Assembly (NCBI GenBank): GCA_030613505.1
Contig: JAUWLW010000029.1
Span: forward strand, 1-37,188
Length of the DNA stretch: 37,188 bases
Reading direction: 5' to 3'
From: Candidatus Zixiibacteriota bacterium
GTDB taxonomy: Bacteria; RBG-13-66-14; B26-G2; WVWN01
Shown in pieces: positions 1-37,188 of the stretch. Each line of letters starts with the position of its first letter. Within the stretch, counting starts at the first letter, position 1. Both the position numbers and the translations under genes were made by a program. Under the pieces are notes generated by a model. It did not search any database, was not told the DNA's origin, and worked only from the letters and a program-made list of their open reading frames with translations.

Positions 1-400
1 CGCCGCAGGATACTATCGCGTCGTCCCCCCGGGCGAAAGCGACCGAGTGTAACACCAACCCTCCCCGACGGTAACTCTCCAACAGGAATACCTGGCGTAA
101 AAACGTTTCGAAGTACGGGCCGCTCCGGGGCGTTAGTAGAACTTCACCCCGCCCTTCCGCCAGGTGGTACGACCCCCTTCCCTCGGGCGTGTCGGCCCGG
201 TAAACGTCTCCTTCGAGTTTGAACCCCCCACGGCCGCTCCCCGCGACTTCCTCCGCCGCGGCGACGGTTAACGCCGGGCCGTCACCTTCGGCGCCCATTT
301 CGGCGCCGGCGGTTTCGAAAAACGGCTTCAGCCGTCGCACGAGGTCGCCGTCGACCGCTACCGTTACGCGGAGCCAGGGCGGCCCGACGACGAACCTCAT
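1..400 (-). CDS. HPr kinase-like P-loop protein, N-terminal part (cut by window edge)
   Basis: An open frame of 133 codons runs from an ATG at 400-398 off the left edge with no stop. It begins MRFVVGPPWLRV and ends VLHSVAFARGDDAIVSCG. The pattern 'LHS-V-AxxxG' followed by a short hydrophobic strand is what precedes the Walker A loop in HPr kinase-like and other serine-kinase-type P-loop proteins. The Walker A itself would lie just outside the window, so the call rests on the pre-P-loop strand only. Its ATG overlaps the stop of the upstream beta-propeller gene in an ATGA, so the two are probably translationally coupled. Substrate unknown: such proteins include HprK relatives and peptide-modification kinases. 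Confidence 0.55.
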   Translation of the reverse strand, partial: MRFVVGPPWLRVTVAVDGDLVRRLKPFFETAGAEMGAEGDGPALTVAAAEEVAGSGRGGFKLEGDVYRADTPEGRGSYHLAEGRGEVLLTPRSGPYFETFLRQVFLLESYRRGGLVLHSVAFARGDDAIVSCG

Positions 401-1224
401 CGGTAGAGCGCTTTGACCTTGCCGAAACTCGTGGGCGCCACCGCGGGTTCCTCTACCCCTCCCCAATCTATCTCGTGCTCGAAGAGCTGGTCGAGGTACG
501 TCGAGACGAAGAAAATATGGGTATCGTCCCTGGTCGCGAGGTCGCCGACGAAGTGGCTCGTGGGACAGGGGGCGTCGATTTTAAATTGCTCTCCGTTGCG
601 GCGAACGCCGTTCAGGTTGAAGATGTAGACCCAACCGCCTACGTTGCCAAGGTTCATCAATACTTTTTTAGACGTGGGGACGTGGGTAATTATGTTTAGA
701 CCCGCCGGGTACTTGGCGCCGGGCCAACTCGCGACGACGGAGCCGCTGGCGGGGGAGAATTTATAGATGTAGAGCGCGTTGAAGTTGTTGTTCGCGATGT
801 AGACGTAGCTCGCGTCGGCGGCGATGCCGTCGCCGCTCGAGACGCCCGTGACGGTGTAACTCGCGACGACCGAACCGGTCGACGGGCTTATTTTGAATAG
901 TCTGGTGGGGCTTCCCGTATCGGCCCACAGGTAACCGGAGGAATAGGCCAAGCCGTACATTAAAGTACCGCGCGGTTTGGGCGACGGGATGAACGAGCTC
1001 ATCACTGAGCCGTTGTTGGGGTTCAAACGGTATATCCTCATGGTGGCGAAATCGCCCAAGTACAGGATGCCTCCGCCGAAGGTGAGGCCCGAGGGATATT
1101 TTGTAGGGGTCGGGTACGAAGCGATTATCTTGTCGCTCGCGGCCCGGGCCCCGGGAACAGCCGTGGCGGCTACCAGGGCTAAAGCCAGTATTACTCTCCG
1201 AATATATCGGCCTTCCTCATTCAT
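397..1224 (-). CDS. secreted beta-propeller protein with conserved C-terminal tag
   Basis: A 275-aa exported protein. A basic N-terminus (RYIRR) is followed by a hydrophobic stretch and an ARA-A type signal-peptidase I site near residue 29. The mature part repeats 'YPSGLTFGGGILYLGD..', 'MYGLAYSSGYLW', 'GDGIAADASYVYIANN', 'VASY/VASW' about every 40 residues, as in six-bladed or YVTN-like propellers. The last residues are PTSFGKVKALYR, nearly the same as the end of the NHL protein encoded at 1436-2410. I choose the ATG at 1224 because GGAGG lies 8 nt upstream. The GTG three codons earlier falls inside that ribosome site. Ligand unknown. Confidence 0.75.
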   Translation of the reverse strand: MNEEGRYIRRVILALALVAATAVPGARAASDKIIASYPTPTKYPSGLTFGGGILYLGDFATMRIYRLNPNNGSVMSSFIPSPKPRGTLMYGLAYSSGYLWADTGSPTRLFKISPSTGSVVASYTVTGVSSGDGIAADASYVYIANNNFNALYIYKFSPASGSVVASWPGAKYPAGLNIITHVPTSKKVLMNLGNVGGWVYIFNLNGVRRNGEQFKIDAPCPTSHFVGDLATRDDTHIFFVSTYLDQLFEHEIDWGGVEEPAVAPTSFGKVKALYR

Positions 1225-1279
1225 TACCGGCACCTCCGCCGCGTTGCCTCCAGCGTCGAATATCCTACAACTACTAATA

Positions 1280-1308
1280 AATATAACAGACCCTGAAAAT
1301 TAAGTCAA
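1280..1308 (-). promoter_or_regulatory. sigma70-type promoter for the beta-propeller gene
   Basis: On the minus strand TTGACT (1308-1303) and TATATT (1285-1280) are separated by exactly 17 nt, in a locally AT-rich stretch. The start of transcription would be near 1273, about 50 nt before the ATG at 1224. Prediction from sequence only. Confidence 0.6.
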
Positions 1309-1358
1309 ACTTTTATAGACATTCGAGTTGGGGTATGTTAGGATTTCGAACGATTTTA

Positions 1359-1384
1359 CCGGATATTTGCAATACTATATCCGG
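1359..1384. promoter_or_regulatory. 8-bp inverted repeat in the divergent intergenic region
   Basis: CCGGATAT at 1359-1366 and ATATCCGG at 1377-1384 form a perfect dyad with a 10-nt spacer. It sits between the two divergently oriented secreted-protein genes, so it could be an operator acting on one or both. It could also be a hairpin if transcribed. No binding protein can be named. Confidence 0.4.
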
Positions 1385-1397
1385 GTCACGGGCGTGT

Positions 1398-1419
1398 AGT
1401 TCCAGGGAAGGCTGGAACT
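1398..1419 (+). promoter_or_regulatory. 5'UTR hairpin with GGAAGG loop upstream of the NHL gene
   Basis: AGTTCCAG (1398-1405) pairs perfectly with CTGGAACT (1412-1419) around the hexaloop GGAAGG. The hairpin ends a few bases before the ribosome site AGAGGGG. The AGGGA across the loop edge matches the core ANGGA recognised by CsrA/RsmA family proteins, so post-transcriptional control is possible. This is inference from the motif only. Confidence 0.4.
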
Positions 1420-1435
1420 CTAAAGAGGGGACGTC

Positions 1436-2410
1436 ATGAAAAACCATTACATCGCCATGAGCGCGGCGTTGTTGTTCGCGTCGGCATCTTCGGCTTTCGG
1501 CGTTTACAGTTACGCGGGCCAATGGGGCCAAGAGGGCGCGGGGAACGGGCAATTTCAACAACCCGCGGCCTTGGCTGTCGCCGATAACGGAAACGTTTAC
1601 GTTGCCGACGCCGGCAATTTCCGGGTTCAATATTTTAACCCCGTGGGGCGTTATCGGGGCCAGTGGGAAGTAACGGAACCCGGCGACGGCTACCCGCCCG
1701 GCGGCATTGATGTCGCGCCGTCGGGAAGCTACTGCCGCGGGGCCGTCTATACGACGGAATCGGTCGGCGACCGCGTCGCGTACTTTACCCCTATCGGTAG
1801 GTATAAAGGGGGTTGGGGCTCGAGCGGTACCGGCAACGGCGAGTTCGACCACACCGAGGGCGTCGAGGTGGCTTTTAATTACGTATACGTTGCCGACTCG
1901 AACAACCACCGGATACAGTATTTCACGCCGACCGGCGATTACGTAGGTCAGTGGGGTACGAACGGGAGCGGCAACGGCCAGTTGTTGTTTCCTACCGACG
2001 TCGCCGCCGGCCCAGACCGCCGCGTTTACGTAACGGATTATTCCAACCACCGGATCCAGTATTTTACGCCTACGGGTAGTTACCTCGGCAAGTGGGGCTC
2101 TCAGGGCGGCGGCGACGGCCAGTTTTATTGCCCGCGCAGCGTCGCCGTGGATTATCGCGGCCGCGTCTTCGTCGCCGATTTTCTGAACCATCGGGTACAA
2201 TATTTTACTTCTACCGGGAGCTTCCTGGGCAAGTGGGGCTCGTACGGAACCGGCGACGGCGAATTCGATAAGCCTTGTGGAATAGACGTGAACGCGGACA
2301 GACGCGTGTACGTCGCCGATACCTGGAACGACAGGATACAATACTTCGACGACGAACCAGTATCGGTTAGCCCTTCGTCCCTCGGTAAGATTAAGGCTAT
2401 TTATAAATAA
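1436..2410 (+). CDS. secreted NHL-repeat beta-propeller protein
   Basis: A 324-aa protein with a signal peptide (MKNHYIAMSAALLFASASSAFG, cleavage near residue 22). About six NHL repeats of 45-48 residues follow, with the recurring pattern 'G.F..P.gvAV....vYVAD..NHRIQYFTPTG.Y.G.WGS.G.GDG'. NHL propellers usually bind protein, carbohydrate or RNA; an exported one probably acts at the cell surface. The C-terminus PSSLGKIKAIYK matches that of the divergent neighbour although the DNA differs, which suggests a sorting tag. The ribosome site AGAGGGG precedes the ATG. The gene is followed by a weak GC-rich hairpin (2413-2448) and a strong terminator. Confidence 0.85.
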   Translation: MKNHYIAMSAALLFASASSAFGVYSYAGQWGQEGAGNGQFQQPAALAVADNGNVYVADAGNFRVQYFNPVGRYRGQWEVTEPGDGYPPGGIDVAPSGSYCRGAVYTTESVGDRVAYFTPIGRYKGGWGSSGTGNGEFDHTEGVEVAFNYVYVADSNNHRIQYFTPTGDYVGQWGTNGSGNGQLLFPTDVAAGPDRRVYVTDYSNHRIQYFTPTGSYLGKWGSQGGGDGQFYCPRSVAVDYRGRVFVADFLNHRVQYFTSTGSFLGKWGSYGTGDGEFDKPCGIDVNADRRVYVADTWNDRIQYFDDEPVSVSPSSLGKIKAIYK

Positions 2411-2488
2411 GCGGGCCGGATGCGAGCGTTTGGCCTCCGGAGCGGCCCCCTCTTTAATTTAAGGCGGCGCCGGTCAGGCCGAGAGACG

Positions 2489-2530
2489 CCGGGACCTCCA
2501 TTTACCTTTGGGTCCCGGGTTTTTTATTTT
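2489..2530 (+). terminator. rho-independent terminator after the NHL gene
   Basis: CCGGGACC (2489-2496) and GGTCCCGG (2511-2518) form a perfect 8-bp stem with a 14-nt loop. It is followed by GTTTTTTATTTT. A weaker hairpin (GGGCCG 2413-2418 with CGGCCC 2443-2448) lies closer to the stop codon. Confidence 0.85.
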
Positions 2531-2582
2531 GGGAGTTTCGGCCGAAATAGTGTCGTATAAACTCGGCCGATATAGAAAAAAC

Positions 2583-2611
2583 TTGAATTGTGAAAGATTT
2601 CGTTATATAAT
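2583..2611 (+). promoter_or_regulatory. near-consensus sigma70 promoter of the kor-hdr operon
   Basis: TTGAAT (2583-2588), a 17-nt spacer and a perfect TATAAT (2606-2611). Transcription should start near 2618 and leave a leader of about 240 nt before korD. It is the best-looking promoter in the window and lies just past the terminator at 2489-2530. Confidence 0.8.
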
Positions 2612-2617
2612 ATACGT

Positions 2618-2857
2618 AAAAGGGGTGTCTGGAGGGGGTTATTTACTTCTTGCCGAACACGGTCGATTTTCCTCTCCCCCTATCTCCGGACGGCCCGGTC
2701 TTTGTTTAACCTGCAATTACGAAACCAGCTACGCCGAAAGTACTTCCCGGCGGCCGAGGTCTATCGCAGATTCGGTTCAGCCGCCGGGGAGCGGCTTTTT
2801 ATTTCTGCGCGGGAGGCCGTCAGCGTCGGTCCACCCGTATTTTGAGGAGTGGTTGTT
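2618..2857 (+). ncRNA. structured 5' leader of the kor-hdr operon (attenuator or riboswitch candidate)
   Basis: The span from the predicted start site to korD holds no convincing gene. It can fold into an upstream helix, 2628-2638 with 2676-2680 plus 2685-2690 (11 pairs, one G-U, a TATC bulge). Downstream are two mutually exclusive pairings: 2746-2754 (CCCGGCGGC) with 2780-2788 (GCCGCCGGG), or the terminator stem 2779-2784 with 2791-2796. That is the architecture of a transcription attenuator. I do not recognise the landmarks of TPP, T-box, SAM, cobalamin or other familiar leader classes, so the signal it senses is unknown. Confidence 0.5.
2779..2804 (+). terminator. intrinsic terminator inside the kor leader
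   Basis: AGCCGC (2779-2784) and GCGGCT (2791-2796) form a 6-bp stem with a CGGGGA loop, and uridines continue the transcript (TTTTTATTT). It lies between the promoter and korD on the same strand, so it would end transcription of the operon early unless the 2746-2754 segment captures its 5' arm. Confidence 0.6.
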
Positions 2858-3151
2858 ATGAGGTTCTGGCGGACGCCGCTCGACGCCGACAAGATGAAAA
2901 TCCCGCGCGGCGAGCTGCACATAATCGTGGAGCGGTGTAAGGGATGCGAGTTCTGCGTGGAGTATTGCCCGCGGGACGTCCTGGAGATGAGCGACGAGTT
3001 CAACTCTAAAGGGTACCACCCGCCGAAGGCCGTTAGACCCGAAAATTGCGTGAACTGTGACCTGTGCGAGATGATCTGCCCGGAGTTCGCCATATATTGT
3101 TTAACGGTTGAGGAAGAGCCGGTACCGGTGGAAGGAGGGAAAACGTCGTGA
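2858..3151 (+). CDS. korD: 2-oxoglutarate:ferredoxin oxidoreductase, delta (ferredoxin) subunit
   Basis: A 97-aa two-cluster ferredoxin with motifs CKGCEFCVEYCP and CVNCDLCEMICP, each a CxxCxxCxxxCP ligand set for a [4Fe-4S] cluster. It is the electron-output subunit of the four-subunit KOR type and passes electrons from the TPP site to external ferredoxin or the Hdr modules. I choose the ATG at 2858 because GAGGAG lies 8 nt upstream; the GTG at 2849 is inside that site. First gene of the operon. Its TGA overlaps the GTG start of korA. Confidence 0.9.
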   Translation: MRFWRTPLDADKMKIPRGELHIIVERCKGCEFCVEYCPRDVLEMSDEFNSKGYHPPKAVRPENCVNCDLCEMICPEFAIYCLTVEEEPVPVEGGKTS

Positions 3152-4311
3152 AAGCGGACCCCATCGGCGTTAGGACCGGCACTTTGTACCTCGACGGCGA
3201 CCGCGCCACCGCGGAGGGGGCCATAGCGGCGGGATGTCGTTTCTTCGCCGGCTATCCCATCACGCCTTCCACGGAGTGCGCCGAGCTTATTAGTGAACGT
3301 TTTCCCGAAGTCGGCGGGATTTTCATTCAGATGGAGGACGAGATAGCGTCCATAACCGCCATCATCGGCGCGGCGTGGGGAGGGGCGCGGACCATGACGG
3401 TCACCTCCGGCCCGGGCATCAGCCTGATGATGGAGAACATCGGCCTCGCCATCATGCTCGAGACGCCGTGCGTCGTGGCCAACGTCCAGCGCGGCGGCCC
3501 GTCCACCGGCTTGCCGACGATGGTGGGTCAGGCCGACGTGATGCAGGCGCGCTGGGGCTCGCACGGCGACTACGAGATAATCGCGTACTCGCCGCAGTCG
3601 CCGCAGGAGGCGTTCGACTTCACCATTAAGGCGTTCAACATGGCGGAAAGGTATCGGACGCCGGTAATAGTGCTCCTCGACGAGTGCGTGGGGCATATGG
3701 TGGAGAAAGTGGTCATACCGCCCGCGGATACCATCGAGATCGAGCCCCGCCGTCTGACGGACGCCGCCAAGGACGAGTACCTGCCTTTCGCCTACGGCGA
3801 CGACCTGGTCCCGGATATGGCGATAGCCGGCATGGGGTACCGCTTCCACGTAACGGGCCTGACCCACGACGAGCGCGGCTACCCCGAGATGAGCGTGCGG
3901 TGCCAGGAGTGGCTCGTGCCGCGGCTGGTGGCGAAGATTCGCCAGAACGCCGACGACATCATCGAGTTCGACGAGGAGAATACCGACGACGCGGACGTGG
4001 TGGTGGTCTCGTACGGCATCAGCGCCCGCGTCTCGCGGATGGCCATAGACCTCGCCCGGGAGAAGGGGATAAAGGTGGGCTTTTTGAGGTTGCGCGCCAT
4101 ATGGCCTTTTCCCGAGAAGCGCGTAGCGGAGCTTGCCAAGAAGATAAAGTCGTACGTGGTCGTCGAAATAAACCTGGGTCAGATTTATTACGAAGTCCAA
4201 CGCTGCGCCGCGGGGCGGTGCGAGACGCTCCTGTCTCCTCACGCCGGCGGCGGCGTCCACGACCCGGAGGATATTTTCAAGGTAATCGAAAAGGGGGCCA
4301 AGGTAAAATGA
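3148..4311 (+). CDS. korA: 2-oxoglutarate:ferredoxin oxidoreductase, alpha subunit
   Basis: A 387-aa alpha subunit of the KOR family. The hallmark GYPITPST (about 35-42) binds the TPP/substrate region. 'MEDEIASITAIIGAAWGG', 'TVTSGPG', and a C-terminal domain with 'VVVSYGISARVSRMAIDLAREKGIKVGFLRLRA' (shown here in parts) are the usual core. With beta and gamma it oxidatively decarboxylates a 2-oxoacid to its acyl-CoA, reducing ferredoxin, or runs in reverse. The 2-oxoglutarate assignment follows family resemblance and the aconitase/Icd genes nearby; a branched or aromatic 2-oxoacid cannot be excluded. The GTG start has AGGAGGG upstream and a 4-bp overlap with korD. Confidence 0.9.
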   Translation: MKADPIGVRTGTLYLDGDRATAEGAIAAGCRFFAGYPITPSTECAELISERFPEVGGIFIQMEDEIASITAIIGAAWGGARTMTVTSGPGISLMMENIGLAIMLETPCVVANVQRGGPSTGLPTMVGQADVMQARWGSHGDYEIIAYSPQSPQEAFDFTIKAFNMAERYRTPVIVLLDECVGHMVEKVVIPPADTIEIEPRRLTDAAKDEYLPFAYGDDLVPDMAIAGMGYRFHVTGLTHDERGYPEMSVRCQEWLVPRLVAKIRQNADDIIEFDEENTDDADVVVVSYGISARVSRMAIDLAREKGIKVGFLRLRAIWPFPEKRVAELAKKIKSYVVVEINLGQIYYEVQRCAAGRCETLLSPHAGGGVHDPEDIFKVIEKGAKVK

Positions 4312-5216
4312 GCCCGAAAGGAGTACCGGAAGCGGTCATAGCCGCCGTAAGCTCGGAAGAACACCCCATCGCGCCGTTCTTGCGGATGGACCGCATGCCG
4401 CATATCTGGTGCAGCACCTGCGGCATCGGGACGGCCGTGAAGGCGCTGGTCGCGGCGTTCGAGAAGTTGGAAACGGACCTCGACAAGGTGTCCATCGTCT
4501 CCGGCATCGGCTGCACCGGCCGCGTCGCGGGGTACGTTCGCCTCGACAGCTTCCACACCACCCACGGCCGGCCTATTCCGTTCGCCACCGGCCTGAAGCT
4601 CGCCAACTCGGAGCTGACCGTCATCGTCTTCTCGGGCGACGGCGACCTCTCCGCCATCGGCGGCAACCACTTCATCCACGCCGCGCGCCGCAACATGGAC
4701 CTCAAGGTCATCTGCGTCAACAACTTCATCTACGGCATGACCGGCGGCCAGGCGGCGCCCACCACGCCCCTCACCGCGGTGACGTCCACCACGCCCTACG
4801 GCAACGCCGAGCCGCCGTTCAACCTCTGCCACCTCGCCGCGGCCTGCGGCGCCAACTACGTCGCCCGGTGGACGGCGCTGCACGTCCGGCGTTTGACCAA
4901 GGCCTTCGCGGAGATACTGGTCAAGCCGGGTTTCTGTTTCGTCGAGGTCATAACGCCGTGTTCGACGCTGTACGCGCGCAAGAACCGCCTCGGCACCGGC
5001 CTCGACATAATGAAGTACTACCACGACAATACGGTCATCGAGCACGGCGCGGAGCCGGCCGATACCGACATCGTCTTCGGCGGGCCGATAATTTGCGGCA
5101 AATTCGTAGATCGCGACCGGCCCACGTGGTTGGAGTACCAGGACCAACACCTCGGCGAAGTATTGGGCGATAAGTACTACCGCGGTAAGGTCCTCCAGGG
5201 AGCGGGCGAGCGATGA
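4308..5216 (+). CDS. korB: 2-oxoglutarate:ferredoxin oxidoreductase, beta (TPP) subunit
   Basis: A 302-aa beta subunit. The TPP motif GDGD (about 110-113) ends with NN near 138. Cys in WCSTCGIG (35, 38) and SGIGCTGR (69), plus a later Cys in 'TPCSTLYARKN', are the expected ligands of the internal [4Fe-4S] cluster. The start is the ATG in the ATGA overlap with korA. The same frame stays open upstream to 3684 but only as antisense-like coding inside korA, so the longer version is rejected. It ends in an ATGA overlap with korC. Confidence 0.92.
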   Translation: MSPKGVPEAVIAAVSSEEHPIAPFLRMDRMPHIWCSTCGIGTAVKALVAAFEKLETDLDKVSIVSGIGCTGRVAGYVRLDSFHTTHGRPIPFATGLKLANSELTVIVFSGDGDLSAIGGNHFIHAARRNMDLKVICVNNFIYGMTGGQAAPTTPLTAVTSTTPYGNAEPPFNLCHLAAACGANYVARWTALHVRRLTKAFAEILVKPGFCFVEVITPCSTLYARKNRLGTGLDIMKYYHDNTVIEHGAEPADTDIVFGGPIICGKFVDRDRPTWLEYQDQHLGEVLGDKYYRGKVLQGAGER

Positions 5217-5746
5217 GGCGCGAGATACGGATTACCGGTTTCGGCGGCCAGGGCGTGATACTTTCCGGCGTTATCGTCGGAAAGGCCGCCTCCATTTACG
5301 ACAACAAAAACGCCACCATGTCCCAGGCCTACGGCCCGGAGGCGCGCGGCTCGGCCTGCTCGACGCAGATCCTGGTCGACGACAAAGAGATCCTGTATCC
5401 CTATATCCGGAAATCGGACGTGCTGGTCGCGATGTCGCAGGAGGGCTTTTCCAAGTTCGTCGGCGAGCTGAAGGCCGACGGCGTCCTGATATACGACGAG
5501 GACATGGTCAACCCGGGCGAGGTTAAAAAGGGTATAAAGGTTTATCCCATAAAAGCCCAGCGGATGGCCGAAACCGACCTCGGCCGCAAGATAGTAACGA
5601 ACATCGTGATGTTGGGCTTCTTTACGGCGGTAACGCAAGCCGTCCCCAAAGAGGCGATGGTGGAGGCCATAAAGACCTCGGTGCCGAAGGGGACGATCGA
5701 CCTCAATTTAAAAGCTTTTGACCTCGGTTACGATGCCTTCGAATAA
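5213..5746 (+). CDS. korC: 2-oxoglutarate:ferredoxin oxidoreductase, gamma subunit
   Basis: A 177-aa gamma subunit with the diagnostic [10 protein letters not shown] (about 10-19) and '[18 protein letters not shown]', which in this family contribute to CoA binding. It completes korDABC. The start lies in an ATGA overlap with korB. Its 3' end overlaps the first codons of hdrA by 14 bp, which ties KOR production to the Hdr module. A second, divergent KorC-like protein is encoded at 17821-18363 and lacks the GGQG motif. Confidence 0.92.
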
Positions 5747-8700
5747 GGAAAAGGAAAACGGACCCAAGCCGGAGCCCGCGCTCGAAGCGGAGCCGAGTAA
5801 GGCCAAGGGCGTCCTCGTGTTGGGCGGCGGCATCGCCGGTATCCAGGCGGCACTGGATCTGGCGGATGCGCGCGTGAAGGTCTACCTGGTGGAACGCGGC
5901 GCCAGCATCGGCGGCCGGATGAGCCAGCTAGACAAGACCTTCCCCACGATGGACTGCTCGATATGAATTCTCGGCCCTAAAATGATGGATGTCGGTAGGC
6001 ATCCTAACGTCGAGCTGCTAACGCTTTCGGAATTGGTGGGCCTGCGGGGCGAGCCGGGGGACTTCGTCGCGACGGTGCGGCGCTACCCCCGGTACGTGGA
6101 CGAGGATGAGTGCGTGGGGTGCGGCGATTGCGAGGCGGTGTGCCCCATAGTCGCGCCCAACGTCTACGAACACGGCCTCGGCGCCCGCAAGGCCGTATTC
6201 CGGCCGTTCCCCCAGGCGGTCCCGCCCGTCTATATGATCGACCGCGACGTCTGCCTTAACGAGGAGGCGTTCCTGGCGTGCAGCAACTGCGCCGACGCCT
6301 GCCCCCGCGACGCCATAGACTTCGACCAGCGCGTCCGCAACGTCGACGTGAACGTGGGCGCGGTCATCGTCGCCACCGGCTTCGACGAGTTCGACCCGCG
6401 CGTAATGCGGAATTACGGGTACGGCGTCTACGAGAACGTGATGACCTCGCTCGAGTTCGAGCGGATGCTCAGCGCCTCCGGCCCCACGCAGGGCCGCGTC
6501 GTCCGGCCCACCGACCGCAAGCCGCCCAAGCGCATCGTCTTCGTGCAGTGCGTGGGCGCGCGCGGCGAGGGGGGGCAGCACTTCTGCTCCCGCTTCTGCT
6601 GCATGAACGCCGTCAAGGACGCTATGCTGGCGAAGATCCACGACCCCGACGTCACCTCCATGACCATCCTCTACACCGACCTCCGGGCGTTCGGCAAAGG
6701 GTTCGACCAGTTCGTGGGGCGCTCCCGCGAGGTGGACGAGATTCATTACGTGCGGGGCCGGCCGGCTAAGATCGTGGGCGACGACGACGGCGACCTTATC
6801 GTCTACGCCGAGGACACGCTTGCCGGCGAACAGGTGAAGCTGGAGGCGGACTTGGTCGTGCTCTCGGTGGCGGCGCGCCCCAACGAGACGGCGCGCGACC
6901 TGGCCGAAGCCCTCGGCGTCGAGCTCGACCGCTACGGCTTCTTCCGCAAGCGGGACCCGGATTCCTTCTACCTCGAGACCACGCGCGACGGCGTATACCT
7001 CTGCGGTTCGGCGGGCGGGCCCCAGGTCATCCCGGATTGCGTCGCCCAGGCCTCGGGGGCGGCGGCGCTCGCGGCCAAGCACGTCGCGGCGTGCCGCGTT
7101 CCGGACGAGGCGCTCGAGGTCGAGGCCGTCGATACCTCGGGCGAGCCGCGGGTGGGCGTCTTCGTCTGCCACTGCGGCGCGAACATCGCGGGCCTGTTGG
7201 ACATAGGCAACCTGGTCGAGCACGCCCGCGCCCTCGACGGCGTCGTCTACGCCTCGGACGAGTTGTTCGCCTGTTCCGATACCAGCCAACGCGCCGTACA
7301 GAACGCCATCGCCGAGCACAAACTCAACCGCCTGGTCGTCGCCGCGTGTACGCCGCGGACCCACGAGCCGGTTTTCCGCAAAGCCTGCGAGGCGGTGGGC
7401 CTCAACGCCTACCTTTTCGAAATGGTGAACATCCGCGACCAGTGTTCGTGGGTGCACGTCGGCGCGCCCCAGGCCGCGTTGGCGCGCGCCCGCGACCAGA
7501 TATCCATGGCGGTGGCGCGCGCCCGTCGGCTCGAGCCGCTGCATATGATCGACGTTCCGATGGAACGGGCGGCGCTGGTGGTGGGCGGCGGCATCGCCGG
7601 CCTGCAGGCCGCGCTCGAGATAGCGCGACAGCATTTCAAGACCATATTGGTGGAGAAGACGGATAAGTTGGGCGGCCGCTTGAACAAGCCGTCGTTGACC
7701 AAGCTCTACCCCTCCGGCCGCGACGCCGAGAAGCTCATCGACGAGAAGATAGTTCAGCTGGAGGAGGCCGGCGTCGAGGTGATGCTCAATACCGAGGTGG
7801 CGCGGGTCGACGGCTTCGTCGGCAACTTCGACGTCGAGCTCGCCGACGCCTCCGGCAAGAAGAAGGGTGCTACCAAGAAGGTCCGCGCCGGCGCCATCGT
7901 CCTCGCCACCGGCGCCGACTTATACGAACCCAAGGGCGAATACGGTTACGGCGAATACCCCAACGTAATTACGATTCTTGAGCTGGAGCAGAACTTCGCC
8001 GCCCACGACGGCCGCGCCGTCGTCGACGGCAAACAGCCCGAGAACGTCGCTTTCATCCAATGCGTCGGCTCGCGGTGCGAGGACGGCAACCCCGGCTGCT
8101 CGCGCTACTGCTGCCCGTCGGCGATAAAGCAGGCGCTGGCGCTGCGCGAATACGGCGCCAACGTGACGGTCTTCTACAAAGACATCCGGACCGTGAGCGA
8201 CGGCGCCGAGGAGATGTACCGCAACGCGCGCGGCAAAGGCGTCCTCTTCGTAAAGGTCGCCGAGGAAGAGCGGCCGGAAGTCGTGGGGGCCAAGGCGGCG
8301 GAGGCGGTGGAGGCCTACGACGTCCTGCTCAGAGCGCGAGTGCGCGCGCCGGCGGACCTCGTCGTCCTCTCCACCGGCATGGTCCCGCGCGAGCCGGACA
8401 CGACCATCCTGCAATCCATATTCAAAATACCGCGCGGCGACGACAAGTTCCTCATGGAGCGCCACCCCGAGCTCGGCCCGGTGGAGACGACGACCGACGG
8501 CGTCTTCATCGTCGGCTGCCTCCAGGCGCCCAAGGACATAGCGGACTCGCTGTCGCAGGCGTCGGCCGCCGCGGCCAAAGTCGCCCGGCTGCTGGCGCGG
8601 GACAGCGTGAAGCTCGAGCCCACCATAGCCGAGGTCAACGAGGACCTCTGCCGCGGCTGCGGCCAGTGCGCCGAAATCTGCGAGTTCAACGCGCCCGAGC

Positions 8701-8873
8701 TCGTCCAGCTCGAGTCCGGGGTTTACGTCGCGCGCATCAACGAGGCGTTGTGCAAGGGGTGCGGGACGTGCGCCGTGTGGTGCCCCACCGGCGCCGTAAT
8801 GGCCCGCCACTTCACCGACCTGCAGATCCACACCATGCTCGAGACCGCCCTGCAAGGGGAAAAGGGTAGATGA
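5733..8873 (+). CDS. hdrA: tandem double HdrA-like flavoprotein with selenocysteine (U78)
   Basis: Two HdrA modules in one chain of 1046 residues if the TGA at 5964-5966 is read as selenocysteine. Module 1: FAD site GGGIAG (31-36), then DCSI-U-ILGPKM (74-84), where HdrA homologues have Cys. Two [4Fe-4S] sites follow at about 127-137 and 174-190, then the [11 protein letters not shown] region. Module 2 starts near 474 with [14 protein letters not shown], has a second GGGIAG (618-623) but no Cys/Sec at the equivalent of U78. Two ferredoxin motifs ([22 protein letters not shown]) close the protein. The size and the MvhD and HdrD-like genes that follow resemble BamE of the class II benzoyl-CoA reductase complex, which includes no KOR. 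The downstream part has no ribosome site of its own, so readthrough is needed. Likely role: FAD electron bifurcation or confurcation. Confidence 0.88.
5964..6004 (+). promoter_or_regulatory. UGA-Sec codon and SECIS-like hairpin of the first hdrA
   Basis: The TGA (5964-5966) is followed after 20 nt by GGATGTC (5987-5993), loop GGTA (5994-5997) and GGCATCC (5998-6004), a 7-bp stem with one G-U. The distance to UGA and a G at the start of the loop fit the known bacterial SECIS pattern, which binds SelB. The same 23-nt block recurs in the second hdrA at the same spacing. Confidence 0.7.
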
Positions 8874-9544
8874 CGCCGGCCAAGGGTAAAACGGCTGCGA
8901 CCGAAGAGAAGAGTAAGGCCAAGGCCAAGGCGTCGCCCGAGAAGCCGCGCGCCGCGGCGAAGGGCGCGACGAAGCGGCCTGCCGGGAAGTCGTCGGCCGG
9001 CGGGGCGAAGGCCAAGGTTAAAGCCAAGAAAACCGCCGCTCCCCGCAAACCCCGTAAAACCGAACCCAAGGTCCGCGAAGACTTCACGCCGCGCATCGTC
9101 GTCTTCGCCTGCAACTGGTGCTCGTACGCCGGCGCCGATACCGCCGGCATCTCGCGCATACAGTATTCGCCCCATTTCAGGATAATCCGGGTGATGTGTT
9201 CGGGGCGGGTGCATCCGGCGTTCGTGTTGCGGGCGTTCGAGCTCGGCGCCGACGGCGTACTGGTTTCGGGGTGCCACTTCGGCGACTGCCACTACATCTT
9301 CGGCAACGAGCGCGCCGTAGAGCAGTTTGAGAAGACGAAGGCTCTCCTCAAAATACTGGGCTTGGAGGAGGGGCGCATACGGCTGGAGTGGATCAGCGCC
9401 GCGGAGGGCGTCAAATTCGGCCGCGTCATCGACGAATTCGTGGAGCAGGTCCGGGCGCTGGGGCCGTCGACGTTGGCGCCGCCGGGACGCGAGCTGCCGC
9501 GCGAGGCCGAGGCGTTCGCCGACGCCGCGGCCTTGGCCAAATAA
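8870..9544 (+). CDS. mvhD: MvhD/FlxD/BamF-type iron-sulfur protein with a Lys/Ala-rich N-terminal tail
   Basis: 224 aa. Residues from about 75 on are a complete MvhD-type domain: 'FACNWCSYAGAD' (C81, C84), 'VMCSGRVHPAFV', 'GADGVLVSGCHFGDCHY', 'RLEWISAAEG'. In methanogens and in Flx/Hdr complexes this protein passes electrons from the donor enzyme to HdrA. The first 68 residues are low-complexity, rich in Lys, Ala and Pro (KAKAKASPEKPRAAAK), like a histone H1 tail, and are not part of the family. It has Cys where some relatives have Sec. The start lies in an ATGA overlap with hdrA; the next gene follows after 11 bp. Confidence 0.88.
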   Translation: MTPAKGKTAATEEKSKAKAKASPEKPRAAAKGATKRPAGKSSAGGAKAKVKAKKTAAPRKPRKTEPKVREDFTPRIVVFACNWCSYAGADTAGISRIQYSPHFRIIRVMCSGRVHPAFVLRAFELGADGVLVSGCHFGDCHYIFGNERAVEQFEKTKALLKILGLEEGRIRLEWISAAEGVKFGRVIDEFVEQVRALGPSTLAPPGRELPREAEAFADAAALAK

Positions 9545-9555
9545 TATAGAGCGTT

Positions 9556-10737
9556 ATGGATAAGACCGCTACCGTTGACGAGCGCGCGTTGAAGGATGCC
9601 AACGCCTTCCTGTGCCTGGAGTGCGGCAAGTGCACGTCGACGTGCGTCGTCGCGCGCTACAACCGCTCGTACTCGCCCCGGCGGCTCATCAGCCAGGCGC
9701 TGGCCGGAGGGCGGCTGCCGACGTCTCAGGAACTCTCGATATGCCTGACGTGTATGGCGTGCGACGCGCGTTGCCCCTCCGGCGTCCGCTTTGTCGACCT
9801 CATCCGCGAGCTGCGGCGGGCGACGTACGGCGCCGAGTTCGCCGGCAACTGCAGCCACGGCGGCGCGATGCAGTCGCTGATGAAGCTTATGACCGCGGCG
9901 GAGTTGAATCAGGACCGCCTGGCCTGGGTCACGGACGACCTCAAGACGGCCGACGAGGGTGACGTGGCGTTCTTCGTGGGGTGCGCGCCGTACTTCGACG
10001 CCTTCTTCACCGAGCTCGAGGTGGATACCCTCGCCGGCGTCAAGGGCGCGGTCAAGGTCATCAACGCGCTCGGCATAGCGCCGGTAGTCCTGCCGGACGA
10101 GCGGTGCTGCGGCCACGACCTTCTGTGGGGCGGCGACGTCGAGCACTTCGAGATTCTCGCCCGCCGCAACGTCGAGCTCCTGCGGGCCAAAGGGGTTAAG
10201 ACCGTAGTCTTCAATTGCCCGGAGTGCTACTATACGTTCAAGGCCGATTACGCGGACGTCGTGGGGGCGCTGCCGTTTGAGGTCAAACACCTGAGCGAGT
10301 TCCTGGCGGAGCGCGCCGGGGAGTTAAATTTCGTCGACGACGAGGGGGAGAAGGTCACGTTCCAGGACCCGTGCCGGCTGGCGCGTTTCGCCGGCGTCGT
10401 CGAGCCGCCGCGGGAAGTTCTGACCGCCGCCGGCGTCGAGCTGGCGGAGATGCCGCGTTCGGGGAAGGGCGCGGTATGTTGCGCCGGCAACGGCTGGCTC
10501 AACTGCGACCGCTTCTCCAAGGAGGTCCAGCTCGAGCGGTTGCGCGAGGCCCGCGCCACGGGCGCGACGACGCTCGTCACGGCCTGCCCCAAGTGCGAAA
10601 TCCACTTCCGCTGCGCCATGAAGGACCCCAACCTGGGCGACGAGATAAAGATGGAGATACGCGACCTCGCCTCGACGGTGGCGTCGCGTTTGGAAAATAA
10701 AAAAGCGAAACCCAAAGGCAAAGAAACCGAGGAATAA
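9556..10737 (+). CDS. HdrD-like (HdrC-HdrB fusion) iron-sulfur protein
   Basis: 393 aa. The N-terminal ferredoxin region has C20-C23-C26-C30 and C63-C66-C69-C73. Two CCG domains follow: 'FVGCAPYF ... ERCCGHD ... NCPECYYTF' and 'DPCRLARF ... VCCAGNG ... ACPKCEIHF'. CCG domains carry the non-cubane [4Fe-4S] clusters that reduce disulfides in HdrB, or otherwise pass on electrons. Length and order match HdrD and the BamD subunit of class II benzoyl-CoA reductase. It follows the double HdrA and MvhD directly, so the three probably form one complex. The C-terminus is Lys-rich. Substrate unknown. Confidence 0.85.
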   Translation: MDKTATVDERALKDANAFLCLECGKCTSTCVVARYNRSYSPRRLISQALAGGRLPTSQELSICLTCMACDARCPSGVRFVDLIRELRRATYGAEFAGNCSHGGAMQSLMKLMTAAELNQDRLAWVTDDLKTADEGDVAFFVGCAPYFDAFFTELEVDTLAGVKGAVKVINALGIAPVVLPDERCCGHDLLWGGDVEHFEILARRNVELLRAKGVKTVVFNCPECYYTFKADYADVVGALPFEVKHLSEFLAERAGELNFVDDEGEKVTFQDPCRLARFAGVVEPPREVLTAAGVELAEMPRSGKGAVCCAGNGWLNCDRFSKEVQLERLREARATGATTLVTACPKCEIHFRCAMKDPNLGDEIKMEIRDLASTVASRLENKKAKPKGKETEE

Positions 10738-10767
10738 CCCCAACCCCTGCCGAAGGGGGTGAAGATA

Positions 10768-13278
10768 ATGTCCAATGAGGAAAAAGCGGCGGTCGCGACG
10801 GGCGAAGAACTCCGCATCGGCGTCTTCGTGTGCGACTGCGGCTCGAACATCGCCGGCACCGTCGATACCGCGGCGGTAACCGAGTACGCGGAGACGTTGC
10901 CGAACGTCGTCGCCGTCGTCCGCAACCGCTACACCTGCGCCGACCCGGGCCAGAACGAAATCAAAAAGGCGATCCGCGAGTACGACCTGAACCGCGTCGT
11001 CGTGGCCTCCTGCACGCCGCTCATGCACGAGCCGACCTTCCGCGCCTGCGTCGCGGGCGAGGGCCTGAACCCGTACCTGATGGAGATGGCCAACCTGCGC
11101 GAGCACTGCTCCTGGGTGCACGGGAACGACAAAGAGGGCGCGACGGCTAAGGCCAAGGACCTGGTCAAGAGCGCGGTGGCGCGGGCGGCGCAGTTGCAAG
11201 CGCGCGAGGAGACGCGCGTCCCGGTTACGCAGGCCGCGCTCGTCGTGGGCGGCGGCGTCGCCGGCATCCAGACCTCGCTCGACCTGGCGGAAGCCGGGTA
11301 CCAGGTCTACCTGGTAGAGAAGGAGCCGTCCATCGGCGGCATCATGGCCGCGCTCGACAAGACGTACCCCACGATGGACTGCTCGATATGAATACTCGGT
11401 CCCAAGATGATGGATGTCGGTAGGCATCCCAGGATCGAGTTGATGGCTTACAGCGAGGTCGAAGAGGTCGACGGGTACGTCGGCAACTTCAAGGTCAAGG
11501 TGCGCAAGAAGGCGCGCTACGTCCGCGAGGAGGATTGCAACTCCTGCGCCGAGTGTGCCGAGGTTTGCCCGGTCGTCGTCCCGGACGAGTTCCAGATGGG
11601 CCTGTCGTCGCGCAAGGCGGTTTACCTGCCGTTCCCGCAGGCGGTACCCGCGTCGTACATAATCGACATGGAAGCCTGTTTGGGAACCAACCCCATCGCC
11701 TGCGGCAAGTGCGAGGAGGCTTGCGAGAAGGTCTGCATCGACTACGACATGAAGGACGAGATCTTCGAGCTGGAGGTGGGCGTGGTCGTCGTCGCCACCG
11801 GCATGGACGTCTACGACCCCACCGAGTTGGACGAGTACTGCTACACGCGCTACGACAACGTCATCACGTCTATGGAATTCGAGCGGTTGATCTGCGCCGG
11901 CGGCGCGACGGAGGGCCACTTCGTCCGCCCCTCGGACCGCGACGTGCCCCAGCGCATCGCGTTCATACAGTGCGTGGGCTCGCGCAACAACGCCGGCGAC
12001 AAGGGTAACCGCTACTGCTCCAACATATGCTGCATGAACACCGTCAAGGATACGCTGCTGCTGCGCGACCACTACCCCGATTGCGAGTGTACTGTTTTCT
12101 ACGTGGACATCCGCGCCTTCGGCAAAGGTTTCGAGGACCTCTACATGCGTTCGCGGGAGGAGGGCGTAAAGTACATCCGCGGCCTGCCGGGCGAAATCCG
12201 CCAGGACCCGGAGACCAAGAACCTCTTCCTCACCGCCGAGAACACGCTCACCGGCGAGGTGCGGGAGTACGAGTTCGACGCTGTCGTCCTCTCGGTGGGC
12301 GTCATCCCGCGGCGGGACAGCGCCCTTGTAAAGAAGCTCCTCTCGCTGTCCACCACCGGCGACGGCTTCTACATGGAGGCCCACCCCAAGCTCAAGCCGG
12401 TGGATACGCCGACGCGCGGCGTTTACATCTGCGGCTGCTCGGAATCGCCCAAGGACGTCAAGGACTCGGTGACGCAAGCTTCCGCCGCTGCGGCCCGCGC
12501 CATGACCATTCTCAACGCCGGCCACGTAACGGTGGAGGCCATTACCGCCGCCATCGACCCGGCCCTCTGCACCGGCTGCGGCCTGTGCGCCAAGGTGTGC
12601 CCCTTCAACGCCGTTGAAGTGGACAAGGAGAAAAAGACCGCCTGGGTGGTCTCGGCGATGTGTATGGGGTGCGGCAACTGCGGCGCGACGTGCAACCAGG
12701 GCGCGGTGACGATGGGCCACTTCACCGACGACCAGTACTACGCCCAGATAGACGCGCTGCTCGACGAAGACGCGGCCGACAAAGTGTTCACCTTCGCCTG
12801 CAACTGGTGCTCGTACGCCGGCGCCGACAACGCCGGCATCTCGCGCATCCAGTACCCGGCCTCGCCGCGCCTGGTCCGGACGATGTGCTCCGCCCGCGTT
12901 ACGGAGGACTTCGTCCTCTACGCGTTCGTGAAGGGCGCGCCCGTCGTGCTGGTCTCCGGCTGCCACTTCGCCGACTGCCACTACATCGACGCCAACCGCC
13001 AGACCGTCAAGCGCGTCTACCGGCTGTGGGACAAGCTGGAGAAGCTGGGCATCCGTCCGGAACGGCTGCAGCTGGAATGGATAAGCGCCGCCGAGGGCCA
13101 GAAGTTCGCCCGCGTCATGCGCGGCCTGGAGGAGATGCGCCAGCAGGTCACGGCCGAAGAAGTCGAGCATACCAAAAAGGTCCTGGCCGAGGAGTGGGAG
13201 AAGAAGCTCGCGCGCGAGGCCAAGCGCAAGAAGAAAGCGGAAGCGGATGAGTCAAGAGACGAAGTTCAAGTGTCTTAA
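10768..13278 (+). CDS. hdrA: HdrA-MvhD fusion flavoprotein with selenocysteine (U208)
   Basis: 836 residues if the TGA at 11389-11391 is read as Sec. Order: N-terminal HdrA domain (VFVCDCGSNIAG, about 18-29), FAD site GGGVAGIQ, DCSI-U-ILGPKM (204-214), ferredoxin clusters near 257-267 and 304-323, the CSNICCMNTVK region, two C-terminal ferredoxin motifs (about 601-642), then a full MvhD domain (673-788: FACNWCSYAGAD ... SGCHFADCHY ... LEWISAAEG). A basic coiled tail ends it. Fusing MvhD to HdrA fixes the electron entry site to the flavin. The ATG at 10768 has AGGGGG upstream and is preferred to the GTG at 10759. It is co-transcribed with hdrC and hdrB and probably forms a HdrABC-type complex with them. 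Confidence 0.9.
11389..11429 (+). promoter_or_regulatory. UGA-Sec codon and SECIS-like hairpin of the second hdrA
   Basis: The TGA (11389-11391), a 20-nt spacer, then GGATGTC (11412-11418), loop GGTA (11419-11422) and GGCATCC (11423-11429). It is identical in sequence and spacing to the element in the first hdrA, while the spacer differs only at synonymous sites. Confidence 0.7.
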
Positions 13279-13405
13279 ATGCGGCCACGAGTACGTCGAG
13301 AAGTACGCGCCCGACGACGACATCGAACGGGCGTGCCCCAAGTGCCACTCCAATAGCGTCCGCCCCGAGAAGCCGAAGAAGGCCGATGTCGCCGAAAAAA
13401 AATAA
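13247..13405 (+). CDS. small zinc-ribbon protein between hdrA-mvhD and hdrC
   Basis: A 52-aa frame starting ATG AGT CAA GAG, inside the 3' end of the preceding gene (+1 frame), and ending 20 bp inside hdrC. The protein reads MSQETKFKCLKCGHEYVEKY, then a short acidic stretch, then CPKCHSNSVRPEK and a Lys-rich tail. CLKC and CPKC form a CxxC-x17-CxxC zinc or iron (rubredoxin-like) knuckle. The overlap on both sides and the intact Cys pairs argue that it is real. It may be an assembly factor or a small electron-transfer or structural subunit of the Hdr complex. No named family is claimed. Confidence 0.7.
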   Translation: MSQETKFKCLKCGHEYVEKYAPDDDIERACPKCHSNSVRPEKPKKADVAEKK

Positions 13406-13892
13406 CGAGAAAAAAGGCCGCGGCCCGACGGTAACGCTCGACTTCGAGTTCAAGAAGCGGCTCGAGAAAATCGTCGACGGCGCGCTGGTCAATTATTGCT
13501 ACCAGTGCGGCGCCTGCGTCGGCGACTGCCCCAGCACGCGGTACGTACCGGAATTTAACCCGCGGGAGATAATGCTCAAGGTCCTCTACGGCTTCGCCGA
13601 GGAGCTGGTGGGGCCGGCCTCGCCGGTGTGGTACTGCACCAACTGCTACAATTGCTACGAGCGCTGTCCGCAGAACGTCAAGCCGGTGGAGATAATCATC
13701 GCCATCAAGAACCTCATGGCGCGGCGCGGCATCTACCCGGAGAAGGCGCAAGTGGGCGACCTGGTCGAAATGGTTCTGGAGACCGGCCGGACCGCGCCGG
13801 TGACGGCGATGACCAAGAAGCTCCGCGAGGAGTTGGGGCTGCCGCCGCTCGAGGCCGTCGACACCGACGAGCTGAAGAAGATATTGGAGTAA
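13386..13892 (+). CDS. hdrC: heterodisulfide reductase subunit C-like ferredoxin
   Basis: 168 aa with two [4Fe-4S] motifs, CYQCGACVGDCP (C38, C41, C44, C48) and CTNCYNCYERCP (C84, C87, C90, C94), typical of HdrC. It carries electrons between HdrA and HdrB. The C-terminal third is helical and charged and probably contacts HdrB. The start ATG lies inside the end of the zinc-ribbon gene, and hdrB follows after 18 bp. In organisms without coenzymes M and B, HdrABC-like complexes use other acceptors, so the true substrate is open. Confidence 0.9.
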   Translation: MSPKKNNEKKGRGPTVTLDFEFKKRLEKIVDGALVNYCYQCGACVGDCPSTRYVPEFNPREIMLKVLYGFAEELVGPASPVWYCTNCYNCYERCPQNVKPVEIIIAIKNLMARRGIYPEKAQVGDLVEMVLETGRTAPVTAMTKKLREELGLPPLEAVDTDELKKILE

Positions 13893-13910
13893 CGCGGTCG
13901 GGCGAGACTC

Positions 13911-14810
13911 ATGACGGACGCCGAACCTAAAAAATTCGCCTTCTTCCCCGGGTGTCTGATACCGGTGCGGTACCCGCAGATGGAGGCCGCGATCCGCAAG
14001 ACGCTGCCCAAGCTCGGCGTCGAGATCGTCGACCTCCCCGGCTTCACCTGCTGCCCGGACCCGATCTATTTCAAATCGTACGACAAGCTGGCGTGGCTCA
14101 CGGTCGCGGCGCGCAACCTGGCCGTCGCGGAGGAGGCGGGCCTCAACCTATTCACCATCTGCTCGGGCTGCACCGCGACGCTGTCGGAGACGTACCAGCA
14201 ACTCAACGCCAACAAGAACTTGAAGGAAGAGGTCAACCAGCGGCTGGCGCGCGTGGGCAAGGAGTACCGGGGGACGTCGACGGTGCGGCACGTCGCGACG
14301 GTCATCCGCGACGAGGTGGGCGTCGAAGCGGTGGCGGCGTCGGTGGTGCGGCCGCTGGAGGATTTGCGGGTGGCCATCCACTACGGCTGCCACCTCCTAA
14401 AGCCGTCGCACATTATGAAGGTCGACGACCCCGACGACCCCCATATATTGGACGACCTGGTCGCGGCCCTAGGCGCTACGCCCGTCCGCCACGACGAATG
14501 GATCCTGTGCTGCGGCAAGGCCTGCAAGCACGAGGAGGCGCCGTCGGAGATGATGTACGAGCTGCTGAAGTCGGTGGCCGCGGCGGAGGCGGACGTTTTG
14601 GGCGTCGTGTGCCCGTCGTGCTTCACCGAGTTCGACCTGGGCCAGCTCCGCCTCGCGCGGCAGCACGACGACGAGAGCCTCAAGACGCCCGCGGTTTACT
14701 ACTTCCAGTTATTGGGTCTGGCGCAGGGTTTAACGCTGGAGGAAGTGGGCCTCCACCGGCACAAAGTCAAGGCGCCGGCGCTGGAGAAGTACGCCGCCGC
14801 CGCGGTGTAG
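13911..14810 (+). CDS. hdrB: heterodisulfide reductase subunit B-like protein
   Basis: 299 aa with two CCG domains. The first is C15-x31-C47C48-x35-C84xxC87; the second is C160-x39-C200C201-x32-C234xxC237. This is the CX(31-39)CCX(32-38)CXXC pattern that ligates the two non-cubane clusters at the HdrB active site, so the site looks complete. It is the last gene of the kor-hdr operon and is followed by a terminator 22 bp after the stop. The start has only a weak ribosome site (GGGCGAGACTC before ATG). Confidence 0.92.
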   Translation: MTDAEPKKFAFFPGCLIPVRYPQMEAAIRKTLPKLGVEIVDLPGFTCCPDPIYFKSYDKLAWLTVAARNLAVAEEAGLNLFTICSGCTATLSETYQQLNANKNLKEEVNQRLARVGKEYRGTSTVRHVATVIRDEVGVEAVAASVVRPLEDLRVAIHYGCHLLKPSHIMKVDDPDDPHILDDLVAALGATPVRHDEWILCCGKACKHEEAPSEMMYELLKSVAAAEADVLGVVCPSCFTEFDLGQLRLARQHDDESLKTPAVYYFQLLGLAQGLTLEEVGLHRHKVKAPALEKYAAAAV

Positions 14811-14832
14811 CCGAAAACCGACCAATAAAGAG

Positions 14833-14857
14833 GCCGCCCTGGGAGGCGGCTTTTCGT
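14833..14857 (+). terminator. terminator of the kor-hdr operon
   Basis: GCCGCC (14833-14838) pairs with GGCGGC (14845-14850) around CTGGGA, followed by TTTTCGTTT. The region is between convergent genes. The opposite strand reads CTCTTTATT after the stem, so it may also weakly stop the nucleotidyltransferase transcript. Confidence 0.8.
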
Positions 14858-14875
14858 TTGGGGCGCCCCCGGGTA

Positions 14876-17818
14876 TTAAGTGACTTTCGCGAGCACCGAC
14901 GCGATTTCGCCCGCCACCTTGGCCGTCGTGCGTTCGAACGCGTCCTTGACTTGTCGGCCCCTCTCGCCCGGCGCTTCCCCCTCGAAGCCCAGGATCTCGC
15001 CCACCACGTCGGCGTGCTCGAAGTCGAGGTTGTCGTCCAGACACACGGTGAGGCGGTAGACGTCGCGCAGGTTTTTGAGAAAGCACATCGAGTTGTAAAG
15101 GGACCTGAGCTCCAGGCCGGCCTGGGGGTAAACCCTTCCGATGGCGTCCAGGATGTGGGAGGTGATGGGGTCGCGGATGCCGAAGCGCGCTTTGCAGATC
15201 AGGATGGCCATAACGATGTCGCGCAGGCCGCCGACGCACTCCTTGACGTTGTTGGGGAGGAAGACGTCGCCCACCGCCTTCTGCCGCGACGCCATCTCGC
15301 TCTTCATGTCGGCGACGTAGTCGTCGGCGCAGGCGAAGACGAACGGTTTGATAATGCGTTCGTGGGTGTCTTCGTCGAAGGTGGAGGTGCCGACGACGAG
15401 CCGCGACTCGAGGAGCTGCGATTTCTCGATGAAGTCGGTCTGATTCTCGCGGCGGAAGAACGCCTCTAGCTGGCTCACCGGTATAACGTAACTGCCGAAG
15501 TGCTCGAGGAAGCGGTAGTGGGGCATCATGCCGCGTTTGCAAATTTCGGCGTTCATGGCCGAGATCACGGCGCCGCCCAACTCCTGGAGCTTTTCGTCTT
15601 CGGTGTCTATCAGCACGATGAGGTCGTAGTCGTCGTTGAAGGCCCACTCGCGGGCGTGGCCGCCGGCGGCGTAGATCGCCATCAGGTCGAAAGAGGTGAC
15701 CCAACGGCCGTATTCTTCGGCCAGCTCCTCGCGGCAAGCGTCGAAGAGGTAGTTCAGGTAGTCGTCCGAAAACTCCGTGTACTGGGCGTTGGTCTCTTCG
15801 ATGGTGGCGCCGTTCAGGGTCATCAATCCGATCCGCAGCAGCTCGAGGTCGTAATAATCCCCCAGCAGTTCCTTCTTCGCCGCGGGCGTCGGGACGATAG
15901 CGGCCTCGGCCAGTATCCCCTGCGACTTCTCGGCCAACGCGTCCATGTCGTCTAGCAAGTACAGGCAGTCCGGGTACTCCTTAAGGACGACCTGCAGGTA
16001 ACGGCGCAGGTACGCCGAGCCGTAATACCTCAACCGGCACAGGCCGCGCAGCGACGCCGCGGCCGGCTTGAGCGACGGGATTCTCACCTCGCGCGATACG
16101 AGCTCCATAAAGCGGTGGGCGGTGTCGTAGTCGATCTCGGCGAGGTAGCGATTGAGCAAGGCCGGTTGCGTAGCGAAGAGATGGGCCGCTTCGCGGGCCG
16201 GGTTGTAGAAGGTCTCGAACTCGCGCAGGAAGGCCGCGCCCATGGCGCCGAAGAGCTCGCCCGAGTCCACCTCGTCGCGGTTTTCGCCCAGCAAGACCAG
16301 CAGCTTCATGAAGAGTTCGGAGTTGCGCTTGACGAGGCCCACTAGCTCGTTGACGCGCCGTTCGCGCTTCTTTGGGGGGAGGGCGTTGAAGTCGGCGACC
16401 AGCGCGCGGAGGAGTTTTTTGTCGGAGGCCATCAGCAGCTCGAAGACGTCGTCCCAGAAGGCGGTTTTTGCCAGGAACCGTATTAATTTCAACGTACTAT
16501 TCAAAAGCTCCCCCGGCGACCTCGGCGTAGCAGACGCCAGTTCCAAGAAGACGGAGGAGCTTCGCAAGTTCTCTTCGACCTCTTGGGCCAAAACTTCGGC
16601 CACGGCGCGTATTTTATCCACCGAGTCGTAGTAGTGGACCAGCAACGTCTCTTCCGGGCCCACCGCGCCGCGCTGGCGGTACCCCATGGCGGCGGCCACC
16701 CGCGCCAGGTTCTGGGTCATAACCGGCGTGTCGAGTATGATAACCTCGTCCTGGACGACGAGCAGTTGGTAGAGGTAGCGGAGCACCTCGAAGAAGACGA
16801 GGCCGTTCTCGAGAACGTCGTTCTTTTCGGCGTTCCAGGGTTCGATGTCGGAGAGGCGCTTCAGGTTGTGCCAGACGTTGGGCTCGCGGAGGCCGTGGAC
16901 GGTACGCTTGATGTGGACCAGGCTCTTTATAACGCGCAGCGCGTCCTCCTTGGGGGAGATGCGGTCGTCCTCGTAATCGCGGTGGACGAGCGACACGGCG
17001 TCGCCCAGGGCGCCGCGCACGAAGCCCTCGTGGTAGATCATGTCGGCGCCGCTGTCGGCGTAATAACGTTCGGTTATCTCTTCCCGCAGCCGGTCGAAGA
17101 GGGCGCGGTCGCCGTAGAGCGGCTCGGCGTTCAATAGCTCCGAGATGACGATGTAATCTCCCGGGCGGGTCTCCGCGAACTCGCGGTACTCAGAAAGCGA
17201 CGTGGCGAAGCTCTCCGGCGAGACGTTCTCCGAGAGGTAGAAATGGAACCGCGTGGCGTACCGCAGCATAACGGAGCTGAGGCGACCCAGAACCCGGTTG
17301 AGGGCGTCCAGGTTTTCGTCGCCCTCCACGACGACGGCGATGTCGACGTCGTCCTGGTCGGTGAGGGTGCCCACGCCGCAGATCACGAACGGCGGCAGCT
17401 CCTCGGCGCCGACCAGGATGTCCAGCACCTTCCGCATGAACGTGACGACCAGCTGCGAGTAGCTGGTGCCGATATTCGTCAGGAATTCGCGATAGACCTC
17501 TTCGCGGCTCGCGCCCGGGACGACGTCGGCCCGCAGCGCCTCGACGGCCTGGATGTTCATGCGCAGATACTGGAGGCCGTAGTAGCATCCGAGGTAGCGG
17601 ATGCGCTCCTGTCCCTCGGGGGCGACGTGGGATACGATGTCCATCTCGCGCTCGAGGTCCCAGGCCGGCTGCCACAGGTGAACCTCGTCGCGCAGGCCGG
17701 CCTGCTCGAGGCTGGTGGTGAACTCGGCGAGTACGGCGCCTATCTGCTGCAGGTACTTCGCCGTGTAGTTGCTGAACTCGTCGGCCAGTTCGCACAATCT
17801 ATCGAAGCGACGGGGCAT
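14876..17818 (-). CDS. large protein with two nucleotidyltransferase domains of the GlnD/GlnE (DUF294) type
   Basis: 980 aa. The first domain has CGVGTLTDQDDVDIAVVV (147-164) with D157 and D159 as likely metal ligands. The second has AAGG-x9-DDYDLIVLID (717-738) with D730 and D732, and ends with the GlnD/GlnE-type element VKECVGGLRDIV (858-869). The middle is helical. GlnE is likewise a double nucleotidyltransferase, and GlnD/GlnE modify PII or glutamine synthetase, so a regulatory adenylyl- or uridylyltransferase is plausible. The first G-T/S motif is less typical, so one domain may be non-catalytic. It starts 2 bp after the orphan korC-like gene, with which it forms an operon. Target unknown. 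Confidence 0.7.
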   Translation of the reverse strand: MPRRFDRLCELADEFSNYTAKYLQQIGAVLAEFTTSLEQAGLRDEVHLWQPAWDLEREMDIVSHVAPEGQERIRYLGCYYGLQYLRMNIQAVEALRADVVPGASREEVYREFLTNIGTSYSQLVVTFMRKVLDILVGAEELPPFVICGVGTLTDQDDVDIAVVVEGDENLDALNRVLGRLSSVMLRYATRFHFYLSENVSPESFATSLSEYREFAETRPGDYIVISELLNAEPLYGDRALFDRLREEITERYYADSGADMIYHEGFVRGALGDAVSLVHRDYEDDRISPKEDALRVIKSLVHIKRTVHGLREPNVWHNLKRLSDIEPWNAEKNDVLENGLVFFEVLRYLYQLLVVQDEVIILDTPVMTQNLARVAAAMGYRQRGAVGPEETLLVHYYDSVDKIRAVAEVLAQEVEENLRSSSVFLELASATPRSPGELLNSTLKLIRFLAKTAFWDDVFELLMASDKKLLRALVADFNALPPKKRERRVNELVGLVKRNSELFMKLLVLLGENRDEVDSGELFGAMGAAFLREFETFYNPAREAAHLFATQPALLNRYLAEIDYDTAHRFMELVSREVRIPSLKPAAASLRGLCRLRYYGSAYLRRYLQVVLKEYPDCLYLLDDMDALAEKSQGILAEAAIVPTPAAKKELLGDYYDLELLRIGLMTLNGATIEETNAQYTEFSDDYLNYLFDACREELAEEYGRWVTSFDLMAIYAAGGHAREWAFNDDYDLIVLIDTEDEKLQELGGAVISAMNAEICKRGMMPHYRFLEHFGSYVIPVSQLEAFFRRENQTDFIEKSQLLESRLVVGTSTFDEDTHERIIKPFVFACADDYVADMKSEMASRQKAVGDVFLPNNVKECVGGLRDIVMAILICKARFGIRDPITSHILDAIGRVYPQAGLELRSLYNSMCFLKNLRDVYRLTVCLDDNLDFEHADVVGEILGFEGEAPGERGRQVKDAFERTTAKVAGEIASVLAKVT

Positions 17819-17820
17819 AA

Positions 17821-18363
17821 TCAGAGCAGCTCTTTCATCTTCTTGAAGCCGAAATCGAACGCCGCGCGGTGGGGGTCCTCCGTCCCCGGCGGGACCCGGG
17901 CCAGCAGCGCGTCCTCCACCGCCCGCCGGTTATGGGCGGGCGACAGCGCCGCGACCGCGCCCAGCACGATGATGCTCGCCAGCCGGGGGTCGCCGAGTTC
18001 CCGGGCGCCCTCGACGAAGGGCAGCCGGTAGACGCGGAACGACCCTTCGGGCGGGCGCCGCACGGCGTCGTGGTCCACCACCAGATACCCCTGCTTATTT
18101 AGGTCGCCGGCATAGCGGTCGACGGCCTCCTGCGTGAGCGCGACCAGCAGGTCCACCTCTTTCGCCTTCGGCCGGTAGATCTCCTGGTCGCTGACGATAA
18201 GGTCCGTCCGCACCGCGGCGCCGCGAGCTTCGGGGCCGTACGTGATGTGCTGCACTACGTTTTTATCTTCGTAGACGGCGAGCGCTTCCGCGAGTATCTT
18301 GGACGCCAGGTGGAGGTCTATCTCCGCGCCGCCGCTCAATCTTATCTGGTAGTAGAAAGCCAT
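17821..18363 (-). CDS. orphan KorC-like (2-oxoacid oxidoreductase gamma) protein without GGQG
   Basis: 180 aa. It aligns with KorC along its whole length: 'KILAEALAVYEDKNVVQHITYGPEARGAAVRTDLI' (in parts) and 'KEVDLLVALTQEAVDRY'. The N-terminal FGGQG of KorC is replaced by LSGGAEID, so the usual CoA/nucleotide loop is missing. There is no partner alpha or beta gene beside it. It may serve as an alternative gamma subunit for the KOR at 2858-5746, or as a regulator, given the coupled nucleotidyltransferase. The ribosome site GGAGG lies close to the ATG. Confidence 0.75.
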   Translation of the reverse strand: MAFYYQIRLSGGAEIDLHLASKILAEALAVYEDKNVVQHITYGPEARGAAVRTDLIVSDQEIYRPKAKEVDLLVALTQEAVDRYAGDLNKQGYLVVDHDAVRRPPEGSFRVYRLPFVEGARELGDPRLASIIVLGAVAALSPAHNRRAVEDALLARVPPGTEDPHRAAFDFGFKKMKELL

Positions 18364-18530
18364 TTTTCCTCCAAGCCGAATGGCCGCGTCCGGTGCCCGA
18401 ATGCGGCATATCAGAATGATAACGCCGCGCCGCCGGCCGGCCCGCCCACGTACCGACCTCGGCGAAAGGAGCGCGGCCCGGGCCTATAGCGGCTCCACAA
18501 TTTTAACAAGGCCGCGGTCGGCCGGCAATA
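18364..18530 (-). promoter_or_regulatory. intergenic region upstream of the orphan korC-like gene
   Basis: The 210-bp stretch between the icd stop and this gene holds the icd terminator (18531-18555). It also holds a poor promoter candidate on the minus strand, TTGTTA (18509-18504) and TATAGG (18488-18483), whose 15-nt spacer is short. I see no small gene in it. Confidence 0.25.
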
Positions 18531-18555
18531 GAAAAGCCGCGGCCCCGCCCGCGGC
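18531..18555 (-). terminator. terminator downstream of icd
   Basis: Read on the minus strand, GCCGCGG (18555-18549), loop GCGGGG and CCGCGGC (18542-18536) form a perfect 7-bp stem followed by TTTTCTATT. It closes the long minus-strand array that ends with icd. Confidence 0.8.
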
Positions 18556-18573
18556 CCCGCGGGGCCCGGCCGG

Positions 18574-19821
18574 CTAACTTATGTTCTCGGCGATGCGCGC
18601 CGCGTACTCGCTGGTCTTCACCTTGCGCGCGCCCTCCATCTGGCGGGCGAGGTCGTACGTAACTACTTTCTCTTGTATCGTCTTGGCCATCGCCGCCACG
18701 ACGGCGTCCGCCGCCTCCTGCCACCCCAGATACTCCAACATCATAACGCCCGATAAGATTAAAGAAGAGGGGTTTACTTTATCCTGGCCGGCGTACTTGG
18801 GTGCCGTGCCGTGGGTGGCCTCGAACAGCGCCACGAAGTCGCCCATGTTCGCGCCCGGCGCCATCCCCAGGCCGCCCACCTGGGCCGCGGCGGCGTCCGA
18901 CAGGTAGTCGCCGTTGAGGTTGGGCGTAACCACGACGCTGTACTCGTCAGGCCGCAGCAAGATCTGTTGGAACATGGAGTCGGCGATGCGGTCCTTCACC
19001 ACTATCTTACCCGCGGGGACTTTCCCGTCGTATTTCTCCCACAGCTCGGCCTCGGTGACGGTCTCGTCGCCGAACTCTTCGCGGGCGAGCTCGTAGCCCC
19101 AGTCTTTGAACGCGCCCTCGGTGAACTTCATGATGTTGCCCTTGTGGACGAAGGTGACGCTGGGCAGCTTCCGGTCGCCGGCGTAGCGGAGGGCCTTGCG
19201 GGCGATGTTCTTGCTTCCTGTTATGCTGATGGGTTTGACGCCCACGCCGGAGTCGAGCCTGATGTTGCAGCCCATCTCCTCGTTCATGAACGCCAGCACC
19301 TTGGCGACCTCCGGCGTCCCCTCGCGCCACTCGATGCCGGCGTATACGTCCTCAGTGTTCTCGCGGAATATCACGACGTTCAGTTTCTCGGGGTGTTTGA
19401 CGGGGCTGGGCACGCCCTGTATCCACCGCACGGGCCGCACGCAAGCGTACAGATCGAGCTTTTGGCGCATCGTCACGTTGAGGCTGCGATAGCCGCCGCC
19501 CACCGGCGTCGTCAGCGGCCCTTTGATGGCGACGACGAATTCCGGTATGGCCCGGAGCGTGTCGTCGGGCATAACGACGCCCTCGCCGTAGACGCGTTGG
19601 GCCTTGTCGCCCGCGAATATTTCCATCCATACGATCCTGCGAGCGCCGCCGTACTTCTTCTCCGCCGCGGCGTCCACGACGCGTCGCGTCGCGGCCCAGA
19701 TGTCGGGGCCGATGCCGTCGCCCTCGATGAACGAGATTATGGGGTCGTCGGGCACGCGCAGCGCGTCGCCCGCGATTTCGATTTTGTGGCCTTCTTCGGG
19801 AACCGTAACCTTTTCGAACAT
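18574..19821 (-). CDS. icd: isocitrate dehydrogenase (NADP-type)
   Basis: 415 aa, close to the 416 of the E. coli enzyme. It oxidatively decarboxylates isocitrate to 2-oxoglutarate. Visible motifs: IEGDGIGPD (32-40), [18 protein letters not shown] (the substrate loop with the serine phosphorylated in E. coli), [15 protein letters not shown], and [31 protein letters not shown] keeps the Lys-Tyr pair that favours NADP over NAD. The start at 19821 has AGGAGAGG upstream; the frame extends further upstream only as a shadow of aconitase. It lies 8 bp after the aconitase gene and is followed by a terminator. Confidence 0.95.
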
Positions 19822-19829
19822 CGCCTCTC

Positions 19830-21761
19830 CTACGATTGGGAACGTTGGTAGTTGAGCAAACCGCCGGCCTTGACGATCGCGATTTGCCGCTCGCTCAAGT
19901 TGTGGGCCGCTTCGAGAGAATAACCTTTCGTTTCGTTTTTTACCGTGAGCCGTTTTTCGGAGCGCAGCTTTTGGTGGAGGTTTTCCAGCTTGAGCCGGTC
20001 GCCGGCTTCCAGTTTTTCGTAGTCGCCGGCGTCGCGGAACGTTAGCGGCAGGATGCCGAAGTTGACCAGGTTCGCGGCGTGGATGCGCTCGAAGGATTTC
20101 GCCAGGACCGTTTTTACGCCCAGGTACATCGGGCACAGCGCGGCGTGCTCCCGGCTCGAGCCCTGGCCGTAGCTCTCGCCGGCTACGACGACGTTATGCA
20201 GTCCCTGCGCCGCGTTTTCCTTCGCCCGCGCGGCGAAGGTCGCGTCCACGCCCTCGAAGACGAATTGAGAGTAGGCCTCCACGTTGGAGCGGTATTTCAG
20301 CCGCGGCCCGGCCGGCATTATATGGTCGGTCGTGATCTTATCGCCCACCTTTAACGTCACCTCGGCCTCCAGTTCGTCGGGAAGCGGGACGTTGGTCGGC
20401 GGCTCGCCGATGTTGGGGCCGCGGACGATCTCGGCGTCGGGGTCGTGGACGTGGGAGATCAGGTCGTCGTCTACGGTGAACGTCGCAGGGACCGCTACGC
20501 GGGGATAAGGGATGCCGGCGTCGCGGGGGTCGAGGAATTCGCCTTTCCACGCCGCGACGGCCGCCGTCTCCGGGCTGGTCAAGTAAACCAGGGCGGACAT
20601 TGTGCCGGAGCGGCCCTTGAAGTTGCGATTGCTGGTCCTGACGGATACGGCCTCCGAAGCCGGCGCGTGGCCCATGCCGATGCAGAAGCCGCAAGCCGCC
20701 TCGGCGACGCGGGCGCCGGCGGCCACGAGCTTGGCGAGGTGGCCGTCGTCGGCGATCATACGCAGTACCTGCTTCGACCCGGGCGCGACGACGAAACTTA
20801 CGTTGGGTGCTATCGCCTTGGCGTCCAATATCCCGGCGACGGTCGCCAAGTCCTTGTACGACGAGTTGGTGCACGAGCCGATGCAAACCTGGTCCACCTT
20901 CAAACCCGCGATCTCGCGCACCGGGACGACGTTGTCGGGGCTGTGCGGCTGCGCTACCATAGGCTCGACGGCGGAGAGGTCGATTTCGACGACGCGGTCG
21001 TATTCGGCGTCGGCGTCCGCGGCCAGCTCCTGCCATACGTCGCCGCGCCCCTGCGCCTCGAGGAAAGCCTTGGCGACGCGGTCGGAGGGGAAGACGGACG
21101 TCGTAACGCCGAGCTCGGCGCCCATGTTGGTGATGGTCGCGCGCTCCGGTACCGACAGCGTCTCGGCGCCCGGGCCGAAGTACTCCATTACGGTGCCGAC
21201 GTTTCCCTTGGTAGTCAGCATCTTAAGAAGGGTTAATATAACGTCTTTGGCGGCAACCCAATCGTTCAACTCGCCGGTCAATTTTACTCCCACCACGCGG
21301 GGGTACGTCAGCCAGAAAGGTCCGCCGGTCATCGCCACGGCCACGTCGAGGCCGCCGGCGCCGATAGAGATCATGCCGAAGCCGCCGCCGGTGGGCGTGT
21401 GGCTGTCCGAGCCCAGGAGCGTTTTGCCCGGCACGCCGAAGCGCTCGAGATGGACCTGGTGACAGATGCCGTTGCCCGCGCGCGAGAAGTATAAGCCGTA
21501 TTTCTCCGCTATGCTTTGGAGGTAGCGGTGGTCGTCCGCGTTCTCGAAACCCATCTGGAGGGTGTTGTGGTCGACGTAGCTGACCGAGAGCTCGGTCTTG
21601 ACTTCCGGTACGGCCATGGCTTCGAGCTGGAGGTACGCCATCGTGCCGGTGGCGTCCTGCGTCAGCGTTTGGTCTATTTTTATGGCGACCTGTTCGCCCG
21701 GGCGCGGCTCGCCCTCGAGCAGGTGAGCGCCCAAAATCTTTTCGGTTAACGTCTTCGCCAT
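19830..21761 (-). CDS. acn: aconitate hydratase (short, about 640-aa type)
   Basis: 643 aa, the shorter aconitase form found in many anaerobes. It interconverts citrate and isocitrate. The cluster ligands are C297 (in CIGSCTNSS) and C357/C360 (in CGFCIGMG). [11 protein letters not shown] (117-127) and the C-terminal swivel domain with [15 protein letters not shown] are intact. It lies immediately upstream of icd in the same operon. A homoaconitase or isopropylmalate isomerase role is unlikely, since those usually have separate large and small subunits, and the neighbours are citrate synthase and icd. Confidence 0.92.
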
Positions 21762-21787
21762 TCGCGTTTCGCCTTCCGGGCCGCCGC

Positions 21788-22522
21788 TCAGCCGCTGTAG
21801 AGGAGGTCGAGAACCGCCTTCGATTTATTATCTTCCGGGTCTAGCTCGAGCGCCTTTTTGAGAGCTTCCGCGGCGCGGTAATTATCGCCCAAGCTGAAGT
21901 AGGCCTCTCCCAGCTGGGCGTACGCTTGGGCGCTGCGGGGATTTTTCTCCACGACTTTTTCGAAGTCCGCGACCGAGTCTTCCTTAAGCCCCAACCTCGC
22001 GTTGGCCAGGCCGCGTTGGTAGTACGCGATGGTGAAGTCCGGATTTCGCGCCAATAATTGGTCGAAGGCCTTAATCGCTTCTTTCAACTTCCCGATGTGG
22101 TAGTACATAAGGCCGAGCCAATAATAGGAGTGTTCGGCGCCGGGCTCGAGCGCCAGCGTTTTTTTGAAACAATCTATAGCTTCGTCCACGCGCGCCGCGC
22201 GATAATGACAGAGCCCCAGGAAGTAGTGCGCGGGCGCCGAGTGGGGATTGGTTTTCGCGGCCTCCTCCAGAACCGCCACCGCTTCGTTGAGTTGTCCTCG
22301 GTGGTAGTGAGTTTGGCCGAGGTGGACCAGAACGTAGTCGTTGCCCGGGTCCGACGCCAACGCCAGCCGGTATTTCTCCAAAGCGCCGTCGGGGTCGCCG
22401 CCGAAATCGGCCAGCACCGCGGCGAAGAAGTGGCTCTCCCAACAGTCGTCTACCGGAAGGCCGCAGTGGGGGCAAAAACGGAACCCCGGGGCGAGCTCGA
22501 AATCGCAGTTTTTACATTTCAC
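21788..22522 (-). CDS. zinc-ribbon plus TPR-repeat protein
   Basis: 244 aa. The N-terminus has C3xxC6 and C17xxC20 (KCKNC ... FCPHCG), a zinc ribbon. Residues 30-244 are about six TPR repeats of 34 residues (for example 'AHYFLGLCHYRAARVDEAIDCFKKTLALEP', in parts). There is no signal peptide, so it is cytoplasmic. TPR proteins act as protein-binding scaffolds; nothing in the sequence gives the partner. It lies between the RsbRD-like gene (15 bp) and aconitase (26 bp) on the same strand. Confidence 0.8.
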   Translation of the reverse strand: MKCKNCDFELAPGFRFCPHCGLPVDDCWESHFFAAVLADFGGDPDGALEKYRLALASDPGNDYVLVHLGQTHYHRGQLNEAVAVLEEAAKTNPHSAPAHYFLGLCHYRAARVDEAIDCFKKTLALEPGAEHSYYWLGLMYYHIGKLKEAIKAFDQLLARNPDFTIAYYQRGLANARLGLKEDSVADFEKVVEKNPRSAQAYAQLGEAYFSLGDNYRAAEALKKALELDPEDNKSKAVLDLLYSG

Positions 22523-22537
22523 GGCGTGCCTCGCTTT

Positions 22538-23059
22538 TTAACCTCCCGCTCCCTCGTCTTGGGAGGCTCTACGCAACCGTAAATATTCGTCGAACGCGGC
22601 GCTCAACCTGCACAACGCGGAGCGCTCCTTTCGGGCCTCTTCCTCGTATACCGTCGCGAGCCGGTCTTTGCCCCACGATATGCCTTCGGCCAGCGTTTTG
22701 AGGTCGCCGAAGGCTTGCGCGCCGCGGCCTTCCCACGCCTTGCCCGCCGCCTCCCAGATGACGTCGAAGAGCGTGTCCAACACCAGGAGCAATTCGCCCA
22801 GGCCGTAGCCCTGTTGGAGGCGCTTGCGGCCTATGTCGGCCACGTACGTGCGGAAGGGCGCCGCGTCGCCGGACAGCACGGCCTGGCGGTAGGCGTCGAA
22901 ATTGGCCTGTACGCGGGGCCGCAGGTCTATGGTCTCCATCTGGCGATAATGGTCCAGCGCCGACTCCCGAAGGCGCTTCGTCACCTCGTTGACGGCGTGC
23001 TCCTCGACCTCGAAGAGGAACGAAGCCAACGGCGAGGCCGTCATACGTCTATCAGCCAT
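22538..23059 (-). CDS. RsbRD N-terminal-like helical protein
   Basis: About 173 aa from ATG 23059, which has GGAGGG 6-7 nt upstream. An alternative ATG at 23044 forms an ATGA with the stop of the preceding gene. The core 'RLRESALDHYRQ ... NFDAYRQAVLSGDAAPFRTYVADIGRKRLQQGYGLGELL' (in parts) has the pattern of the RsbRD N-terminal domain, which precedes STAS domains in stressosome proteins. Here no STAS domain follows. It may be a stand-alone sensor or a structural protein. The family call is by pattern only. Confidence 0.45.
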   Translation of the reverse strand: MADRRMTASPLASFLFEVEEHAVNEVTKRLRESALDHYRQMETIDLRPRVQANFDAYRQAVLSGDAAPFRTYVADIGRKRLQQGYGLGELLLVLDTLFDVIWEAAGKAWEGRGAQAFGDLKTLAEGISWGKDRLATVYEEEARKERSALCRLSAAFDEYLRLRRASQDEGAGG

Positions 23060-24927
23060 TCCTTGCCCTCCCCCCATATGAACGCGTTGTAGCTCTTGAG
23101 TTTGCGTTCGATCCTGTCGACCCACTCCCGGCAAAACGCCGGCGGGTGGCCGCCGAGGTTCCGCGTCTCGTACGCCAGGCCCTCTTCGACCACGGCCAGG
23201 AAGTACTCTATGTCGCCCCGCGCGAGGGCGTGCGGCGCTTCGGCCCACGCCAGCAGCTCGCGCTCGACTTCCCGGTTATAAGTCAGATGGGGGGAGTCGG
23301 GCGACAGGTCCAGCGGCGGCGGGTTGGTGGCGAACTGGAAGCCCTTGAGCGCCATGACGAGGTCGACGTACGAGTGTTCGTAGAACAGCCGGGGGAATTC
23401 GAATTCGACGACTTTGGCGGGGCGGTCGTCGTCGGGGCGTACGCGGTGTTCGTTGTGGCGCGAGAAATCCAGGCCGGTGAACTCGTTGTAGATTTCGCGG
23501 TTGTGGAGGCGTTTTTCGCGCAGGACGCCGTCCGGGTCCAGGTTCAGGTCGCCGCCCAGTATCAAAAGGCAGATTAAATGTTGGGGCGGCGGCGGCTCGC
23601 CGGGTGGCCGCCCCTCCTCGAGTTGTAACGAGAGGTGCAGGCTGTGGGGTTTTATCTCGGCGAAGGTGACGGCCGCGGTGGCCGAGTCCGAGAGTATTAC
23701 CGGGTCCGCGGTGACCGGTTTCGACAGGTCGCCCAGGATCTTGTAGCGGCCTACCGCGAACTCCAGGAAGCCGCGCACCCGGCCGCGGTACGGCGTTACG
23801 ACGCGGTGGTTGTCGACGTGGCCGCCGAGCTTCCACAGGCGGCCGGCGAGGTCGAAGTCGTCGAAGTAGTAGAAACCGTCGAAATCGGCGTCTTCGCCCG
23901 GGCCGGCGCCTATTATGTCGGCGCCCAGCGGGCTGAATTCGACCTCATACCCCAGCGGCGCGCCGCCCGCCGCCCGGCGTTCTTTTATCCTTTCGACGTA
24001 CGGCTCCGCACGGTCGCGGCCGTAGAGTTCGTCGGCGATGAATATCGCCGCCACGGCGTAGTCGATGTACTCCAGTTGTTGGTCGTAATCCGCGACGCCC
24101 AGCGATTCCATGATTTCGCCGACGGTGCCGAGGTTGTCGGCGACGTACTGCAGCGCGGCCAGCGCCGATACGGCGTGCGCGTAATAGGCGTCGGCGACGC
24201 GCACCGCGCCGCGGAAGTCGCGGCGTATTCTCTCCTCGAGCTGGTTGAATATTATCGTCTTTACGATAAGGCGAACGTATTGCGGGGCGTGCTCGGCGGC
24301 GGCGGGTTCGGTCCGCAGCCATTTGAGCGAGGGGAGGCCCGATTCCTCGAGCCGATGTTTGACCGCGAACGCGGGGAGGCCCGGGTGGTCGAAGTGTTCG
24401 CGGATTAGGTCCTCCACCGCCTCGCCCAGCAGCTCTTCGCGGGCGCGGATCTCGAGTTCGCGAAGGCCGCTTTCGGCGGGGACGTCCGCGGCGATGGCCG
24501 TCTCGATCCGGCCTTTGAGGAAGTCGGCGACGCGGTCCGTTACTTCGACGTCCGGGGAAGGTTTGGCCGCCAGGAGCTCGGGCCCGGCGGCGTAGACGTA
24601 CCCCTCCTTCGGGCCGTCCGGCGTTTTTACGGTAACCTTTTGGCGTACGTACAGGTTTCCCTCGCTCTCGTATTGGTCGATTTGCGCGAGCACTTCGGGG
24701 CTCACCCCCGCCACGAGTACGCCCTCGACCCTCGAGCCGGCGTGGGGTACGACGTACGGGAAGGATTTGAGCGAGGTCACCTTGCGGTAACCGTCGAGCA
24801 CCGCGGGCGCGGCGCGCGGACGGTCCCCGGTGATCACCCGATAGACAAACTGGTCCGTCAACGTGCCGTACACGAATAGGCGGACCTCGTCCTCGGCGTC
24901 CCGATCCCGCCGATGAGGCGTCGGCAT
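23041..24927 (-). CDS. gamma-glutamylcyclotransferase-like domain fused to a glutamine-synthetase-fold amidoligase-like domain
   Basis: 628 aa. Residues 14-115 are a GGCT/AIG2-like domain: LFVYGTLTD (17-25), 'RVEGVLVAGV' and a candidate catalytic Glu in DQYESEGNLYV (E87/E89). The C-terminal half has GYEVEFSP (326-333), KPHSLHLSLQ (426-435), LHNREIYNEF (474-483) and VVEFEFPRLFYEHSYVD (506-522). These resemble, in order, the G-E-E strand, the His strand and the EFR-type strand of COOH-NH2 amidoligases. GGCT proteins and amidoligases are known gene neighbours, which makes a fusion sensible: one half forms and the other breaks a gamma-glutamyl bond. The GGCT part is fairly sure; the amidoligase part is inference. 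Confidence 0.5.
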   Translation of the reverse strand: MPTPHRRDRDAEDEVRLFVYGTLTDQFVYRVITGDRPRAAPAVLDGYRKVTSLKSFPYVVPHAGSRVEGVLVAGVSPEVLAQIDQYESEGNLYVRQKVTVKTPDGPKEGYVYAAGPELLAAKPSPDVEVTDRVADFLKGRIETAIAADVPAESGLRELEIRAREELLGEAVEDLIREHFDHPGLPAFAVKHRLEESGLPSLKWLRTEPAAAEHAPQYVRLIVKTIIFNQLEERIRRDFRGAVRVADAYYAHAVSALAALQYVADNLGTVGEIMESLGVADYDQQLEYIDYAVAAIFIADELYGRDRAEPYVERIKERRAAGGAPLGYEVEFSPLGADIIGAGPGEDADFDGFYYFDDFDLAGRLWKLGGHVDNHRVVTPYRGRVRGFLEFAVGRYKILGDLSKPVTADPVILSDSATAAVTFAEIKPHSLHLSLQLEEGRPPGEPPPPQHLICLLILGGDLNLDPDGVLREKRLHNREIYNEFTGLDFSRHNEHRVRPDDDRPAKVVEFEFPRLFYEHSYVDLVMALKGFQFATNPPPLDLSPDSPHLTYNREVERELLAWAEAPHALARGDIEYFLAVVEEGLAYETRNLGGHPPAFCREWVDRIERKLKSYNAFIWGEGKEWLIDV

Positions 24928-24955
24928 TTTTATGACCCGGCCGAGCCGGGTAGCG

Positions 24956-26356
24956 TTAGGCGAAGAGGTCGGGCATGTGCTGCTTGGCTTGCTCGAGCAT
25001 CTCTTCGCTCGATATGGCCGTCGTCCTGCGGGCCGCGTACTGCTCTTCCACCCATTTTGCGATGCCCTGGATCCCCGGGTGACGTTTGTCTATTTGTTTG
25101 TCGGCCTCCAGGCCGAGGTTCTGGTTGAGCCACAGCGCGATGCCGGCCACGCCCGACTTGTCCGTGACCGAGATGCCCAGCGGCCGTCCCAGGATGTCGC
25201 CGGTGTCGAAGATGTTGTAAATTTCCTCGTTCTTGATTACGCCGTCGGCGTGGATTCCGGCACGGGTTACGTTGAATTCGCTCCCGACGAACGGGTAATT
25301 GGACGGCACGGGCCAACCCATACTCTTCTCGAAGTATTCGCCGATCTCTTTAATCGCCGTTAGGTCCATGCCGTCGGTGTGACCCTTGAGGCTCGCGTAT
25401 TTGACGCAGAGCGCCTCCAGCGGCGAGTTGCCGGTCCGCTCGCCGATGCCCAACAACGAGCAGTTGGCGGCGGCGCAGCCGTAGAGCCACGCGGCCACCG
25501 GGTTCGCCAGGACGAGGTGGAAGTCGTTGTGGCCGTGGAACTCGAGCTGATCGTGCGGGATCCCGAGTTCGGTGCGCAAGTAGTATACCATCTTCGGTAC
25601 GCTGCGGGGTAGCGCGGCCTCGGCCCAGGGTAGGCCGTAGCCCATCGTGTCGCAGACGCGGATCTTGATCTTCATGCCGCTTTCTTCGGAGAACCGCATG
25701 AGCCGTTCCGCGAACGGGACCACCGTTCCCCAGAAGTCGGCCCGGGTCATGTCCTCGAAGTGGCACCGGATGGCCTTGAGGCCGGCCTCGGCCGCGGCGT
25801 TGATTACCTTCATGAAGTCTTCCAGTACTTGCGCCCGCGTCTTCTTGAACTTCATGAAAATGTGGTAGTCGGAAATGGACGTCAGGATGCCGGTCTCCTC
25901 CAGCCCCACTTGTTTGACCAACTCGAAGTCCGCCGGCACGGCGCGGATCCAACCCGTTATCTCCGGGTACTCGTAGCCGAGTTCCTGGCATTTCTCCAAC
26001 GCCTCCCGGTCCTTTTCGCTGTACAGGAAGAACTCGGACTGGCGCACGATGCCTTTGGGGCCGCCCAGTTTGTGGAGCAGGTCGTAGACGTGCACGACGT
26101 CGTCGACGGTGTACGGCGGCCGCGCCTGCTGGCCGTCGCGGAAGGTCGTATCCGTGACCCAGATATCCTCCGCCGGCGCGAGCGGGACCGTCTTCCCGTC
26201 GAACATCGTCTTGGGAATTTCAGAATACGGGAACTGGTCGCGGAAGAGGTTGGGTTCGTCGACGTCGACCAGGGGGTGCTCCGCCTCGCCTTTCGCCGGT
26301 TCGGCCTTCACCTGTTGGAGCCAAGGGGCTTTCCAGTCGTGATTTTTCGCCGCCAT
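24956..26356 (-). CDS. (Re)-citrate synthase-like HMGL-family enzyme
   Basis: 466 aa, related to homocitrate and isopropylmalate synthases. TDTTFRDGQQARPPYT (68-83) and GGPKGIVRQSEFFLYS are the features I associate with the (Re)-citrate synthases of clostridia and Dehalococcoides. The metal motif HGHND and 'GIGERTGNSPLEAL' are present. The reaction would be acetyl-CoA plus oxaloacetate to citrate. The aconitase and icd genes downstream on the same strand support citrate rather than homocitrate. No leucine-type regulatory domain is seen. The ribosome site GGAGG lies 5 nt before the ATG. Confidence 0.75.
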   Translation of the reverse strand: MAAKNHDWKAPWLQQVKAEPAKGEAEHPLVDVDEPNLFRDQFPYSEIPKTMFDGKTVPLAPAEDIWVTDTTFRDGQQARPPYTVDDVVHVYDLLHKLGGPKGIVRQSEFFLYSEKDREALEKCQELGYEYPEITGWIRAVPADFELVKQVGLEETGILTSISDYHIFMKFKKTRAQVLEDFMKVINAAAEAGLKAIRCHFEDMTRADFWGTVVPFAERLMRFSEESGMKIKIRVCDTMGYGLPWAEAALPRSVPKMVYYLRTELGIPHDQLEFHGHNDFHLVLANPVAAWLYGCAAANCSLLGIGERTGNSPLEALCVKYASLKGHTDGMDLTAIKEIGEYFEKSMGWPVPSNYPFVGSEFNVTRAGIHADGVIKNEEIYNIFDTGDILGRPLGISVTDKSGVAGIALWLNQNLGLEADKQIDKRHPGIQGIAKWVEEQYAARRTTAISSEEMLEQAKQHMPDLFA

Positions 26357-26446
26357 ATATTCCTCCGTTTCGTGCGTTACTTTGAAGGACCTGCGTTTCG
26401 TTTATTCTCTTTTCGTCTTCGGCCGCGGCGTCGTCCCGAACCGCGT

Positions 26447-27499
26447 CTACCCGGCCAACCCCAAAGCCGCCAGGTAGTGTCCGGCCTCGACGCCCGGTGT
26501 ATCCACGTGCGTTTTACCGTAGAAGTTCTCGATGGCGTCTCTCACCGGTCGGGGCTCGTACGGCGCGCCGACGATCGCGCCCTCCAATCCCTCGAGGCCC
26601 GCGCGGGGGACCATGGTGAAATCTCCCGTGATCGAGACGCCGTCGATCACGTCTTCGACCACTTCGGCGTAACAGCTCAGAAGGCCGCCCGGCGCCTTGT
26701 GGATGCCGTCTACGAAGCGCACCCCCTCGCGCACGCGCGTCTCGCGGGCGACCGGCTTGCGTATTTTCCGGAACAGGAACTCGTCGGAGCGGAACCGTGT
26801 CTCTAGCTCGCGCATCTTGGCGCGGAGCTCGTCGTCCAGCGGCGCCTCCCGAAGCGGCCCGAGGACTTCCCCGAACCTGCGCTTGAGCGCGCCCACCACT
26901 TCCTCGCGCGGTACGAGGCGGCCGGTCTCCCGGCGAAGGGTCGTCAGGTTCTCGGAGAGCGACTTGTGGAACTTGTCGCGGAACTTCTCGTCCGGCACTT
27001 TTAAAATATTGGGCATCAGCTCGTAGTCGAAATCCATGATAATCGAACCGACGAATACCATACACCGGCCGATATCGGCCCCCCCCTCGCCGGCGATCTT
27101 GCGGCCGTCGCGGGTCACGAGGTCGTTTATAGGCCGGAACGACACCTCCACGCCGAGGTCGCCGTAGGTTTTGATCGGCGCTTCCGAGAACTTCCGGTAA
27201 ACGCCGTCGACGGTAGGCGGCACGAGCGGGTTATCCATACGAAGGATCAGGTTGTAAAATACCTGGCCCGAGTCGAGGAGGACGGCGCCGCCTCCCACTT
27301 CCCGCCGCATTACTTCCAGGCCGTTTTTAAGGCAGAAGTCGAGGTCGATCACCTCCCGCGTGTCCTGGAAGTAGCCGACGCACGCGATGGTGGAAGCTGG
27401 CGAGACCAACGTCAGCCCCTCGCGGCCGAGGTGGGCCAGCGCGTGGAAGCACAGCATGGCGTCGAGCTTGGGCCGCAGCCCTAAGTCGTAAACCTTCAT
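26447..27499 (-). CDS. lplA: lipoate-protein ligase / octanoyltransferase family protein
   Basis: 350 aa from the ATG at 27499, 2 nt after the stop of the oxidase gene. RREVGGGAVLLDSGQVFYNL (65-84) is the lipoyl/biotin ligase core that binds the acyl-adenylate. A C-terminal segment (about 200-350) resembles the accessory domain of LplA. It would attach lipoate to a carrier, most simply the GcvH-like protein at 31317-31745, the only lipoyl carrier in the window. The usual HHG-type motif is not obvious, so ligase, octanoyltransferase and amidotransferase cannot be told apart. Confidence 0.75.
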   Translation of the reverse strand: MKVYDLGLRPKLDAMLCFHALAHLGREGLTLVSPASTIACVGYFQDTREVIDLDFCLKNGLEVMRREVGGGAVLLDSGQVFYNLILRMDNPLVPPTVDGVYRKFSEAPIKTYGDLGVEVSFRPINDLVTRDGRKIAGEGGADIGRCMVFVGSIIMDFDYELMPNILKVPDEKFRDKFHKSLSENLTTLRRETGRLVPREEVVGALKRRFGEVLGPLREAPLDDELRAKMRELETRFRSDEFLFRKIRKPVARETRVREGVRFVDGIHKAPGGLLSCYAEVVEDVIDGVSITGDFTMVPRAGLEGLEGAIVGAPYEPRPVRDAIENFYGKTHVDTPGVEAGHYLAALGLAG

Positions 27500-27501
27500 C
27501 G

Positions 27502-29997
27502 CTACTTGATGGCCTTCCATACCAGGTCGAGGAGGTTGGCCACTTTAAGGCCGTTGCCGCCGTTCGTCTGCGCCGCCTGGCGAAGCGTAAGCTCGCACGT
27601 CGGGCACACGGTCACCAGCGCCTCCGCGTCCGTGGCCGCGGCCTGCTCGAGCCTGGCCTGCGCCAGTCTGCCCGAGAGGTCCGGCGCGGAAGTTATTATC
27701 CCGCCGCCGCCGCCGCAGCAACGCGATTGGGTTTTGCTGTATTTCATCTCGACGAGCTCGAGCCCCAGCGCCTCGATTATTTGGCGCGGCGCGTCGATAA
27801 CGCCGGCGCCCCGGCTCAGGTGGCAGGGGTCGTGGTAGGTGACCTTGGTGCCCAGCTGCTTGGGCGACGAGTCCGCGAGCCGTTCGGCGATGACCTCCAG
27901 CGCGTGCCGGGCGTTGCGGCCGTACTCCTCGCGCAGGAACGTCGTGCACGTGGGGCAGAACGTTATGAGCTCCTGGTCGGGGGTGAGCTGTTCGAACTTT
28001 TTCTTCTGCTCCTCCAACTCGTCGAGGTAGCCGAGGCTCTTGAAGATGTAGCCGCAGCACGTCTCCTCGCCGATGGCCGGGTTTATCCCCAGCCCCTCCA
28101 GAACGCGGGTGAAGAGCTTGACGAGGTTGGGGCGCTGGCCGTAGGCGCAGCCGAGGTACAACATCGCCTCGCCCTCCCGCGGCTTTATCGCCTCCTCCTC
28201 GCCGTAGATGTTCCCGGAGGTCAGCACTTTTTCGACGAGCGCCTCGTGCGCCGGGAGCCGGAAGCCGGCCTTGACGAGGTCGGCCCGGGCCGCCTCCACG
28301 ATCGGCGCGACCTCGATCTTCGTGGGGCACCGCCGCGTACAATCGAGGCACATCGTACAGGAGTAGAGCGCTTCCACGACCCCCTCGTCGGGCGGGAGGT
28401 CGTTTTGCAGGATCGCGTAGGAGGTCATAAGGCGCCCCTTAGCGCCGGCGCTGTCCCAGCCGAGGTCCACGAAGGTCGGGCACACCGCTTTGCAGTAGCC
28501 GCAGTGGGTGCAGGCGTTGAGCTCCGCCTCCCACTTCTGTAGATTTTCGCTTGCGGGCGCGTACTCGCGTTTGCCGGTCTTGTAACGGAGGAAGTGGATG
28601 ACCCCCGGCTGGTCCCAGTCGAAGATCTTGCCCGGGTTCAGGATGTTGTTGGGGTCCAGCGCCCGCTTTATTTTGCGCATCGCATCCAGCGAGTCGGCGC
28701 GCTCCTTCTTGAAGTACGGCGCCTTGGTTATCGCGACGCCGTGCTCGCCGGTCACCGTCCCGCCCAGCGCCAGGACCGCGTCGAAGACCTCCTCGTTGGC
28801 CTTCTCCGCCCGCTCCCACACGTCGGCGTCGGTGGGGTCGATGATGAACTTGGTGTGAAGGTTGCCGTCGCCGGCGTGGCCGTACGTCGGGATGTAAATA
28901 CCGTCGTAGCGGTCCTGGATCTCGTGGAACGCTTTCACCGCTTTGGCCACTTGCGATGGCGGGACCGCCATATCATCCGCCAGCATGACGGTAACCATGC
29001 CCTCCTTGAAGCGCGACAGCGCCGGGATCATGGCCTTGCGGCCCTTTTGCAATTCGGCGATCTCGTCCGGGTCCTCGGTAAACTTGACGTCGACCGCGCC
29101 GGCCTTCTCGGCGACGTCGGCCACGATCTTGACCTCGTCCTTGACCGCCTCCGGGTGGCCGCTGACGCCGATGAAGAGCAGGCCCTCGCATTCGGGTAGG
29201 TCGAGGTCCGTGGCCTTGTTGATGGCCTGGATGCAGATGTTGTCCATTATCTCGAGCGAGGCCGGGATCAACGGGTGGGCGATGACGTCGGAGACGCACT
29301 GGCCCGCCTTCTCGAGGTCGTCGAACACGGCCATCGCCATCGCGCTCTTCTCCGGCAGCGGGACCACGCGGAGTATGACCTCCGTGACGATGCCGAGCGT
29401 CCCCTCCGAGGCGACCATGAGCCGGTCGAGCTGGTACCCGGAGGCGTTCTTCATCGTCCGCGTGCCGCTGTGGATTATCTCGCCCGTGGGCAGGATGATC
29501 TCCAGGCCCAGGACGTAGTCGCGGGTGGCGCCGTACTTGACGGCGTTTACGCCGGAGGCGTTGTTGATCACCATGCCGCCGATATTCGCGACGTCGCCCG
29601 AGCCCGGCGCCGGCGGGAAGAAGAACTTGTCCGGCTTGAGGTGGGCGTTGAGCTCGGCGTAGATGACGCCCGGTTCGACGACGACGTAGAAGTCCTCCAC
29701 GTGTACCTCTTTGATCGCGTTCATCGGCTGCATGTCGAGGACGATGCCGCCTTTGATGGGGACGGCGTGGCCGCACAGCGACGTCCCCGCCGCCCGCGGC
29801 GTCACCGGGATCTTGTGTTCGTTTGCCAGCTTCAGTATCTCCGAAACTTCTTGCGCCGACTTTACGCGCACTACCACGTCGGGTTCGTGGAGGTGGATGC
29901 TGGCGTCGGCCGAATAAGCCCGCAGCTCCACCGGCGAGACGGAATAGCCGTCTTTACCCACTATCTTTTCTATCTTCTTGAGGATTTCCTTGTCCAT
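27502..29997 (-). CDS. GlcD-GlcF fusion: FAD-linked 2-hydroxyacid (D-lactate-type) dehydrogenase with Fe-S and CCG domains
   Basis: 831 aa. The FAD-binding half has PRAAGTSLCGHAVPIKGG (67-84), 'PGSGDVANIGGMVINNASG' and the C-terminal GEHGVAITKAPYF. Then come two [4Fe-4S] motifs, CTHCGYCKAVCP (496-507) and CTMCLDCTRRCP (547-558), and two CCG domains (CCGYIF, CCGGGGG). It oxidises a 2-hydroxyacid and passes electrons to an Fe-S or quinone-like acceptor. The LarA-like gene next door suggests lactate, but glycolate and 2-hydroxyglutarate are possible. No membrane segment is seen. The start has GGAGG 5 nt upstream. Confidence 0.85.
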   Translation of the reverse strand: MDKEILKKIEKIVGKDGYSVSPVELRAYSADASIHLHEPDVVVRVKSAQEVSEILKLANEHKIPVTPRAAGTSLCGHAVPIKGGIVLDMQPMNAIKEVHVEDFYVVVEPGVIYAELNAHLKPDKFFFPPAPGSGDVANIGGMVINNASGVNAVKYGATRDYVLGLEIILPTGEIIHSGTRTMKNASGYQLDRLMVASEGTLGIVTEVILRVVPLPEKSAMAMAVFDDLEKAGQCVSDVIAHPLIPASLEIMDNICIQAINKATDLDLPECEGLLFIGVSGHPEAVKDEVKIVADVAEKAGAVDVKFTEDPDEIAELQKGRKAMIPALSRFKEGMVTVMLADDMAVPPSQVAKAVKAFHEIQDRYDGIYIPTYGHAGDGNLHTKFIIDPTDADVWERAEKANEEVFDAVLALGGTVTGEHGVAITKAPYFKKERADSLDAMRKIKRALDPNNILNPGKIFDWDQPGVIHFLRYKTGKREYAPASENLQKWEAELNACTHCGYCKAVCPTFVDLGWDSAGAKGRLMTSYAILQNDLPPDEGVVEALYSCTMCLDCTRRCPTKIEVAPIVEAARADLVKAGFRLPAHEALVEKVLTSGNIYGEEEAIKPREGEAMLYLGCAYGQRPNLVKLFTRVLEGLGINPAIGEETCCGYIFKSLGYLDELEEQKKKFEQLTPDQELITFCPTCTTFLREEYGRNARHALEVIAERLADSSPKQLGTKVTYHDPCHLSRGAGVIDAPRQIIEALGLELVEMKYSKTQSRCCGGGGGIITSAPDLSGRLAQARLEQAAATDAEALVTVCPTCELTLRQAAQTNGGNGLKVANLLDLVWKAIK

Positions 29998-30040
29998 GCC
30001 AACCTCCCGCGGCGCCTCGCCTCGAGGCGGGGCCGCGCGG

Positions 30041-31282
30041 TTAAGATCCCATCATCGGAATCGACATCGAGCCGTTCATCATAACCAGCACGCGCGCGCC
30101 CGCGCCCTTCGCCGCCAGCGCGTCGTCGAACGCCTGCTGGAGATCTTTATATGGTTTTATAAAAGCCTTCTTGAGCGTCTCGTCGTCGAGGTCGGTGACG
30201 CCCCACATCTCGCCCTTGACGGCTATTTCGGCCATCTTGCCGGCCTTGTGCCAGCCGAGCTTGTAATCCTCCTCGATTTTGGCGAGCGTCTCCTGCGGCG
30301 TGGCGCAGCTCGCCAGCAGCTCCAGGAACGCCTCGTCGCCCACGCCGGTCCGGCACTTCGACACCATTATGAGGATGCCGCCGTCCTTCATCGCGAGCTT
30401 GGCGTTGTCGAGCGCTTTCTGCGACTGGTAGAGGTCGATGTCCATGGGGTAGGGCGCGACGCTCACCACCACGTCGGCCTCCGCCGAAACCGGCACGCAG
30501 AAGACCTCGTTCGCGGCCTGAATGGCCGCGTAGAACGAGTCGTGGATGTGGCCCGCGGTCGCGGCGTAGAGGCGGTGCTCGCCGTCGAGTACCGTCATGA
30601 TGGAGAAGATCTCCTTGTCCGCGATGGTCTTCAGCGCGTCGATCATATCCTCGTGGACCGGGTTGCCCTCCAGCGCCAGCGCCTTGGCCTCCGGCCGCAG
30701 CGCGTACTTGTGGTTCTGCTCGATAGTCTTGCGGGAGGCGATGCCCGGCAGGAAGGCCTTGCGGCCGCCGGTGTAGCCGCCGAAGTAGTGCGGCTCCACC
30801 GAGCCGATGATGACTATTTTGTGGGCGTCGACGCCGGCGCGGTTGACGTACATCTCGGTGCCGTTGGTGGAGGTGCCGATGTGGACCATGTCCTCGTCGC
30901 GCTTGGCGTCGTGGATTATTATGCGGTCTTTGACGTCGTCGTACAGGCCGCCGAAGATCTCGCGCAGCTCCTCTTCCGTCGGCGCGCGGTGGGCGCCGGT
31001 GGCTATGATGTAGGAGGCGTTTACGCCCTTCAAATCGTCTTTGATGAGCTGTAGCACGCGGGCGGTGGGGGTGGGGCGCGTGGCGTCGTTGACGATGAAG
31101 AGGACGTCGCGGGCGTCCGCCAGGAAGTCGGCGAACGTCTTGGAGTTGATGGGATTCGCCAACGCCTCCGCCAGGACCTTTCCCTCGTCCACGGCTTCGA
31201 CCTCGTTGGGATAAACTACCTCGGCGTCGTCCGGCACCTCGAGCGGCACCGTCTCCTTGCCGTAGGGGACGTCCAGTTTCAT
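30041..31282 (-). CDS. larA: LarA-family nickel-dependent 2-hydroxyacid racemase
   Basis: 413 aa. The family motifs are in place: NDATRPTP (65-72), ATGAHRAP (94-101), GSVEPHYFGGYTGGRKAFLPG (H165; GGRK 172-175) and SKCRTGVG (308-315). LarA uses a nickel pincer nucleotide cofactor made by LarBCE, which are not in the window. Family members racemise lactate or other 2-hydroxyacids such as malate or phenyllactate. Its position 43 bp upstream of the GlcD-GlcF oxidase suggests that it supplies the D- or L-form that enzyme uses. The ribosome site GGAGG precedes the ATG. Confidence 0.85.
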   Translation of the reverse strand: MKLDVPYGKETVPLEVPDDAEVVYPNEVEAVDEGKVLAEALANPINSKTFADFLADARDVLFIVNDATRPTPTARVLQLIKDDLKGVNASYIIATGAHRAPTEEELREIFGGLYDDVKDRIIIHDAKRDEDMVHIGTSTNGTEMYVNRAGVDAHKIVIIGSVEPHYFGGYTGGRKAFLPGIASRKTIEQNHKYALRPEAKALALEGNPVHEDMIDALKTIADKEIFSIMTVLDGEHRLYAATAGHIHDSFYAAIQAANEVFCVPVSAEADVVVSVAPYPMDIDLYQSQKALDNAKLAMKDGGILIMVSKCRTGVGDEAFLELLASCATPQETLAKIEEDYKLGWHKAGKMAEIAVKGEMWGVTDLDDETLKKAFIKPYKDLQQAFDDALAAKGAGARVLVMMNGSMSIPMMGS

Positions 31283-31316
31283 AATACCACCTCCGCCGGC
31301 GGGCGGCCTTGAGCTG

Positions 31317-31745
31317 CTAGCCGCCTTCCTCGGCCTTCTTCATCTCGTCTTTCATCCACGAGGCGACGGCGTCGCCCTGCATGAGGGCCGCTTTCTCGCT
31401 CTCCCAGTCGGAAGGCTGTATTACCATGATCCAGCCGGCGCCGTAGGGGTCCTTGTTAATGAGCGCGCTCTCGCCCTCCAAGTCCTCGTTGACCTCGACG
31501 ATGGTCCCCGAGATCGGCGCCACGAGCTTGCCCACCCACTTCGACGACTGGACCTTGCCGCAGGTCTCGCCCGCCGATACGTCGTCGTCCTCGAAGGGGA
31601 GGTCGACGTAGACGACGTCGCCCGCGGCCTGCTGGAAGAAGTCGTTCATGCCGACGCGCACCCGGCCGTCGTCCTCCAGCTTGGCCCACGCGTGCTCGCC
31701 GTGGTAGTACAGCTCGTCCGGAAGGTCGTAATTTGCGATTTTCAT
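31317..31745 (-). CDS. gcvH: GcvH-like lipoyl carrier protein
   Basis: 142 aa, the usual H-protein length. 'LYYHGEHAWAKLEDDGRVRVGMNDF' (in parts) and 'GDVVYVDLP' are H-protein landmarks. The lipoyl lysine is K69 in VQSSKWVGKLVAP, where ordinary GcvH has ESVK. No glycine cleavage P-, T- or L-protein lies in the window, so it may be a lipoate-binding partner of another system, as LbpA is for the sulfur-oxidation Hdr-like complex. The first 19 codons are duplicated at 32443-32500. The ribosome site GGGAGAG precedes the ATG. Confidence 0.85.
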   Translation of the reverse strand: MKIANYDLPDELYYHGEHAWAKLEDDGRVRVGMNDFFQQAAGDVVYVDLPFEDDDVSAGETCGKVQSSKWVGKLVAPISGTIVEVNEDLEGESALINKDPYGAGWIMVIQPSDWESEKAALMQGDAVASWMKDEMKKAEEGG

Positions 31746-31747
31746 AT
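31690..31747. repeat. 58-bp direct repeat, copy 1 (start of gcvH)
   Basis: This block covers the first codons of gcvH and matches 32443-32500 at 57 of 58 positions. The one difference (t31740, c32493) is a synonymous change in codon 2 (AAA/AAG). The two copies flank the HEPN-MNT gene pair. Confidence 0.95.
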
Positions 31748-31804
31748 GGCTCTCCCGCGCTTGGGCTTAATACGAAACGAACTTCCTGTTCGGCGATTCC
31801 GTCG

Positions 31805-32152
31805 TTAGTATTCCCGGTCTTCTATTATGGAAGCGACTTGCTTTTTCAGTTCGGGTAAATCCTGTCTTACGATATCCCAAATCCGCTCGGGTTTTACGCC
31901 GAAGTAACCGTGGGCTATTATATCCCTCATCCCGGCGATCTTCTTCCAGGGAATCTCCGGGTATTTACTTCTAAAGTCGTCGTCGATATTCTTAGCGGCC
32001 TCGCCGATTATCTCCAATCTTCTCACGACGGCGTCTTGGACTAGACCGTTGGAGTAAAAATCACCTTCCGCGATACCCTCGGTGTATTCTTCGATGGCCG
32101 ATATACTATCGGCTATATCGCGCAAGTAAAGGCCGATGTTTCTTTTACTCAC
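31805..32152 (-). CDS. hepT: HEPN-domain toxin of a HEPN-MNT pair (HepT-like)
   Basis: 115 aa, all helical, of the DUF86/HepT type. The catalytic RX4HXY motif is intact: R76-DIIA-H81-G-Y83. HepT proteins cut RNA and are silenced by the partner MNT protein, which adds AMP to the Tyr of the motif. The GTG start overlaps the TGA of the antitoxin gene (GTGA). It is AT-richer than its neighbours and sits between two copies of the gcvH start, so it was probably acquired. Confidence 0.88.
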   Translation of the reverse strand: MSKRNIGLYLRDIADSISAIEEYTEGIAEGDFYSNGLVQDAVVRRLEIIGEAAKNIDDDFRSKYPEIPWKKIAGMRDIIAHGYFGVKPERIWDIVRQDLPELKKQVASIIEDREY

Positions 32153-32430
32153 AGGATCGCTACTTCCTCGCTCAGGATTTCGTCTTTAATCATGATCTTA
32201 ATCGCGGCGTATTCCCCCAAGTCGACCTTTCGGCCGAGGGCTTCCTCAAGCTCGATTTTCAGGCCCGCGAAATCAAGCAGGCTCATCCTTCGCTTAATTT
32301 CCACCAGGATGTCTATGTCGCTATCGTCGGCGTCCTCGCCCCGTGCGACCGAGCCGAAGACGCCGGCCCGGGACACGCCGTACTTTTCTAATATCGGCAA
32401 CGCCTTGCGTTTTATTTCCTCGAGGTTCAT
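32149..32430 (-). CDS. mntA: MNT-type nucleotidyltransferase antitoxin (MntA-like)
   Basis: 93 aa. The GSX10DXD motif is complete: G26-S27 ... D38-I-D40 in GSVARGEDADDSDID. MntA proteins neutralise HepT by AMPylation. It precedes hepT with a 4-bp overlap. Its ATG overlaps the stop codon of the truncated gcvH reading frame (ATGA), so its translation may now be coupled to the duplicated gcvH start. AAGGA lies 5 nt before the ATG. Confidence 0.88.
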   Translation of the reverse strand: MNLEEIKRKALPILEKYGVSRAGVFGSVARGEDADDSDIDILVEIKRRMSLLDFAGLKIELEEALGRKVDLGEYAAIKIMIKDEILSEEVAIL

Positions 32431-32500
32431 CTTTTTCCTTCGGCGTGCTCGCCGTGGTAGTACAGCTCGTCCGGAAGGTCGTAATTTGCGATCTTCATAT
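32427..32500 (-). pseudogene. gcvH 5' fragment (58-bp repeat, copy 2)
   Basis: The minus strand from 32498 encodes MKIANYDLPDELYYHGEHA, the exact N-terminus of GcvH. It then diverges to EGKR and stops at a TGA (32427-32429) that overlaps the mntA start. The copy is too short to work as a lipoyl carrier but brings a ribosome site region and a 23-codon leader frame. The nucleotide copy is 32443-32500. Confidence 0.9.
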
Positions 32501-32521
32501 TTTCGCTCCCTTACTCGCGGA

Positions 32522-33280
32522 TTATCTAAAAAGTTCTTTTACTTCCTCTTGTACTAAAAACTCGTTTAAGTAGAACATATGCGGTTCCGTTCTTGCGGCA
32601 CGGGTTTTTATTTCCCACTTCGGGTCTTCGGCGTCCTCAGCGTCGAATAATATTAAGCCTATACGAAACGACATGCACAACGCAGTGAGTCTCTTAACGA
32701 CGTCGGCACGGGTTTTATTTGGTATTACTAAATATGCCTTATGGCTAAACAACTTGTAACAGCAAGCTTGCGCAAATCCGGTTAGTAAACTCGAGGTACT
32801 ATTATCTATTTTAACTTCGGCAGAGACTATTTCGTATGATTCCTTGGGCGCAAATCGGGGGGTTTTCCATACGCCGATTACGTCGGGGGTACCCCAATAC
32901 CGGGGTAATTTACTCTCGCCCAAACGTTTAGCCTCGGTACATTCACCCTCCGTTTTAAGCCATTCTGCGAAAGGTTCATAAAAGTCCCGTTCTTGGTATT
33001 TTCCGGGTTTTTCTTTATCGGTAATTTCGGGTTGGACATCTTTTTCGGCATATTTAAATCTAAGAATACCCGGTTCGGGTTCAATAATACGGTCTTTCGT
33101 GAATTTTTTTAAATTATCCCGGCTTAACGCAGTATAAAGGTTTACCCTTGGCCCTAAATCGGGTTCCTTATCCAATATAAGGTTGTATATTTCTCCTCGG
33201 GCCAAGCCACCAGGTTCGTTTTCTAATATTTCAATCGCTATTTCAATAATCTGCGCTCTTTTAGTTTTTTCGTGGTTCAT
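32522..33280 (-). CDS. PD-(D/E)XK nuclease-like protein with N-terminal helical (HTH-like) domain
   Basis: 252 aa, clearly AT-richer than the housekeeping genes around it, so probably acquired. Residues 5-75 look like a small winged-helix or HARE-HTH-type domain. The C-terminal half has D133 in GTPDVIGVW, E155 and K157 in VSAEVKID and Q171 in GFAQACCY, the order of a PD-(D/E)XK active site with its helix Gln. No methyltransferase or specificity gene is nearby, so it could be a solitary defence nuclease or a restriction-like remnant. The start has AGGAGG 4 nt upstream, directly after the stop of the asrB-like fragment. Confidence 0.6.
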   Translation of the reverse strand: MNHEKTKRAQIIEIAIEILENEPGGLARGEIYNLILDKEPDLGPRVNLYTALSRDNLKKFTKDRIIEPEPGILRFKYAEKDVQPEITDKEKPGKYQERDFYEPFAEWLKTEGECTEAKRLGESKLPRYWGTPDVIGVWKTPRFAPKESYEIVSAEVKIDNSTSSLLTGFAQACCYKLFSHKAYLVIPNKTRADVVKRLTALCMSFRIGLILFDAEDAEDPKWEIKTRAARTEPHMFYLNEFLVQEEVKELFR

Positions 33281-33288
33281 TACGCCTC

Positions 33289-33510
33289 CTAATATCCCTC
33301 CGGTCGTTTGTAAGGTATCCTGGACAAGAAACCCGACTGGCGTTCCAAACGTGATTCGGGCCGATGTTGCAGCGGCCGCACATACCCACGCCGCACTTCA
33401 TCGGCATCTCGAGCGCCGTATAAATTTGCTCGCGCCCTGGGGCTAACCTGTCTATAACCACCAATTTGGATTTTATAATAATCGCCGGTTCGTATATGAC
33501 GGCAATGCTT
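33289..33510 (-). pseudogene. asrB/flxA-like 3' fragment, frameshifted
   Basis: Read on the minus strand it gives IAVIYEPAIIIKSKL, then EQIYTALEMPMKCGVGMCGRCNIGP (in parts), then after a frameshift LSRIPYKRPEGY and a stop. These match the last 73 residues of the complete gene at 34832-35644 (IALICGPPIMIK, EQIYTSLEMRMKCGVG, LSKLPQEY). The 2Fe-2S Cys motif is still readable but the flavin and nucleotide domains are absent. It is a decayed partial duplicate and ends 8 bp before the nuclease-like gene. Confidence 0.85.
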
Positions 33511-33568
33511 CACAAGGGATTCTTATCCTCGTTTAGCGACAGGAACCCTGAACGTTATCCCTTCGGCC

Positions 33569-34357
33569 TCACCGTTTCTCTTGGACTACAATCCCTTCCC
33601 TTGCCAAGAGGGCGTCCACTAAGTCCGGCCTGTTCTCCCCAAAATCCTCGGGGAAAACGTAGAGGTGCCGGTCAACCTTCTTCTTCACCGCCCACTCGGC
33701 AAATTTCTTGTCCTTCTTGGGCGGCAACCAATGCTCTACGAACTCGTCCTGTGTGGGCCCCCTATCTCTCCCGAGGATTGTAAACCAAAACCATCCTTTG
33801 CGTACCCTCGGCGTCAAGCGATAAACTGTCCTAAGCCACTTAGCTTTCTTACCCTTAGACATCGGACCAAGCCAGCAGGTCAAAAGCTCAACCTTCTCCT
33901 TATCGTTAGAGCACTTCATTAACAGGTTCCGCTTCTGCTGCTCACGTTCCTTCGCTTCACGGGCCTCTCGCTGTTGCTGCTTCTTCCCTTCTGGAGTCGA
34001 TCTCCACCACTTCTCGCCCGCTTCGAGCGTCGAAGAAGGCTCCCATAATTGTTCCTTTAAAGCGTAAGCCGTCTTAACGCTGGCTACAGCCGCGTCGTCG
34101 AGCACGTCATACCAGGTATCATTAAAAGTAACGGTGCGCCCGTCGTAGGAAAATCTTACGACGCATCCCTTCATGGTCGAAGGGTTCCTCCAAATCAGGA
34201 CCCCTTCCGTCGGCGTAACGTATTCCCAGAGAACCTCCATACCTGAAGCCTCAGCAGACTTCGCCGCATTCGAAACCATTCCCGCTATTTCGCTTGCGAA
34301 AGCCTGAGCGGCCAGCATCAGAACAACCCCCGTCAACACTCCTATCGTCTTTCTCAT
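33569..34357 (-). CDS. exported protein of unknown function
   Basis: 262 aa with a signal peptide (MRKTIGVLTGVVLMLAAQAFA, cleavage near 21). The mature N-terminal 100 residues are beta-rich (EGVLIWRNPSTMKGCVVRFSYDGRTVTFND, in parts). A charged helix follows near 120-145 (KKQQQREAREAKEREQQKR). The C-terminal third is rich in Trp, Lys and Arg. I recognise no family or catalytic motif. Its ATG overlaps the TGA that ends the decayed hicA frame. GAGGGGGAG serves as ribosome site. It lies in the accessory island. Confidence 0.6.
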   Translation of the reverse strand: MRKTIGVLTGVVLMLAAQAFASEIAGMVSNAAKSAEASGMEVLWEYVTPTEGVLIWRNPSTMKGCVVRFSYDGRTVTFNDTWYDVLDDAAVASVKTAYALKEQLWEPSSTLEAGEKWWRSTPEGKKQQQREAREAKEREQQKRNLLMKCSNDKEKVELLTCWLGPMSKGKKAKWLRTVYRLTPRVRKGWFWFTILGRDRGPTQDEFVEHWLPPKKDKKFAEWAVKKKVDRHLYVFPEDFGENRPDLVDALLAREGIVVQEKR

Positions 34358-34606
34358 CTTTTCTCCCCCTCGTCTTTAACCGGCTTATCGGTCACGATAA
34401 CCGTTTCTTTTCCGTACGCGTCCCTAATAATTTTCGTTAATAACCCCACGCGAATTATTTAGGGTCGGACGGCGCCAAGCTCGGCCGGCCGGTCGTTTCG
34501 TTAAGTAGTATGATATAGTCCCCTTTTGGTGGTCCACATAATAGCCGATCTTTTCGAGGTGCTTCACCAAATCCCGCCCGGACATGTTACGGGGGAGCTT
34601 CGCCAT
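34354..34606 (-). pseudogene. hicA: decayed hicA toxin gene (two frameshifts)
   Basis: The start is typical HicA: MAKLPRNMSGRDLVKHLEKI then GYYVDHQKG. One base is missing in the G-run that follows. The next frame reads DYIILLNETTGRPSLAPSDPK, as a HicA would. A further shift gives RVGLLTKIIRDAYGKE, the HicA C-terminus, and runs to a TGA at 34354-34356. As sequenced, frame 1 stops after 60 residues without the HicA core, so the toxin should be inactive. The C-terminal tail overlaps the exported-protein start. Sequencing error in the G-run is possible but would not explain both shifts. Confidence 0.75.
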
Positions 34607-34607
34607 T

Positions 34608-34814
34608 CTACACCGGGACCTCGACTTCGAACTCCGCCGGTACCGGTTCGCCGTGTTTCTTCAGGCTTTCGACGTACGCCGCTATAGCGTCCTGGATGTT
34701 CGCGAGCGCCTCGTCGACCGTATCGCCCTGCGAATGGCATCCGGGCAGCGACGGGCAGCTGACGACGTAGCCGCCGTCTTCCAGGTCCGGTTCGATGACT
34801 ACGCGGAACTTCAT
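34608..34814 (-). CDS. hicB: HicB-family antitoxin
   Basis: 68 aa: MKFRVVIEPDLEDGGYVVSC, PSLPGCHSQGDTVDEALAN, then 'EVEVPV'. This is the small partial RNase-H-fold HicB without a DNA-binding C-terminal domain. HicB neutralises HicA; here it is intact while hicA, 1 bp downstream, is broken. The start at 34814 has GGGGG upstream. The frame stays open further upstream only as a shadow of the asrB-like gene. Confidence 0.9.
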   Translation of the reverse strand: MKFRVVIEPDLEDGGYVVSCPSLPGCHSQGDTVDEALANIQDAIAAYVESLKKHGEPVPAEFEVEVPV

Positions 34815-34831
34815 AGCGTGCCCCCTGTCGT

Positions 34832-35644
34832 TTAATACTCCTGCGGCAGCTTCGACAGCTCGGCGAAGGAGAAGACCGGGCCGTCGACGCAGACGTACTT
34901 GGGGCCGATGTTGCAGCGGCCGCACATCCCCACGCCGCACTTCATCCGCATCTCGAGGCTGGTGTAGATCTGCTCCGGCTTCCAGCCCAGCTTGTCCATT
35001 ACGGGCAACGTGAATTTTATCATAATCGGCGGCCCGCATATAAGGGCAATCGCGTCGTCGGGGGGAAGTTTCTCCTCCTCCACCACCGTCGGCACGAAGC
35101 CCTCGCGGCCGGTCCACGTCTCGTCGCCCTTGTCGACGGTGAGGTGGAGCGTGAGCTCGGGCGACTTCTCCCATTCCGCGAGTTCGGGTTTATACAACAA
35201 CGCGCCCGGCGAGCGCGCGCCGTAGACCACCGTGAGGTCGGCGAAATCTTTGCGGTTCGCCAGCACGTACTTGATTAACGAGCGCTGCGTCGTGAAGGCG
35301 AAGCCGCCGCCGATGACCGTTACGTTCTTGCCGCGCAACTCTTCGAGAGGCCAGGTGTTGCCCAGCGGCCCCCGCAGGCCGACGGCCGCGCCGGGCGCCA
35401 GGCGGTGCAACGCGCGCGTCACCTTGCCCTCGGTATTGAAGACGGTGAACGTCAGCTCCTCGCCCTCGGTGGGGGAGGAGGCGATGCCGATGGGCGACTC
35501 GCCGTAGCCGTAAAGAGACAACTCGGCGAACTGCCCGGGCAGGTAGTCCCACCGCGGGCCGTCTTTGAACTTGAGATAAAAGCTCTTGAGGTCCGCGGCC
35601 GTCGTCTCGACGACGACGCGCTCGAGCGTCGCCGGGACCGGCAT
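34832..35644 (-). CDS. FAD/NAD(P)-binding oxidoreductase, AsrB/FlxA/hydrogenase-gamma type
   Basis: 270 aa from the ATG at 35644, which has GAGG 8 nt upstream. An upstream ATG at 35677 overlaps the previous gene and lacks a good site. It has a ferredoxin-reductase fold with GYGESPIGIASSP (FAD, 46-58), VTVIGGGFAFTTQRS (NAD(P), 108-122) and a C-terminal 2Fe-2S site C236-x4-C241-xx-C244-x7-C252. Relatives are AsrB of sulfite reductase, the gamma subunit of NiFe hydrogenases and FlxA. With its neighbours it would exchange electrons between NAD(P)H and an Fe-S partner, perhaps the Hdr modules. A decayed copy of its 3' end lies at 33289-33510. Confidence 0.82.
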   Translation of the reverse strand: MPVPATLERVVVETTAADLKSFYLKFKDGPRWDYLPGQFAELSLYGYGESPIGIASSPTEGEELTFTVFNTEGKVTRALHRLAPGAAVGLRGPLGNTWPLEELRGKNVTVIGGGFAFTTQRSLIKYVLANRKDFADLTVVYGARSPGALLYKPELAEWEKSPELTLHLTVDKGDETWTGREGFVPTVVEEEKLPPDDAIALICGPPIMIKFTLPVMDKLGWKPEQIYTSLEMRMKCGVGMCGRCNIGPKYVCVDGPVFSFAELSKLPQEY

Positions 35645-35654
35645 AAGCGGCGCC

Positions 35655-35954
35655 TCATGCAACGTGCTTGGGGTCATAAACGCGGCATCCCCGGCAATTA
35701 CCTCTGAAAGTAAGCTGCTTCTTTCGCTCGTCGTATTCGCACTCGTCGGCGCGGCAGACGATGGTTACGATCAGGCCCTCGACGTAGGTGGTGAGGATCA
35801 CTTCCCCGTCGCCGCCGAGGAACGGCGGTCGCGGCGCCCGGCGAACTTCCACCAGCACCCCCGTCCGGTCGTCGCCGCACTCCCGGAGGACCGTAGCGTC
35901 TTCGAACTCGCCGAAGTTCTCGCCCCCCGCCTCGATTTCGACGCGTGCTTCCAT
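35655..35954 (-). CDS. Cys-containing 99-aa protein of unknown function
   Basis: 99 aa between the AsrB- and AsrA-like genes, with 4 bp and 10 bp gaps. It has C26, C67, C72, C87 and C90. The C-terminal pattern C-x4-C-x14-C-x2-C could bind zinc or a small Fe-S cluster. The N-terminus is acidic (EARVEIEAGGENFGEFEDA). I recognise no family. Its placement inside the operon suggests an accessory or small subunit of the complex. Confidence 0.65.
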   Translation of the reverse strand: MEARVEIEAGGENFGEFEDATVLRECGDDRTGVLVEVRRAPRPPFLGGDGEVILTTYVEGLIVTIVCRADECEYDERKKQLTFRGNCRGCRVYDPKHVA

Positions 35955-35958
35955 ATCG

Positions 35959-36972
35959 TTAGTCGGCGCCGGCTACCAGGCTCACGGCCTCGCGGATGTC
36001 GACGTTGACCGGGCACGCGACGACGCACCGGCCGCACCCCACGCACAGGTTCTCGCCCCAGTTGTCGTGGAAGTAGTAGAACTTGTGGAGGACGCGCTGG
36101 CGGTAGCGCTGCGCCTTGCGCTCCCGCGGGTTGTGGCCCGAGGCGTGTAGCGTGAACGGCGACTGCGTGCAGGCGTCCCAGAAGCGGACGCGCCGGCCGC
36201 GGCCGTGCTTGCCCTCGTCTACTACGTCGAAGCAGTGGCACGAGGGGCACACGAACGTGCAGGCGCCGCAGCTCACGCAGCGCGACGCGACCTCCTCCCA
36301 CGCCTCGGCCTCGAAGTTCTCGTACAATTTGGGCCGCGCCGCTTCCAAATCCCAGAGGGGAGTCATCGCCTCGGCTACCTTCGCGTAGGTTGCCTTCGCT
36401 TCGTCGAGTTCCGCGTCGGATGCCTCTCCGAATTTCACCGCTTTCAGGAATCCCTCGCCCTTGGCCGAGGACGCCTCGAGCAGGAGGTCGTCGCCGGCTT
36501 CGTAGGCCATCACGTCGGCGCCCGTCGCGTCGCCCGGGCCGCCGCCCACCGAGGTGCAGAAGCATGTCGGCGCCGGTCGGCCGCAGGCCCACACGACGAG
36601 TACCGTGTTGTCGCGGCGGGCGAGGTACAGCGGGTCGCGGAAGCCGCGGTCGAGGTATACCTTGTCCACCAGCGCCAGCGCCCGGGCGTCGCAAGGCCGC
36701 ACGCCGACGAGAAGGCGTTTGCCCTCCGGCGCCGCGGCAAGGCGGCCGTCGTCGTTGTCGTAGCTGAGGAACGCCTCGAGTTGGGGCAGGACGAAACCCT
36801 TGACGCTGGCCGTCGTCAACAGGTAGCCGTCGAGGTCGACGTCGCCCCCCTCGTACGGCGCGAACGCCCACCCCTCCGCGGCTCGAGCCGGCGCGAATAC
36901 GTCGTAGCCGGCGGCCTTCGCGCCCTCCAGGAGCTTGGGCAATTCGTTTCTTTTTACCTTAACGGCGGCCAT
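35959..36972 (-). CDS. AsrA/FlxB/hydrogenase-beta-type iron-sulfur protein
   Basis: 337 aa. The N-terminal domain has LLVGVRPCDARALALVD (87-103), a hallmark of AsrA-like and hydrogenase beta subunits. Two [4Fe-4S] motifs follow: CVSCGACTFVCPSC (232-245) and CVGCGRCVVACP (310-321). It relays electrons between the flavin subunit (34832-35644) and the next partner. The start ATG directly follows the stop of the upstream gene (TAG-ATG). A role in sulfite reduction would need AsrC, which is not here. A link to the Hdr/MvhD genes is more likely but unproven. Confidence 0.82.
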   Translation of the reverse strand: MAAVKVKRNELPKLLEGAKAAGYDVFAPARAAEGWAFAPYEGGDVDLDGYLLTTASVKGFVLPQLEAFLSYDNDDGRLAAAPEGKRLLVGVRPCDARALALVDKVYLDRGFRDPLYLARRDNTVLVVWACGRPAPTCFCTSVGGGPGDATGADVMAYEAGDDLLLEASSAKGEGFLKAVKFGEASDAELDEAKATYAKVAEAMTPLWDLEAARPKLYENFEAEAWEEVASRCVSCGACTFVCPSCHCFDVVDEGKHGRGRRVRFWDACTQSPFTLHASGHNPRERKAQRYRQRVLHKFYYFHDNWGENLCVGCGRCVVACPVNVDIREAVSLVAGAD

Positions 36973-37188
36973 CTACATAAAACCCTCGTTGGGGTCGTCG
37001 GGTTGATACGTCGCCAGCGGCGGCGAGACTTCCGCGTCCTGGCCGGCGACGTAGCCGAACTTCTCCTCCACGTCCTTGACCAACTTCTCGGATAACACGC
37101 GGAGCGGTATGTTCATCGGGCAGGCGCGCTCGCACTCGCCGCACTCGACGCAGCGGCCCGCGGTGTGGAAGACGCGCACCAGATGGAA
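36973..37188 (-). CDS. 4Fe-4S ferredoxin-type subunit, C-terminal part (cut by window edge)
   Basis: The frame is open to the right edge and reads FHLVRVFHTAGRCVECGECE, then RACPMNIPLR and about 40 more residues to EGFM and a stop. CVECGECERACP is a [4Fe-4S] site. In related operons, proteins with this 'GRCvdCGeCerACPm.iPL' ending are Fe-S subunits next to the AsrA/FlxB-like and AsrB/FlxA-like proteins. The upstream domains are outside the window. Its stop codon touches the ATG of the next gene, so the two are co-translated. Confidence 0.75.
   Translation of the reverse strand, partial: FHLVRVFHTAGRCVECGECERACPMNIPLRVLSEKLVKDVEEKFGYVAGQDAEVSPPLATYQPDDPNEGFM

Follow-up and report, generated by a model that had tools for sequence, protein, structure and literature searches.

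Selenocysteine (Sec)-containing HdrA and fused Sec-HdrA genes are already known from Syntrophobacter and Desulfobacterium. The fused hdrA-hdrA gene of Syntrophobacter fumaroxidans (PMC1794560) carries a bacterial Sec and has GlpC/HdrD-like and MvhD (FrhD) genes as neighbours, while Desulfobacterium autotrophicum HRM2 has several Sec-HdrA in its genome, most of them with an mvhD neighbour (part of PMC2702500). In methane-metabolising archaea, type II HdrA has two thioredoxin-reductase-like flavin domains per chain, both with equivalents of E356/K409, the Glu/Lys pair used as the mark of a bifurcating flavin, and its gene cluster includes MvhD and HdrBC and in some cases also HdrD and a further HdrA (part of PMC12054007). 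The HdrABC-MvhAGD and Elp-Hdr complexes of methanogens (5ODC, 8RWN; PMC12350162) share with the locus described here the HdrA fold and homologous MvhD, HdrB and HdrC.

The window, that is the whole stretch of 37,188 nucleotides analyzed (contig JAUWLW010000029.1), contains an operon in which HdrA, HdrB, HdrC and MvhD are encoded together, as in bifurcating Hdr complexes, behind a 2-oxoacid:acceptor oxidoreductase (KOR) (Table 1). All four KOR subunits, alpha, beta, gamma and delta, are present, the beta subunit being recognized by synteny and identity only. KorA passes the 2-oxoacid model NF006412 but not the 2-oxoglutarate-specific PRK09627, and the KorD score is under the cut-off; the enzyme would be a 2-oxoglutarate:ferredoxin oxidoreductase, a specificity taken from family models. 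A 2-oxoglutarate dehydrogenase E1 was sought in the genome and not found; thus KOR is probably this genome's route between 2-oxoglutarate and succinyl-CoA.

Table 1. Features of the KOR-Hdr operon, with positions in the window.
Feature	Positions	Strand	Evidence
korD-like ferredoxin subunit	2849..3151	+	OGOR_delta E 1.4e-19, below cut-off; synteny
korA, 2-oxoacid:acceptor oxidoreductase alpha subunit	3148..4311	+	NF006412 558 bits, cut-off 411
korB, beta subunit	4308..5216	+	Open frame; orthologues 63-91% identical between korA and korC
korC, gamma subunit	5213..5746	+	Profile matches; 14-nt overlap with hdrAA start
hdrAA, fused double HdrA (type II HdrA), selenoprotein, 1,046 aa	5733..8873	+	Translation; HdrA2/HdrA models; HdrA chains; fold
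HdrAA module 1, thioredoxin-reductase-like FAD core with inserted ferredoxin, Sec78, E243/K295, aa 24-454	5802..7094	+	Fold; invariant columns
hdrAA UGA codon 78, read as selenocysteine (Sec78)	5964..5966	+	Translation, alignment, conservation
bSECIS hairpin of hdrAA, GGATGTC-GGTA-GGCATCC, GGU in apical loop	5987..6004	+	Hairpin comparison across relatives
HdrA N-terminal Fe-S domain between modules, aa 470-605; invariant C479, C481, C514, C539	7140..7547	+	Alignment, fold
HdrAA module 2, FAD core without Sec motif or inserted ferredoxin, E752/K799, aa 606-960	7548..8612	+	Alignment, fold
HdrAA C-terminal two-cluster ferredoxin domain, aa 961-1042	8613..8858	+	Domain/HdrA-chain matches
mvhD-like [2Fe-2S] subunit	8870..9544	+	FlpD 8e-52
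hdrD/glpC-like subunit (HdrC-type clusters and two CCG domains)	9556..10737	+	Profile matches
hdrA2, HdrA fused to MvhD (type Ia), 839 aa, second selenoprotein	10759..13278	+	NF040770 1151.8 bits, cut-off 1100
hdrA2 UGA codon 211, read as selenocysteine	11389..11391	+	Translation, alignment
bSECIS hairpin of hdrA2, sequence identical to hdrAA hairpin	11412..11429	+	Hairpin search
hdrC-like subunit	13386..13892	+	TIGR03290 6.9e-33, below cut-off
hdrB-like subunit (CCG domains)	13911..14810	+	TIGR03288 7.6e-86, below cut-off

The hdrAA frame is a single gene with only one internal UGA, and its terminal TGA overlaps the start of the mvhD-like gene. A preliminary description had read DCSI-UGA-ILGPKM in one continuous frame, with Cys at the UGA site in homologues and UGA as an ordinary stop for many genes here, and our results agree on each point: all 1,046 codons were translated, Sec78 aligns with Cys197 of the solved HdrA 5odc and with Cys (TGC/TGT) in other relatives, and of the 27 window genes checked, 8, hdrAA itself included, end in UGA as their normal stop. 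Moreover, the TGA is kept in two congeneric genomes (90% and 93% protein identity), as well as in 36/36 of the KOR-linked double HdrAs found, with no Cys version among them. These sequences, all from MAGs, form one clade (tree support 100) covering at least 8 phyla (Zixiibacteriota, Planctomycetota, Acidobacteriota, Latescibacterota, Myxococcota, Eiseniibacteriota and Verrucomicrobiota, plus the window's own lineage), with Cys elsewhere; a Sec double HdrA behind KOR, earlier taken to be unusual, is instead the rule in this clade. Such conservation across the sequences compared is far beyond chance, and since it extends across phyla with no Cys version among the 36, it suggests that Sec is needed rather than optional in KOR-linked HdrAA. 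From the sequence evidence we regard it as close to certain that the UGA of hdrAA is a selenocysteine codon. An apparent loss of module 1 in L024 and L055, both from one series of MAG chromosomes, was set aside as assembly gaps, a run of N being present at the L024 break, the one break inspected. In a sister clade (L058-L096), HdrAA occurs without KOR and the gene order is HdrD-HdrAA-MvhD.

The operon encodes a further selenoprotein: the preliminary description had recognized one Sec-HdrA here, correctly for hdrAA, but had missed hdrA2, in which the UGA site is TGA in 32/32 relatives.

Directly downstream of the hdrAA UGA lies a hairpin (GATGYCGGTNGRCATC) which was found at 70/70 UGA sites of relatives, while none of the 14 Cys homologues searched has it. 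The variable stem pair covaries (n = 70: C-G 50, T-A 12, T-G 8, C-A 0; Fisher 1.2e-8), and the hairpin codons GAT (Asp), GGT (Gly) and CAT (His) are each used in 70/70, the background frequencies being 0.32, 0.17 and 0.29, respectively. The base after the UGA is A in 97/97 and the mean MFE is -11.6 for UGA genes versus -3.2 for Cys genes. When synonymous codons were drawn from the remainder of each gene, the two hairpins of the window were not unusually stable (p 0.14 and 0.16), thus the evidence rests on the cross-species pattern. A Rfam gathering scan of the window gave no match, the scan being uninformative for short bacterial SECIS. In the sister clade the hairpin is 6 nt nearer the UGA and has a different sequence. 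Judged by this comparative pattern, the conserved hairpin is a SECIS, which provides evidence for Sec independent of the machinery genes.

As to that machinery, absence of selB and tRNA-Sec had been named beforehand as the finding that would overturn the Sec reading; both are present and the reading survives. SelB is encoded full length on C63, tRNA-Sec scores 66.7 bits (gathering score 47), SelA 403 bits (cut-off 268) and SelD, which has an in-frame TGA of its own, 344 bits (cut-off 125). Among the 35 genomes carrying the locus, selB was above the cut-off in 29; in two of the other six, a frame as long as SelB has a match just under it, and incomplete assembly of the MAGs may account for the remaining absences.

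The tandem double HdrA proposed in the preliminary description was supported by phmmer, with matches to HdrA chains down to E 4e-207, and by structure comparison, in which module 1 matches 8rwn_A 151-575 (Z 35.0, rmsd 1.6, 418 residues, 48% identity) and residues 470-1042 match 5odh_A 2-652 (Z 34.1, rmsd 4.1). The HdrA2 and HdrA models are matched at E=0 and 2.6e-239 in three stretches, under the single-HdrA cut-offs; for NF040770 (HdrA2) the three pieces give 1055.9 bits, short of the cut-off of 1100. By these profile matches HdrAA is a fused relative of HdrA2, not an HdrA2. The chain has two thioredoxin-reductase-like domains, and the bifurcation residues E356 and K409 of 5odc correspond to E243/K295 (invariant) in one and to E752/K799 (at least 90% and invariant, respectively) in the other, the Glu/Lys criterion being that of the part of PMC12054007 considered. 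Judged by alignment and the predicted model, which is of low confidence at residues 63-76, immediately before Sec78, HdrAA belongs to type II HdrA, with an HdrA:HdrA' pair in a single chain. One Asgard sequence (L067, n=1) joins the wider family tree, whose sampling lies outside the archaeal type II set. Sec was rightly placed in module 1 only: the aligned residue of module 2 is Lys, and neither Cys nor Sec occurs at that site. The earlier suggestion of different jobs for the two flavins is plausible, since only module 1 has Sec and an inserted ferredoxin, although both modules keep the bifurcation residues.

Our overall reading, to which we assign a probability of about 80%, is that hdrAA and hdrA2 are both read through as Sec and belong to a KOR-wired flavin-based bifurcation or confurcation complex; the complex, the second electron partner, the direction and the role of Sec are what we infer. 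SelB and the Sec-tRNA would decode the hdrAA UGA as Sec, directed by the hairpin behind it, and likewise the UGA of hdrA2. HdrAA would then be an asymmetric single-chain version of the methanogen HdrA:HdrA' pair, module 1 being the flavin half with Sec78 and the inserted ferredoxin, and module 2 bearing the N- and C-terminal cluster domains that could form a swinging arm with MvhD, following the swinging-arm model and MvhD-to-FAD' transfer of PMC12350162. Most likely, the KOR subunits, HdrAA, MvhD, HdrD, HdrA2, HdrC and HdrB would assemble into one soluble complex, in which KOR would trade low-potential electrons directly with HdrAA; it is gene adjacency that suggests this interaction. The flavins of HdrAA and HdrA2 would split or merge electrons with a second couple of mid or high potential, for which MvhD and HdrB/HdrD would provide the sites. 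Sec78, in a CxxU motif beside the flavin core of module 1, would probably tune electron transfer, either as a cluster ligand or in a redox-active CxxU pair.

If the UGA were a real stop, a 963-aa protein would be made by restart at ATG 5982, and gene finders to which every UGA is a stop do list this ORF; otherwise hdrAA would be a pseudogene or contain a sequencing error. However, the restart product would be without the FAD-binding GGGIAG motif (aa 31-36), of which G31, G33 and G36 are invariant in homologues, and the persistence of TGA in all 36 KOR-linked genes across at least eight phyla argues against both a stop and a pseudogene. Downstream of the UGA, two congeneric genomes show a synonymous excess (in L103, 134 synonymous versus 61 non-synonymous codons), and a sequencing error repeated at one codon before a frozen hairpin is not credible. 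Restart, pseudogene and frameshift were thus rejected on comparative grounds, and we consider them highly improbable. We give even less credence to a changed code in which the UGA specifies a different amino acid, for instance Trp or Gly, or to random readthrough: an in-frame UGA by itself would be compatible with either, but homologues carry Cys rather than Trp or Gly at this site, and both the SECIS hairpin and the encoded SelA, SelB, SelD and tRNA-Sec argue for Sec. A genetic-code change was rejected, as UGA works as a stop in window genes.

Sec decoding being preferred, more weight is due to the alternative that HdrAA is merely co-regulated with KOR and not physically wired to it, with free ferredoxin as the electron donor of HdrAA and another partner as its acceptor, e.g. 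NAD(P)H via a GltD-bearing HdrL or a disulfide via HdrB. In the congener L018, an NAD(P)H-type HdrL (GltD insert) lies between korC and hdrAA, the sister-clade HdrAA does without KOR, and the operon has no dedicated dehydrogenase for a second donor. Nevertheless, KOR directly adjoins hdrAA in every intact member with flank, the korC and hdrAA genes overlap in the window, and related methanogen Hdr complexes bind their partner enzymes directly (PMC12350162); we therefore judge co-regulation alone unlikely, though far from negligible, and favor the wired complex. Its most specific form is tentative, and on the whole we doubt it somewhat: a bifurcating KOR, as a soluble complex in which HdrAA would supply two bifurcating-type flavin sites and HdrA2 a third, both selenocysteines being obligatory, and which would couple 2-oxoglutarate/succinyl-CoA interconversion directly to two different electron partners, in either direction. 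If true, many anaerobic phyla without cultured members would run a TCA-cycle step by selenium-dependent electron bifurcation.

The operon, which recurs in eight or more bacterial phyla, is a concrete candidate for wiring a TCA-cycle step to electron bifurcation in these anaerobes. Annotation taking every UGA as a stop truncates both hdrAA and hdrA2, so that this capacity is under-reported in these lineages. Our literature search for KOR together with HdrA found no description of this conserved KorDABC-HdrAA(Sec)-MvhD-HdrD-HdrA2(Sec)-HdrCB operon, an absence that is weak evidence, subscription papers having been outside the search.

BamE of the class II benzoyl-CoA reductase is HdrA-like. In Desulfococcus multivorans (PMC5109826) it is, as proposed here for HdrAA, a Sec protein in a large enzyme complex, a likeness drawn by description and not by sequence, but it serves benzoyl-CoA reduction. 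The gene order of S. fumaroxidans, HdrD-HdrAA-MvhD, is that of our sister clade, whereas its fused hdrA is linked to an F420-reducing-type hydrogenase (frhA, frhG) in place of KOR (PMC1794560). The HdrL type of D. autotrophicum HRM2, with its GltD insert, matches the extra gene of L018; the Sec-HdrA and HdrL genes of that strain go with hydrogenase, formate dehydrogenase or sulfite reductase genes, and KOR linkage is not described in the part of PMC2702500 considered. Archaeal type II clusters have FdhB and an inactive molybdopterin protein where the operon here has KOR; the part of PMC12054007 considered brings up selenocysteine solely to explain why hdrA genes are overlooked, with no description of Sec in type II HdrA. 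Finally, in the methanogen complexes two identical HdrA subunits with one flavin each form the dimer, and in 5odc the Sec site is occupied by Cys; here, two unlike modules share one chain, and KOR is the probable partner enzyme. With HdrA:HdrA' in a single chain, the symmetry that the methanogen dimer has is lost, which opens the part played by each flavin, and by Sec, to testing.

Reading through its single internal TGA, hdrAA translates into one protein; the gene starts 14 nt inside korC, and its terminal TGA shares bases with the ATG of the gene that follows. The context of Sec78 aligned with PTNDCSICILAPKM in the HdrA structure 5odc, thus placing Sec78 opposite Cys197, and Cys forms were also found in the tree described below, confined to the clade without KOR-linked genes; both agree with the preliminary description, which expected Cys at this site in homologues. 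When UGA is taken as a stop, an ORF of 963 aa is called from the ATG at 5982, and the conserved FAD-binding GGGIAG motif is missing from it. As had been stated, UGA does serve as a normal stop here: it ends 8 of the 27 window genes that were checked.

The proposed search for selenocysteine genes was carried out on the window's genome (2.86 Mb, 100 contigs, ~93% complete), which encodes SelB, tRNA-Sec (66.7 bits vs a gathering score of 47), SelA (403 bits, cut-off 268) and SelD (344 bits, cut-off 125), the latter with one TGA read through within it and probably a selenocysteine SelD. SelB was above the curated cut-off in 29 of the 35 other locus-carrying genomes; two more showed a match just under it, the frames being as long as SelB, and the remaining four gave no clear result in assemblies that may be incomplete.

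A hairpin, GGATGTC-GGTA-GGCATCC, starts 23 nt past the first base of the hdrAA UGA, and the same hairpin follows the hdrA2 UGA. At 70 UGA sites of the KOR-linked clade, taken from hdrAA, hdrA2 and two genes of HdrL type, the core GATGYCGGTNGRCATC lies at an identical distance (70/70), while one variable stem pair was C-G in 50, T-A in 12, T-G in 8 and C-A in none (Fisher 1.2e-8, indicative only, the sequences being related). The codons GAT for Asp, GGT for Gly and CAT for His were used in 70/70 sites each (backgrounds 0.32, 0.17 and 0.29), and are thus frozen at the positions that the hairpin requires. When 47 distinct sequences were compared, pairing held in 95.7% of cells, vs 26-57% with the partners slid, and 13 cells are double-changed. 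Fourteen Cys homologues had no such hairpin (mean MFE -3.2 vs -11.6 in UGA genes), and an A directly follows UGA in 97/97 UGA codons. The sister clade has a different hairpin, CTGGTCG-AGGT-CGGCCGG, ~6 nt nearer the UGA; its UGA sites (loci L058-L096) keep a similar GGU loop. Within one gene family, the SECIS has thus moved or been re-invented.

When 84,980 species genomes were scanned with patterns not touching the Sec site, 481 relatives came up, and 79 loci from among them were retained. In the tree, the KOR-linked genes fall into a single clade (support 100) with TGA in 36/36, spanning Zixiibacteriota, Planctomycetota, Acidobacteriota, Latescibacterota, Myxococcota, Eiseniibacteriota, Verrucomicrobiota and the window's genus; by record names the sister clade is mostly Thermodesulfobacteriota and Myxococcota. 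The phylum name of the window is itself uncertain, since public records label one congener Coatesbacteria and another Zixiibacteriota. Among 14 genomes of this phylum, hdrAA of this kind occurred only in the window's genus, a restriction that horizontal acquisition would fit.

Residues 24-454 of HdrAA correspond to an HdrA core that includes the inserted ferredoxin (8rwn_A 151-575, Z 35.0, rmsd 1.6, 48% identity); for residues 470-1042 the match is the full chain 5odh_A 2-652 (Z 34.1, rmsd 4.1, 562 residues aligned). From these matches we count one N-terminal cluster domain, one inserted ferredoxin, one C-terminal ferredoxin, one CxxU motif and two flavin cores; phmmer and structural comparison (predicted model with pLDDT 84.2 and pTM 0.86) thus bear out the tandem double HdrA claimed earlier and show HdrAA to be a rearranged HdrA pair. 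Sec is absent from module 2, as also claimed, Lys taking its position. Both cores keep the Glu/Lys pair (E243/K295 and E752/K799), given as a mark of bifurcating HdrA in PMC12054007. In terms of the swinging-arm model with MvhD-to-FAD' transfer (PMC12350162), the arm would come from the second half, and FAD' from the first, which bears Sec and the ferredoxin exit.

The operon contains a second selenoprotein, HdrA2-MvhD, which the preliminary description did not mention. It scored over the curated HdrA2 cut-off (1151.8 vs 1100), and TGA was present at its site in 32/32 HdrA2 genes covered in these loci. The same gene set recurs across the KOR-linked clade, with korC or hdrCB sometimes at the opposite end. 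In a congener (locus L018), module 1 of a further, HdrL-type protein carries an inserted GltD-like domain; the C-terminal part of this protein shares 84% identity with HdrAA of the window, which suggests either a duplication or gene conversion.

Features of the KOR-Hdr region and related loci (window coordinates unless a locus or contig is named)
Feature	Position	Strand	Remarks
Operon	2849-14810	one strand	KorD, KorA, KorB, KorC, HdrAA, MvhD, HdrD-like, HdrA2-MvhD, HdrC, HdrB
hdrAA	5733-8873	+	1,046 residues; TGA at codon 78, 5964-5966
HdrA2-MvhD fusion	10759-13278	+	UGA 11389-11391; hdrAA-type SECIS hairpin
NADP-IDH and aconitase frames	18574-20136 and 19830-21761	-	apparent NADP-IDH extension ~105 aa; overlap ~300 nt
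HMGL-family synthase	24956-26356	-	under all specific cut-offs; best, homocitrate synthase
GlcD-type FAD oxidase + HdrD/GlpC-type Fe-S part	27502-29997	-	831-aa fusion
LarA-type racemase	30041-31282		adjoins the fusion
GcvH-like protein	31317-31745		adjoins the fusion
Third Sec-HdrA of congener, HdrL type	L018 6752-11311	+	1,519 aa; between korC and hdrAA
HdrL-like protein, window's genome	G000 C17:2280-6680	-	1,502 aa; no TGA, CSMC at Sec site
SelD, window's genome	G000 C23:20762-21685	-	in-frame TGA

The window's genome yielded a citrate synthase but no 2-oxoglutarate dehydrogenase E1, and genes for aconitase and NADP-isocitrate dehydrogenase follow downstream of the operon. It is thus likely that KOR connects 2-oxoglutarate with succinyl-CoA. 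The true start of NADP-IDH is probably downstream of the called one. Given aconitase, IDH and KOR nearby, the HMGL-family synthase is a candidate Re-citrate synthase or homocitrate/citramalate enzyme. The best reading is that KOR and the Hdr module would exchange electrons directly, the module coupling KOR electrons to a second partner via bifurcation or confurcation, run oxidatively or else reductively.

Bacterial Sec-HdrA and fused Sec hdrA-hdrA genes have been on record since 2006 (PMC1794560). D. autotrophicum has Sec-containing HdrA and HdrL proteins on record (PMC2702500), and Sec-BamE is known from D. multivorans (PMC5109826); PMC12054007 names type II and type Ia as classes of HdrA. 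The literature searched, mostly without subscription papers, yielded no account of a KOR operon with two Sec-HdrA proteins.
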